Below are positions 1 through 64,000 of a stretch of 64,000 bases of DNA, piece after piece. The position numbers and the translations under genes were made by a program. The notes under the pieces were generated by a model that was not told the DNA's origin, did no database searches, and saw only the letters and a list, made by a program, of their open reading frames with translations. Numbering within the stretch: position 1 is the first letter of the stretch; the number at the start of each line of letters is the position of its first letter. Source of the DNA: Margaritifera margaritifera (Eukaryota; Mollusca; Bivalvia; Unionida; Margaritiferidae); contig JAQPZY010001621.1 in NCBI GenBank assembly GCA_029931535.1, positions 1,488,001 to 1,552,000 of the forward strand. Direction: 5' to 3'.

Positions 1-1049
1 CCATATAGGATGTCTGAGGGGTACCATTTTAATTTGGACACAGAGATAATTGTGTTTGTAGAGTTTGTTGGCAACCCTCTCAGTATTTTATGAGAAGCAG
101 CAATGGCATAATTGTGCTAATAGGTGGGCAGATGCCATATGACAAGTCATCACATAAGTTCTTTTGGTCTGTGACCAAAAGAGCTAAAATGGTATAAAGT
201 GTTCATTACAAATATCATGATACTAGTATCATTATCATTTGCCAGTCAGGAAAGTAAAAACCCCAGTTTTCATACAGCACTAAGAAACATTAGACTACCT
301 TTTTTGTCAAACCCACCTTTGATTTAGCAAGTAAAAACTTTAAAATTGACCAGTCTAGTTTATGGATCGATGGATGGATGGTTGTACAGATGTGCACATG
401 GATGCCAAAGTGATCACTATGTTGACCTTCCACCAAGGTAAACGAGACAATAATACCTGAATCTATTTCACTGTTCTTTGAACATCAAAATCCAGAAAAT
501 AATTGTCCTTTCATAGAAAGAATAAGATACTTTTACCTAATACACCATTTTAAGTGCCAATAAAAATATAATATTTGCAAAACCATAAAATGTATACACA
601 CAAAATTAAATGAATTCCTGGTATTTACTTTTAATACAATTCCACTAAAAGAAAATAAATCTATGCAGTTTAACACATTAAAAAAAAAGTATTTGTTTGG
701 AAACTTTCACAAGAGTCTTATCAACTACTTATAAAAACTAGCTAGCAAAGAATCATTGATACACTCAGTTCCATGGCAACCATGAGCAAAGTGGATCAAC
801 AACTGTTGATTAGAGAAGATGGGGGGGGGGCTAGATATTCTGATGTCATGTGAAGATGCTAATGAAAAAAAAACTACAGTGTATGTGCCACTTAAAATCA
901 AATTTGTTTATGAAAACCACTGATTTGATGACAGAAAAGGGGAAAACTGGAATTTTAAGGATTAAATGATCATGGTTTGGTATTTATTGAAGTGTAAATT
1001 TTACCTAATCACCCACTTAGTTTACATAAAGTCCTTCTTAATAGATTAA
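1..1049. other. no gene seen
   Basis: AT-rich non-coding DNA with short homopolymers. I see no convincing exon, RNA gene or complete element. Confidence 0.5.
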
Positions 1050-1330
1050 CAGATATCCCAGCATATCATATGCCCAACTTCTTCTCCAGGATGTCCAAAA
1101 TTCTACCACTGGATAGTCATCAACTTCACTTTCTCCCACCCAATGACCAAATAATGATCCAATGCCATCCAAACTGTTCCAAAATGCAACTTATCTCTGC
1201 CACTAGAGCTGGTTAATTGTGCTTATTAATTGACTCACAATACACCAAAAAAATAAACAATGCTGACTCTCATGTCATTTTCTGCCCAATCACCATTACA
1301 GTGTCAACCTTGTGTGGACACTTGTAAGGG
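1050..1330 (+). repeat. dispersed repeat, copy 1 of 2
   Basis: This stretch aligns by eye, in the same orientation, with 57910-58190. Shared blocks include CTTCTTCTCCAGGATGTCCA, AAAATGCAACTTATCTC, GAGCYRGTTAATTG and CAGYCTTGTGTG. The family is not recognised. No TIRs or poly-A tail were found. Confidence 0.65.
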
Positions 1331-2229
1331 AATAACAAAATGTATTTTTTGCAGGTGTTGATATTAACTGCGCCAAGAAAACAAACTTTTGCACATTCAC
1401 AGGCATGTGTTTTAATAACTGATTGATCATTAACCCTTTCCACAGCAAGTTATCATTTGTTATCACTGTCCGATTTCTGCAAGTTATCATTTGATGATAA
1501 AAACATACCAACTTGTGTTTCAAAACTTGAAACATCAATATATAAACAACAATCTATGTTTAAGAATAAAATCAGTGAAAGCACTTTCTAAATATATTTA
1601 TTGAAGATTTTTAACTACTGTGCTTGCAGTATTTTCTTCATAAAAAATCAGTCTGAAACCATAAGCGAACATGTCAAGAGATAATAATGGCGGACATCGC
1701 TGAGTCTAGGAAGGACCTCTTCATTAAACTATTTGTTTTCATAACTCATTGGGAACACAAATTAATGAAAATACACTATTGGTAGAAAAGCAGCGAAGCA
1801 AATAATATCTAACCAATGCACGATGTTATTACGAGTATGTAGACATATATTAAAAGCATAAATCTGCAATCCTATCTATGGATTGTTGTACCAAAGCTAC
1901 AAAGTGTGAGTGGAAATATTAAGAAAATCCCTGTTTCTAAAACTAGATGCACCCACATGGCATGTGTGGCACCATATTTGTTCTTTTCTGTGTGCTGATT
2001 CAGTTGGAAAGAAGGATCTAGTTCTTTCATATATCCACGTTAATGCTTCAATTCATCGTCGATAAATAGCTATGGTAATGTTTTTTTTATATCCATAAAC
2101 AATGAAATTAAATGCCAAAGTTTTGATGTTATTAAATGGTCGGTCCCCTACTTAAGGTTTATGTGCCGTTGGTCTCTACAGCATTTATTTTTGGCCATAT
2201 AACTTCACGTAATTTTGAATGAACCCCAA
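1331..2229. other. no gene seen
   Basis: Non-coding sequence. A 32-codon frame beginning ATGGCGGACATC at 1687 sits in a YY1-like AATGGCGG context, but no splice donor follows it and no family is recognisable. Confidence 0.4.
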
Positions 2230-2610
2230 AACGTGGAGTTGTAAAGTTCACATTACTCATCCGTAACATCAGTGACCACTGTGGTCTGAATAGAGGAACA
2301 CTATGGTGTGAAGATGCCTGTGCATGTGCTCTCATTTACATGTAATAGGGGTCGTTTAAATGTAATAGGGGTTGTTTCAAACTGGTTTGGAAATGTTTTT
2401 AAGGACCATTTTCTAATGAAGTTTTAGAAAGTAAAACAAAATTAAAATAATAAATATATTGTTTCAGTGGCAGTTGATTAAGTATTTGTACCTAATTGTA
2501 ATAACAATACTGTAATCTTGTTACTCCTGTCAGTTAAAATTAATTACAATGTATAGTTTTTGCTGTGTTCTTTTAAAGTCATATGGTCAAAATACATTGC
2601 ATAATATCTC
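2230..2610 (+). repeat. dispersed repeat, copy 1 of 2
   Basis: Aligns with 40440-40810 in the same orientation. Shared blocks include AGTTGTAAAGTT, GGTTGTTTCAAA and GTTAAAATTAATTACAATGT (about 20 bases identical). It is an unrecognised interspersed family. Both copies lie next to (TA)n tracts. Confidence 0.7.
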
Positions 2611-2650
2611 TCCATCCAAAAATAACACACTTTCAAGTATGAATAATCTG

Positions 2651-2651
2651 A

Positions 2652-2712
<61 letters not shown>
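2651..2712. repeat. (CA)n(TA)n microsatellite
   Basis: Alternating CA then TA dinucleotides, directly abutting the TIR-like CAGTGAAACCCCGC at 2713. Confidence 0.95.
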
Positions 2713-4431
2713 GTGAAACCCCGCAATAACGTGCCCCGTGATAACGCGAATTCAGATATAATGCGGTCGTGGCGTGGCTCCCAAAATTTTATATATTCAT
2801 TCGCACATGAAAATTTTTTTTTCTTCAAAGTATGTGAAATAGTGTATAAAATGTGTATATTATCATTTTGGGGAAGAGATCGCGTATGAATTCGAATATA
2901 ATTTGTTCGTGGCATGGTTCCTGAAATTTTATATATACATGTACATGTATTTTTCTCGTACACGGAAAAAAAATTTTTTTTAAAGTACGTGAAATAGTGT
3001 ATAAAAAGTTTATTATCATTTTGGGGAAGAGATCATGTATGAATTCGATCGTGGCGTCGCTTCTGAAATTTAACAATTTCACCAATTTCTTGAAGTGTTA
3101 TGCCAAAATAAACATTATCGGAAATGTTACTTATTACTGATCCATGAGTAAAGCCAGTAAGTCTTCTTTGTGTTTGTCTTCAATTCATTCTGTATACAAT
3201 CATTGCTCAAACAATAGCTGACATGTGTTTCTTCTTTAACTGCATACACAACCAAGCACCAGACAATGCAGTGGTTGATCAAAGATTATCACGATTTAAT
3301 AAACATTAAAAAAAAATGAAAGCCACCATCATATTTGCTGGACTTGGCAGTGTTATTAGACGCAATCTCTTGACCAGTGAATAATGCCCACTGCACTTAG
3401 TTCTCGGATTGTACATGTGTATGGTGTCTGCCTATGAACTTGTTATTAATTTCCTATTTTTTGAAAACTATTTTACCATTATGGATAAGCAAGTTCACAA
3501 ACGCAAGTCGTTCTCTGCCCAAGAGAAATTGTACACCCTGGATCAACTAACAAAGGGCAAACAACAAACTCAGCTTGCCAGCCAACAGTCCATGACAAAG
3601 AAACAGACTTCACTAGACAGATTTTTTAAGAAGTGATGAAATTTGAAATTATGGAGTCATGCAACCAGATAGACTTTGCACTTTGCGCAATGATTAGTAG
3701 TGTCGATTTCATGTGTTTCTTTCGACATTCACAAAATCAGAAGTAAAAGTTATACGCTGAAAGGATGTGTTGATTGTTAATTATTCTTGCTGTAGTTGTT
3801 CAAATGCATAGGCGTACAAGTGTTAATTAGTAGGCATTTACAATGGATAAAGTGCACGGAAACGCATATGAGAAAATTTTAGCAGTATGAAATTTATGCA
3901 GACACTGTTCATAGACCCTGGAACGTAATGAACCGTACATGTTCTTCGTCTTTCATAACGTAATTTTGCTGTTATTTTTTCCCATTGAATTCAGACACAT
4001 AATGATCTGTGACAAAATTATTGAATAGTTTAAATATGTATGCAATTTATGCAATGGAATTACATGCATTATGGATGAAATACATGCTACGACAGTGTGA
4101 TATCAGACAGTAAGTAAACAGTAGACATTAGACATTAAATTCAGAGAATGAATCAGACAATGATCTGTTACAAAATTATTGAATATTTTAAATCTGTGTT
4201 CAATTTTTCAATGGAATTACATGCCTTATGGATGAATTGCATGTTGCGACGGCTCGATATCAGATAGTAAATGGTGTTGATACCCTATTCATGCTACACA
4301 TTAGACGTGTATACGTTGTTCACTGAATAAAGTATAATACAGTAAAACCCGCAATAACGCGACCCTGCTTTTTCCGTGATCGAATTTTATGGACCCCAAT
4401 TATCGCATTATTGCTGGATTTCACTGTATAT
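2713..4431 (+). mobile_element. pogo/Tigger-like DNA transposon, decayed
   Basis: The left end reads CAGTGAAACCCCGCAATAAC and the right end finishes ..ATTTCACTG, the inverted counterpart, next to TATATA. Inside are two tandem units of about 140-153 bp (starting at 2748 and 2888) and a transposase remnant at 3481-3636. The 92-bp right part (4340-4431) is itself near-palindromic (CAGTAAAACCCGC...TTTCACTG) and might be a separate MITE. Assignment rests on the CAGTGAAA termini plus the transposase fragment. Confidence 0.55.
3481..3636 (+). pseudogene. Tigger/pogo transposase N- and C-terminal stub
   Basis: The open frame from ATG 3481 encodes a 51-residue lysine/glutamine-rich peptide. It begins with a segment like the CENP-B/pogo DNA-binding helix-turn-helix start (KRKSFSAQEKLYTLDQLTKG) and ends KKQTSLDRFFKK, which resembles the typical C-terminal tail of Tigger transposases. 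The DDE catalytic domain is absent, so this is an internal deletion product joining start and tail. It lies inside TIR-like ends at 2713 and 4431. The frame opens further upstream at 3409, but homology starts near 3490. Confidence 0.6.
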
Positions 4432-4452
4432 ATATATATATATATATATTGC
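4432..4452. repeat. (TA)n microsatellite
   Basis: Short TA tract; a second one lies at 4571-4588. Confidence 0.8.
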
Positions 4453-4595
4453 GTTTCTTGCTTTGCCCCCACTGCCCCCGCTTCTCCCTCTTCAGCTCTC
4501 ACTTCTCCCTATTCTGTCCAAACGGAGAAGTCACTTCTCCCTGAAATTAAAGTCTAGCTTGACCCCTGGTATATATATATATATATACACACACA

Positions 4596-5472
4596 CAGTC
4601 AAACCTGTCCTAATGGTCACCTATACTCAGCAGTAACATGTTCACAATGACCATTCTAATTTCCCCCTGCCAAATTTCCTATATAAATGTCCTGTATGTA
4701 AAGGTCACCTGCCTTCTGCGGTCAGTGGTCAGGTATTCACTAATCAAACAATGGTTTCTCCCTGCCTTAAGCAGTCACTGGCATGTATCTACAGTGACTG
4801 CTCAGTCTATGCAAACTAAATTTTTGCTTCATGAGGAAGCTATTGTTTAGATAAAGGAATATGATGCAAATCGATGTGCAAACATTTCTTATCTTGCTTG
4901 TACTCTGTACTCCAGTCATGTTGACAATGTAACCCAAAGGTGTAAATATGTCAAATTCAAAAGCAAGGCAGTTTTTTATCATTAGGATAGAGTGTCAAAA
5001 CAATTTGTTTGCCAGATGGTGGGAAAAGTAGTCATGTTATCACAGCAGCAATGGAAGTCGTGTGTATTTTTAAAGGGTGAACAGCGGTTTCCAAGCCTGA
5101 CTTTTATAAACTGGCTGACCAAAGAGTCAGTCCTCTGTTTTACAGTCATATCTAAGCTGTCAATCAGTAGTGAAATTATTGTTTTGTCATCGTGCATAAA
5201 ATTAACTAGGATCAGTGATGATTTAATTTATAGGATGGATTAAAGTGAGCAGGATAGAGTAATCTTGTGTGGAACATAAATTGGAAGAGAACAACATATA
5301 TGCGTATTTTATGATTTTGATCAAGGGTGCACATAAAACAATCTTGATAACATAATAATAATAATATTTGGTGCATGGTATTTGTTCAAAAAACAATTTT
5401 AAAAGGTAAACTTGCGTACAAAGGTCAGTTTTGCCTTTTCCCATGGGTGGCTGCTACAGATAGGTTTGACTG
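4596..5472. mobile_element. 877-bp MITE with CAGTCAAACCTRTC ends
   Basis: The left end is CAGTCAAACCTGTCC and the right end, read on the minus strand, is CAGTCAAACCTATCTG. This inverted pair bounds 877 bp with no long conserved frame. The ends resemble pogo/Tigger MITEs. The overlapping short ORFs on both strands look like chance frames. Confidence 0.6.
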
Positions 5473-5549
5473 AATATAAATTATGCTTCTATCTAGTATA
5501 TTTACAAGGACAGCATGTAAAGCATTTCTTTCAAATTATATGTACATAC

Positions 5550-5627
5550 CAAGGGGTAGTTCTTCCTTTTTAGATTTTCCAGACTTTGGCCTAGTTTTCT
5601 TTGCTTTCATAGGTTTTTCCATAATTT
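5550..5627 (-). CDS. internal exon of an unidentified host gene
   Basis: On the minus strand a consensus acceptor (AACCATTTCAG at 5638-5628) precedes 78 nt, and a consensus donor (GTATGT) follows at 5549. One frame is open and encodes a lysine-rich, low-complexity stretch containing KAKKTRPKSGKSKKEE. The first two bases complete a codon, which fits exon 1 at 10860-10872, because that exon ends with a single base. Both the phase and the splice sites support one gene of at least two exons. The basic sequence suggests a nuclear or nucleic-acid-binding segment, but I do not recognise the protein. Further exons must lie left of 5550 or outside the window. Confidence 0.5.
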
Positions 5628-6378
5628 CTGAAATGGTTACATAAACATAGTTAAGGTCACAAAGTTGTGTTGTTTTTCTGCATATAGTATTGAATTGTTC
5701 TGTTTGAAAACCCTTTTGCTATTAAGCATACATACTTGATTTAAAACTGAATTTCCTTGAAATGACAAGTAAATTTGTATAATGCATTAAGTTATGCAGC
5801 AAATCTCTAAATGACATAAGTTTATAATAACTTTTTATTAGAAAATAAAAAAAAATGCTTGATCAGTTAATAGCAATGACCACAGCACCATCACTTGTGA
5901 AGCAAGCTCTTATAGCAATGTGTAGTATTTGCATAATGGTCCAAGTTATTTTCTTTTCCCAGTTTTCTATTTCTGATGTCAGATTTTCCACCCCCGTATA
6001 ATTTTCAAAATGAAGTGAGAATTCTATAATGGGTCTTTAACCCCCTCCTCACAGAAATTTTGATCCAATATTTTAAACTGGAAATTTTATTAATGCTTCC
6101 ATAAGTTGATAGTTGATAATACATGTACCACCAGCAAATTCAATGTATAGAAACTTCAACTCATCCCCTTGATTGTGTGCAAAGCAATCCAAATGCTGCA
6201 TCACATTTTGGAAAACAAATTATGGAGGTAGTAACCTTACTTGGTGACACTGTAGTGACACTGTGAGATGTTCATATTATGTTATAAAAGGTGAGTAACA
6301 TTTCTACACATAGGATTTTAAGACCCACACTTATCCACTAATCACCATTAATGTTTTTCTTGTATTCATTTAAATACA

Positions 6379-6422
<44 letters not shown>

Positions 6423-7381
6423 TATATCCACATATAAATATACGTATGTTAGTGATGTTACTGTGATGATCTGAAAGCTGTATCATAATATCACCACGTT
6501 TTTACACTATTTCTGCAATAACATCAGATTTTTATACTATTCCAGATCAATGAGCCATTTTCCACAAAGCGGAATGACGACACATAGTCTCACATCAACA
6601 TTATGCATTTATGAATAATAGTACACATTAAAAGCTTTGAAGTAAAAGTTAAAAAGAGTTAAGACAGACATTAGGTCTTACATGTGAAGAAAAAAAATCC
6701 CATAAAACCTTACATCCAGTGAAAAAAGGAACCATGAATCATAATGTAAGCTAAGTATTTAAATCATCTGATCTGGGTGTGGGATTGTCCAAGTTTCATC
6801 TGACATTTCCCACTCATTTTAGATATTTGGACATTTATGTTGGGGTGGGAGAACAGAGCACACCCTGTCAAAAACATTATGGCATAGGGTAGTCGCTTTA
6901 ACTTGGGGCTACAAAAATTGTGCTACCTTTTATCAAACCCTACCTGCCTGTAAATCGATAAGTTGATAACTTAGCTCCTCATTCATAACAGCTGTAACAT
7001 AAAGCCATCACATGCCAGGCATAGATTTAGCCACTGGCCTACCAGTCCATGGCCTGTGGGTTTTGAGGATGGCCAGTTAATACTGACAGCTGCAGGCCCA
7101 GTTAAATTGTCCAAAGATGTTATTAAATTTGATTGAGAGGGCCAATTGATTTTCTACAGGGCCAGTTGATTTCCATGTGAGCTGGCACTGCTGGCGAAAT
7201 GAAAAATCTGTGTCAAGTCAACCCCTGAATGCACAAAAATTTAAGTTTACCACCCGGACCTCTTACCAGTTGCTTGGTCACGTGATCCAAAATCTCATGG
7301 CTTACATTTTTCTTTAGTTCTTAAGTCAAATGATCAAGTGATAACAAACTGTGTGCAGAAAAGGACAAAGACAATTCAATT
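5628..7381. other. intronic or intergenic, no exon seen
   Basis: AT-rich DNA with a (GT)(TA)(CA) microsatellite at about 6379-6425. No other supported feature. Confidence 0.5.
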
Positions 7382-7395
7382 GAGTTCAATTATGA

Positions 7396-7628
7396 TTTAT
7401 TTGTGTGTGGGTTTAAAGCCATTTTTCAGCACATGATAGGTTATACATGGCGCCCAGTATGTTTGGTATAGGAAGAACCTAGGAAAAACCACCAACCCAC
7501 GAGAAGCCAATTGCAAGCTTTCTCACATACCCAAGCCAAGCCCGATACTCGAACCCATGCAAACAGAGGTGAGATGTCATTGATCTTTTAGGTGAGAACC
7601 TTACACCACTCAGCCACCCGGGGCCCCC
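7396..7628 (-). mobile_element. tRNA-derived SINE with 14-bp target duplication
   Basis: On the minus strand the element starts with a tRNA-like head: a GGGGCCCCGGGTGGCTGAG box-A region near 7604-7628 and a box B, GGGTTCGAGTAT, near 7546-7557. It ends with a conserved tail (GCCATTTTTCAGCACATGAT in plus orientation). It is flanked by a perfect duplication GAGTTCAATTATGA at 7382-7395 and 7629-7642. A second copy lies at 39672-39890 in plus orientation. Confidence 0.9.
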
Positions 7629-7642
7629 GAGTTCAATTATGA

Positions 7643-10600
7643 AGATTGCGAGATTTGGCAATCATGTGACTAAGCAATGCTAAATCACAGATTAGGGTCT
7701 GTTCATAAATACTGAATAATTGACTCATATGTTGGCTTATTAAAGTTACAAATAATGTTTACAGTTACAAATAAAGTTACAGTTAATGTCTAAATCATTA
7801 TTTCAGAGAAGACAAATATTATAATTATTGATTTTAGGCATTGACCAAGCAATGTGAGAAGTGACCTAGTAAGAGGTCCAGTTTGTGAACACTGTAATTT
7901 TGGCTTATCTGTTGGCTGATTAAAGAAATGGCAGTGGTTTCAGTTAATTCCATGTTTTTGATAGGGGATACAATCAGTTGGAACTCGAACTACAGTTGGT
8001 TTCAAACAGTATCATGAATGGTACCTGAAGCTGCATTTAAAAATGTATTTATGGCAAATGGATTCACTAATAGACAAAGAGAGTTCCTTTCATAATTTCA
8101 TACAGTTGTTTTCCCCAATAATGCAGAGAGTGTGAATCAACTCACTCACAAAGGATCAAGGCCATCATAATGTTAAAACCACCGCAATGTTGTCAAATGT
8201 TTATTTTTCTTTCATTACTGGGTGATTTCAGGGTAAGAGAATACTTTTCCTTTAACATAAAAAAACAATGTCTAATTTTTTATTTAAATTTTCCACATTT
8301 ATTTCGTTCTTTTGAAAGGCATATGTAATGAACAAGTAAACACACATATCCTGGCATTCAATAAATTATATGTTCATCCAAGTAATTTAAAGGATGCATC
8401 AAAGAAAAAGAAGAAATATAAAGCCTAGTAAAATTATGAAATTTTGTATGTCACCTATAGTCACTGTAGTTAATGATTATTGTTACTATTGGTAAGATTT
8501 TAAATTTGTGCCTGTCCCTAACCATGAACTCAATTTCCTTTCAAAGCATTACAACCACATGTATATTTTGTGAAGGAAAGATGAAAAAAAACCAAGAAAA
8601 TCAACACTGAGACTGTATCAAGGATTTTACTACTGCAACTTTTTGGGTGCAATACATATGAAACATTAGTTTTTCTTTTAACTTTATTGTTGTTGTTCTG
8701 GTTATTAATAACAATAATATAAATAATAACAACAACTATTCACAATGAAATAAGGTGCCTTTTTGAGACTGATATATGCATTTCAAATACTCTTTTATAA
8801 AGTTTAAAGTGCCCTTTTCAGAGGATAACTACCATGCAATTTTTTTTTATTCTGGGGGAAACACTATTGTTTGATGAATCTAATTAATGAGAGTCATGCC
8901 TTGCATATAGTTTTCTTTGGGACCCTCTGTAGCTCGTACCCCTATCTACATCTGATTAAATAATAGTACAATACTGCTAACATTTGTACAAAAAATGATT
9001 GTTTTCTTTAAAATATTTTGAATTTTTAAATCAACCTTTCACATCTCCATGCAAACACAATCATATCCATTTCCGTTCTAAGTGAACAGTTTGGCTAACA
9101 TTAATCCACGACATCTTAGTCCGCATCACTTGGACATTGTTGATTACAGTGCACCATCACCCACATTTATTTTTGGGAGAATGAATCTGTATTTGTAGGA
9201 GTGACTGTTGCATACTGTTCAGTTGGCTTCAGATATTAACTAAGCAAACATTTAGAAAAATGGGTTGTTGCTAAAGTATTCACTGCCTCACAAAAATAAA
9301 CTCCTCCAGCACCCAAGCAAACTTTTGGCTGAAGTTAAAGTGTATGTCAACATGGTCATGTAGGCGCATTTACTCAGATTAAGTTAAATATTAATTCTTG
9401 TTCTAAAATTTAATACTAATTAGGGTTCTCAATGCTTGGAATTTAAATGTGACCCATTTCTGAGTCATGGAAATTCCAACCCAATTATCTTTTTTGATGC
9501 ATGTACATTTGGGCTGGAGTATCACTCTTAATAATCCTTGATTCGCCTCTGGCTTAATTTCCTATTCAGTGCGCACTGTCCATAACAAATATAAAGTATG
9601 TAACAGTGATTGACATTTGCTGGACTACTGTTTACACCTTATCGGCCAATTATATTGCACCTATGTAAAATCAATATGAACTGGGCAGAGCTAACAGGTC
9701 ACTGATATCACGCTTAGGTGTGCATAATATAATCAAGGTCAGATTGTTTTGAGATTAACTTTCATATGTCATTCTCTAATTATGATTTTTACAAAAATAT
9801 TATGATGCCATTTTTATTCACACTGCATTATTTTGGAATGTGTGGCATATAATTAACAAATAAATGATAAAGTCTATATTCTACTTACATAACATTTTTA
9901 TGATTCAGATAATTTTTTTCACTGTAGTTTCATAGCCTTTATTTGAATTTTACTGATTATAGCAGATGGTATTGTGCATGCTTTATACAGTATAAGTGTA
10001 CCGCCTTTAAGTTTTACCTGCTTGAGGATCAGCATCACAGCCATGCACATTACAATGTGCTTGTACTATAAAAAGCATTTCTTAAACATTGCTCTCGCCG
10101 TTAACAACTTTATTTATCCAAATTACAAAAGTTTGCAGAGACGGAACAAGGTTTGGTTTGAAATTTTGTAAGGTATAAAGGGATTAAATAATCCTCAGCT
10201 AGATAGTAACTGGCCCAGGTAAATACTTTCGAAGACCAAAGGTAGTGTATGATTCAGAATGGAACAGGCCCATACTATAGTCAAGATCACCAAGACTCAA
10301 GAGGTGTCCTGAATTCCAAATTCACTTGGAGAGGAAATGGATACAATTGTTTTTGCATGAAGATATGGAAGGTTGGTTTGAAAATTCAAAATATTTGAAA
10401 GAAATTAATCATTTGCATGCAAATTTAAGCAATAATGTGTTTTGATTTAATAAGATGCAGACAGGGGTACAAGAGGGTCTTGGAGAAATACCATAGCTCC
10501 TATTTGGTACGGACGCATATATATGACACGAGTACGGAAACACCATCCTGGCAAGTTTCCTCCTGTCATTTCCGTGTTAAAAAAAACACAGGGCCCTCTA

Positions 10601-10859
10601 CCCTCCGTTTTACTACGAATCCCTCCCGTTCTGACAGAAATCCCTCTTATTTAAACGTGGGAAAGTTCAGTTCAGGTCAGATCATGTTTCAGCACAGATA
10701 AAAGATCTTACAAGCACATTCTAGCATTTAAAATCACGTGCAGTTATCTGAGCTGTCTACTACATTTGATTGTAATTATCTAAATCTTTCATAACTTATT
10801 ACAATCACATATAAATTCTGATTTTTACACAGTAAGATACATATCGTCTGAAAATTTAC
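7643..10859. other. no gene seen
   Basis: Long AT-rich stretch, probably the first intron of the minus-strand gene. Apparent short ORFs (for example near 9974 and 10435) show no recognisable domain. Confidence 0.45.
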
Positions 10860-10872
10860 CTGGGTCCTCCAT
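10860..10872 (-). CDS. first coding exon (ATG) of the minus-strand host gene
   Basis: The minus strand reads ATGGAGGACCCAG followed by GTAAATTTTC, a plausible donor. The 13 coding bases leave one unpaired base, matching the two completing bases at the start of the exon at 5627. A CCAAT box (plus-strand ATTGG, 10918-10922) lies about 46 bp upstream of the ATG, and the start context AAAAATGGAGG resembles a YY1/initiator site. Product unknown. Confidence 0.45.
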
Positions 10873-10917
10873 TTTTGTTTATACTGCAATCAGCAGTTTA
10901 GAACTTTCTTCACTCCC

Positions 10918-10922
10918 ATTGG
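10918..10922 (-). promoter_or_regulatory. CCAAT box of the minus-strand gene
   Basis: Minus-strand CCAATGGGAG lies just upstream of the putative first exon. No TATA box is obvious between them. Confidence 0.35.
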
Positions 10923-12078
10923 CTGAAAACCTGCCTAGCACCTCGATCGACTGGATCACACACAAATAGCATTTTGTTTTAATGTTTAAGGTTAGAGTTC
11001 TAAACCATTCGGAATGAACAAGTTCCTGCGTCCAATATCCAGGGTGTCATGCACTATACACTTTTGTTCAATATAGGACACAAAATATAGAATTATGAAA
11101 ATATAAAAAGAAAGTAAAATTAAACATAAAATTATATGGTACATGCTGAAATTGGCAATGTACCATCATAAATCTGAATGTAGTTTAAAAAACTATATTT
11201 TCAAATCAGTAAATAAGGACATAGCTTTATTCGCGAGCATACATTACAAAGTAAATATGTTTTACGGTTATATACCACAACCCTCTTATCCATAATTTAT
11301 TGAGATTTTGGTCCTGAACAGCAAACATAACTTCTCTTAACATTGTCGTAATGGGTATTTGAAGGAGACTGGTATGCTTGAAAAGAAACGTGTAAACTTA
11401 TGATCTCTCGGACTCAAGCTCTCACTTCATGAAGTATGATAAATGGATTCAAAATTTATTCAGCAATCAATGATGTACACCGAATCGTAGATGAAAGACT
11501 GAAAGACGATGATAACAAGATACAATAATAACCATATATATATATACACACACATACACACAAAATTCATAAACTTTCAAAAAGGTTTCACAAAATCAGT
11601 CCATAGAATCGAGAAGTAAGCGGGATACCAAAACAATCATGAGTAAAACGGGCGATAATACACTTTATCGTCTTGTTCATCGCAATGACAATCGTAGACA
11701 AAATCTTGCAGGATCTTATCGTAGCTTTTAATGAGTCTGTGAGTGTTCATGTTTTTGAAAACACCATCAACAAAAGATTAAATAGCTTAGGATTCAGGAG
11801 GTGCACTGTAAGGAAGTAAACTTCGATTTCTCAGTAGAAATATGCATCACGTGTTTCATAGTTTAAAGAGGGACAAAACTGGACAGTTGAAAAGCAGTAG
11901 TCAAGAGTCATTTTTAGCGAGGAAACTGAAGTTGTGTTTGATAAAGATCGAACATTTTTGTTTGGAGAAAACTTGATGCAGAATTGGTAACTAGAGTGCA
12001 TAAGTCTGAAGAGTGCACACTTGTCATTCGAAAATATTTCGGCAATATTAACTGCAACCGTGTTGGAAATTTTACCAC

Positions 12079-12102
12079 GGGGGGGGGGGGGGGGGGGGGG
12101 GG
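12079..12102. repeat. poly-G tract (24 G) followed by CCCCC
   Basis: A run of 24 G then five C, a potential G-quadruplex or assembly-fragile site. It is the only such tract in the window. Confidence 0.9.
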
Positions 12103-12187
12103 CCCCCAAATTGACACTGACAAGTATATCAGCATCTTTGATGAAAATGTTTAGCCAGTTATTGCACAAGTGTTTTCCAAATGTGGA

Positions 12188-12344
<157 letters not shown>

Positions 12345-12526
12345 ACGAATATACACCAAACAGAGCGGAAAGTGCTATCCCTGGATTCTACAGGAGAATG
12401 CTTGATAACAGTAACATACTTTTAAATACAGATAAATACAGGTTAGAGAAAATTTTAATTCGCACTCAACGGAGATTCTATGTTAGGTCTGTCTTCATAT
12501 TTTTTTCTTCATGATTTCGTTTAGTA

Positions 12527-14312
12527 CCGTAAATACTCGCTTATAAGTCGACGTTTTTTTTACTTAGAATTTGACTCATACAGAGTAGGGGTCGTCTTAT
12601 AAGCGAGACATTAAAAAAATAAAAAAATCTTGGGGTAATGTTGGATACTCTAGATGTTTGCAGTACATAAAAATACTGTCAATTCATATATTTTTACGTT
12701 TTTATGCCACTATTCCTATGCAGTAATGCATATATGGTATGCACTGTGTTTATCCGTTTCATGACGGTATTCATTACACAATACATGTATCTACAGTTAT
12801 TTGGATTTTATTAATTTGAAAATATTACCGGTAAATTAAATACTACCTACCGCAAAATGAAGTGTCCGTCAATGTTTACCGTGGGTGTTTACTAGTAAGT
12901 ATATTGCCTCCATTTTCGTGCAAGTCCGAACAACCTGTATTTGTATTAATATTTGTGTTTTGCTATATAAAGACTGTGCTTGATGCAATAAAAGTTTTGA
13001 TTTCATTTTGTATTTTCCTTTTCCACAAGTCAGATTTAATTCCCAAGTGATATTTCCCAAGTTATCTGCCATTGCACGTGGGCCGATAAGCCTTTGTCTT
13101 GTAAAGGGACTCACTTTGTTTTCAAGTTGACAATCCTTTTGATCGAGCCGCCAATCTATACTTGTTCAGTGCCACAACTTCAACTACAACTTCCTGTGCA
13201 TATACTTTGACCTTAATCCCTTTGCTTGTAAACACACCACACTCTTTGTTTTCCCATGTGACAACCCTTTGATCAAGCCGCGAGTTGAGTGCCAAGTAAC
13301 AGAGGGAGGCTATTTGAACTCCCTGTGATCTTGCCGCACAATTGACATGTGTTTAGTTGCAGCCTTTAATAGATTTTTGACTTTATGATCAAAGTGTTAC
13401 TCACAGAGCCCAAGCTCAGTCTTTGCATAAGCACCCGCATATGACAGTAAAGCCGAAAATCGGAGTCGGACGAGATTTACGATGACTAGACGACGACGAT
13501 TTACAATGACTAGACGATGATGTAGGATTTCAGAACTTTATCAGACAATGAGGATTAATTCTTGGACTTTGTACCAGATGACATTGGATAGTGACATTTA
13601 TAGGATACTGTGAATCACAGAAAAGTGGACTTAACTTTCATTGTTTTTTTGCACGACGTGTGGAATTAATATATTACTGGATATTGTGAATCGGATCATT
13701 CTGAACTTCTATTTTTATACTGGTATGTGACCTATAATTGAATTCGTGGATTTATCATATAAATAGATTCGGAGTCGGACGATGTTTACGATGACGAGAT
13801 GACATTGGAGGAATTTATTACTTTATTTGGTAACTCTGATGATGAGGATGAATTCTTGGGCTTTGAAACCAGAGGACATTAGACAGTGACATTTATAGGA
13901 TACCAATTTTATACCTGTATGTGACCTATAATCCAATTCATGGATTTATCATATAAATGGATTAAAACTGTTAAGCTATATGGATTTCATTACACGAAGA
14001 TGGACAAAATGTAAGTTGTAAATTTATTTGTACATATTCAGCTCAATAATACAATTGTATTTATTCTACATTGGTTTTTGTTTTTATTTGTCCTATCTAT
14101 CTATATGTCTATCTATCTATCCAGTTTGGCTCGTTTATTTTTCCTAAGTGCAGCTCTGACTCAGTGATGACATGTCACCCCTTGCAGACGGATTTAATTT
14201 GCAAAAAAACACCTCGACTTATAGGACGGTCATAGCTGAATTGGCTTTTTGCAGCCAAGAAAGGGGGGGGGTAGACTTATAGTCGAGTCGACTTATAATC
14301 GAGTATATACGG
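12527..14312. mobile_element. 1.79-kb TA-inserting DNA transposon in the left TIR
   Basis: Ends are inverted repeats CCGTAWATACTCGMTTATAA, flanked by TA at 12525-12526 and 14313-14314. The same terminal family occurs at 61114-61330 and from 63832. The interior has imperfect internal repeats (for example about 13570-13760 versus 13870-13970, sharing GTGACCTATAATNSAATTC) and several GAGTCGGACGA boxes, but no transposase, so it is non-autonomous. It splits the outer element's TIR after its first four bases. Confidence 0.8.
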
Positions 14313-14314
14313 TA

Positions 14315-14490
14315 GTTATATGAGCCTATCTGGGGCATAAGGGGAATTAACATTACGCCGTAGGTTTATATTAGGAGCCCCTCTGGGGCATAATGGGAAT
14401 TTAACATAAGATGAGCCTCTCTGGGGCATAAGGGGATTTTAACGTAGAATGAGCCATTATGGGGACTGGGACATAAGGCGAATTTAACAC
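14315..14490. repeat. left TIR of the outer element
   Basis: Built of about 37-bp units, CTCTGGGGCATAAGGGGAAT followed by a TTAACATAGGATGAGCC-type half. It is inverted relative to 38690-38937. Confidence 0.8.
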
Positions 14491-14599
14491 AGGATTATAA
14501 GTAACATCTCTTCACTTGTCTTCTTCTTCTCACATCTTGCTTGAATTGTATTGAGAACATGTGAAATAATGGGATAATGCACTTGTATATATATTCTAG

Positions 14600-14740
14600 G
14601 AGCGGATTGAAACGGATTGAAATATTACACCAATCAAAACGTACGCTGCAAAACTCAGTTAGAACGTGTGGTTTCTTTTCCAATCAGAAGAGAACGGACG
14701 CGTGAAGTCACTTTTAATATGGAAGCACACCAGCGTTCCT
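14600..14740 (+). promoter_or_regulatory. decayed promoter of coiled-coil gene copy A
   Basis: Aligns with 16380-16510 of the inner element. Two CCAAT boxes (ACCAATC near 14630, TCCAATC near 14679) remain. The CRE and TATA of the inner copy are degraded here (GTGAAGTCACTTTTAATATGG). Confidence 0.5.
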
Positions 14741-14767
14741 ATGGTTTACCATACCTACGGCTGAAAC

Positions 14768-15450
14768 AATGAAGACAATGTATTGGGGTGCAAATGTTGC
14801 GGATACATCGTATACTCAGAGCGAGAGTGCTATGACTACGATTACTACTGCAGATGTAAGCAGTATTCTTCTTCCAGAAGAGGATGACGGATGACTTCAA
14901 TTTAGCTTTGGCTGGTTTCCTGTCCTCTACGCAAGAATTTTTGCCTGCAACGGTAGTACTACCTTCACCTTCTACTCTATCGCTACCATTGGTGGATAAT
15001 TTCAGAATGAAACAAAAGGAAGAATTGGAGAGTTTTCTGAAAGGACAGAAAGAAGCAGAAGAAGCATTTGTTCAACAACAGCAAGAAGAAGAAAAACGAA
15101 AGCGTGAAGAAGAAGAAGAAGAGAAGAAGAAAACTTTGAATTGTGAATGGCAGAAGGAAAGGAGTGAACACAAAACGGTAAGTTTGTTACAAGCCATTTT
15201 GGCAGAGTTAAAGCATCTGAGACAAAAATGTATCAGACTTCTTTAGCTCAACCCAAGAGAAATAGACCATCATGATCCAAGACTTCTAACAACCGTCAAA
15301 TCACTACATCCACTCTCACCGCCACAGATATTCCAGCCCCAGAAGCAGAAGTTACTACTACTACCAAAGCAGCGTCAGTGACAGCAGGAGGAGTAGGAGT
15401 TAAAGCTGATGATGTCAAGAACCTAAGTTTTTTTTGTTTTTTGTTTTTTG
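14768..15450 (+). pseudogene. coiled-coil MYWG-family gene, outer-element copy
   Basis: ATG 14768 begins a peptide containing MYWGANVADT, stopped by TGA at 14891-14893. The homologous frame then continues from 14884 for 120 residues with an acidic/proline-serine start, a Glu/Lys-rich coiled coil (about residues 40-90) and a leucine-rich AILAELKHLRQK segment, ending at TAG 15244. The paralogue at 16540-17131 has the same layout and a further basic tail, whose remains are visible here to about 15410. The gene is followed by a degenerate histone-type stem-loop at 15471. Function is unknown; the coiled coil suggests an oligomeric structural or scaffold role. At least two disabling changes are visible. 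Confidence 0.6.
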
Positions 15451-15470
15451 TGATTAAATAAAACGGCAAT

Positions 15471-15510
15471 GGTCTTTTTTAGGGCCACCTATATATCTTA
15501 CAAAAGAGAT
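15471..15510 (+). terminator. degenerate histone-type 3' stem-loop (outer copy)
   Basis: GGTCTTTTTTAGGGCC (15471-15486) can still pair as six base pairs with G-U wobbles. It is followed by ACCT and a purine-rich CAAAAGAGAT at 15501-15510. It corresponds to the intact signal at 17169 after the paralogous gene. Confidence 0.65.
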
Positions 15511-15673
15511 ACTACTCAATGATTGCCAAATCAAGTAAAGCTTAAATCCCTTCCCATGATATCACGTGTGAGTGTGTTTAAGTATCTTATCCATACTGCA
15601 AGAAAACAAATCAAGGCAAAGAGATACTTACGTTTCTTTTTCTTTGGCATATTCTCTTTGAATAAGAATCACA

Positions 15674-15763
15674 ATGAAATTTCATAACACATCACAAAAG
15701 TCAATTTTCTTCTTTCTTTCCTTCACTGCCTGTCTCTATTTCTTAATGTATTCGTTGGTATGG
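15674..15763 (+). other. hydrophobic short frame, outer element
   Basis: An ATG-started frame encodes a Phe/Leu-rich, signal-peptide-like stretch (SIFFFLSFTACLYFLM) up to the inner-element insertion. The duplicated region of the inner element has an analogous short frame at 17364 (also hydrophobic, stopped after about 21 codons). Whether either is translated is unknown. Confidence 0.3.
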
Positions 15764-15769
15764 ATTCTT

Positions 15770-16049
15770 AGTAGTTGTATGTGGGTATTGGGGTACTGGT
15801 GGGCCTCTCTGGGTACCAACGGGAATTTAGCATTGTGGGGCACTCTGGGTACCAACGGGAATTTAGCATTGTGGGGCACTTGGGATACCAACGGGAATTT
15901 AAAATGGCGGCGGCAGTCTGGGTAACAACGGGAATTTAGCATTGGGGGGCACTTGAGGTACCAACGGAAAAAGAAAAAACAGAGGGTATATAAGCAATGA
16001 TGGAAAAAATTAATCTTTTCTTGAAAAATGGGTGGCCCTGAAAAGGGCC
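15770..16049. repeat. left TIR of the inner element
   Basis: Contains about five tandem 36-bp units, each with GGTACCAACGGGAATTTAGC, then AGAGGGTATATAAGC, and ends inward exactly at a histone-type stem-loop on the minus strand. Confidence 0.9.
16014..16049 (-). terminator. histone-type 3' stem-loop, minus strand
   Basis: Minus-strand GGCCCTTTTCAGGGCC (16049-16034), then ACCCA (16033-16029), then CAAGAAAAGA (16023-16014). This is a perfect match to the metazoan histone stem-loop plus downstream element. It lies in the TIR and serves the leftward gene at 16073-16291. Confidence 0.85.
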
Positions 16050-16069
16050 GTTGTTTTTTTTTCTTTGGT

Positions 16070-16302
16070 TTAACATATACATCTCCTGGAGGGTTGTCTT
16101 CTTTTTCGGAGACTTCTACGAACTTCCGGACCGTACATCAAGACACGCTTTAAACATCCTTGTCGTTCAATATAGATGCGACGTTTCCAGATGGCGGTCT
16201 CTGTGATTTTAGTAATAGAACATGAGGCTTTTACATACATGGGGAATGCTGGGTTAAACAACATCCCCGAGATGATAGTCGATGATTCCACACTTGTCTA
16301 CA
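16070..16302 (-). pseudogene. small basic protein gene next to left TIR
   Basis: The minus-strand frame is open from 16302 to TAA 16072-16070 (ending 21 bp before the stem-loop). Its last 25 residues are strongly basic (EVRRSLRKRRQPSRRCIC). There is no ATG at the start of the open stretch. A poly-A run at about 16303-16312, with open sequence in another frame just upstream (KKDVDKCGIIDYH), points to a frameshift near the 5' end. A divergent TATATATA near 16369 could serve this gene. The basic C-terminus suggests DNA or RNA binding. I see no core-histone signature despite the histone-like 3' end. Family unknown. Confidence 0.5.
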
Positions 16303-16450
16303 TCTTTTTTTTTTCTTGGAGTGGTCTTGGAGAATAAAACCGGTGAAGCTCTACGAGACAAGCGGTCGTATATATACCTTATGAGTGGATTGAAATGGAT
16401 CGAAATTAACTACCAATCCAAACACGCGTTAGAAGCGGGTCGGTTTTTCT

Positions 16451-16496
16451 TCCAATGGGAAGAGAGTATGGGTGTGACGTCATTTGGGGTATAAAG
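16451..16496 (+). promoter_or_regulatory. CCAAT-CRE-TATA promoter of coiled-coil gene
   Basis: CCAAT (TCCAATGGG, about 16451), a perfect CRE TGACGTCA (16475-16482) and TATA (GTATAAAG, 16489-16496) lie in order about 44-90 bp before the ATG. This is a complete compact RNA polymerase II promoter of early-viral style, duplicated in decayed form near 14600-14740. Confidence 0.7.
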
Positions 16497-16539
16497 ACAT
16501 CACAGCGTTCGTAGGGATTTAACTTTTTGGACAGCCTAA

Positions 16540-17131
16540 ATGGAGACTACCAAGACTAGTATGTATTGGGGTGAGCCTGCAACGAATGGTGTGTTGAACT
16601 TCCAACCGGAAGATTTTAATTTAGATTTTCTGTCTCAAGAATCTGAGCCTGAAATCACTACGACTGCTGCTGCTGTACCACTTCCCTCTTTGCTGCCTGC
16701 CCTGGATGATTTTAAAAAGAAGCAACAAGAAGAAATTAAATTTTTTTTTACAGCGACAGAGAGAAGCGGAAGAAGTGTTTCTTCAACAAGAAGAGGAAAG
16801 GAGAAAACGAGAAGAAGAAATAAGAAAGTTAGAAGAGGAGAAGAGTGAAGCACAGAAAGAAGAGAGCGAGGAAGATAAAACGGTGAGTCTACTACTCCAA
16901 GACATTTTACGTGAGTTAAAGCATCTAAGAAAGTTATATGAATATTCTTTAACTCAACCCAAGAGAAAAAGACCATCACGAGCCAAACATACGAAACCCA
17001 TCACTACTGAGATGCTACCACCACCACCACCACCATTCACTACTACTACCACCACCAAAGCAGCAGCAGGAATTGGACTGGGTCGTGGAAAAGGATTACG
17101 ACAGTTGAAGCTCATCATGTCAACTCCATAA
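16540..17131 (+). pseudogene. coiled-coil MYWG-family gene, inner copy (frameshifted)
   Basis: ATG 16540 starts a protein with MYWGEPATNG, an acidic stretch (EDFNLDFLSQESEPE) and a Ser/Pro/Ala-rich segment. At the run of T near 16741 the frame breaks; the homologous frame continues from 16706 as a Glu/Arg/Lys coiled coil, a leucine segment (LQDILRELKHLRKLYEYSL), a poly-proline stretch and a Gly/Arg/Lys tail (GIGLGRGKGLRQLK), ending at TAA 17129. A one-base slip in the T tract would explain the break. The gene has its own CCAAT/CRE/TATA promoter and an intact histone-type signal 38 bp after the stop. Its paralogue is at 14768. The function is unknown; it may be structural. Confidence 0.65.
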
Positions 17132-17168
17132 GTTTGTTTTAACAAAACAAACAAACAAACACCCCAAC

Positions 17169-17207
17169 GGTCCTTTTTAGGGCCACCCAGATCTCTAGAA
17201 AAGATGA
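17169..17207 (+). terminator. histone-type 3' stem-loop
   Basis: GGTCCTTTTTAGGGCC (17169-17184), ACCCA (17185-17189), then a purine-rich TAGAAAAGATGA (17196-17207). Confidence 0.85.
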
Positions 17208-17397
17208 TCATTTCAATTTTGCCAAAAACTCAAGTAAAACTTTAAATCCCATTCCTTGGTTTTTTGTGTAAGAGTGCGTGAGTGCGTGCATCCATACTCT
17301 AAAATAACAACACAAAGACACTTACTTTTTTCCATTCTGTTCTATTCTCATTTTTTTTTTACAATGAACATCACACCACACTCCAAAAAAAAGTTCA

Positions 17398-17742
17398 TTG
17401 TTCACTGTCTGCTGTCTCTCTTGTTCTAACTTTGGCGACGCCCAGAAAAATTACTTGCGATCTTACTTGAGCCTGTTTGAAGCCACAGGACAGTTAGGCA
17501 CCAACACCAGCCACGGTATTTCGTACGACGATTATGCAGGAGGGTATGCGTTGTGGGGATTTGATTTCACTCCTGACCAAGGCAGCGACGAAGGACATTT
17601 CCACCCTATAAAATCAGGCCCACTTCGTGTGGAACTTCAGTTTAAAGATCCTCTACCCGACACGGTGGACGTCGTATTGTATGCAGAATTTGATAATACT
17701 CTAGAGATCAACAGTTTGAGAGAAGCGATTCTAGACTATTAG
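17398..17742 (+). pseudogene. capsid-like protein, C-terminal remnant
   Basis: The frame lacks an ATG, and family-like sequence begins near 17450 (NYLRSYLSLFEATG), continues with DDYAGGYALWGFDFTPD, and ends VVLYAEFDNTLEINS then a terminal DY before TAG. I recognise this as the C-terminal part of the uncharacterised F54H12.2-like family abundant in invertebrate virus-like elements, inferred to be jelly-roll capsid proteins. Only about 100 of an expected 400 or more residues remain; the N-terminal part was replaced at the junction with the duplicated coiled-coil region. It is followed 15 bp later by the next gene, so the three genes 17398-18865 form a tight same-strand cluster. Confidence 0.6.
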
Positions 17743-17757
17743 AAGAAAAGAAAAAAG

Positions 17758-18315
17758 ATGCAACACGTAGAAGAAGAACCTATGGAGATAGATAATGAAG
17801 AGGGATTTTGTGAAGCACAACAGTCACAAACTATCACGGATGATGACGAAGTCATTCATTCAGAACTTCCAAAAGAAGAAAAAAATACTGTTCCCGAGTT
17901 TGTTGGATTTATTTCTAGATGGCCTGAACAAGAAAAACATTTAGTCTCCTGTTATGCTAAGGAATTGACTGAAAGAATTAACAGCCTGACCCGAGAACAT
18001 TGTCATGGATGTCAAATTGATCATCCCAGTCAGAAACAACACGACCAATGTTTGATGATGACGGGCGAAGAAAAATTGGATGAATATTTGGAAGAGGCCT
18101 GGTCTCAGATCTCGGAAGAAAAGGTGTTGAGACAATGGTATAAAGACTTGCAGGATTCTTTTTCACCTCCACTCACTCCTCTGGAGATCCATCGCATCGA
18201 AGCTCTCATTCAACAGTGTACAGAAACTATCCGCCGTGAATATTCGTGGAATTACTTGACAAATCCATTCAAATTTAAAGTCAAGTGTGAATTGATGACT
18301 TATCATTTCCTGTGA
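17758..18315 (+). CDS. conserved CxGC..DHPSQ protein of virus-like elements
   Basis: The intact frame from ATG 17758 gives 185 residues. An acidic N-terminus (MQHVEEEPMEIDNEEGF) precedes a core with REHCHGCQIDHPSQKQHDQC near residues 79-98, whose Cys/His spacing suggests metal binding, then a Glu/Leu-rich helical region and a C-terminal helix. I recall the same motif in invertebrate genes linked to F54H12.2-like capsid genes, but no function is established to my knowledge. It sits between the capsid remnant (15 bp upstream) and the protease (7 bp downstream), implying virion morphogenesis or regulation. No frame damage is visible, unusual here. Confidence 0.7.
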   Translation: MQHVEEEPMEIDNEEGFCEAQQSQTITDDDEVIHSELPKEEKNTVPEFVGFISRWPEQEKHLVSCYAKELTERINSLTREHCHGCQIDHPSQKQHDQCLMMTGEEKLDEYLEEAWSQISEEKVLRQWYKDLQDSFSPPLTPLEIHRIEALIQQCTETIRREYSWNYLTNPFKFKVKCELMTYHFL

Positions 18316-18322
18316 GAAAACA

Positions 18323-18865
18323 ATGGATACCAGGGAACTTCATTACCTGTTGACTCGCAGTTCCTACACTTCTTCTTGGAATCCTGTGGTGTGTGCTAAA
18401 GATGAACTACCTCATCACAAACCTAAAGACGTTCATGCCTATGTCATCAATACCGACGACAGTCATCGAGCAGGAACCCATTGGGTAGCCGTGTACTTTC
18501 CCAACGATCACAGTGGTGGTGGTGTGGAATATTTTGATTCTTATGGATTACCTCCTTTGGAAGACGACATCATCGACTTTATGAGAAGAAATGCCGTTTC
18601 CACTCGATTCAATAATGCCCGATTACAAGGATCGGATTCAATGGCGTGTGGACAATATTGTGTACATTTTCTTCATCAACGCAGTCTCTGATATTCCTTA
18701 GAACATTTAGTGACTTGTTTTGATAGAGACTATGCTCGAAACGATGCTAAAGTAGAATGATGGTTTTGTGAACGTTATGGTTATCTCTTGTCTTTAGCTC
18801 AGAAACGTAGTGTGCATCAGAATGATGTAGATGTAGAAAAGTGGAAGTTTAGTTTGCCTTCCTAA
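18323..18865 (+). pseudogene. adenain-like cysteine protease (inner element)
   Basis: The ATG at 18323 opens 122 codons with the adenovirus-type protease layout: the His region GTHWVAVYFPND (His near residue 53), the Asp-containing YFDSYGLPP near 72-80, and the Cys motif MACGQYCVHFLHQ near 108-120. The family cleaves capsid precursors during virion maturation. TGA at 18689 cuts the frame just after the Cys helix. In-frame sequence resumes (YSLEHLVTCFDRDYA) to another TGA at 18758, then runs to TAA 18863, so the usual C-terminal tail is present but separated by two stops. A truncated product would still hold His, Asp and Cys. A second, unrelated-looking protease lies at 36120-36560. Confidence 0.8.
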
Positions 18866-19104
18866 CGTTGTCAACCCTGTAAATACGTTCCTGTTTAATA
18901 TCTTGTTGATTGTTAGTTTGAATTTTTATGTTAGAGAAGCTTCTTCTTGTTCATTAAAAAACGTTGATTTTTTTTTTTTAAAATGGTGTTGTGTGTTTTT
19001 TTTTATTGAATTTGAAAAACAAAATGAATAGGCTCTATCTATCTCTTTCTATCGATCTGAAGTCACCACCTCTATCCATTTTCTCACTCTCGATCTGAAC
19101 CCCA
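18866..19104 (+). other. 3' region of the protease cluster
   Basis: ATTAAA at 18953-18958 could be a poly(A) signal for the capsid-protease cluster. No histone-type stem-loop is present, in contrast to the small genes. The rest is T-rich spacer. Confidence 0.35.
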
Positions 19105-19164
19105 TGTTTTCCATCGCGTCCGCGCTTCAAGCATATAAAGCGGTGCGTTGGCCAGTGTAGTCAC
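19105..19164 (+). promoter_or_regulatory. shared promoter module, gene at 20020
   Basis: TGTTTTCCATCGCGTCCGCG then CTT, and TATA CATATAAAG at 19132-19140, followed about 20 bp later by AGTGTAGTCAC (19154-19164), the presumed initiator. The module matches 20936-20970 and 23119-23156. An 804-bp insertion now separates it from its gene. Confidence 0.7.
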
Positions 19165-19968
19165 CCCACGTAAATCAAATGCATAAGGTGGTTACAAGAT
19201 ATAACCATCAGGCCCAAACTGCATAGCGCGGTTACCAAAAATCTGAAACGTTATTAATATTAAGTAGGATAACTAGAACGAAAATCAAAGACTAAGAGAT
19301 AAACCAAATAATCAATATAAGGTGGTTCTAAATCCTGGACCATCAGGCCCAGCTACACAAAGTGGCAACTGTTCAAAAATTTTATTTTTTATTTTTTATT
19401 TTTTTTTTCTTCTCTCTCCCTATCTCTATTCACTAACCTACAAACACAGCCAAATGGTACAAACACAAGCTTCAAAATTGTTATATGTCAAAAATACTTT
19501 CGTCTTTTGGACAAATTATCAAAATTACTAAATATTAAATAATCCTGGATCAGCCGGAGCCAACTGTGACGCAACGACGCAGCCAGCCGACCCTTGCCGC
19601 CTTTTCCTCGCCCTGACAGAGTCAACACAACAAATAAGTAATCCTGTAAACATTGTGGTACTATTCCTATGAACAGGATAATAAACAATCAAATCGTAGA
19701 ATTTAAATACACGCACCCCTCCAGATCGCTCGTTCAATGAATCCCCATAGCGGGGAAATCATGTAGCGATGGAGCGGTGCGAAAATAGCGTCTATATACG
19801 CACCATTCCGTCTAGTGGGCCATAGCTCTGTAACCCACTGGACGATAATAATAAGTGTGCACAGCACACAGTTTAATCCCTCATTGCGTGTTCCGCACGC
19901 AATGGGGGTAAAAAGTCGTACATGCCCGAATGGGCGAACACGACTAAAATCCAATTATCATCATCATC
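19165..19968 (+). mobile_element. structured retroposon-like insertion 1
   Basis: Flanked by the 11-bp direct repeat AGTGTAGTCAC (19154-19164 and 19969-19979), with a simple-repeat tail ATTATCATCATCATC at its right end. The first part holds two imperfect direct repeats (about 19184-19240 and 19318-19372, sharing ACCATCAGGCCCA). The last about 400 bp is homologous to the end of insertion 2 and rich in hairpins. There is no long ORF. Variable tails and short duplications suggest target-primed retroposition. Confidence 0.6.
19641..19945 (+). ncRNA. structured RNA-like region, copy 1
   Basis: Successive hairpins: ATCCTGT/ACAGGAT (19641/19673); a CTCCA..TGGAG arm enclosing CCCC ATAG CGGGG; GGTGCG/CGCACC; AGTGGG/CCCACT; GTGTGC ACA GCACAC; a stem in CATTGCGTGTTCCGCACGCAATG (named by positions 19882-19904); and AGTCGT ACAT GCCC GAAT GGGC GAAC ACGACT (19914-19945). 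The same order recurs in copy 2 with compensating base changes. Whether it acts as RNA or DNA is unknown. Confidence 0.6.
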
Positions 19969-20019
19969 AGTGTAGTCACTCTCGTTGACTCGTCAAGATC
20001 TCAACAACACTTCAAGAAG

Positions 20020-20424
20020 ATGGCAGCATCCAAGATAAGCAAACTGAACGAAGCTAAGGTGAACATGCAGAGGGTGAAGCATCATTTGATGGAGACCAAC
20101 CCTGAGAGAAAGACAATGAACTTCCTACAAATGGCTCATGATCTGGTGGAAGAAGTCATGAGGGAAGAAATCATCAGGGACAGAACGGAATGGGAGGAGA
20201 GACAAAGACTGCAGCAACAGCAGCAACAGCAAAGACAACAACAATAACAACAACAACAACTCTTGCAGTCCATGAAACTACCCAACGGAGAAGTCAGCTG
20301 TAAGATAGACTGCGATGAGTTTGCCTTCTCTTTTACCAGAAAGAGAGCTTGTCTTAAAGCCGTGAGACCCGTGGCTAAACGTGGCCGCCCTGCTGCGGCT
20401 GCCGCTACTGCTACTAGAAGTTAA
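20020..20424 (+). pseudogene. small gene with Q-rich linker and basic tail
   Basis: ATG 20020 starts 134 codons with one in-frame TAA at 20245-20247 inside a CAA/CAG run; a single base change would account for it. The N-terminal 75 residues look helical and charged (DLVEEVMREEIIRDRTEWEE), followed by a polyglutamine linker, then a segment (NGEVSCKIDCDEFAF) and a Lys/Arg/Ala-rich tail (VAKRGRPAAAAA). The stop at 20422 is followed 24 bp later by a perfect histone-type signal. The basic tail suggests nucleic-acid binding; family unknown. Its promoter lies 0.9 kb away because of insertion 1. Confidence 0.6.
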
Positions 20425-20448
20425 ACAATATAACTTCTCAACCCCAAC

Positions 20449-20484
20449 GGTCCTTTTCAGGGCCACCCATTAATCAAGAAAAGA
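20449..20484 (+). terminator. histone-type 3' stem-loop
   Basis: GGTCCTTTTCAGGGCC (20449-20464), ACCCA (20465-20469), and CAAGAAAAGA (20475-20484). Confidence 0.9.
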
Positions 20485-20519
20485 TTAATTTTCATATCAT
20501 TGCCTTATATATGTGTTTG

Positions 20520-20790
20520 TATGTGTGTGTCTTTGTCTTTACCCACTCCAAACAAAAAATTTCCTTTCCCAAAAAAATAAAGTTTGTATAGAGTGTGTGG
20601 TGTGTGTTTGATAAAAAAAAAATAAATGATGTGGTGTGTTTGATAAAAAATGTTAAAAAATGGATGGTATGTTTGTGGTGTGTGTTTGATTAAAAAATAA
20701 AAAATAAAAATAAAAAAGGTGGTGTGTTTGTGTTTGATAAAAAATAAAAAAGTTTTGTATGTAGGGTGTGTGTATCTGTTTTTTTTATCA
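20520..20790. repeat. GT-rich imperfect repeat spacer
   Basis: Irregular alternation of GTGTGTTTGATAAAAAA-type blocks; a similar shorter spacer occurs at 22919-23105. No gene. Confidence 0.7.
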
Positions 20791-20886
20791 AAAGTAGTTT
20801 CTTTTAGGTCCGCGCACTGGGTCTGTGTTTTTGGTAAGGGGTGATGGAGTGCAAAATCCGCGAAGCCTAGAATTACGTCATAGGGA

Positions 20887-20992
20887 TGACGTCAGACGCG
20901 GGATAGTGTGAGTAATGTTTTTTTAGGTGTAAGGGATGTTTTCCTTCACGTCCGCGCTTAAAGTATATTAAAACAACGCCTTCCCTAGTCGA
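20887..20992 (+). promoter_or_regulatory. CRE plus shared TATA module, gene at 22566
   Basis: A perfect CRE TGACGTCA at 20887-20894, the module TTCCTTCACGTCCGCGCTT (20941-20959), TATA GTATATTA (20963-20970) and the presumed initiator CTAGTCGA (20985-20992). A 1.5-kb insertion follows directly. Confidence 0.7.
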
Positions 20993-21699
20993 ACAAGGGG
21001 AAAATATCTCAACCTAGCAACGCTTCCACTCCAAAAACGGCACCCCAGATTAGGGAAAAAGAAAAAGAGCCGGAACGGATAATAGTTGAAGCCAGCAAAC
21101 CCCAACCACCCCTTCAGGCACCAAAAAGTCAAAGACAACAACAACAACAACTGAAGCAACAGCAGCAACAACAGAAGCAACAACAACCAGAACAACATCA
21201 ACAATATCAGGAATACAAACATGAATATATCCGAAAGGGGCCCAGGAGCAAAAAAGATCTTATCCACGAAGCGGACCATTGGCTCATAAATCAATATGAA
21301 CCACACCATATTGTCCACCTTATGGAAGACTCAACAGGCCATTCAGCCCAAAGTTGCTACTTTGACTTTAGCACGGCCATAGATGTAGCCAAACAACTAA
21401 AATTAGGAGGAAAAATTTCGAAAAAACAGTTGCCTCAAATTCAAAATTCCAAAGAAAACATCAAAAAGATGGGACAAAGATTTGCAGAATGCCCCATCCC
21501 ACTGGCAATTTTGTTGGTAAACTGTACTATTGATATGTTTAAGATATCGGTTTCCCCTAATCAAGCTCTGGGCACCATTTTCTCAGCTAGTGGTGGCAGA
21601 CTTGATCGATCCTCCGGAAAAATGCAAGAACAGAGTAAGACGCAAGTTCGAGCCACCGGAAGATCTGAGGCCATACCTGCGACCGCCGGAAGACCTTGA
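20989..21699 (+). pseudogene. unidentified Q-rich ORF within insertion 2
   Basis: The frame is open from 20989 to TGA 21697, but the first ATG is at 21322, so either the start codon was lost or the 5' part is missing. The encoded protein has a Lys/Glu/Pro-rich start, a Gln-rich tract (about residues 47-75), then a more ordered region containing HEADHWLINQYEPHHIVHLM and SGKMQEQSKTQVRATG-like C-terminal sequence, possibly after a frameshift. I see no reverse-transcriptase or nuclease motif. If insertion 2 is a retroposon, this may be an accessory ORF or captured host sequence; no stem-loop follows it. Confidence 0.4.
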
Positions 21700-22536
21700 A
21701 TAGTCCTTGTATGGACGGGCCAAATTGCCTATCGGTTTTCACTTTGGCTTGAAAACCTTTTTGAAAGATAACTAAAATATCAACACAAATATGATCAATA
21801 ATCCACCGAATCCAATGAGAACTTGACCATACCTGATTAAGATCACAAAAATCATTTAAAGGGGTACTCTAACCTCTATTTATTTATTTATTCATCATTT
21901 TCGGAAAATACATGTACATTTTGTACACGAAATTCAAAATTGATAGGGAAATAGGAAAATTTTATTTAACTGTGAAAATGTGACCATAATTACAACATGT
22001 GGCTAACACACAATTGGTAATAGGGACAGCCCGACTTAGTTAACTGGGCAGAATTTGATCATGTACGTTCCTGGCGTTAAAGGTTTTTCTGTCACACTTC
22101 GCGCCTTCGCTTGCCTGGTCCGTGCCGCCTTTTCCACTCCAGACTGCTTACTTCGAACAATTCAATCTACAACGTGCGCTACAACGCGCACACATATACC
22201 TGTAAACATTGTGGTTCTAGTCCTATGTACAGGTATATCAACACACCTTACGATTTCGTGCGTTCAATGATCCCTCTCGGGGGTAACCATGCATTGACTG
22301 TAGGGTGTGTTAAATGTACTACCTCTCCAATAGCGCGCATTCATTTTAACCGCTTCGAGCGGAATCATGCTGCGCTGGAGGGGTGTACCTAAATACTGAA
22401 ATAAGAGTCAGGTGGTTGCAATCTGTCAACACACCTGACCACTTAATCCCCCTAAGCGTGCTTTGCACGCTGTGGGGGTAAAAAGTCGTACATGCCCGAA
22501 TGGGCGAACACGACTAAAATCCAAGCACAACAACAA
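20993..22536 (+). mobile_element. structured retroposon-like insertion 2
   Basis: Flanked by the 8-bp repeat CTAGTCGA (20985-20992 and 22537-22544), with a simple tail AAGCACAACAACAA. The 5' half carries a Gln-rich open frame; the 3' about 400 bp (22110-22520) is homologous to the end of insertion 1. Both insertions lie the same distance after a TATA box, at the presumed initiator. Confidence 0.6.
22174..22515 (+). ncRNA. structured RNA-like region, copy 2
   Basis: Hairpins in order: GTGCGC/GCGCAC (22174-22191); ATACCTGT/ACAGGTAT (22196/22229); a long arm ACACACC..GGTGTGT; CTCCA..TGGAG enclosing AGCGC/GCGCT and CCGCT TCG AGCGG; GTCAGGTG/CACCTGAC; CCCCC..GGGGG with AGCGTGC/GCACGCT (22448-22478); and AGTCGT..ACGACT (22484-22515), identical to copy 1 in its last hairpin. 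Paired positions differ from copy 1 while pairing is kept, which argues for selection on structure. Confidence 0.6.
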
Positions 22537-22565
22537 CTAGTCGAGCTACCCATTTATTCAACAGA

Positions 22566-22880
22566 ATGAACAAAACTGAAACAGTGAGACAGGCCCGAGT
22601 GTATCTAGAGGTGGCGTGGCACCTTCTACACGACCTGGAAAAGAGGGAAAAGGAGGAAAGGGGGAGGATTATCTCCATCAGACCCCACCTGATGATGGAG
22701 GAAAAAGAAAATTGGGATCCTGAAGCGGACCATCCTCCGTTTGCTTTGAAAAAACAACAAGCGCTGCATGAGTGCAGAAACATGGAGGGGAAGCTGACCC
22801 GCTTGTCGGGCAAAACCAGGGAGGTGCCCGCACCTCTAGATGAACTTTTAAAAAAAACAAACGGCCCTATTCAGGGCCAC
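22566..22880 (+). pseudogene. small helical charged protein gene
   Basis: ATG 22566 starts about 98 codons of mostly helical, charged sequence (ARVYLEVAWHLLHDLEKREK; later HECRNMEGKLTRLSGKTRE) before the histone-type signal at 22863. The frame currently reads through the stem-loop to 23037; a TAA exists at 22850 in the neighbouring frame, so a one-base slip in the A-rich run at 22851-22858 probably removed the natural stop. It resembles the proteins at 20020 and 23238 only in being a short helical ORF with the same promoter type and 3' signal. Function unknown. Confidence 0.55.
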
Positions 22881-22898
22881 CCATTACTCAAGAAAAGA
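22863..22898 (+). terminator. histone-type 3' stem-loop
   Basis: GGCCCTATTCAGGGCC (22863-22878; loop ATTC), ACCCA (22879-22883), and CAAGAAAAGA (22889-22898). Confidence 0.88.
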
Positions 22899-23118
22899 TT
22901 AATTTTCATAATTGCCATAGGTGTGTGTATGTTTGTGTGTTTGTATAGAGTGTGTTTGTTTTTTTTTCCCACTCCAAAAACAAAATTAGCCATTCCCTGG
23001 CATGTATTTGTAGAGTGTGTTTGTATAGAGTGTGCATGATAAAAAAGGAAAAAAAAGGATGGTGTGGTGTGTGTTTGTTTGTATGTTTGGTAAAAAAAAT
23101 TATGTTTTTGGAAAAAGG

Positions 23119-23175
23119 GATGTTTTCCTTCACGTCCGCGCTTAGAGGATATAAAGCGGCGTCTTCCGCAGTCGC
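23119..23175 (+). promoter_or_regulatory. shared promoter module, gene at 23238
   Basis: GATGTTTTCCTTCACGTCCG then CGCTT, TATA GATATAAAG (23148-23156), and CAGTCGC near 23171 as probable initiator. This is the only one of the three modules not interrupted by an insertion, so it shows the ancestral spacing (about 67 bp to the ATG). Confidence 0.7.
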
Positions 23176-23237
23176 GCCATTCACACTTCAGCTGAAGAAT
23201 GAATAGCATATAATTATTGCATTAAGCCTGGGATATC

Positions 23238-23795
23238 ATGGTGGGTGTGGAGTCTTTGGTGGAAAGGTTGGAGTGTTGGTGGAGATATCCTACCACCAAG
23301 CCATACGTCACCAGCCAACTAGCGGCTCTCACTTCAGCGAGGAGGCTGGTGAAGGATGTCTTGGTGGAGGAATCGCAAAAGACTTCTTCGGCTCCTTGTC
23401 GTGTGGGTTTTATCAAGTCGGCCCTCGACTTACTGGATGGGGTGGAATACTTCCTACACCAAGTGAAGGAAGATTGTTGGATCTATCCACCCGCCAGTAG
23501 CGTCAAGCGTGAAGAGATAAATCTTCACACGACAAAATTATTATTAAAAAAAGTTTTGGAGCAAGAAGTAGCCCACATTAAGATCTTGTGGGCTCTCGAA
23601 AGAAGTAAGAAAGAGCAAGCCAGGAAAGAAAAGGAATTTCAACGCCTGAATTTAAACTGGATGAAAATCCAGGATAAGTTCAGACGAATGGAACATCCCG
23701 ACTGGCTGCCCAATCCACCACCACCACTCCAGAAGAAGAAAAAATCTCACACCACCTTCCTAGGCTTCTTCACTCAATGTTGGAGGAAAAAGTAA
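23238..23795 (+). CDS. 185-aa helical protein, intact stem-loop gene
   Basis: The intact frame from ATG 23238 encodes 185 residues. The N-terminal half has alternating hydrophobic and charged helices (TSQLAALTSARRLVKDVLVE; KSALDLLDGVEYFLHQVKED), the centre a Lys/Glu coiled coil (ALERSKKEQARKEKEFQRLN), and the C-terminus is proline-rich then basic (PNPPPPLQKKKK; TQCWRKK). No known domain is recognised. The stop is 12 bp before a perfect histone-type signal that lies in the right TIR. It has an uninterrupted shared promoter 67-90 bp upstream. This is the best-preserved member of the stem-loop gene set and the one to test experimentally. Confidence 0.7.
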   Translation: MVGVESLVERLECWWRYPTTKPYVTSQLAALTSARRLVKDVLVEESQKTSSAPCRVGFIKSALDLLDGVEYFLHQVKEDCWIYPPASSVKREEINLHTTKLLLKKVLEQEVAHIKILWALERSKKEQARKEKEFQRLNLNWMKIQDKFRRMEHPDWLPNPPPPLQKKKKSHTTFLGFFTQCWRKK

Positions 23796-23807
23796 TCCTC
23801 CTCCAAT

Positions 23808-23843
23808 GGCCCTTTTCAGGGCCACCCATTTTTCAAGAAAAGA
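23808..23843 (+). terminator. histone-type 3' stem-loop in right TIR
   Basis: GGCCCTTTTCAGGGCC (23808-23823), ACCCA (23824-23828), and CAAGAAAAGA (23834-23843). It is identical to the left-TIR copy on the other strand. Confidence 0.92.
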
Positions 23844-24087
23844 TTAATTTTTTCCATCATTGCTTATATACCCTCTGTTTTTTCTTTTTCCTTTGGTACT
23901 CCAAGTGCCCCCCAATGCTAAATTCCCGTTGGTACCCAGACTGCCGCCGCCATGTTAAATTCCCGTTGGTACCCCAAGTGCCCCACAATGCTAAATTCCC
24001 GTTGGTACCCAGAGTGCCCCACAATGCTAAATTCCCGTTGGTACCCAGAGAGGCCCACCAGTACCCCAATACCCACATACAACTACT
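23808..24087. repeat. right TIR of the inner element
   Basis: Inverted copy of 15770-16049 with about six mismatches. The outer part holds the 36-bp tandem units; the innermost bases are the histone-type stem-loop. Confidence 0.9.
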
Positions 24088-24093
24088 ATTCTT

Positions 24094-24456
24094 CTTCTTC
24101 AGTGTCTTCTAGTTGTCTTGCCTTCTTGAATTTCTTGACGGGTATGGGCTCTTCTTCTGTTTCTGTTTCTGAAAAACACTACTCCTCCTGCTTGTTCTCA
24201 TTTTTCTTGGGACCAATGCCCTTTTTCCTGACAATGATAACAGGTATCTTTACTTTTGTCTCTCATTTCTCCTGTCTTTCCTTTTCTTTGATGTTGTGGA
24301 ACACTCTGGAGCCCAATGTCCTTTCTCTTGACAGACATAGCAAGTATCTTGACTTTTATCTCGAGTGGAGTCGTCCGTAATCTTGTTCGAAGTATACTTT
24401 CGAATGACTCTCAGTAAATCTCTGACGAGAAGGGCGATCTGTTTTGACTCTTCCAT
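24094..24456 (-). pseudogene. zinc-knuckle protein of outer element
   Basis: On the minus strand ATG 24456 opens with a helical start (EESKQIALLVRDLLRVIRKY) and a CCHC zinc knuckle, CYVCQEKGHWAPEC (Cx2Cx4Hx4C), ending at 24250. In the neighbouring frame a second knuckle-like repeat follows (CYHCQEKGHWSQE), whose last Cys is lost, so a frameshift and a stop break the gene. Sequence of the same character continues to the inner-element target site at 24093, meaning the insertion hit its 3' end. A TATATA precedes the ATG. Such knuckles bind single-stranded nucleic acid; the role here is unknown. Confidence 0.55.
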
Positions 24457-24567
24457 CTTCTTCACAGTTTGAAAGCTAAATGAATATATACTCTTAGGGT
24501 GAGAAGGTCTCTCTGTATATCAGGAGCAATTGTGTAAAACTTAGTCAAATAAAATTATTGAATCAAG

Positions 24568-27500
24568 ATGAAAAGATCACGCTATTCCTACGAGCAGCCA
24601 GAAGAAGAAGTCAAGAGATGACGACTTTCGGTGTCGCCTCATACACTAAGTGAAGTGTTAGCACAAGTGCATGCCAGTGATTTCGAAGATGACACGAGTG
24701 AGACTGAACACCCTCTACCACAAGACCAAGAGAGTCAAGATCCACGAAAAAAGAAAGTCGTTCAGTAGCTCTAAAAGATTATATTTTACATTCGAGAGAC
24801 GCAGAAAGTAACTTCCAGAAAATTTAGAACCACTGCTTACACATACACAGTGAAATTTATAGAGTTCAAGTCTCAAGAGCCACCAGAAAAAGCAGCAGAT
24901 TTAATTACAGATTTGTGGGATTCATTGTTAGAGACACTGAAACGACAATGCCAAGCTAAATAGGACAATCGTTTGAGACTCTGTGTCAATCATAGTTTGA
25001 AGTCTCCTGTCTGGATCGAGTTTAGTTTACCGGCAGAGTTAACATCTTACGAAGTCATTGACAAAATTCAACACGTCCAACAATCCAATGACGAGTTTAA
25101 CATCATCGATTGAAAAACCACTCTTCACATGACCCACGTTTCACCTCCTTGAGGTAGCGGACCACGCAGAAAAGTGTTATTGGTGGACAAAATCCGCAGT
25201 ACCAAAACAAGTCTTGTCTAAATTGACAACTCACAAGATCAGATGTATTTAGCCTGTACCGTCTTCGCTCCTCGATATACGCTGAAAGTATATCATCAGA
25301 ACGTGCGTGGAGCTCTCATTTTTCGAGGACCAGATTTCCCAGATGGAAAATACATTCATGTGTATCATCATCAACAGCATTTCGATGATATTACAAGTAT
25401 CACAGGATTTATTGGATACAATTACTATTGCGAGAAATGTGATCAAGGATTTTGCAGTCGGGACCAACACATTCACTGTGGAGAGAAAAGCCGGGACTGC
25501 TTAGCGTCCAAACCATCGATTACAGAAGGAAAAGAACGAATTCATTGCTCGAATTGTAAACGAACCTTTGTCAGTACCACTTGTTATGAACAACATCACA
25601 TAAAACAAGTTCAACAACAGAAAAGTACTTGCGAATTATTGAGATTGTGCTCCACTTGTGGACATCTTATTCGAACCAATAACCCAAAGGCACACGTTTG
25701 TCCAGGAAAGAAAAGATGCCGTTTTTGTGACCAAATCGTGGACTTTGAACATCAGTGCTACATTGAAAATATGAGAATGAACTGGTGAAAGACTTAAAAG
25801 AAGACCAGCACAAGAACAAAAAGAAACATGTGGATTGTATCTTCTTTGACTTTGTATGAATGCAAGAGACTGGCATTCACATCCCGTATTTCTGCGTAGC
25901 TCATCGTGCTTGTGAGAATTGTATACAAAAACCTATATTTTTTCACTGCCCCAATTCAGATTCCAGGAGGACGAGAAAAAATCTTAGACCCTACAGACGA
26001 CACTTGGAGCGAAGAGGGCATCCAGCGTTACGGGGACTGCCATCGACATGCTACAGTTATGGCTCACAATTTCTCAGGATACGACGGACAATTTCTTTTG
26101 AAATATAATTCATAACAAGGCACCGAATGTCCCATAGTCACCATGAACGGAGCCAAATTCATCTACGTGAAAGTGGGGCAAGTACAGTTTAAACTTTAAA
26201 GATTCCATGTGTTATTTAGCCATGCCTTTGAGTAGAATGCCTAAAACGTTTGGAAGGACAGAAATGACCAAAGGTTATTTTCCACACTTTTTCAATACCG
26301 AAGATAATCAACATTTTGTGCCCCCCCCCCCCATTTGCCTCACGTTCACTGTTATGACCCCAATGGGATGCACACAGAACAACGAGAAGCATTGTAAACA
26401 TGGTACCAAACTCACTCTTTAAACCCGTTTGACTTTCAAGAAGAAATGTTGAATATTGCCGATCTGATGTGGACATTTTACGCCGTTATTGTGGAAAATT
26501 TCGACAATTATTTCTGGATCACGGAAGTATCGATCCTTTGAAGGAAGCTACTACCTTCGCTAAAACGTATGGCTAAGTCTATCGAAAGAAGTTCATGCCT
26601 GAGAACAAATTAGCCATCACACCCCTTCAATCCTATTTCACGGTCAGCCGTCGATATTCCGCCAAAGCTTTGAGCTGGCTGCATTACTTATGTGAAAATG
26701 AAGACAAATGGATACAACATGCTAGAAACGTGAAAATTGAAAGTATTTCTGCGGATGGTTGGGATTTAGAAAACCCGCAGACGGTGTACGAATTCAAGGG
26801 ATGTTTATTTCATGGATGCCCTACTTGTTTTCCTCAACGAAACCTGAAAAATCCTTACTCAGAGTTTACCATGGAATAGTTGTACGAGCAAACATACCAA
26901 CGACGCCTGAGGTTTGAAAGTCAAGGATACCAAGTGATAGAAATGTGGGAGCACGATTACGATCGACGTTTCAAAACCGATCCAGAATTTACACGCATTA
27001 CTGAAAGTTACGACGTGGTAGACATAGAACGTTTGAATCCACGCTACAGTTTGTTTGGAGGACGAACTAATGCGACACGCTTGCTGTACGACGTAGAAGA
27101 ATCTCAAGGAGAAGAAATCAAATACATCGACGTGTGTTCCTTGTATCCTTGGGTGTGCAAATATCAGCAATTTCCTACCGGTCACCCTGAAATGTTGACA
27201 GAACACATTGAGGTGGAACACATTCGTTAATACGAAGGGTTGATCAAATGCAAAGTCTTACCTCCAACCCACTTGTACCATTCTGTCTTACCACATCATT
27301 GCCAAGGAAAACTGATGTTTCCTTTACGACGTACGTGTGCTGAAACATGTAATCAAGACCAACCTTGTTGCCACAAATATGAAGAACGCGCTTTGACAGG
27401 AACGTGGGTGAGTATCGAATTGTTTCATGCTCTGGATTGTGGATATCGCTTGTTAAAAATATATGAAATTTGGCACTTTCCTACCACATAACAATACTGT

Positions 27501-28400
27501 AAGGACGACGACTCGAGTCCAGGAATTTTCTCAGAATACGTCAATGAAATTATCAAACTGAAACAAGAAGCTAGTGGCTATCCATCTTCGTGTCATACTC
27601 CAGAAGACAAATAGACAGTCAAAGAACGGTAGCGATCCTTAAAAGGCATTTCTTTTGAACACGTGGAAAAGAACGAAGGAAGACAATTGTTTGCCATGAT
27701 AAATTGTTTGTGGTGAAAATTGGCGCGACGTCCAATATTATCCAATATTGGAATACTTGGCAGATCCAAGTCGCTACTTTCAACTGTTGGATGACAAAGG
27801 AAAACTCATGAAACACGCGGAGATCGTCCGTGAAGATTTGATCTTGGTCAATTACAATTGACAGAATTTGCACCCCCTCCCCGACGAGTTTGGAAATGTC
27901 ACCATTGCAGCGTACGAAACAGCCAATGCCCGTTCAAAGTTGTATGATGCCATGGAACTTTTAGGAGATCGAGTCCTTTACTTTGACACGGACAGTTGTA
28001 ATTACATTCATCCGCCTGGCAGTCATCACTCAATAATTCGAAGGGGACCATTTAGGTGCATGGACGGACGAGCATCCAGAAGACACTATTGCGAGTTTTG
28101 CTAGAGGTGGCCCCAAAAATGTAATGGATACCAATACAGAGAACGACAGGGAGAAATTCATACCAAATGCAAAGTCAAAGGGCTGACACTCAACTATTGA
28201 TCGAGTCAAGTAGTCAATTTGTATGTCTTGAAAAAAGCTTTACAGTCCGGGAAGGATCAAAACTTTCGCGTGAAAACATTAGATGCACACAAAATTGTAT
28301 GTTTACAAAACTACCAAATCGTCAGTCGACCTATAGAAAAAGTCCATCAGATTGTGTACCAGAAACCAGACCATAACACTTTACCTTACGGAGACGCTGA
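24568..28400 (+). pseudogene. family-B DNA polymerase A (protein-primed type), broken
   Basis: From ATG 24568 the plus strand encodes a large polymerase interrupted by many stops and several frame changes. Recognisable parts in order: an N-terminal region with paired Cys/His motifs (YYCEKCDQGFCSRDQHIHC near 25423; CSTCGHLIRTN), an exonuclease-like segment at 25860-26110 (AHNFSGYDGQFLLKY), a long palm region (FKGCLFHGCPTCFP near 26785; LFGGRTNATRLLYDV near 27050; CKVLPPTHLYHSVLP near 27248), and the catalytic DTDS in LYFDTDSCNYIHPPG near 27976. Several stops are CGA/CAG/CAA to TGA/TAG/TAA changes. The type is common in invertebrate and fish virus-like elements. It cannot give a full-length product. 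A different polymerase lies at 31375-33843. Confidence 0.8.
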
Positions 28401-28488
28401 GCTCCGGTACAAAAAAGGGGAAAGTTCCAAGAGCAACACTTCATTGCGAATACAAACACCGATCTAGAAAGATAATGAATAATTTAAC

Positions 28489-28923
28489 ACAGAAACCGAG
28501 TGAGGACCCACTATGAACTCCAAGCTCAATTTTGAGGTCAGCACGCTTTCGCTGATACTGTCGAATTTGACACCGCAACCGAGTGAACGACCCACTGTGG
28601 ACTCCAAGTTCAATAATGAACTCGAGTGCGATGCTGTGCCTCTCGGCCAGAGTGATGCCGTACTCTGCGACATCAGCGATGCAGCACGACCTTGTCGCTC
28701 CTCTACTATCGGATGCGATGCCGTTCGTGTGCCTTACCGCTCTATTAGCGAAAGCGATGCAGCACTATCTTTCTGCTTTACTGGTAAAAGTGATGCCATG
28801 CGTGTTCTTATATATGGATCTCATCCATGCATTTGGAAACCAGTCTGGATACCAATAGCTCATCGAAATGTACATATCAAAGAAGAATACACGTTTCCTG
28901 TGACTTTTTCCTGGCTATTGTGA
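28489..28923 (+). other. repeat-containing ORF between polymerase A and BIR
   Basis: Two direct repeats of about 48 bp (28489-28537 and 28569-28622, sharing ACCGAGTGA, GACCCACT and ACTCCAAG) sit in an open frame from 28513. The same frame carries recurring SDA/CDA tripeptides (GATGC every 18-50 bp). This looks like low-complexity expansion rather than a conserved domain. It may be the degraded N-terminal part of the BIR gene. Confidence 0.35.
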
Positions 28924-29212
28924 CTTTGAAAGTCGACTCAAGTCGTTCAAACAATGGCCTAAAGATATCAAACAATGGCCTAAAGATCTGGATGGAATAC
29001 CCAGTACCAAAGCGTTAGCCAGAGCCGGACTTGTCTACTCGAGACGAGGAGACCAAGTACAGTGTTTCAGTTGTGGTGTGAAGATCCACGAATGCAAGTA
29101 TAAATACTCAGCTTTCCTGGAACATGCCAGATGGTCTCCGTGCTGTCACTACCTTCCTTTGGTGGGGCATAATTATTATCCCCATGAATACTTTAGAAGA
29201 AAACATTCATAG
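28919..29212 (+). pseudogene. BIR (inhibitor-of-apoptosis repeat) protein, single domain
   Basis: The frame from 28919 to TAG 29210 encodes one BIR domain: the ESRLKSF start, ALARAGLVYSRRGDQVQCFS, the Cx2C pair (CFSCG), and the His and Cys ligands in LEHARWSPC, giving the Cx2C-x16-H-x5/6-C zinc pattern. A 21-bp duplication has doubled KQWPKD near 28950. Viral IAPs use BIR domains to block host caspase-driven death; malacoherpesviruses and baculoviruses carry them, so this may be cargo of the outer element. No ATG is in frame nearby and no RING is seen, so the copy is probably dead. Confidence 0.7.
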
Positions 29213-29645
29213 TTTGCCTCCTGTGATACTAGAACGCATTTACAAAGAGCTTGCACAGATTCAAGTGAAACGCAAAGAACAATTACATCCTTTACGACAT
29301 AAACTTTTAATTCAGTGATACCTGAATGCTATAAGATGGTTGATTACTTTGAAAGTGTTCAAATGGTCAGACATTGATCAACTACCCACGACTCAGAAGA
29401 ATATCGATGCCACGACTTCTACCAACAAGTTGGAATATTACAAAGAATTATTCTTCAAGAGGATGAAGACTAACAGGATTACAAAAATCGTGTACAAGAA
29501 GTGTCACCTCAAGACAAGACTTCTTCAGGACGTGTGGTGTGTGTTAGTAACTAAAAAACGTATGTTTCACTCTGTACCAGTAGATACCCTGTGTAGAAAG
29601 TATGACTATTTGCTCAAAAAGAAGGACATTACTGTGAATGACTAA
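29213..29645 (+). pseudogene. unidentified gene remnant after the BIR domain
   Basis: Two adjacent open stretches share the same character: one ending at 29318 (PPVILERIYKELAQIQVKRK) and one from 29340 to 29645 with Lys/Cys-rich sequence (KIVYKKCHLKTR, CRKYDYLLKKKDITVND). They may be the C-terminal part of the BIR gene or a separate gene, broken by stops at 29210 and 29316. I recognise no domain. Confidence 0.35.
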
Positions 29646-29796
29646 TATAAGAGCTTACCATGCTACGACTTTTGTCCTCAGTGTCGCAACAAATTCCGTC
29701 GCCGGAAGTCAATGACAGTGTTCAGGACCTAGAAGATTAACAAACCCTTTTACAAGAACTGTTTCCACCTACGATTCCATTGCATTTTGGGCGACG

Positions 29797-29797
29797 T

Positions 29798-29843
<46 letters not shown>
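29797..29843. repeat. (GT)n microsatellite
   Basis: Pure GT tract interrupting decayed coding sequence of the outer element. Confidence 0.95.
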
Positions 29844-29846
<3 letters not shown>

Positions 29847-30420
29847 GTGACTACTTTTCTCGCATTGTATCTGTGCACGAAAGACAAATTGTGTTACTAG
29901 TGTTGAGAATAGTGATGAAAACAAGTTGTATATCTCCGTGTGAAGAAGACATTTGTCAAACGTTATCCATGTTTCATACTTACCAAGAAGTGCGTATAGC
30001 TAGTTGGTTACACTAACATATTTACGACTGGAAAGGTGTACGTGGCTGGAAAAGACTTGGCTTCGATGCTTGGATACAAGAAGTGGCTGACTTTGTGAAA
30101 GACATTGTGTGTCACTAATCCAAGAAAAGATGTTAACTTAGAACGAGTGCAAGAAGTGAACATGAAATCGGAAACAATTTTAGAAACAGTGGAGGAAGAA
30201 CCTGAAACAGAAGAAGAAATATTACACGTCCACAAGTCCACGAGAGTAGTAGTAGTAGCATTGTACAAATAGAAAAGAATTAGGAAAATGACATTCCCGG
30301 AGGGCTTAGAGAGAATGAATTTCACAGAGACTAGAAGAACATCAGAGCGTGTACTTAGATTCCATGGGACACACATAGATCGAGAATATTGTACACTTAC
30401 TCGTTTATAAGCAGCTTGGT
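29844..30420 (+). pseudogene. possible BRO-N-like DNA-binding gene remnant
   Basis: At 30018-30100 one frame reads TTGKVYVAGKDLASMLGYKK, close to the core of the BRO N-terminal domain (a strand, then A-x-DLA-x-x-LGY) found in baculovirus and other large-virus proteins. The neighbouring frame continues it (VADFVKDIVCH), implying a frameshift. Upstream sequence (EDICQTLSMFHTYQEVRIASW) and downstream acidic sequence (ETILETVEEEPETEEE) are open but unassigned. Several stops exist. BRO-N proteins bind DNA and are common cargo in mobile viral genomes. The call rests on one short motif. Confidence 0.35.
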
Positions 30421-30638
30421 CATTTTGTTTTTATTGTATTTTTGTGTGTGCCACATTGGCGTACGGAGTCATTAATGCCTTATGTGTTTTCGTTTTTTAA
30501 TTCTTGAAATGTAAATATTTTTTGTTGTTACACTTTTTGAAAAACATTAAACGTGTATCAAATGTGTAAAATGTCTCGTGTCGTTGATGGCAATCTCAGA
30601 ATTCTCAACACCATAGTTATGACTGCATTCTCCTCAGT

Positions 30639-30761
30639 AGTAATGTAAAAGGCAGTTATATGCACACTTGTCATGGTCACCTATTCCCGACCTCGCTTTG
30701 CTCAATCAGTCCTGGTCTTCCATGAACGTGTCGCCCAATAACCGCCTTTTATATTAATACT
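30639..30761. repeat. short inverted-repeat element (MITE-like)
   Basis: Arms AGTAATGTAAAAGGCAGTTAT (30639-30659, 21 bp by position) and, inverted, the matching arm at 30738-30761 flank about 78 bp. Both arms share TAAAAGGCRGTTAT. It could fold as one long hairpin. Confidence 0.5.
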
Positions 30762-30996
30762 GTTAAAGTAATTTGAATAAATTTTGATAAAATGGTAATT
30801 AAAAATGAATTCTATTTTTTTAAAAAGTTTATTTTATAATATATTAGATTACATAGAAAGTTTATATGCCAAAGCCATATTTTTAAGATAAGAAAAAAAG
30901 ATTATATAAATAGAAAACACGCTAATTGTTTTTAGATTAAACTTAACTATGTGAAAATATCTGAGTTATTATTTTTATTTTTTGTTTTGATTTTGT

Positions 30997-31013
30997 GTGT
31001 GTGTGTGTGTTTG

Positions 31014-31070
<57 letters not shown>
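30997..31070. repeat. (GT)n microsatellite
   Basis: Two GT tracts separated by TTGATTTT. Confidence 0.95.
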
Positions 31071-31071
<1 letters not shown>

Positions 31072-31374
31072 ATAATGTCCATAGGCTAAGGTATTGATGC
31101 TATCATCCAGGGCATACCGCTTATCATCATACAAAGAAAGTCCTATTTTGTTTAGCGTTACAGTGTGTATAACGTGGTGATTGGATCATGGTTGCATACT
31201 GTTTTTCACCAGCGAGTGCTTTTGTGTAATACTATTTTTTAACAACTCCTGTTTTGATACCTTTTGCTTTCTTTTTAGTGCTATTATTAACAAGTATGAC
31301 TGAATACATTTGAGCTCTGAGGCCAATACATTCTGCTATCTGTAATGATTTGGTTTCATCTTATGAATTTGCCT

Positions 31375-33843
31375 ATCACCATTCTGCTATCTTCGCTGAA
31401 ATATTCATTTATGGGGGATATTCAGAAAAATTAAATAATTCTTTCGAAGCAAACATGTCGTCGTAGATATCAGTAGTCTCAATTTTATAGAACAATAAAT
31501 CTGTATCGATAAAAAGCAATTTGGCCCTAGTACCATATTTAGATTTAATGTGTCCGAAGTGAAAATTATACATAAGTAACTTTGAAAGATCGAGCACATT
31601 GAAACCAACATAAATTGACTTATTAAAAACAATATTTGTTTTCTTTCTATGAATTACTACTAAGTTTGCATCGAATATTTTCATAGCGACACATCCTCGA
31701 TCACCAACCATTTTTTCACGTCGTTCTTTATTTCTACATTAACTCGTTTTCCAATATTTTCTATTGTTTTACCAAAGACTGAATTGTTCATGAGCTTAAA
31801 GAAATCTTTTTCAAAGTCAATTGTAGTCATTTTTCTTTTATCTGTATTAAAAATCGATATAAGTTTTCAACCAGGCTTGTTGTTTAAATTTTATTACACG
31901 ATGAATTCTAATGAGCTGCATACCCAAATCGAGATATTGCCTTAGATTTCTGTAGTGAATGACATACCGCGTATTATCCATCACATTTGGAATGAGTTTT
32001 GGAACATTACCAATTTCGAATTTTTTCTTGACCGATTTTGTGTGTTCTATTAACACGGAGTTGTCCACGGTGATATGTTCTTGCGCGAGTGGATAATCAT
32101 TATGCAAGTGATGAATTCCAGGTGGATACTCAAGATCGACTTCACGAATATATCCAGTATCATCATCGCTCTGTAATAGTTCTTCTGTAAAATGTTCTGG
32201 ATTCATCCAAGAAAAGTCACTTACTGGTAGTTTTGTGACATTGCCCTATCATAAAAATTATGAGTGTCTAAGTGGATAATGTACTTGGATGGTTTTTAGG
32301 ATCATAATTTTCTGGATTTTTATGGTTATTAGCTACAGAATGTTTTTTTTATAGAAATCACTGAAATTCCACCTCGAATTCGACGTTCAATCATAAATTT
32401 GTATATCTATGTCAGTGATGAGTTCGAAACATTTTAAGCGCAGCATTCCAACCTAATCCAGGACAGGAGTAATACCAAGCAGGATCTAAACTGTTATAGG
32501 TTATGCAGGTATCTCTAAAATTTTCAAAAACATCAGCTAGTAACAACACATCCATTTTCAGATACAAATTAACATTAATTCACGAAGATATTTAATATTC
32601 ATTTCATTCCAGACATTGCAGGCATGTTCGTAATCCTCATGAGAAATATCTTCATTGTCAAGTTGGTTATAAAAATGTTCTTTTTGTAGCAGACTAGTTT
32701 CATTAAATCCAGAAATTGTCTGAGGACATAAATTTGTTTCTGTCATCTGGTGTATAAATCATTTTTCCTGAAGGGACATTACTGATATGTACTACTTCAT
32801 CAAGTAAGCTACTAATGAAATGGTCTACACAATAGCACCACGATATAATTGGATGGGTTTGCTAAAGTTTTCGTTGACACAGATCAATTTGTACGAATAA
32901 CAACAGGGAACATGGTCCTGGCATTCTTGTGTAAAGAACCTTTTGGATTATCTTGGACAACTTCATTGTTTTCAATAGGAACAATAAGAGCTTCAAAATC
33001 AATATAAATAATAAAAGGCACTTTCATTTTGTGATTTACTTTATCAAACTTGGTAATATTTTTTTTGGTCTTTTTGGGGCATTACAGCTCTTGTAGTATT
33101 TATACAATCTTGGCCATGTTGTACAAGTAAGTCTTTGCGTTTAAAACCATAAAGACATTTTCTGCAGTAAAACAGTTTGACTTTACATTTGTATTATTGT
33201 CCATTCATGATCTCGCTAAAGTTTTTAATCCAGTAATAATGACCATCTGAGTTTTCATGGTGCATATAAAGCAGATCCAAATTTTTTTCACAAGATATTT
33301 ATGATAAATGCAAAGGATAATTTTTACCATCATCCACACCAAAAACGTTGACTGAAATATTATTAATACCGCCAACATAACCATTTGTTGTCATCATTTT
33401 TAACATTGACACAACTTTGACTATTTTTTTTTATTTTGGCTGGCAATTCTCAACAAGATTTTCCACGAAGCGGATTGTATTTGGAATGTTCAAGACACAT
33501 ATTGAAATGCTTGATAGAATCCAACCAGAACCTTAAGGGGAAAATGTCATTATTTTGTTTTCAAGTATTTCAAATATTTCTTTGACATTAACATATTTGA
33601 TGTTTGCTAATAAAATGCGCTTCCATTTCCTTTTCATTGATCTGTTTTTAAAAAGGTTCTAATTCCAATTGAAAACTTTATGCTGCAATTTAAAGGCAAT
33701 TCAGCTGACAAAATATTTGTTATTGCATGTTCAGCAAACCTAATCGCTGTATCAAGCGTTGGTATGCCAAGTTCCATCACAAATGTTTTGTCATAGTCAC
33801 TAAAAGCTTGCTGACGTTGAGTGAATCTCTTGATTGCGCTCAT
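31375..33843 (-). pseudogene. family-B DNA polymerase C, canonical Polinton type, broken
   Basis: On the minus strand homologous sequence begins near 33843, passes a His/Cys-rich segment at about 33430-33500 (LEHSKYNPLRGKS), the blocks HAQ-like DISHEDYEHACNVWNEMN (32610-32690) and LEYPPGIHHLHNDYPLA (32090-32140), the motif-B region DFFKLMNNSVFGKTIENI near 31770-31820, and the catalytic site LLFIDTDLLFYKIET near 31490, where the usual Ser of DTDS is Leu. Multiple stops and frame changes occur throughout, and the preserved length (about 820 codons) is short for the family. It is unlike polymerase A in sequence and orientation. Protein-primed replication is the family role. Confidence 0.8.
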
Positions 33844-34172
33844 AATATATAACTATATCTCTTGTCTATTTACAGCCGCCAAAAGAACATGCAGTTTGAT
33901 GCAAGAGACGCTGTGGCGAAATAACATGTCATTACTGTAACACATATTAATTCGACCAAGTTCATTCATTAGTTTTCGCTCCTTGTCCGTCAGCAAAACC
34001 CGCGTCTTAGGATTATTTAACGGTTTTGCCACAGTGAGATTTAACTAAAATTTCGCATGAGGATTTCTGTAGAGGGTCACGATGGTATCAAACAGTATTT
34101 CAGAATGCTCCAAAAAGACGTCTGTAATATATAAGTGTATCTGATATATATAACCTAATTCAACAAAACGAA

Positions 34173-34550
34173 TTGTTAAGAAGTATGTATGACTCTGATG
34201 AAAACGAAGATGACGTTGTCTGCGACTACGATGAGTACACTCAAGTCGAAAATGCGCACCTGCATTACAATACGAGGCCGCAGAAATATACCAGAAAATA
34301 TCACATCAGAAACAAGTTGGCGCGATTTAATCTGTCGCACGAAGAAATGGCACAATTCAACGAGATATTTAACAGATTTATTACGCTAAGCCTGCCAGGA
34401 AGACAGAAATTTATTAAGTTCGATTACGTATTCAAGAAAATATTCCTGCTCATAGGTCTGCCTGACAAAAAAAAAAAAAAAAAAGTAAAGAAAAAAACAA
34501 CTGCCATGTACAAACCTGTTGCTAGTAAAAAAAATACTAGCAGAGTATGA
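34173..34550 (+). CDS. small Polinton protein, possibly VLTF3-like C-terminus
   Basis: ATG 34173 opens 125 codons: an acidic start (DSDENEDDVVCDYDEYTQ), then FNLSHEEMAQFNEIFNRF and GRQKFIKFDYVFKKIFLLIG, then a long lysine run (with an 18-A tract) and a basic tail. The helix followed by FxxxxYVxxKxxxLxG recalls the end of viral late transcription factor 3-like proteins, but I would not press this. It is the only plus-strand gene in the minus-strand Polinton block, lying between integrase and polymerase and facing the integrase 3' end. The frame is intact, although the A-tract is slippage-prone. Confidence 0.45.
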   Translation: MLRSMYDSDENEDDVVCDYDEYTQVENAHLHYNTRPQKYTRKYHIRNKLARFNLSHEEMAQFNEIFNRFITLSLPGRQKFIKFDYVFKKIFLLIGLPDKKKKKKVKKKTTAMYKPVASKKNTSRV

Positions 34551-34555
34551 CAGAA

Positions 34556-35560
34556 TTATTTCTAAAAACTTGCCGTCGGTACCCAAGAATTAAAAGCATC
34601 AGAAAAGCCGCTCCATTTCACAAGTGACTTGTTTCCGCGAGTTTTGATTACACGCTCTATTCTAAAAACAGTTTGCACTGTTTTTGTAACTCCTGCTCAT
34701 AGAAAGCTCCTGAAACAGGTTCGCCATTCGGTACGTTACAGGAAATATTTTTAATACCTCTGTCATGGTAAACACTTCCTCAGTCCAGTTTCCCATAGGA
34801 TCTTTTTCAAACATTTTGATTAGTTTAGAAATCCTTACCCGGTCACCTACATTTAACTTTTGTCTACAAAATGATTTGTTTTCCACACTCTCTTTTGCTT
34901 ATCACTAGCTTGTGTTGGCGTCATTCCAATGCTTATGTGTTTGGTATTGTTGTTTTTGTCCACTAGCGACCTCAGCGCATGTACATATTTATTTGTTTTA
35001 TTTTTTGTAAAGTTTTTCCACATTGCAATTTTTAGCGTTCGATTAAATCTTTCAACGACAACTGCTGTGCCTTCATTAAATGTGGAATACTTATGAAGTT
35101 TATTTTGTTTTAAGCAGTTCTAAAATGTGCTTTTTTAAAATTCACCGCCATGGTCTACTCGAGGTTTTATTGGTTTACGCGCAGATGAAGTTGTCATCGA
35201 TCCAAACGCGTCTCTGATAGCTGCGCCAGTTTTATTTTTTAGTATCAAACTCCATGCATACTTGCTAAAAGTATAAATAACATTGAACAAGTATTTGACG
35301 CCATTGTTTTTTTCTGGAATATTCTTTCATATCTATGAGATCAGCAGACCAGATATCATCAACGCCATTAGCAACCACTCTACGCCTCGGAAAACGTTTT
35401 CTTGTTTGCTTATGTATTTCTTCTGCGAGTATGTCATCATTATTAACAACTTTGTCGGTTTTGTTAGTGGCATGTGTACCAACTCCAAGCTTATATTTTA
35501 GTTTAATAGCACCTCTGACAAAATCTCTTTTGGTTGTATCGCGGATAACTTATCCAGCAT
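34556..35560 (-). pseudogene. Polinton retroviral-type integrase with chromodomain, broken
   Basis: Minus-strand pieces in order: DDIWSADLIDMKEYSRKK (first catalytic Asp, near 35340), a decayed centre, then HKYSTFNEGTAVVVERFNRT (catalytic Glu, near 35060), NNTKHISIGMTPTQA (near 34930), a C-terminal barrel-like segment QKLNVGDRVRISKLIKMFEK (34790-34860), and a chromodomain near 34570-34670 (KTRGNKSLVKWSGF). This is the domain order of Polinton c-integrases, which insert the element and create 6-bp target duplications. Stops and frameshifts are numerous (for example at 35150 and 34830), so it is inactive. Confidence 0.75.
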
Positions 35561-35860
35561 AATTTTGTCGAAGCGGTCTTTTTTTTTCTTTTTTTCTGGA
35601 TGATCTCTGTAGCAAATGACATGCCGCATTGCCTTGGCATCTACTTGGTTATAGGGTTGTTGACCAGGAAGCGGTTGATCATTGGCATCCAGTTGTTTAT
35701 TCAGAGGATTCCACGGACCAGTATACTTATGTCCTGGCAGAGTCCAGTCACCTTTTTGTTTTGAAAGTTTTCCAATAAGTGAATGAAGATCAAAAGCGCC
35801 GTCATATATTTATACGACGTTTACAAACAGAACAGTATCCAATAATTGTATTGCCTTGAT
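35561..35860 (-). pseudogene. parvovirus-type phospholipase A2-like domain remnant
   Basis: Just upstream of the integrase on the minus strand is DLHSLIGKLSKQKGDWTLPG then HKYTGPWNPL and VDAKAMRHVICYRD. This is the Ca-binding YxGPxN and HDxxxY arrangement of the VP1u-type PLA2 domain also found in Polintons and adintoviruses. The catalytic His-Asp pair appears here as His-Val, so the site is degenerate. In the family the domain helps the particle leave endosomal membranes. The frame runs on into basic residues (PEKKKKKRPLRQNY) before TAG. Confidence 0.6.
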
Positions 35861-36119
35861 TACAAATATTGTCATTGCAGGCATGCATGTACATAACGAG
35901 CAAACATAAAATTATGTGTCAAGCATGACAATAGGTTGGGCATTAGCACAACCACCATATGATGTCTTAACAAATCTTGATTTTCTTTTGCTGCAATCTT
36001 ATGACAGAACGTCCGTTTTTAGTTTGAGATAAAGTTTCTTTAAGACTGTCAGTATTCTGTCTGCATGACAAACACCACGAAACTGTCATTATATTTGAGA
36101 TTTACATAAAACACACTTG
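35861..36119 (-). other. degraded spacer in the Polinton block
   Basis: Short open stretches only. A Cys-rich peptide-like stretch (near 35810-35900) is visible but unassigned. Confidence 0.3.
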
Positions 36120-36560
36120 AAAATCATTTAAGCTCACTTAAAACTAGCTTGCCATTGTCTAGAGTGGGCACTTGGTTAAATTCCAGTAAGATATCTAATG
36201 CAGGTTTTCCTTGGCATCGTGATGTGATAAAATAAATAAAACAAAGACTACAAGCTGAACTATTCATATGCTGAATTTGTGTTGTGTTATAAATACAACT
36301 TCGCCACTCACCAGAAATATATGTTTTAATGGCATCGCATGGTAGCAGACCAAACGAATCAAAATATTTCGTGGCACTATTATCTGGCCTATTAACAATG
36401 GCAACCCAATGTGTTCCAGAGTTATCAACATAATTTTCGATATTGATAACGCAGCATTAATTCCTATTGATTCTTTTCCCGTCCTATCTTTGGAAATAAC
36501 GCCTCGATATGATTTTATCTCTTTAAGCGCATTCTCAATGTCAAAACTGCTTAGCGGCGC
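36120..36560 (-). pseudogene. adenain-like protease of the Polinton block, broken
   Basis: The minus strand reads SFDIENALKEIKSYRGVISKD near 36480-36545 (N-terminal helix region), then, after a frame change, GTHWVAIVNRPDN (His region, near 36400) and KYFDSFGLLP (near 36360), then SACSLFCIYF near 36250, where the usual CG at the catalytic Cys is replaced by CS. This is the maturation protease family as at 18323 but clearly a different, more Polinton-like member. It starts inside or right after the pX-like gene (overlap of about 20 bp). At least one frameshift and a changed Cys motif make it inactive. Confidence 0.7.
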
Positions 36561-36933
36561 TGTGTTCTGGGGTATTGCAATCCTCGCGCTCTCTTTTATT
36601 ACCTTTCATGCTGCGTCCAAAAAGCTTGCATAGAAGTCCAGGCAACAGCGCATCTGCACTACTAGCAGCTAGTAGTGGTAGAAGTGGTAAGACTCCGCCT
36701 TGTTTTTTAAGTTGTGCTGCAGACAAGTCAAGTACAACACCTTTGCCTGCTGCACTTTGTTTTTTCACTTTGTCATGTTGGCGTTTTGTGAGCAGTCCTC
36801 TGCCGCTTGTTGCCTTTTCCATAGCACCAAATATTGCTCCAGCGGCCGCTGCTATTCCTAAACGAACTAAGAATTGGTAATATTTTTGGTGCCCACGCTG
36901 CAAGAAGTGGTAGGATTGCTGGTAAAGCGTCAC
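36541..36933 (-). CDS. pX/mu-like minor virion protein 1
   Basis: The 130-codon minus-strand frame has an Ala-rich hydrophobic segment (GIAAAAGAIFGAMEKATSGRG), a lysine-rich stretch, and the repeat-like motif DLSAAQLKKQGGVLPLLPLL, ending with a basic Lys/Arg tail (GNKREREDCN). This pattern of hydrophobic LPLL segments plus basic tail is seen in the small core or minor capsid (pX-like) proteins of Polintons and adenoviruses. The apparent start at 36933 lies in decayed sequence and is not a convincing initiation site. A neighbouring segment at 36890-37180 repeats the motif. Confidence 0.5.
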   Translation of the reverse strand: MTLYQQSYHFLQRGHQKYYQFLVRLGIAAAAGAIFGAMEKATSGRGLLTKRQHDKVKKQSAAGKGVVLDLSAAQLKKQGGVLPLLPLLAASSADALLPGLLCKLFGRSMKGNKREREDCNTPEHSAAKQF

Positions 36934-37180
36934 CCATACGAGATATTTGCTTGGCTGATAACTTTAGGGTTAATCCAGTATTCGAAAGTTTTGCCGCGTT
37001 AAAATCAGCATACTGTTTTTCGTGACCGCGAGAATATGTTGTCCCTGATGCAGTTGGTTGCTTCCAAGTCTGGTGGATACGCCTGCATGCTTTTTATGCC
37101 ATTGCTGTTGTAATGGCGTCTAAACAACTTTGACTGAAGTATAACTCATTTATATGATATCTTTGAACAACTATGTGTGA
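36890..37180 (-). pseudogene. pX/mu-like minor virion protein 2, remnant
   Basis: The minus strand near 37040-36890 encodes NTGLTLKLSAKQISRMGDAL then PAILPLLAAW, the same motif as in the following gene, preceded by a Tyr/Gln-rich stretch. Frames change at least once. The two tandem copies suggest duplication or a two-repeat parental gene. Confidence 0.45.
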
Positions 37181-38010
37181 AACCAGTTTCTGCTAGACAC
37201 TAACTGTCATCTTGCCATTCAGAGCATCAAGCGTGAGAAATCTGTCGGAGTTAATTACAGCATAATCGTGATATTTTGCGGCTGGATCTGGTTGGATAGT
37301 CCACTTGACTACAGCGTCTGCCATGGAGTCTTTTGTGCGCTCTAGATGCTTGGAAACGTCAATGTGATAAATAGTGTACAGGCTTGCAAATTCCTCCAGA
37401 GATATGTTAGTTCCCGTGTCGACATCTTGGTATTTTTGAATGGTTTTCTAAAACATAAAGTGCACATAAATAATTTCTATGAGCTACCCTAAAATCACAC
37501 TCGAGTTCGCGCTCAGAATATTTTCTTCTATTCACTCTAACAGCAATACGAGTCAGCCCCATGTTATCAAACACCTGACTGCTTTCCTCTTGATCTTCAT
37601 TTCTTGTGGCGCGTTGAAATTCTAAAAAAACATGTCTTGGTAGTTTGCTGCCAGGCAAAGTGGTTATTCTCCACCTTACTGATAATTGCGCTGATAAGTA
37701 CGGGACTCTTTTGTAGACGCGCATTTGCTCAAAATAAAGTTTTTTGCTGAACCTGGACAAAGGTTTTCGAATTCTAGCGCATGATATATAGATGGCGTTA
37801 TCTTTGGCATCCAAAGAGATAACTTGGTAAGAATGAATTTTCCGTCATCAAAACCATCTGCGTGATGCATATAAATATTAGGATAAGCTAGCTCCAAAAC
37901 CAGTGTGTGCTTCACCCCTCTGAAAACCGTATCAATGTCGCGGCTAAAAAAGAAAATGGAACTTACTGGCAACAGCATGCACACTTCATTATGACCGTCA
38001 GTGAGATTGC
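37181..38010 (-). pseudogene. Polinton major-capsid-like protein remnant
   Basis: Minus-strand fragments in order: RDIDTVFRGVKHTLVLELAY with HADGFDDGKFILTKLSLWMP (37800-37950), then in another frame LPGSKLPRHVFLEFQRATRN (37570-37640) and RELECDFRVAHRNYLCALYV (37440-37510), then ISLEEFASLYTIYHIDVSKH (37340-37400) and a last segment with MADAVVKWTIQPDPAAKYHD. The PRHVF block and C-terminal strand pattern recall the jelly-roll capsid proteins of Polintons/adintoviruses. At least two frame changes are present, and the N-terminal part is missing. It is the 5'-most gene of the minus-strand block. Confidence 0.5.
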
Positions 38011-38160
38011 GCCTTACTGCAAAACCGAGATTATAATTTTCATTTTCTGGGGCAACAAAGACGCCTCAGATGTTCCAGAACTTGGAGATGTAACCACTAA
38101 AGGAGAGGAGTGGAAGAAAACAAAAAGCTATTGTCAGGGACATCCAGGTCTCGAGAAAAG
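38011..38160 (+). pseudogene. decayed stem-loop gene end near the right TIR
   Basis: A short plus-strand frame ends around 38176. At 38126-38141 AGCTATTGTCAGGGAC then ATCCA then GGTCTCGAGAAAAGAAAGAT (38147-38166) aligns with the intact 3' signal at 17169-17207, including the following TTTGCCAAAA. The stem no longer pairs. This places a stem-loop gene just inside the outer element's right TIR, as in the inner element. Confidence 0.5.
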
Positions 38161-38410
38161 AAAGATAAGATACTAATCATATTTGCCAAAACCTTGTGTT
38201 TTATGTTTTGTGTACGTCTTTGTTGTTGACAACTGAAACTCAAAACTCCTGCACCCCTTCTCTCTCTTCTGTGTGATGGTATGTGTGTGTGTGTGTGAGG
38301 GTATAGTACTTTGTCTATAAACACTTTCTACCCTTTTGTGTGTGTGATTGTATGTTTCTGTGTATGTAAGTATAGGGTGTGTGTATAAAGACTCCTACCC
38401 TTTTCGTTGT

Positions 38411-38660
38411 TGCGTTTGTATCAAAAAGCGGGTGCTAGATTGTAGGGTGTGTGCTTGGATAGTAATCAAATATCGGTTGCTGGACTGCAGGGTGTGTGTT
38501 TGGATAGTAATCAAAAAGTGGTTGCCGGATTGTAGGGTGTGTGTTTGGATAATAATCAAAAAGTGGTTGCTGGATTGTAGGGTATGTGTTTGGATTGTAA
38601 TCAAAAAGCAGGTGCTGGAGTGTACGGATGTGTGTTTGGATTGTAGATGTGTGTGCTGGA
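38411..38660 (+). repeat. 45-bp tandem repeat, about 5.5 copies
   Basis: Units start at 38441, 38486, 38531, 38576 and 38621 with TGTAGGGTGTGTGTTTGGAT. Being a multiple of three, the array gives an open frame with a 15-residue repeat (CRVCVWIVIKK), probably incidental. It lies just inside the right TIR. Confidence 0.85.
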
Positions 38661-38689
38661 TTGTGGATAAAAATTTAATATTACATTTT

Positions 38690-38937
38690 CCCTGATGCCC
38701 CAGACTATCTCATCTGACCCTAAATTCCTAAGGCAGTCTGGGGACAAGATAAATCCTATGTTAAATTCCCCTTATGCCCCAGAGTGGCTCATCCTATGAT
38801 AAATTACCCTTATGCCCCAGGCCCCAGAGTGGTTCATCCTATGCTAAATTCCCCTTATGCCCCAGGGAGGCTCCAAATGTAAACCTAGGGCGTAATGTTA
38901 ATATCCCTTCTGACCCAGATCGGCTCATATAACTACT
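38690..38937. repeat. right TIR of the outer element
   Basis: Inverted relative to 14315-14490, ends ..CATATAACTACT at 38937, and contains four or five CCCCTTATGCCCCAGAGTGG units. Confidence 0.8.
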
Positions 38938-39671
38938 TTTGTTGTACTCGTTGATGATTAAAATAAACTCTTCATGGCTGATTTAACTGTTACTTTTAGC
39001 TTTCCTTATCATGACATTGATACTGTTCAACCTGGTGATTTCATATATTACTATTTCATCATTTTTAAAACCCTTTTTCGAATTGTCTTATTATAGAAAG
39101 CTTTTTAAACAATTCCTATAACTGCTGTGCTAAATCCGGTAAAGGTCAGTGGAACAAGTATACCAGTAGCTATTTCCGATAAACAAAATTCTACCGCTCA
39201 AACACATACACTAGCTGCAATTGTTTCCATACATGTCTCTAACCAATTCAACTAGTGCCACAGATCACACAGGATGTTGTCTCTTAAAACTTGAGAAATT
39301 CCAATATCTTAATTAAACTCCGGACTTTAACTCCTTTATATCAAAACTCATATTTATCCAGCTTGACTAATACGTAAGAGAACCTTTTCACATCAATCAT
39401 ATCTAGTTCAACCCTCAAAGATTTTAAACCGGGCCTATGAAATGATGTTAGGTGGCAATATAAAATGTACTGTACTGGTGTGCATTAGAAACGTACAACA
39501 ATATTTGGTTTTGTTTGGGCTAAGAAAGTTTTACCTAAAAACAGTTGTGAGCTCTAACACCAATAGAAAGCTTCAGTTTGTAAGCACATCTACGACATAA
39601 TTGTAGTACTCTTCAATATGACCTATGTCGTGCTAATCTGGTCCAGGATCCCTCTTGTTCCTACAGATTGA
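38938..39671. other. host flank, no gene seen
   Basis: AT-rich non-coding DNA. Confidence 0.5.
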
Positions 39672-39890
39672 GGGGGCCCCGGGTGGCCGAGTGATCTAAG
39701 GCGCTCGCCTTTACAGATCACTGACATCTCACCTCTGTCCGCTTGGGTTCGAGTCTCGGGCTCGGCCAACGTGGGTATGTGAGAAAGCTTGCCAGTAGCT
39801 TCCAGTGGGTCGGTGGTTCTTCCCGGGGTTTTCTCGGCCGCCATGTATCATGTGCTGAAAAATGGCGTTAAACCCACAAAAAACAACCAA
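39672..39890 (+). mobile_element. tRNA-derived SINE
   Basis: tRNA-like head with box A TGGCCGAGTGATC (about 39684) and box B GGTTCGAGTCT (39746-39756), then the conserved tail (CCATGTATCATGTGCTGAAA, GGCGTTAAACCCAC). Same family as 7396-7628. A (CT)n tract follows it. Confidence 0.85.
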
Positions 39891-39901
39891 CTTTATAAGT
39901 G

Positions 39902-40004
<103 letters not shown>

Positions 40005-40297
40005 ACCTTTGTAATAGTTTCTGTATAAATGTTGCCAATAATTGTGTCTATATATTTGAGAGAAACTACTAAGCTATAAGAACTTGTTTCCACTATCATT
40101 TGCACTTATATTTGTATCCACCTCTGGCAATAAAATAAGTTTAAATTAAACCAAGTAGATGTTTGCACCTAACTATGGAAGTATCTTTCTTAAGTCTTCA
40201 GGCTGGAAGAAAGAAGGAAGTAAATGGATACTCGTGAATGATAAACCTCCCAAGAAAGACCTTACAACAGCCGTTTAATGTTTATGTCCCCTTTTTG

Positions 40298-40299
<2 letters not shown>

Positions 40300-40368
<69 letters not shown>
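40300..40368. repeat. (TA)n microsatellite
   Basis: Pure TA tract. Confidence 0.95.
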
Positions 40369-40372
<4 letters not shown>

Positions 40373-40439
40373 ACTTTCTTGAATTTCACCAAGCGTGACT
40401 AAGTCCAAAACATTAACATTCATTTCATTTTTTTTACAA

Positions 40440-40810
40440 AACGCTATAAACATGTAGTTGTAAAGTTTAAGTTGAGATTGCTCACCCGTACAGCAGTGAC
40501 CAAACAGGTTTGAATACATGACCACTTTTGGTCAGGTGGTGTGAAGACATTTTGTAAATGTACTCTCCTGTACATATATAAGGGTTGTTTCAAAATAGCT
40601 TGGGATGTTTTGGAGTCAATTTGTGGTGAAATTCTGGAAACTAACAAAAATGAAATTGTTTCTTTTAGTTGCAGTTTATTAAATATTGGTACCGATTTGT
40701 ACTTGCAATAATGTAATACAGGTATTCGGGTGAGTTAAAATTAATTACAATGTATAGTTTCTGCAGCGTTCATCCGTGGTCAAATGCACAAAATACATGG
40801 TGTAATGACC
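40440..40810 (+). repeat. dispersed repeat, copy 2 of 2
   Basis: Homologous to 2230-2610 in the same orientation. Confidence 0.7.
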
Positions 40811-41700
40811 AAAAAGGTGACATAATCGTAAACTAACCGTTGAACAAAGACAGACAATATAAGTTCCCGATGAAATAGCGATGAAAGTAATGGAATAGAT
40901 TTCGCCTGATTCGAACGAATTAGAGAAAGAAATGCTAATTTAATTAAATAAATTCATTAAATAAGAGAAATAATACTAATTTCGTTAAATCAATTAGTAA
41001 ACTAAACGAAGATTTTAGTAACTTTTTATCTTTAATTTCATTTAATCTGACATTGTATTTCTAGTTAATGAATGTGTATTTTAGTATAAGTGTCTATTTA
41101 TTAATGAACATGTCATTTTCTTTGTGGTTAAGTGAATTTTTGCGTACATGATATATAGTGTGGTGTAATGATAGGAATACTTCGGTCTACCTAAACACGG
41201 TAATGTACAGTAATGGAGATGAAAATACAGCAATGTAAAAGAAAGTAAAGTAATGGAATAAATACATTTTTTGCACAGTTTGTTATTGTTGTTGTTGTTG
41301 TTTATCCATTTACAATTATATGGAAATTTATAGCGCTGGTGTAAAGTCATGGAACTCCAACTTGAATATACAGTAAGGTATACTATACTCTGATAACAAA
41401 TATATTAAAAGTATAGTCACGGAACTAAGCATAATTGTATTTATTTATTTATTTATTTCGCCACTTTGGAGACTGTTTATTCATTGTTTATATTTTTTAT
41501 AAGTTTTGATTTAAAATACTTAGTTACAATAATGGAGAGGACATGCATTAATTGACTCGGACTTACAGTAATGGAAAATAGGCATTATGCAATATACAAT
41601 ATAGATATTATAGATTTTATTGAATTAAAAAAATAAATAAAAAAATATATATTTTTTCAGTTTCCTTTTGTTGTTGTTATTGTTCCTGTGTTGACATTAA

Positions 41701-41722
41701 TATATATATATATATATATATA
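41701..41722. repeat. (TA)n microsatellite
   Basis: Short pure TA tract within the MULE-like element. Confidence 0.9.
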
Positions 41723-42727
41723 ATCGCGCATGTATACAGTACTGGAACACTAATATAAAGAATGGTATATACAAATCTATGGTAGCAAATAAAAACGACA
41801 TATAGCCGTATAGTCGTGGATTTTATATATTCATATTTATTCGTTTATTTCTGTCTACAATTAAGAGCCTTTTTTAAGTTTTTATTTTTCCAAGTTTTCA
41901 TCAAAAATGGTTAACTGATTTATATTTTATGACCAACGCCTAAACATCATCGATAATTTTATAGCTATCGTTATTTTATTTTATAAAATATTTGTAAAAT
42001 AGACAAGACAAACTTCAATTGCATAACCAGTTACAACTAGTAGATTATGCTTTCATGAAATGCCACATATTCACACCTGTTGGACGTGCCTTTGATGTCC
42101 ACGTTAATTGCACGGATAATCCAATAAGCTGAGTAGGTAGTGTCATGTATGGCCAAATAGAATTATCATTTAACGGCATACTGTGAGATGTAACGTTTAA
42201 ACAACCTTAAAGGATTTGAATACATGTATGAACGATAGTATTTGTTAAAGACTTTCTCTAATGTTTAAACAGTGATTTTTAATGTAAATCATTGGAAAAA
42301 ATCTTGATTTTTGTGCAGCTTTGTGATATCTTGTATATTTTCAGAATGGTTAAAGGAAAAGTAAGAAACAGTTTCCATGCGGTGATTGTAAGAAAGATGC
42401 GAGTCGGACTGTCTTCTGTGTGAGGTATGTCTTCCTTTTATTTGGTATTTTACAGGCTTATATATTTTTAAGGTTCTTGTTTGTATTTTTTTTCTTTATA
42501 TACATTATTATTATTATGAGTATTTTATTCTCCCTGCGATTTCTTTGAGCTGTCAGGGCGGCCTTGCATTGAAATATGGAATCATCCATTTATCTGTGCA
42601 ACATTATTATCATTTATTTACCTAAAATTCTAACTTTATTATAAAAATTATTACATGTTGTCATTTATAATAAACAAAAATTATGACGAATAAAGATTAG
42701 CATTTAAAAATAAGAACAGAAAACAGA

Positions 42728-42927
42728 GATATTTCCTTCAATGGTGCTTATTTCGTTAATACGCTTATCAAATATGAGATATTTCCTTCAATGGTACTTA
42801 TTTCGTTAATACGCGTATCAAATATAAGATATTTCCATCAATGGTACTTATTTCGTTAATACGCTTATCAAATATGAGATATTTCCATCCATGGTACTTA
42901 TTTCGTTAACACGCTTATCAAATATGA
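42728..42927 (+). repeat. 50-bp tandem repeat, 4 copies
   Basis: Four head-to-tail copies of a unit starting GATATTTCCTTCAATGGTGC and ending CTTATCAAATATGA, with few mismatches between them. Confidence 0.95.
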
Positions 42928-43542
42928 AAACGAAAGATAAAGGAAATCGGACCAGCCAGTGTTTAAATGATTTTTATATTTGTTCAGGGAACTAAATTAA
43001 ATAACTTCCAAAATCAAAAACCAAAAACTTTTAGGTATGCTTATTGACAGGTATTTTTCGTGGGAAATTAAAATAAAGCGAGTGTGTTCTGCGGCATCCT
43101 CCAGAATAGCCTTTTTGAAAAGACTATCTTCATATGTGTCAGAATCTGTGCTAAAACACGTTTTATAATTAATATATATATTTGTTTCATTATGGTTGTT
43201 CCATAAGGAGAAATTGAAATGCTACTAATCTTAATCAGATAATTAATTTACAAATGGTAAAATTACTATACCAAAGAGGGAGGGAAAAAAACCTCACCAG
43301 AGAATAAGGGTGAGAGCAGATCGAAATAAGACGATAGCAAAATGAAAATGACGGACAGTGTTAGTGGTTGATAACTGGGTTCAGGCAAATAAAAATTATA
43401 TGTATGTCTATGAATGTATGTATTAATTCAATTGGGACACAAGGCAACCATAAAAAATAACAAATTCGATAAAAAAGAAAAAAAAAAGAAAGAAGAACAA
43501 TCATCAAAAATAACAACAAAAGTTTGTAACTTTTTTAATTCA

Positions 43543-43549
<7 letters not shown>

Positions 43550-43616
<67 letters not shown>
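43550..43616. repeat. (TA)n microsatellite at the LTR edge
   Basis: Pure TA tract that abuts the left LTR and hides any target duplication. Confidence 0.95.
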
Positions 43617-43620
<4 letters not shown>

Positions 43621-44282
43621 ACGACTCTAGGTCTTAAAATGATGTAACAGAAAGAACGTGAAACCAACAATGTATGTAAAATCAACAAACAGCAAAACAA
43701 TTTATTTCTTTGTAATTAAAATGAAAATTAAAAAAAATTATAAATTGTGAATTAAATTCCAAATAATCCTAAATGTCCTAAGCACAAATCAGAAATGATA
43801 AAATATTCCAAAAGAATGAATGTTCCGAATGAATGAATAGTCTTGAATGTCTTGATATACCACAATGATACAATACTGAATATCTTTGAAAATGTCCACA
43901 AATATCCAAAAGTCATATATAAATCCAAAGGTTAATGAGCACGCACTGGTAATTCCAATGAATGCTCAAATAAATAATTCCTTTCGAATTATGTCTGCAG
44001 CACAACGATAAACTCTGATCATAAACAGATTCACAAGGACTGATTTTAAAACAAAAATGAATAAATGCGTATCAAGACCTATTATATACACATGTTATAA
44101 TAACCCACAATGCAGTAGGACGTGCGTCGTTCTTGCGGAAAACCATAAACCAGTTCTGAATAATTGTCAACAAGAAGTCAAATGCTGTTAACAAGAAGTT
44201 TACCAATTGACCAGGACTTTAAAGTGTGACTTACTATCATATACAAGGTTAAGCACACATACTAGGTTAATTGTAAATAACA
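43617..44282 (-). repeat. 3' LTR
   Basis: On the minus strand it runs TGTTATTTACAATTAACC...AGTCGTAACA (TG..CA). The purine tract GAGGGGAGG (44291-44283) directly precedes it. Confidence 0.8.
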
Positions 44283-44477
44283 CCTCCCCTCATAGAAAAA
44301 GAAAGATTTATGCAATAAAGCTTTCTTTTACATACTTGTCAACTGTGCATATGATACTATAATAATCAAAATTACATAGGAAGATGTCTTATGAATGACA
44401 CTCAGCTGAATTACACAAAATATACACAAAATAAAACAATATTGTACTTCTATATTCTTGTGAGTGCACCAGTTCTT

Positions 44478-45457
44478 TTAACTACCAGGCACCGGGAATT
44501 CAGGGATAGACTTAACCTTAGCTTCTATAGGTTTAACTTGATCTTGTCCCACAATATGTCCTAAAAAATGTGACACAAGCATGGCAAAACTCACTTTTGC
44601 ATAACTAATCGTCAGACTTGCATCACTGAGTCGTTCGAAGAATTTCCGAATGGTTTCCAAGTAATCTTCCCAGGTGTCGTTGTAGATGATGATGTCATCG
44701 ATGTACGCGTCACGGTGATCTAGACCAGATGTTATTATATTCATAAAGCGCTATAATGTTGACAGAGAGTTTTTCATACCAAAAGGCATCACATTATATT
44801 AATAAAGCCCATCTGGAGTTGCAAATGCTGAAATTTCTTTTGCTCTTTACGTGAGTGGAAGTTGCCAGAATCCTTTTAAAAGGTCAAACTTGGTGACGTA
44901 TTTCGCATTTCCAATGTTGTCGATGCAATCATCTATTCTTGGCATTGGAAATGAATCCGTTTTGGTAACACTGTTGATTTTTCTATAGTCAGTACACATG
45001 CAGAATGTATTATCTGGTTTAGGCACAATAACACATGGTGAACTCCAGTTACTTTTACTGGTTATATGAAATCATTCTCAAGTAAATATTGAATTTCCTT
45101 GTTCAAATATTCCTGCTTGAGAGGGTTCATCCTGTATGGGTGCTGTTTCACAGGTGTAGAATCCACTATATCAACATCATGATAGATCTTATTTGTTCGT
45201 GTTTTAACATCAGGAAACAAGTGCTCATACTCATGTAATAATTGTTTTAGTTCATTTTTCTCCTGTTTTGGTAGATGTGAAAATGTCTGGTCCAGATTGT
45301 TCAATATTTCCAAATTCCGAAGTTTTCTTAAACCAAAGTCACTACAGTCAGATTGTATTCCATCGCTTACATCCTCACTGTGTGAGACAGGTAGCGCTAA
45401 ATTAACTGAGTAATTAACTATGTTATCTCTGTCAAAATACTCCTTTAACATATTCAT
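44478..45457 (-). pseudogene. reverse transcriptase of the Gypsy element
   Basis: The first part (45457-45062) ends with the N-terminal RT segment KQHPYRMNPLKQEYLNKEIQ. The middle is frameshifted (KPDNTF, then FDLLKGFWQLP-type sequence in alternating frames, 44760-45060). The last part (44744-44478) carries the catalytic AYIDDIIIYNDTWEDYL (YxDD box) and FLGHIVGQ. RNase H is not clearly present, so the 3' part of pol is truncated. It is downstream of integrase. Confidence 0.75.
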
Positions 45458-45516
45458 GTGAGAAAGCTGTTTCTGTTTCCGACTCCCAGGTGTGTTAATG
45501 ATATAATTTAAATCAT

Positions 45517-46573
45517 TTATTTTCTTTCAACGGTATAAGGACTATAAAATTTAGCCTGAAGAGGAATTTGAGGTGTGGGCAAGAGTGCCAGAACATTTTC
45601 ACCAGGCATAAAACTACTTTCCTGTGTATTTCTGTCATACTTTAATTTCATTTTTGACTGAGAAGAGTGAAAATTAGTTCTTGCTACTTTACAAGCCTTT
45701 GACAACTTATATCTGAAATCAGAGATATAGTCAAGAAGATTAATCTTTGAATCCTCATTTAAAAGAAGTTTCTCTTTCAATAACTTCAATGGTCCACCGA
45801 CAGTATGTCCAAAAACCAGTTCAAAAGGACTAAAACTCAATGATTCCAGAACTGATTCCCTAACAGCAAACAACAACAAATGAACACCCTCATCCTTTCC
45901 TGTATCAAAACAATATGACCGAATCATATTCTTCAAAGTTTGATGAAATCTTTCTAAAACAACTTGACTTTCAGGGTGATAGGCAGAAGATTTAAACTGT
46001 TGGATGCATAATTAATGCATAACTTGTTGGAAAATTCCAGGCATAAAATTGGACTCTTGATCAGACTGGACAGATTTGGGAAGGCCAACAAGCGTAAAAA
46101 ACTTTACCAAAGTTGTTACAATGGTTTTAATTTTTATATTTCTCAAAGGAATTGCTTCTGGAAATCTAGTGGACGCACACATTATGGTCGACAAGTATTG
46201 GTTGCCTGGCTTGGTCTTAGGTAAGGCGCCGACACAGTCTACTATTATTCTGCTAAATGGTTCGTCAATGCAGGAAGAGGTTGCAGATGAGCCTTAGGTA
46301 TCTTCTGACTGGGTTTTCCTACCATTTGACAAGTGTGACAAGATCTACAGTATTTAGAAACATCACTTTTAAGTTTTGGTCAATAACATGATTCAAGATT
46401 TTGTGATAAGTCGTATTGACTGATAAATGACCAGCCAAATGAGTTTCATGGGCTAGACTAAGAATTTCCTGTCGATATGACCTCGGAACGACAAATTGAT
46501 AGCTCACTGACCACTCGTCACCAGCAGGTACATCAGGTGGTCTCCATTTTCTCATAAGGACCACATTTTTCAC
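45517..46573 (-). pseudogene. integrase of the Gypsy element
   Basis: Minus-strand parts: the zinc-binding HHCC-like region with ETHLAGHLSVNTTYHKIL (near 46440), the core with FPEAIPLRNIKIKTIV and SVQSDQESNFMPGIFQQVMH (46030-46180, containing the second catalytic Asp), and a C-terminal stretch SFSPFELVFGHTVGGPLK and MKLKYDRNT..FMPGENVLALLP (45520-45850). Stops separate the parts. Its place upstream of reverse transcriptase defines the Gmr1-type order. Confidence 0.75.
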
Positions 46574-47042
46574 AAAATAACAATCTGGGATTGTGTGGTT
46601 TCAGTTTCACTAATAGCCCTCTGAAACAAATAGAAGATCTCAGGATCTTGTTCCTGTTCGACAATGAGTAATTGTTTTTTGTGACCCTTTTTAGAACAGA
46701 GAGAATGAGTTGTAAAAAGAGGATCACTGCGATAAATACCTTTTGATTGATCAATATCAGGAGAGAAATTACCTCATCAAAAGACTGACCAATAAATGTG
46801 TCATCTAAAGGAATAATTTCCTGATCAACATCATTCTCAAGAGCTCTTTTTGCTATAGCTCTGGTAACCGCACAGACAGGATACAAATCAGGAATTTCAA
46901 TCTCAATAGGATCAACTATTTGATCCAAACAAGTCTTGTCAGTTACAAGTGAATTAACCACGACCTTATCTCCAGCTAGGTCATTGCCTAGTAAGATATG
47001 GATACCTTCTATAGGTAAAGAAGTCACTGCCCCAACATTCAC
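46574..47042 (-). pseudogene. retroviral-type aspartic protease region
   Basis: The minus-strand frame begins near LPIEGIHILLGNDLAGDKVV (about 46970-47030), the C-terminal flap-side segment of Gypsy-type proteases. It then enters the linker to integrase. The catalytic DS/TG triad should lie upstream of 47042, where the frame is broken. Confidence 0.6.
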
Positions 47043-47192
47043 ATATCCGAAAACTAAGTTTTATGTCAAGTTTAGACAATGGAGATCAAAATTAATAAAA
47101 CCGCACTCTACTCCCTGAATAAGTACACTTTCACTAGAAGAAGACTTCTCAGACAACGGCAAAGTACCTGATAATAAAAGATTCTGAGAAGT

Positions 47193-47609
47193 TCATGTGT
47201 CCCTTAATATCTTAATAGGGATAGGTTTGGCAGAATCACCAATAAGTGATATAGAACCTTCTGGCATGAATGGTTTATAAGTCTCCAAAATAGAATCAGA
47301 CTGGGGTTTGTTGGATCCCACAAATGTATTGCTTTCAACACAAGACTGTGACTTTGATCTCCTTGAAATAAGAGCATTTGAAATAGCTCTGTCTTTATTT
47401 TGTTGCTTATTTTGCAACCTGTAGCAATCAGACATAACGTGCCCTTTCTTTTTACAATAAGTGCACGCAGGAAGAGATAAGGATTTATGACCAGTCTTAT
47501 CAGATATTTGATTTCTAAAAGTTATGTCGTATTGAAATCTGGAAGTACTCATAGACTCTAACCCTACCTGGGTAGGAAGTGAAACAAAGTTCTCAACCTT
47601 AGAAGACAT
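47193..47609 (-). pseudogene. gag-like nucleocapsid with CCHC knuckle
   Basis: Starts at ATG 47609 with SSKVENFVSLPTQVGLES and includes one zinc knuckle CTYCKKKGHVMSDC (Cx2Cx4Hx4C). The usual long capsid part is missing, so the gag is short or 5' deleted; only about 140 bp separate it from the primer-binding site. Confidence 0.65.
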
Positions 47610-47729
47610 TGTGAATGCTTGCTGGTTTCACTAAAGATTTCGCTAATGGGTGAAATAAAATTCTTTACCAGGGACAATGAAAATTCCGAAACAAAGTCAA
47701 TATAAATTGTAATTTAACGAAATTCAAAG

Positions 47730-47745
47730 CCCGGACGAGCCCCCA
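47730..47745 (-). other. primer-binding site, tRNA-Pro type
   Basis: Minus-strand TGGGGGCTCGTCCGGG lies 5 nt inside the 5' LTR. It matches the tRNA-Pro 3' end used by murine leukaemia virus. Confidence 0.8.
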
Positions 47746-47750
47746 ATTTC

Positions 47751-48520
<770 letters not shown>

Positions 48521-49319
48521 GAAATAAGAAAATAAAACGACGAAAAAAATCATTTTAAGAAACACAAACAACAACAACAAAAGTTGTTGAATTTTGTAAT
48601 CATCTTTATCAAAACATGTTCTGAACATAGCACATTGATTAACAAAAATATGTGTGTTTATATGTATCATACTGTTTATTGCTTTTCTTCAATAGGTTTT
48701 CAGTAATGGACTAGCCACCTTAGTGGCTGGGCTCTGGCTCTGTAGGAGAGGATTTGTAATGAGTAAAGGTCTATCAACAGTACAGTGCATCTACACAACA
48801 AACGCAATAATAATTATAATAATATTAAAAATAATAAATAAGATTGAATTGATAACAGTTCGATGAAACATATTTTCAATTTTGGCAATTTAGAACATAT
48901 ACACTCAATAAAAAAAATAAAATAAATAAATAACGCATGTAATTCACATTATAAATTAAAAAAGATGGAACTCACGAAAGCAGGGTTTTCGTTCCAGAGT
49001 CCTTGGTGCCCTTAGTGTAGCTGATGCTTTCGCCATTTATTCTCATCTATCATCATTAAATATCATCATAATCATCATTGGTTTTAAAGCTGGTCTTCTG
49101 AAGGAAGAGTTATACAGCATACTCCGATCCACAATATAATGTATGCTCCATTACAGCATGTCACCATTCAAATAAACAACAACGACATTAATAAAACAAT
49201 AGACCAACCCAATTTGTTACTTTTTATTTTCATATTACGATATTTCCTCAAATTACTGAAAATAACGATTTTATCTCATACTTAGAAAAATAAAAACAAT
49301 GACTCCTAACTGGCGAAAT

Positions 49320-49425
49320 ACACACATACATGCACACATACATACATACATACATACATACATACATACATACATACATACATACATACATACATACATA
49401 CATACATACATACATACATACATAC
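49320..49425. repeat. (CATA)n microsatellite
   Basis: About 25 copies of CATA within the MULE-like right arm. Confidence 0.95.
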
Positions 49426-49727
49426 TTGCTACCATGGTACCATCTACCTTATTCAAGTGGTGTTCCATTAATGTACCGCAGCAGCGCCATCATATCTCAT
49501 ATACATGTCAATGGATGAACAACAACAACAACACCAGTACAACAAAATTATATTTTTATTATTCAACAAAACCCATAATCAATACTGTATGTGTAAAATG
49601 ATTAATGTCTTGCTCCATCACTTTTATTTCTTTTACATTACTGTATTTTCATCTCCGTTACTGTACATTACTGTCTATTACTGTGTTTAGGGAGACCCGG
49701 AATACTTCTCTTTTTGCCGTTGAGGTG

Positions 49728-49790
49728 ATGTACCACGCATGCGCTCTTCATTTCAAAATATACATCGCCATATTCCCGATGGAGCTACAT
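49728..49790 (+). promoter_or_regulatory. TATA-less promoter of the FCHO-like gene
   Basis: CACGCATGCGCTC (near 49735) resembles an NRF-1 site, and GCCATATTC (near 49767) resembles a YY1/initiator site. Both lie within about 80 bp of the ATG and outside the MULE-like element, which ends at 49698. Confidence 0.4.
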
Positions 49791-49814
49791 GGTTGATGTT
49801 GTTTACATACAGAA

Positions 49815-49841
49815 ATGACAACGTTTGTGGATAACTTTTGG
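49815..49841 (+). CDS. FCHO2: FCHO-like F-BAR gene, exon 1
   Basis: ATG at 49815 encodes MTTFVDNFW and is followed by a perfect donor, GTAAGTATT. Vertebrate FCHO1/FCHO2 start with a short peptide ending ..ENFW before GEKN..; the boundary and phase 0 agree with the exon at 59460. FCHO proteins are F-BAR membrane-bending adaptors that help start clathrin-coated pits at the plasma membrane. The gene symbol is by homology; invertebrates usually have one FCHO gene. The first intron is 9.6 kb and full of repeats. Confidence 0.8.
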
Positions 49842-50940
49842 GTAAGTATTCAATGATCCTTTGAAGACATGCACCCTGAACACGTTGAAGCTAGAAAAGA
49901 GATATCGATTGTCCTCTCAGCCGTTACAAGGACCCATAGCTTCCTCCTCCCTGGGGGACGAGAGTCGAGACGCCACCAAAATGCCATTTCTTGCCAAGAA
50001 AGACGGCTGTCAAAAGTTTAAATTAAGCATTGATTCCCATATAATATCGACTATTTCCGTTGTATTCCAAATTTATAAGTATAAATAATTTATTTAAAGC
50101 TATTACAGAGTAAAAAAATAGGGCACATCTTCCATACGTTTGCTGCCACGCCTCCCGATTTCCCCTTAATTGGCCTTCCGCTTTAGCTATACTTTGGCTA
50201 CTGTAGTAGGCCCAGATGACCAGAGTAAAGTAACGATTATACGTGCGATGGTTGCAACCGGCACACTAAGTGTTTACCTCATTAAGTCTCACAGAGGTTT
50301 TAAAACCACTTTACAGTGACCCAGTTGCTTCAGTAGTGAATGATCAAGCAATTGCTAGGCTCTTAGATCGTTAACTATAACTACGGTCTGCTTTGGTTGT
50401 TACAATAATTTTATCTAGATATGGATTTTTCGTGATGTAATCAGGCATTTTGTGTTGTTTTCTTCCTTGCAAGGACCCAATGCTCTCCACAAATTCAGTG
50501 TTGGGAGTCTGGTCTAAATTTTGGGTGTTGTATCCTCGAGGGCTCAAAATGTGAGACCCAAAGTGTTCTACTCCAAAAATAAACAAATACATTGGAAAGA
50601 ACACACAAATACTTACACAGATGTATTAATCATTCCTGTTTTAGTCCATTGTATCTACTACAGTTAATAATTCCAAGAAATAATTGTGCACAGCGTCAGT
50701 TAGATGAACCATGTTAATTATGGTGCCAGAAATCATGGACCTAAATTCAAGGGGTTACAACCCCATGACATCATATAAATTCCCCCAGTCTGGGCAGTCA
50801 CATAAGGTCAAACTTATATACACGGTAGTGTCTGGAACACTCTCATAGGGAACAAAAGATCCAAGACAAGAATAATTGGTAAATGTAAAGGACATACAAT
50901 AAGTTTTCACTTGTTTAAAAATTAAGAAAATTACATGTAC
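49842..50940 (+). other. intron 1, proximal part
   Basis: No exon or recognised element; several chance ORFs. Confidence 0.4.
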
Positions 50941-51705
50941 ACACATATTTTTTTTTTATATCCTTTTTGCTATTCTTCTGTTGGGGGACAACAGTATTGT
51001 CAGTTCTTCTGACCACAGTCTTGTCTGTATATTTCACCCTGTGCTAGCAAGGGGTGCCATTACTCTCCCAATTGCACTGTGCCCACTTTGCAAAGACTTT
51101 TGATACACTGTTCCTCGGTTCCTTTGGGGTCCATCAACCACATACAAAGCAAAGCTTATCCTTTGAATATCTGAATCTGTGGAATCTGTGTCAGAATCAG
51201 AAACATGAATGTGGGAGGAATCTTGTTTCTCTTTCCTACTAGTTTCTCTTCCTTTTCTCAGCTCTTTAATTTGAGATGTGCTGCTGTTTTATTTAATTTT
51301 TATCTAGCTGTCTCATAGTCTTCTTCAGTTTATTTCTCACTTCTACTGCAAACCTTCTTTTTTTCATGTCTACTTTTTTTCTTTCTTTGATTTCATCCAG
51401 TCATTGCATGGACTGGTTTTACTTTGCTAAACTGTTTTGAGCTCTTTTTTTTTCTTTACTCTCTTTAAAGCTTCTTTTCTACTTTCAAAAACATTCTTTC
51501 TACACTTTCCTGTTTCCATGCTGAAAACCTTTCCTTCTTCCTACATTGCATCACCTCCATTGTGAATATCTTGTGCCTCCATTTCCTCAACACCACCTTC
51601 AGCTGCGTTCTGACTAGTGCTCTCAGTAGGAAAATAATAACATTCTGATGGCAATAAAGTCTCGTGGTATTTAGGGCTGTCATATTTACACATGTAATCG
51701 ACATG
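50941..51705 (-). pseudogene. C-terminal region of the pogo-type transposase (tentative)
   Basis: The minus strand shows degraded but biased sequence: an acidic stretch (NAAEGGVEEMEAQDIHNGGD), a Lys/Glu-rich coiled region (ESRKEALKRVKKKKELK), and a Cys/Trp segment (LCFVCG; WTPKEPRNSVSKVFAKWAQC). It lies 3' of the DDE remnant at 53048-53720 in the same orientation and distance expected for the transposase tail, so I treat it as the same dead gene. The link is inference. Confidence 0.35.
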
Positions 51706-53047
51706 GCTTCGTGTTTATCTTGTAACTGCTTACAAAACCTAAATTATTTGAAGGAATAAAACATGTGACCTATGATTTAAAAAAAGTTTGGAATTCTGGT
51801 CACATTAAAATGTCTGATAAAACAATAAACAAGCGCTCTTATGTTTGTAAATATTTCACAGTTGCAGAAATAGTGGAATAAAGAGGGTAAAATGCAGCAT
51901 AAAAAGGTGCAACAGAGTTGGCTTACTCTGGTGGTAGTACTGGCACAATGTCATATCTTCTAAAGCACAAACATAAATCCCTTTCGATGAAACAAATGGC
52001 CATTGAAATAGGTTAAAATAGGATCCTCACTCAACACCCATATATAGCTTTCTAACTGCCATAATTTATTCATTGTCAAAAGTACAATGTCAAAGTTGCA
52101 CTAAAAACTATCCATTTGTGTGCTTGACCTGATACCTCTCAGCACAGTGGAGAGGGAATATTTCAAAAGTGCCTGCATGGAGTTAACATAGTGCTGAAAT
52201 GAATATTCAGATAAGAATACTTTTGCATGAATATTTAAATCAGAAATCGGTATTAGAATATTCTTTTTATTATTTATGAATGTGTCCTTGTTTAATGTGT
52301 TTCACGAGTTACTCATACTTTAAGATGGTCCCCTTCATATGTTGTGTCACTTAGTGACCATACTACATACATGTATGCCAAACTGTACTAAATGTGAAGC
52401 TGGTGACCCAACAGCAGCCATTGACATAGCACTGTGTTTGTTAAACACACCTTTTTTATTTTAAGAGCATTGCATTCTCTGAAAAGCTCACCCCATCATG
52501 CCCATCAGTCACAAAACTTCTAAACCTTGAGTATATACTTGACTCGGTTTCATAATCAGCCATTATTTGGAAATTACAAAAAAAATACTGCAAATAATTT
52601 AGTTTTCAAAACAATCATCTATCAGTTTGATATTGCTAATATTTTATGTAGTTGAGTCAAGTTGAGTAGATAAATACATCCTAAAACTTAAATGTTTTGT
52701 GAAAGCGAGGCCAGGCTTAATAGTATATATAAAATTCACTAATGATAGAAAATATTTTTGACAATGACCTTCAAATAGATCTTCCATGCATTATCCGTTT
52801 TCGTTGGCTGCCACTAATTATGCAGATACAATAACTGCAGCTTCAATGGGAATCAATGGGTCCATATTTCAGGAAAATAAATATCTTTTGAGCGTTTTTT
52901 ACAATGTCATCCACTTTGTTTTTAGCATGGCTTACATAGCTTAGTAATTCAGGAACTTGGAAGATAACGCAAGTCTATATACAAGTCCGATGTTCTTGAA
53001 TAAACAAGTTAAAGGTAACGGCATTTACGACCTGTTTATTTTTCTTC
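51706..53047. other. intron 1, probably interior of dead transposon
   Basis: No readable domain. If the flanking transposase parts belong together, this interval has decayed or been replaced. Confidence 0.35.
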
Positions 53048-53720
53048 AAAATAACCCCACTTTAGACCTGGTAAGGGGTTATTGGCCCCACTTTTTCCAT
53101 TTCTGGAATGAATACTGGCCCATACTACAAGACCCAGAGAAACATGGGTCTTGTGACCATCAAGTATAAGAAAAATATGCTGATCTGTTTGTACATGTAC
53201 AAATTTTGAAAAAATAATTCTCCAGGTATTAGTAAAAAAACTGCTGAATTAAACCATCATGTTTCACGTACAATACCATCAGTCCCTGGAGATCAACCAA
53301 TCAGTAGGCCAGTTATAATCCTTTTTCCTTGAAAAATGAAAAAGGGAGTTATGGCCATGCTAGTGGCATTCCCATGACCAATGATTGTGGAAATGCTTGA
53401 TTTTCCAGATGTGATAGCTGGTGGATACATGGTGGTTCCAGCAACAACATACGGGGGTGAAATGGTCTTGAGAGATGCCTTTCTCATCAGCATTAAAGAT
53501 TAGATGAGGCTTATCCAGGAGATCAGAGCCTTTTCTAACTCATCTAAGAAGTCATAGTCTGTTGAAGCTGAAGTACTCTTAGCTCTGATTTGTTCTAGAC
53601 TTTTTGGCTTGATCACCATCAATTCATGTCGTCTTCCCAGAAAGCTTTGGACCCTAGGGATGATTCCAACAATACAATTTTGCAGCCCCCTTACGTATGG
53701 TAAAATTGGGAATTTTTTAT
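53048..53720 (-). pseudogene. DDE_1 (pogo/Tigger/Jerky) transposase catalytic domain, broken
   Basis: On the minus strand: KPHLIFNADEKGISQDH (first catalytic Asp), then SPPYVVAGTTMYPPAITSGK and STIIGHGNATSMAITPFFIF with QGKRIITGLL, and later ILDGHKTHVSLGLVVWA (second catalytic Asp). The third acidic residue is not found. Stops and frame changes separate the blocks. This is the CENP-B-like transposase family of pogo elements, here dead in the first intron of the FCHO gene and antisense to it. Confidence 0.7.
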
Positions 53721-56700
53721 TAGGAATAAGTACTTTTTAGAATTTGTAACACCTAGGTTTCTGGTGTTTCTAACTTCCTATCTTTCATCACTCCTGTAAT
53801 TTTTGTTGCAATTTTTTTCATATGTGCCTTTATAGCAGAATAAAAAATTAATAATATAAGGGTTTGTGTATAGTGTAAATCAGAATTAAGTACATAATTT
53901 TGTTCTTGTTTTGTAGGCAAGTTGTCTTTGTTTTGTAGTAGAAGTGTTGGTAGTTGTTATGTTCATTGGTATTTTAAAAAAAGCCAGCTTTTTTCGAATA
54001 AGTCTATAGCCAACAAATGTATCTGTTTATCATCTGATATAATATAAATTTAGGATGCCTTGTAATAATTCTGTGTTACTTAAAGGTGTTATTAGAATAA
54101 AAGTGATCTATTATATGGTTAGTTAGTTTCACAACAAATTAGGGTTCTGTTCCGTTCTAAGGGATAGGAATATTATGCAGCATATTTACCAAGCAGACCA
54201 AGGTCAACAAACTAGAATATTTGAACACTATTAAAAACTATATTCCCTTTTCAATCAAAACCATGAAATATAATTTTTTTAAATTGTTCATTGGAAGTAA
54301 AGTTGTTGAACAAAATATTTTAGTATTTTATGCTAGACCACGTGATTCCAAGCATACCTTGGCAGATAAATCTTGGGCCCTGTGTTCATATTAAACAATT
54401 AAAAGCACAAAAAGATGTGTATCTGTCATTACCAGTAAGTATTGTCAGTGATCTAGACAGCCAGTAAAAAAAATGTTCTAATTATGGATGGAATACATAA
54501 AAGGAAACTGTCTGCTTGCTTGTTAGCTCTTTGATGATGTACATACATTGGAGAATCTGAGTACTTGTTATGCCTAAAATGCACTTTAAAAAGTAATGGC
54601 AGGCTTTTGTTTGATCAGGATGACTTCTGCTAAGGAAAAGGGTAACATTATGGTCATACATTATGGATATAAATGGAATGAGGGAACAATTCCTGCAAGC
54701 AAAATTGTATAAGTTTTGATTGGTATATTTCAAGATAGTAATTCTGGAACTGCCAATGGAATTTGGGGCCACCAGGTGGCCCAAATTACTATAGAAGAAT
54801 TATCCCTTAGAACCATTTTAGGGTCGAGGGTTGTTCTTTCCTCCACTTACCAAGCAGAACAAGATAGTCGGAAGCTATGTGGACAACCTTTTTCCATGAG
54901 TAGCCATAGCCATTACTAGCTTTTTTCTAAAGGTGATTGACTAAAACTGATTTTTCCTTAGAAGTGAGTATAGTAACCCTGTCAGTTGTAAGGGTTTTAG
55001 GATCAATCTGGATAAATTTGTAGTCTCTTCAAGTTGCCTCAGGGACTCCAAACTGATTGGAGGCACCAAGAAGCAGATGAGCCAAGAGAATATATCAGAA
55101 AAGAATTCATAATACATGTAGCAAATTTGATGATTTTTTTTATGATAAAAATAGAATCTGTACAAATACTCTCAAGTTACAGAATTTTTTGTAAAAATTA
55201 AAATTACTTGTTGAAATGGTTTTTTTGTTCTTTTTGTTGTGGAAAAAAAAATTGATAGTGTTGACACTGATAATGTCACATCACATGAAAATTGCATGAG
55301 ATGGGAGGTAAACAAATGACCATGAACTTGGCACCCTCTCAAATATAGGACCCTCAGTGCTAAATTTGAAGGATCAGAGTTTAAATTTAAGGAGTCAAAC
55401 ACTTTAAGTTTTATAACACTGTGGCAATATGTTTTTTAAATATAAAACATAACAGCTTCAATAAAAAGAAATATTTACTGACTACTGTTGATGTTTTTAA
55501 ATATGAACATATTATTCATGTCTTACATATGAGAGAAGTATTTTAGAGAATATTCAGTAAACTTTTTTACTTCAGGAGTGTATGAGTAAAAGAGACAGAC
55601 TGAATTAACTGTGAGTGAATGTGCACGTATTTGTGTGCGCAGTGACATATTTCCGCACAGGCTGACTAGGCCTAGGGTGGCAAATTTACTGAGTGGCAAA
55701 ATTCCGGCAGCATGTTAAAAAAAAAAAACAACAACAAAAAACTCTGAGGGGAATAAAAATGTGTAGTGAACACAACACTAATAAGCAGTTGTTAAAAATA
55801 AGATAGTGATTCGTAACCCTTCTCTTCCTGCCACCCCTTACCTCTTTGCAATTGTGTGGGGCGGCACTTCTGAATGGGACAAGGGGCGGCAAACACCTAA
55901 ATGCAATGCTGTGTGTGTGTGTGACTTACCTGCAAGAATAGTACCAAGTGGTTGGAAAATAGCAGTGTCTTTGGGCACACCACCTCTTGATGCCAGAACA
56001 ACATGTTGTTGGGGCAAGCACACCCAGGAACATCTGTGAGCATATACTTGGCATTTGGGTGAAAATCCCAAAACAGGTTGGCCAAAGATGGCCAGGGAGG
56101 CAGCTGCTCAGGAATATTACAATTTAAATTTATGACAACTGTTGTTTTATTAACTCTTTAAATTAAATTATAATAAAACAAGGAAGTACTCAACACACCT
56201 TATGTCTCATTTGAATGTGCAAAATTGCTTTGTAACTTTGTTACAGTCTTGATCCTAACCTAATATACCTCTCCGTCAATAATTTGTGCAGAACAAGGTC
56301 CAAAACATAGAGAAAGGGTTGGACATTGACATTGAGATGAGAGGTAGGGATGTTAAATGGTTATTACTCATTTTACAATAATTATCAATAAATAGCTTTT
56401 TTCAAATTAAGTTCTTCACTTTTCTGTATGAATTACCTTTATTTTCAAGATAACCAATCTTTGAAAGATTGTTAAAAACATTACTTTAGGAGGTTTCAAT
56501 ACACATCACATGTGTAGCAGTGAAAACATTGTGTATTAATATCGCTGCTTTTTGCATGTGAATGTGAATACATACTAGTACTATTGTTGATGCAGAATAT
56601 AACTAGATTCTTTATTTTAAAAAAGATGGACATTTATATTAAGAAACAATGTCGAAACTCTATTTTCTATTGTTCTGTCAGTAAAATATTGATGCTGTGA

Positions 56701-57909
56701 TTTCATTGCAAGTAATTGCAAAATTTGTGCTCATCCTTAATCAAATATTTGAGTGCCAATTCAGAAATTTTAAGGTCACTACAAATTTTGGATTTTGCTT
56801 GTCAGAAATGAATCCTATCTCTGAAATTAAGCTTTTCATTCACAGAGTACACCCTTCACTTGGTTCCCTTACTATCGTTGATCACATTTGCAAATTATTA
56901 GGATAAACCACTGATTAATGTTGGATTCTTTAATGCTGTTACTTACATAATAATATTTAAAATAGTGTTTCATTGGTTAAAAAAACACCATTAACACAGA
57001 TATGCTTTAATTTGGGGCAATAAAAGAATCCAATTTTGCTCACTCCTGGAAGGTAAACTTGTGACTTTATTGGTGGGATTCTTATAGATCAGGAGTGACT
57101 GCATTATCACAGAAGTTGATTACGAAGCAAGTGACTACTGAGAAGCAATTTTTTTTCTGACGAGTGATATAAAAGTTGACCATATGTGATATAGTTGAGG
57201 GGTGGGGGGATAGATGGTGGCATCAGGCAAGGCAAAGTCATCTTAGAATTCTTTTTGGAGAGGAAATGACAAGACCTAGAGTGACCATTCCTGCCCCAGG
57301 GTGGACTCCACAGTTTAACTGATTGCTTGATTGATTAGGTTTTCAGATTCATATTTTGTCTGCATATTGGCTGTTACACCACTCGGTTGTTCTTGTTTGC
57401 CAATCAAGACATGTGATGAGTGGCTACTTTGAATTAAGTGGGCATAGCAGATTGCTAGCTGACTATTTATCACCCTTTTGATTAAAGGAAGCATTGATGG
57501 TTTCAGGTATGGGCTTCTTTAATAATTAACACTAACCTGACTGATCTTTGATGTTAAAACCATCTTTGTACGGTACCACATACAGGATCAAACTGAGGCG
57601 TGTCATGAGGTTTCACTACCTTGAAAATATGGGACTCCATAGAGGGACTCCCAGCCAAATTTTATTTGCATCACACTCATGTTTTTGTGCACATTTGACA
57701 CAAACTCCTGTGTTATTGAAAGCATTAAAGGACTGCCTCTTTTGATGTGGTGAATGATTCTGTCTTTTCCACTTGACACACCAAAATTTTGATTTAAGAT
57801 TCAAATCCCTATACTCAAGTAATCTGCACAAGTGTCTTGATTTATTTACAGAGAAACCCTTCACAAACATCTTAAGAAAATTACTTAAGCATGTAACAGA
57901 GTTTCCATT
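53721..57909. other. intron 1, no gene seen
   Basis: AT-rich with poly-A and (GT) runs. One fragment at 54716-54920 faintly resembles a retroelement RNase H segment but is too degraded to call. Confidence 0.4.
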
Positions 57910-58190
57910 AATGGATGTCCCAACACATTATACACCTGACTTCTTCTCCAGGATGTCCAGAAATCTACCACTGAATGGCCTAGGGACTTAGCTTTTTCAT
58001 CTACCTATATAATAATTAACCCCTGTCCCAACAGTTACAAAATGCAACTTATCTCAGCACTTAGAGCCAGTTAATTGTAACTTTTAATTGATTTACAATG
58101 CCCAATGAAGAAAACAATGCCAACACCACAATTATTTCCTGTGTAGTCATGTTCCCAAGTCAGCCTTGTGTGAACACTGAAAAGGGAATA
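57910..58190 (+). repeat. dispersed repeat, copy 2 of 2
   Basis: Homologous to 1050-1330. Confidence 0.65.
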
Positions 58191-58670
58191 ATTGAGCTGC
58201 AAGCATAGTGTGAAGATAAAGAGCCCTTCCAGTTATTTGAATAAAGTTAATGTTGTTGACCTTGCTTGCAGAAACATAAGGAATATATGGTCGATTTAAA
58301 CAGTATATATTTGCAGAAGTCATCATGGAAAGTACATGCAATGAATAAGTGATATAGAGAATTGAGCAACAAGCATAAAGCTTATTTTGGGCTTTCTCCT
58401 CACTAACAATAATATTTACTGTCATAATGTGGTTGATGTGAGTAATGAAGGCATAGAATTGCAAACATTAAAACATCCTAATGAGATATTAAAAGAAAAC
58501 TGTCCATACACTATTGTAATAATGTCAGTAACTTATAAGCATTTATAGCAGTAACATGTTAACTGTGTATTTGCAAGACAACAAATGAGAGAAAAAGAAA
58601 AATATATGTAGATGTTGGCATTGATGGGGATGGTGGTGTTAGGTTAAGGACTTGTAATTTCAGTTCAGGT

Positions 58671-58702
58671 TATATATATATATATATATATATATATACC
58701 AG

Positions 58703-58751
<49 letters not shown>

Positions 58752-58753
58752 AG

Positions 58754-58826
<73 letters not shown>
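58671..58826. repeat. (TA)n with ACCAGATACA interruptions
   Basis: Three TA arrays separated by ATACCAGATACATA. Confidence 0.95.
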
Positions 58827-58828
<2 letters not shown>

Positions 58829-59459
58829 AGAGCTATAATAGCTTAGTGTGGATACATAAGTAGTGATTAAACAAATCTATAAGTTGCAATTATATACTTT
58901 TGGATAACCTTGAAAATCTCATTGATCTCAAGCGACTGTAAGGGGTTACCCATTAAAATCCAAGTTATATCTGCCTATAATATGGGTAAAGGTAGAGCCC
59001 AAAAGTTAAAAGAATAGGTGCAGATGGAATTGAGAATCTTGATCTGAACAGTTGGAATAGATGAAAATAATTTTTGCAAATAATATGAAATCAGGGTTAT
59101 AACTTCCTTAGTTATCACATAAATTGAAATTAACAACTTTGCTTTCAAAATAAAAACTGTTGCATTATGAAAATAATGTAACCAACCACATTTAATGACT
59201 TGCATACATGGTGGCTTGCATCTTGAGAAAGGATTTTATGTGTCCTCAAGATGTGGGAAAGATACATTATTGTATTAATATAGTATTATCTTCATTAACT
59301 TCATATGAAATGATGATATTCAGACTAATGGTTGGCAGAAATAAGAATTTCAGTCTGAGACAGACACCATTTCCCAAAAACTTTTTTTTTTCAGCAATGG
59401 CTTGCCGTTGACTTTACTCAATTTGCCATTGACTTACACATTTTTTTTTTTTTTTGCAG

Positions 59460-59551
59460 GGGGAAAAAAACAATGGATTTTATGTGCTATATCATAACAT
59501 GAAACATGGCCAGACCTCTAGTAAAGAACTTATTGACTTTCTCCGAGAAAG
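59460..59551 (+). CDS. FCHO2: FCHO-like F-BAR gene, exon 2
   Basis: After a long T tract and GCAG acceptor (59458-59459), 92 nt encode [18 protein letters not shown] then [12 protein letters not shown], and a donor AG/GTAAGATC follows. The sequence is nearly identical to the start of the FCHO1/2 F-BAR domain, whose concave face binds PI(4,5)P2-containing membrane. Phase 0 entry fits exon 1; exit is after two bases of a codon. Confidence 0.9.
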
Positions 59552-59617
59552 GTAAGATCTTCTGATGTTTATATTAAACTTTTTTTGGCACAGAAAATCT
59601 ATTTCACAATCAGTTCG

Positions 59618-59621
<4 letters not shown>

Positions 59622-59648
<27 letters not shown>
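59622..59648. repeat. (TA)n microsatellite
   Basis: TA tract followed by (GTAT)n. Confidence 0.9.
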
Positions 59649-59661
<13 letters not shown>

Positions 59662-59739
59662 GTGTGTGTACACACATATACCAGTTTTACACAATAGGGT
59701 AAACTGGTGATGAAAAGTTATTATTTGGACCCAGCATTG

Positions 59740-60640
59740 AGTTGCATGAGCCCTGTAGTAATCACCTTTTCCATCTGTCCTTGATTCATCTGTCCATGTG
59801 TTTTTTCATTCAGAATTGTTGTAACCACCAAAGCTCTGCAACCCTTACACATAATTGGATGCCATTTGGTAGTGAAATTGCCTAAGATACTTATATGTCC
59901 CATTTGAATGTTTTGTCTTTTTTGGTCCAATTTTGATGGTGTTTTTGCCCTTTTTCAATAAATTTTACATTTCCACTAATCCAATTTGGAGTGTGCATTG
60001 TCCTATAGATAGATCTAGATTTGCTTTTTATGTCTTTTGTCTAGTCAGCGCAATTTTTGGTTAGAGTTAGGGTGTTTGACAATAAACTTCACACCTTCAC
60101 AGGGAATGTTTACTTGTAACATACACAGCTCAAGATTCAATCAGCCTACTCTGATACAATTTGGTATGAACATTTGTCTCATAGATCTAGGTGTGCCTTT
60201 TGCAGATTTTATCTTATCTACTCCATTTTGGGTAGAGTTATGCTCCTTGTCGAGCATATTCTTGTCTTCTCATAGTAACTTTGAATGTTGCCTGCAATCA
60301 GCATAGCTCGGGAACCATTCAACATATTCTGATAGAATTTGGTAAGAATGTTGTCTTTTATACATAGAGGTGCATTTTATGAGTTTTGTCTTGTCTGCAC
60401 CATTTTGGATAGAGTTATGGCCCTTATCAGTCTACTTCATATCTTTACATGGAGTGTTGCTTGTAATCAGCATAGTTCAAGAACTATTCAACATGTTCTG
60501 ATGCAGTTTGATGTAAACATTCTTTCTTAGACCTATCTGTCTTGTCTTCTCCAGTTTTTGACAACAGAGTTATGGCCCTTGTTGATCAACTTCATATATT
60601 TTTATCTTTACATGGGATGTTGCTTGTATTGATGAGACCT
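59740..60640 (+). repeat. diverged tandem repeat, about 180-bp units
   Basis: About five imperfect units share TTTGGTAYRAACATT, GAGTTATGGCCCTT and CATAGCTCAAGAAC-like blocks (for example near 60120, 60300 and 60470). Confidence 0.65.
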
Positions 60641-60979
60641 TGAAGGAGTTTCATTTCAAGCATCATCATTTAGAGTAGTCATGACCCCTGTATGCCCATC
60701 TTCTCCTTACTTTGGTTTCCCAGCACAGGTTCTTCTGTTTCAGGCCCTATGGAGTAAATTGTAGTGAGCAGAGCCCTTGTGATATTCCCATCACTGATGG
60801 CTCTAGCGTTGTACATAGTAATCAGTTAGATCCTTTCTTTTATAACTTGTACTATCATAGGTGCATCTGTAGTGCTGTAAATCACAACATTTCATTTTTC
60901 CCCACATATAAGTCATTGGGTAGAATTTGTAAGCTTTTATACAATTTCATCAGTTATAACTTCTTATGTTGGCTAATTG

Positions 60980-61690
60980 CCATTCTGTTTTTTGAAGACA
61001 TTGCCAGGATTATGTCATCCATCCTGTTTTTTTAAAAATATTTCACTGCATACATGCACATGCATTGTCAGGCAACTCTACCATTTAAGATAGAGACTTT
61101 TAATATTGTGATACCGTATATACTCGCTTATAATGCAAGACCAATTGCAAACTGCATAGACCCAGATCTGCCATTGCATAATGCGCTGGCAGATCTGGGT
61201 CTATGCAGTCTGTAAGGTCTAATCAGTAGAACAAACAACATAGACCCTGATATGTCGGTGCATTATGCGACGGCAGATCAGGGTCTGTGTTGTTTGCATT
61301 TGGAGCTGGCTTATACGCAAGTATATATGGTATGTTTTGGGGTGGGTTGTACACGTGCAAACTGCAATGGAAGTTTGATCCATCCTCTTAGTGTGGAGCT
61401 GGTAGAGTTGGAGTGGTTAGATTGGGCAAGGATTATTGAGGAACAAAGCTTGGGGCAGTTCAGTATTGTAAGTTTAGTAACTTCAGTTTCTAATTTCCAG
61501 TAAAAGTAAAATGTTAAAAATCATATACAGAGACCATTGTTTTTGACTCTCTTTCTTGTGCTTTTCTGCTCAACCAAAGTGTAAAGTATTGCCATAAGTA
61601 CAGTAATTTCATTGCCAGTTGATGAAATATTTGCCAAAGACTAATTTTCTCTTGACTAAGCATTGATTGACTTTGCCACAACAAAACTTT
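60980..61690 (+). repeat. local duplication, copy 1 (with MITE)
   Basis: Homologous to 62130-62610 in direct orientation; shared blocks include GAAGTTTGATCCAT, GATTATTGAGGAACAAA-like and ATATGCCAAAG-like sequences. It contains an extra 217-bp MITE. Confidence 0.75.
61114..61330. mobile_element. 217-bp TA-inserting MITE
   Basis: Ends CCGTATATACTCGCTTATAA and the inverse of CCATATATACTTGCGTATAA, flanked by TA (61112-61113, 61331-61332). Inside are two long hairpins built on CATAGACCCAGATCTGCC and CATAGACCCTGATATG. The paralogous copy near 62262 keeps the empty TA site. Same family as 12527-14312. Confidence 0.85.
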
Positions 61691-62129
61691 TAATATCCTT
61701 GCTTTTTTTAAAGTGTCAGAGATAATATGACACCCTCTGTCTGTCTCTCTATCCATCCACACCTATCTGCCTGTAACCACACTTCCTTCTAAACCGTTAC
61801 GTGAAAATTCACAAAATTTGTAAATATATTTCCTCTTTGGTAACTCTGCAAGAGGGGTGTCATCCTTGGCTTCCACTCATGGGGTCCCTGGGAAGGGGTC
61901 AGAGGTCAGATTTACACAAATTTCATTTACAAGAACATTTTCAAATAATTTCTGAACAGACTTTATCTATGCAGTCATACCAGAAAGATGCATGATATAT
62001 TTCAGGGATTTTGCATTATGATCCCAGGGTCACTGTTTCAAAATATGCAGTTAAAAGCGAGAGGATTTGTGATGGTGAGTCATTGCTGGTGCCCTAGCTT
62101 GTAACATTTCTTATTATGACTTATTGCCC

Positions 62130-62610
62130 CAGTGCCTTTTGAAGAAGTTGTTAGGATTATTTCATACAGCCTGGCTCAGGTTCTTTAATTTTTTAGTGCA
62201 TGCATGTGGATTGACAGGCAATTCCATGAGGGATAATAGAGACTTTTAATCTTCAAATAGACTTTGGGGTGGTTTGTACATGTGCAAAACAGCCATAGAA
62301 GTTTGATCCATGCCCTGAGTGTGGACCTGGTAGGGTTGGGGTGGTTACATTCTGTGAGGAAAGATAAATAATTGAGGAACAAATCATGGGGACAATGCTG
62401 TATAGTAACTTGTAACTTCAGTTTCTTATTTTTAGTTAATGCAAAATCTTTATAACCATATATAAAGGCCGTTTCTTAAACTCTTTTTGTCCTTCTTTGC
62501 ACAGCGTAAGCATTAATTATTGCCAGAAGTATGGTAATTTGATTAATGGTTTGTGAAATATATGCCAAAGTCAAATTTTCTTATGAATAAGTGTTAATAT
62601 ACTTTGCCAC
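62130..62610 (+). repeat. local duplication, copy 2 (empty site)
   Basis: See copy 1. It ends just before the exon at 62638. Confidence 0.75.
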
Positions 62611-62637
62611 CCTATAACATTTATATTACATTTTCAG

Positions 62638-62712
62638 CTGCACAGTGGAAGAAACCTACAGCAAGCTGCTCATCAAATTGTCCAAAGCAGTGGCTCAGTG
62701 TTCACAGCAAGG
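62638..62712 (+). CDS. FCHO2: FCHO-like F-BAR gene, exon 3
   Basis: Acceptor TTTTCAG (ending 62637), 75 nt, donor GTAAGATG (62713). One base completes the split codon (AG+C), then CTVEETYSKLLIKLSKAVAQ and CSQQG follow. This continues the F-BAR domain exactly where FCHO2 has its IEEAYS..KLAKS..QLG helix. It exits after two bases of a Gly codon. The next exon is outside the window or not recognised. Confidence 0.9.
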
Positions 62713-63828
62713 GTAAGATGATCATTTATGAAGTGCTGATACCATACAAATTTTCAGTTAAGTTCTTCCCTTTGTCAGGGTTAACCAATTGTCAAAATCA
62801 GATGGTAGCCCAGTGGTCTAATTGGAAAAGAACCTGGTGGGCAAGCATGAGTTTAACATACCAGAGAATGCTCTTTAATTTTAAACTATTTGCTTTGAGA
62901 ATTCCCTTTTTCTTTGTTATGTCATTATTAATTATTCTTGTTTGTGAAATATTTTTATAGTTATATTTTGAACAAGTTTAGAGAAAAATTTATGATATAA
63001 TGTAGTAGTTTACTGGACTATCTGAGATCAAAATATGGTAGCCCAGATCAACATTTGAGTAGCCCTTGTTTACAGAATGTGTGTGTATATACAAGACATA
63101 TACAAAACTACTTGCCTGTTATGTTACGTGTTTACCTGTTATCAGGTTTGATATGGCATATGGATACATCAAGGCCATCAGGCCTAGATCTATTCATAAG
63201 TCATATAAAATGAGTTCTTTCCCCTGACTCGGAACAAAACATGAATGTGGTTGTGTTTTAGTACATACCAGGGATCGCGCTGGGCTTCGCCAATGTCGCA
63301 AATTGAGATTTTTTTCCTAATTGGCGACAAAATATACCATCTGGTGATTTTTTTTTTGCGACAACATTTTGGCTGTTAAAACTTGTATATATAATCGTGG
63401 GTTTTGAGTGGAGGAGTTCAAAAGCACCATGAAAGGAAGCTGCAAACTTGGTTATAAAATGCACTGGAATCTATCTGTTGTTATATTAACAAATCCTCTG
63501 TTCATATTGACAAACCATCTTACCAGTGCATTGTTATATCATAATCCACTTATGCTGACATCTGGCCTGAGTACTGTATGCTGTGATACACTCAAATAGT
63601 CATGCTAACGGACTAGCTACAATCGACCAAATGACAGCAAATCCTTTTTTTTTTTTTTTTGAAAAATGTACCAGAAAAAATAGTTTTGCTGAAACTTCAA
63701 AGAAAAGTGATTACCTTTCTGTATAAATACTAAGCAAGTGAGAAAAAAAAACCAGTCTCAATCAGAACAATATACTGTCATGGGTAAACGTAAGTTAGAC
63801 TTTTTGTGTTCATCATCTCATCCTAAGA
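62713..63828 (+). other. FCHO intron 3, no exon seen
   Basis: No further FCHO exon recognisable; scattered poly-T runs. Confidence 0.4.
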
Positions 63829-63831
63829 GTA

Positions 63832-64000
63832 CCGTCTGTACTCGTGTATAAACCGCATAATTTAGGAAAAAATAAAAGCCTGGAAGAAGGGGGGTCATTT
63901 TATACACGGGACAAGGTCTAAACTTAAATTTTTTTACAAGTTTTCTTGTTGACTACCCGCATATATTGGAGGAGACTGGGTGGATAGATAGATAGGAATA
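63832..64000 (+). mobile_element. left part of a TA-inserting transposon, cut by window end
   Basis: CCGTCTGTACTCGTGTATAA after TA (63830-63831) matches the terminal family at 12527 and 61114. The other end is beyond 64000. Confidence 0.55.

Follow-up and report, generated by a model that had tools for sequence, protein, structure and literature searches.

The histone-mRNA pathway is, to our knowledge, generally regarded as reserved for histones, and the locus described here raises the question of whether genes of a mobile DNA element use it as well. The window, a 64,000-nucleotide stretch of the Margaritifera margaritifera genome (contig JAQPZY010001621.1, positions 1,488,001 to 1,552,000), contains an inner virus-like element, and an earlier note had claimed six copies of the complete histone 3' processing signal after small virus-like genes in and around it. 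All positions below are those of the window.

Histone-type 3' ends in a Polinton-type element

The inner element (15770-24087, 8.3 kb) is of Polinton type, with AG...CT ends and a 6-bp target duplication (Table 1). Polintons/Mavericks are defined by such a duplication and by inverted repeats with AG ends, and both are present in this one copy, whose terminal inverted repeats are identical at 277 of 291 compared nucleotides and have the ends AGTAGT...ACTACT. The adenain-like protease that is also expected of these elements is a borderline assignment, with a Peptidase_C5 score of 20.0 bits (E 5.7e-4) slightly below the cut-off of 21.3 and E values of 0.02-0.04 against adenain chains; this gene lacks a histone-type end and has ATTAAA at 18953. 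The piece at 17410..17742, which we take to be major capsid protein, has no Pfam match over its conserved 110 aa and, used as query, matched six protein fragments, none with an informative name or domain. PolB, integrase and ATPase were not recognised within the 8.3-kb copy; PolB (PF03175) sits in its right flank and also adjoins gene E in L004/L082 (one locus). The copy in the window is internally deleted and belongs to an abundant element of Polinton/Maverick type. Many element copies are broken, the window copy among them. The window also has another Polinton-like remnant (31400-38065, minus), in which Histone3 found no match.

Histone-type signals end five gene families, A to E, plus a decayed relative outside the element, and all six claimed stem-loops were found. 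Against the Rfam model Histone3 (RF00032, gathering cut-off 34 bits), four sites pass the cut-off with E of 1e-6 to 1e-9, namely 16009-16054(-) at 44.0 bits, 23803-23848(+) at 42.6, 22858-22903(+) at 39.3 and 20444-20489(+) at 35.5, and these (16034, 23808, 22863 and 20449) carry the claimed downstream element CAAGAAAAGA exactly. The other two score lower: site 17169 stays under the cut-off (17164-17208(+), 29.2 bits, E 3e-4) and has CTAGAAAAGA rather than CAAGAAAAGA, and the degenerate site 15471 (15466-15510(+), 18.7 bits), with ACCTA and then TTACAAAAGA, is at chance level by score and identifiable solely as a decayed relative. A seventh weak match, 16298-16346(-), is likewise at chance level (18.3 bits). 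When up to 3 mismatches were allowed, a loose pattern of the stem gave 9 matches versus 3.2 expected, three of the 9 at other places in the window, and the strict string of stem, ACCCA and CAAGAAAAGA occurs 3 times versus 0.00 in 100 shuffles; a chance origin of the signals was rejected on the shuffle and control counts.

Sites 16034(-) and 23808(+) lie within the terminal inverted repeats and are thus, in this copy, two copies of one sequence; they still terminate different genes, B and E respectively. The inner end of the left repeat contains the gene B stem-loop and downstream element, and the possibility that 16034(-) is a gene-less echo of the repeat was rejected, since gene B was found there. 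The B and E ends can be kept alike by gene conversion between the repeats. Gene B frames are open in loci L005 and L013, and D frames in relatives stop mostly 18-22 nt ahead of the stem-loop. The distance from stop to stem is mostly 12-28 nt in B-E and 33-52 in A; in host histone genes it is 28-35. The gene A relative outside the element is probably an older copy.

That the proteins are not histones, as previously stated, agrees with a histone-fold search at E up to 1, which found no match in 10 window proteins, 9 relatives' proteins and P0001; replication-dependent histone genes encode a histone, and these genes very probably do not. For gene C a Protamine_P2 match was weak (E 0.056) and under the cut-off. 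Outside the home genome, a search with alignment A2 that scored 8,000 candidates found one distant homologue of E, P0001, which is 30% identical and lies on a 929-nt JGI contig; a single-sequence search for E homologues yielded none among 70 candidates, and nothing in IMG/VR matched the capsid piece, the histone signal, P0001, alignment A3 or PolB.

Table 1. Positions of the element's ends, genes, 3' signals and promoter blocks in the window
Feature	Position	Strand	Remarks
Left target-site duplication ATTCTT	15764..15769		Identical to 24088-24093
Left terminal inverted repeat, starts AGTAGTTG	15770..16053	+	Repeat 285 nt, 98%
Right terminal inverted repeat, ends CAACTACT	23804..24087	-	Pairs with left repeat
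Right target-site duplication ATTCTT	24088..24093		Identical to left one
Decayed gene A relative outside element	14884..15246	+
Its decayed stem-loop	15471..15486	+
Gene B downstream element CAAGAAAAGA	16014..16023	-
Gene B stem-loop GGCCCT TTTC AGGGCC, then ACCCA	16034..16049	-
Gene B region, small basic Cys-rich protein	16060..16350	-	Frame not clean in this copy
Gene B promoter block CATTTCAATCC ahead of TATATATA	16387..16397	-	Like host H2A promoters
Gene A, coiled-coil-like protein	16540..17131	+	Overlapping frames 16540-16848, 16706-17131 in this copy
Gene A stem-loop GGTCCT TTTT AGGGCC, then ACCCA	17169..17184	+	CTAGAAAAGA at 17195-17204
Presumed major capsid protein, C-terminal piece	17410..17742	+	Open frames of ~450 aa in many of 150 scored relatives
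Second ORF adjoining capsid piece, no assigned function	17758..18315	+
Adenain-like protease gene (borderline)	18323..18864	+	Peptidase_C5 match; in-frame stops break frame here
H2B-type promoter block ahead of gene C	19105..19127	+	TATAAA at 19134
Gene C, Gln-rich, basic C-terminus	20020..20424	+	One in-frame TAA in this copy
Gene C stem-loop GGTCCT TTTC AGGGCC, ACCCA	20449..20464	+	CAAGAAAAGA at 20475-20484
H4-type promoter block GTTTCTTTTAGGTCCGCGC, upstream of gene D promoter	20797..20815	+	Without own TATA box
H2B-type promoter block of gene D	20937..20959	+
Gene D	22566..22850	+	Frame passes through stem-loop in this copy
Gene D stem-loop GGCCCT ATTC AGGGCC, ACCCA	22863..22878	+	Loop ATTC; CAAGAAAAGA at 22889-22898
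H2B-type promoter block of gene E	23121..23143	+	TATAAAG at 23150
Gene E	23238..23795	+	About 180-199 aa in relatives
Gene E stem-loop GGCCCT TTTC AGGGCC, ACCCA	23808..23823	+	CAAGAAAAGA at 23834-23843

Recurrence and conservation of the signal

In a Histone3 scan of the 2.45-Gb home genome, 75 matches were scored of 508,685 candidates, and all 75 exceed the gathering cut-off; the 30 that were inspected can all be aligned to this family of elements, with no histone gene among them, so that the top matches were rejected as histone genes. Element signals score up to 45.8 bits, and the strict 35-nt signal has 1,228 genome copies (control 0). Of the gene 3' ends picked without regard to structure, 92 in all, 88 combine a stem of at least 5 bp with the downstream element (A 5/5, B 14/14, C 19/19, D 22/25, E 28/29), and all six stem pairs are formed in 78; the overlapping loci L026, L029, L061 and L082 had been removed from this set, which before removal gave 96/101. 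The signal recurs genome-wide after non-histone ORFs of related elements, from which the earlier note had allowed that it might be absent. Genes A-E belong to capsid-bearing elements: in lists limited to 150 matches each, 22 of the 150 gene E matches are preceded on their own strand, at up to 12 kb, by a listed capsid match, and none has one downstream or on the opposite strand. By eye, the home genome has many outward-facing signal pairs spaced 16-24 kb, and 2 of 19 such pairs enclose a capsid match among the matches listed.

The compatible variation of paired positions seen in the window is matched by compensatory changes in relatives. Stem pair 4 is C-G in 91, U-A in 22 and U-G in 1 of 114 sites, and the spacing from stem to AGAAAAGA is 12 nt in 113 of the 114 sites selected for stem and element. 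Across 31 chosen sites (23 distinct), all cells are paired, compared with 10-64% in slid versions, and the covariation score is 0.191 versus 0.138 in shuffles, none of 500 reaching it; two of five covariation measures lie within the shuffles (double-change pairs 59/500, pair types 292/500).

Subfamilies E1 and E2 encode proteins that are 38-47% identical and, with the E2 copies chosen by Histone3 score, differ by 0.52 at third codon positions, 0.03 in ACCCA, 0.10 in the downstream element, 0.19 in the stem-loop and 0.47-0.51 in the DNA beyond the signal. Third codon positions therefore change far more between subfamilies than the signal does. In close E1 copies, stem-loop and third codon positions vary about equally (0.057 versus 0.065), thus little constraint is visible in recent copies, and constraint on the stem-loop is clear only between subfamilies.

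Promoter blocks and host histone genes

In front of genes C, D, and E stands the 23-nt block known from H2B promoters of the host, with 22/23 positions identical; it ends 6 nt before TATA in the element versus about 27 nt before it in host H2B. Such histone-type blocks, missed by the earlier note, favour expression in S phase. The H2B-type 23-mer has 1,862 genome copies (control 0), a small share of them in histone clusters. In relatives, where the promoter-block and AATAAA counts still include the four overlapping loci, 30 loci were chosen by their E protein, and the block occurs within 1.3 kb upstream of E in 23 of them and within 200 nt in 21, versus 0/600 in shuffles. An insertion of ~1.5 kb seems to have separated the gene D block from its ORF. 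The H2A-like block CATTTCAATCC of gene B is, taken alone, within chance in the window (1 found versus 0.11 expected), and no histone-type promoter block was recognised for gene A.

Host histone genes have the same stem and spacing as the element signals (by eye, 12 nt from stem to downstream element in H3, H4, and H2B and 13 in H2A), and their ends over the cut-off score 34.2-40.6 bits (15 among the matches listed, six loci). The stem is followed by ACACA in host H3, H4, and H2A and by ATACA/ATGCA in host H2B, versus ACCCA in the element, which indicates that the element end is not a recent copy. A host SLBP gene was found as two exon-like matches on C413 (64.3 and 38.8 bits, cut-off 27). For host U7 snRNA, the Rfam search returned sub-threshold matches alone (65 of 776,085 candidates scored) and a pattern search gave 16 matches versus 10 in the control; candidate L091 (29.4 bits, cut-off 34), the sole one with a hairpin, has an Sm site and is without a 5' end pairing to GAAAAGA, and candidates L092 and L093 are without a hairpin. 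Of 122 stems, 29 are followed by AATAAA within 300 nt, where shuffles give 22.3, and 21 are preceded by it within 60 nt, where shuffles give 8.1; in some E copies the preceding AATAAA overlaps the stop codon. These counts leave room for polyadenylated alternatives.

Proposed expression programme and its alternatives

These sequence features support the earlier interpretation that non-histone Polinton genes carry histone-type ends, and genes A-E probably make replication-dependent, non-polyadenylated histone-type mRNAs via the host histone pathway. They are built like replication-dependent histone genes: a short 3' UTR leads to a stem-loop of SLBP type and ACCCA, a purine element of U7 type follows 12 nt past the stem, and there are histone-type blocks and a TATA box in front (C, D, and E like H2B, B like H2A). 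Host S-phase histone transcription factors would turn on these promoters; SLBP and U7 snRNP would bind the pre-mRNA, which would be cut about 5 nt past the stem, and the non-polyadenylated mRNA would be exported, translated, and then destroyed along with histone mRNAs, so that we propose that element proteins appear during DNA replication. We infer S-phase transcription, cleavage at the stem, lack of poly(A), and a benefit to the element. Somewhat less firmly, we find it rather likely that a DNA virus/transposon lineage has brought an entire gene block under the host histone programme at both ends, through H2B/H4/H2A-type promoter blocks and SLBP/U7 3' ends, its small proteins being produced in S phase from non-polyadenylated mRNAs, perhaps at the histone locus body.

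An unlikely alternative is that an ancestor captured and duplicated a histone cassette, and that its ends, though unused, have been kept by recent copying and by gene conversion. The promoter block and the 3' end are both like one host gene type, H2B, the element copies are numerous and alike, stem constraint is not clear among close E1 copies, and the B and E ends share an inverted repeat, all of which such a relic would explain; however, between subfamilies only the functional signals are conserved whereas the coding sequence and its flanks diverge, both strands of the stem change at pair 4, genes A, C, and D retain the signal outside the repeats, and ACCCA differs from the sequences of all four host histone types. 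Slightly less probable still, the stem-loop may serve only polyadenylated mRNAs, in their stability, export, or translation, with 3' ends formed at AATAAA. The AATAAA counts before and after stems fit this reading, but the count after stems is near the shuffle mean and the U7-type element at its fixed 12-nt spacing would be left without a role.

A role of the hairpins at the DNA level, such as in replicating or packaging the element ends, is very improbable: two of them do occupy the inner ends of the repeats, yet internal copies follow the A, C, and D ORFs in sense orientation with ACCCA and the downstream element. We give just as little credence to A-E being unrecognised, fast-evolving histones, for which the Protamine_P2 match and basic tail of gene C could be cited, against the lack of any histone-fold match at E up to 1 in the window proteins and relatives searched.

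The element genes share with metazoan replication-dependent histone genes the 6-bp stem, 4-nt U-rich loop, ACCCA, purine downstream element at 12 nt and short 3' UTR, and blocks similar to those of host H2B, H4, and H2A promoters precede them; they differ in encoding non-histone proteins and in a shared promoter block closer to TATA than in host H2B. With Polintons/Mavericks and adintoviruses the element has in common its 6-bp duplication, inverted repeats with AG...CT ends, a borderline adenain-type protease, a presumed capsid gene and, by eye, the 16-24 kb spacing of many outward-facing signal pairs, whereas the small genes with histone-type 3' ends and promoters set the element apart. A literature search found no report of histone-type ends or promoters in Polintons/Mavericks or in any virus or mobile element. 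Bracoviruses are viruses that encode histones. Adomaviruses are reported to carry 'Histoid' genes (PMC11071296). A link between DNA viruses and histones is common to all three, but in bracoviruses and adomaviruses the protein is histone-like, whereas here it is the regulatory ends of the gene alone.

If the proposal is correct, expression of a parasite would be coupled to host DNA replication without polyadenylation, by a strategy with more than 1,000 such signals in one genome, and poly(A) RNA-seq could miss such genes. The element would also offer an independent test of the requirements of SLBP/U7 and of histone promoters, and its use of the histone programme would help explain the multiplication of Polintons in replicating (e.g., germ-line) cells.

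Histone-type 3' ends in the inner element

The inner Polinton-type element of the window is bounded by inverted repeats that start with AGTAGTTG and are flanked on both sides by ATTCTT, a combination that is the signature of Polintons. Gene B (minus strand) and gene A come first between the repeats; they are followed by the presumed C-terminal piece of a capsid gene, another ORF, and a gene for an adenain-like protease, with C, D, and E coming last. The B and E stem-loops are placed inside the inverted repeats themselves. The window copy carries an internal deletion and several broken frames. The earlier note proposed that five different small genes (here assigned to families A to E) and a relative in the outer element end in the full histone signal, i.e., an SLBP-type stem-loop, ACCCA, and a U7-type purine downstream element. 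We identified all six stem-loops in the window; four of them exceed the cut-off of the Histone3 model (Rfam RF00032, 34 bits), the stem-loop at 17169 scoring 29.2 bits and the site at 15471 being decayed. The downstream element is exactly CAAGAAAAGA at four sites, whereas CTAGAAAAGA stands in its place at 17169. The strict combined signal string is absent in 100 shuffled windows. The protease gene ends without a histone-type signal, and an ATTAAA is located ~90 nt past its end.

The earlier note stated that the proteins are not histones. In agreement with this, no histone-fold match was found at E up to 1 in a set of ten proteins from the window (that of the outer relative, both A frames, capsid piece, second ORF, protease, part of C, further ORF, D, and E) or in ten further proteins (members of families A to E taken from genomic loci, plus P0001, a distant E homologue from outside the home genome), and neither set has a Pfam match over cut-off.

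A second Polinton-like remnant in the window has DJR-like capsid (PF21738) and Peptidase_C5-like pieces, both under cut-off, as well as possible integrase and PolB pieces seen by eye (no Pfam match); no Histone3 match or histone-type end was found in it. PolB remains also lie beyond the right end of the inner element, and PolB closely follows gene E and its repeat at another locus of the home genome (L004/L082, one locus). The adjoining PolB may reflect either a coincidence of nested insertion or the anatomy of the element.

Features of the window
Feature	Position	Strand	Remarks
Left inverted repeat	15770-16053		
Right inverted repeat	23804-24087		
Capsid piece	17410-17742		
Apparent insertion, gene C	19163-19969		
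3' end common to both insertions	19860-19954, 22430-22524		95 nt
Host H4 block GTTTCTTTTAGGTCCGCGC	20797-20815		no TATA box adjoining
Apparent insertion, gene D	20992-22537		
PolB remains	25243-28400		PF03175 at 26880-27227
Second Polinton-like remnant	31400-38065	minus	
Retroelement-like ORFs	45062-47060	minus	integrase and polymerase type, by eye

Recurrence and conservation of the signal

The Histone3 search of the home genome (2,453,371,941 bases in 1,696 contigs) resulted in 75 scored matches out of 508,685 candidates, all above the cut-off, and each of the 30 loci inspected among them aligns to the window element. Searches with protein E and with the capsid piece yielded 4,474 and 7,289 candidates, respectively, of which 150 each were scored. 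Among 30 loci picked by protein E alone, one being the window copy, 25 have the strict stem pattern 12 nt past the stop codon, and the remaining five deviate by one or two bases, in one case via a loop deletion (by eye). For all five gene families, the stem and downstream element were found at 88 of 92 ends not picked by structure (96 of 101 before overlapping loci were taken out), the signal being missed in three copies of D and one of E.

The stems vary compatibly at pair 4, which is C-G at 91, U-A at 22, and U-G at one of 114 sites, and the loops alternate between UUUC and UUUA; in a set of 31 chosen sites, two of five covariation measures are not beyond shuffles. The signal is conserved between two subfamilies of gene E, E1 and E2, whose proteins share 38-47% identity: the differences amount to 3% in ACCCA, 10% in the downstream element, and 19% in the stem-loop versus 52% at third codon positions, although the E2 copies were picked by Histone3 score, which counts against the conservation argument. 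Among 28 close E1 copies, the stem-loop variation of 0.057 is similar to that of third positions (0.065), and thus there is no clear stem-loop constraint in recent copies. A TGCC-containing motif ~20-30 nt past the downstream element occurs in the element genes and many histone genes, and between the E subfamilies it is kept better than the sequence after it. AATAAA is commoner than in shuffles within 60 nt before the stems (21 of 122 vs. 8.1), an excess due in part to E copies whose stop codon it overlaps.

Many pairs of outward-facing signals are spaced 16-24 kb apart, with shorter and longer distances too (by eye, in the first 100 places of each of two genome listings), which suggests complete elements of the size usual for Polintons, carrying histone-type ends at either terminus. 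Of 19 such pairs, two enclose a listed capsid match, the capsid list comprising 150 of the 7,289 candidates. On their own strand, 22 of the 150 scored E matches are preceded by a capsid match no more than 12 kb away, usually at ~3.5 kb; none was found downstream or on the opposite strand among the 150 listed matches of each protein.

Host histone genes and promoter blocks

The host histone genes form clusters with an ~8 kb repeat on contigs C528, C642, and C308 (among 150 scored histone-fold matches, 30 inspected). In the H3, H4, and H2A genes of these clusters, the stem-loop GGCCCT-TTTT/TTTA-AGGGCC stands 28-35 nt past the stop and is followed by ACACA and, 12-13 nt past the stem, by an element of the GAAAAGA type. 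The H2B end, GGCCCTTTTCAGGGCC followed by TCTCTAG(A/G)AAAGA and TTGCC, closely resembles that of element gene A. At least 15 host ends in six loci exceed the Histone3 cut-off, with 34.2-40.6 bits among the matches listed, whereas the best element signal reaches 45.8 bits. Many histone-fold matches on C1281, C461, C668, C318, C349, C751, and other contigs, mostly with internal stops and in arrays often spaced by ~1.74 kb, are perhaps histone-derived satellites.

The likeness extends to promoters. The block TGTTTTCCATCACGTCCGCGCTT is present in host H2B promoters, and window genes C, D, and E have the same 23-mer with one change; however, its distance to the TATA box is 6 nt in the element and ~27 nt in H2B, and the two layouts therefore differ in this respect. 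A genome-wide count gave 1,862 copies of the exact 23-mer (either W) and none when read backwards; in the loci picked by protein E, it is located within 1.3 kb upstream of the gene in 23 of 30 (21 within 200 nt) and is missing in seven. Four copies of GTCCGCGC were found in the window against 0.10 expected; with overlapping loci included, the element loci (197 kb) contain 83, a TATA box following closely in 60 cases, and the histone loci (99 kb) contain 31, each accompanied by TATA. In gene B, CATTTCAATCC precedes TATATATA, whereas in host H2A it precedes TATAAATG. The lone CATTTCAATCC 11-mer in the window is not beyond chance (0.11 expected, 11 of 100 shuffles); 60 element loci contain 20 occurrences, all with TATA downstream, and 30 histone loci contain 10, six with TATA. 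The GTCCGC core presumably resembles the site of HINFP, a histone H4 factor of vertebrates. No histone-type block was recognised for gene A. In genes C and D, apparent insertions with apparent duplications of ~AGTGTAGTCAC and TAGTCGA (by eye) separate promoter from ORF, and a comparable insertion lies upstream of E in several relatives; these insertions seem to target the transcription start.

Predicted expression of the element genes

The titles and abstract openings searched, mostly outside subscription journals, contain no report of histone-type promoters on Polintons or, in agreement with the earlier note, of histone-type 3' ends on them. The home genome encodes SLBP; no U7 with a 5' end matching the downstream element was found in it. 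A U7-like RNA at L091 (G000:C1214:1523780-1523900) has an Sm site and a hairpin and lacks 5' sequence pairing with GAAAAGA. We propose that the promoter blocks common to the element and host histone genes would direct S-phase transcription, and that the A-E transcripts are putative substrates of SLBP/U7 cleavage, which would yield mRNAs without poly(A). Expression of the element may in this way be coupled to replication.
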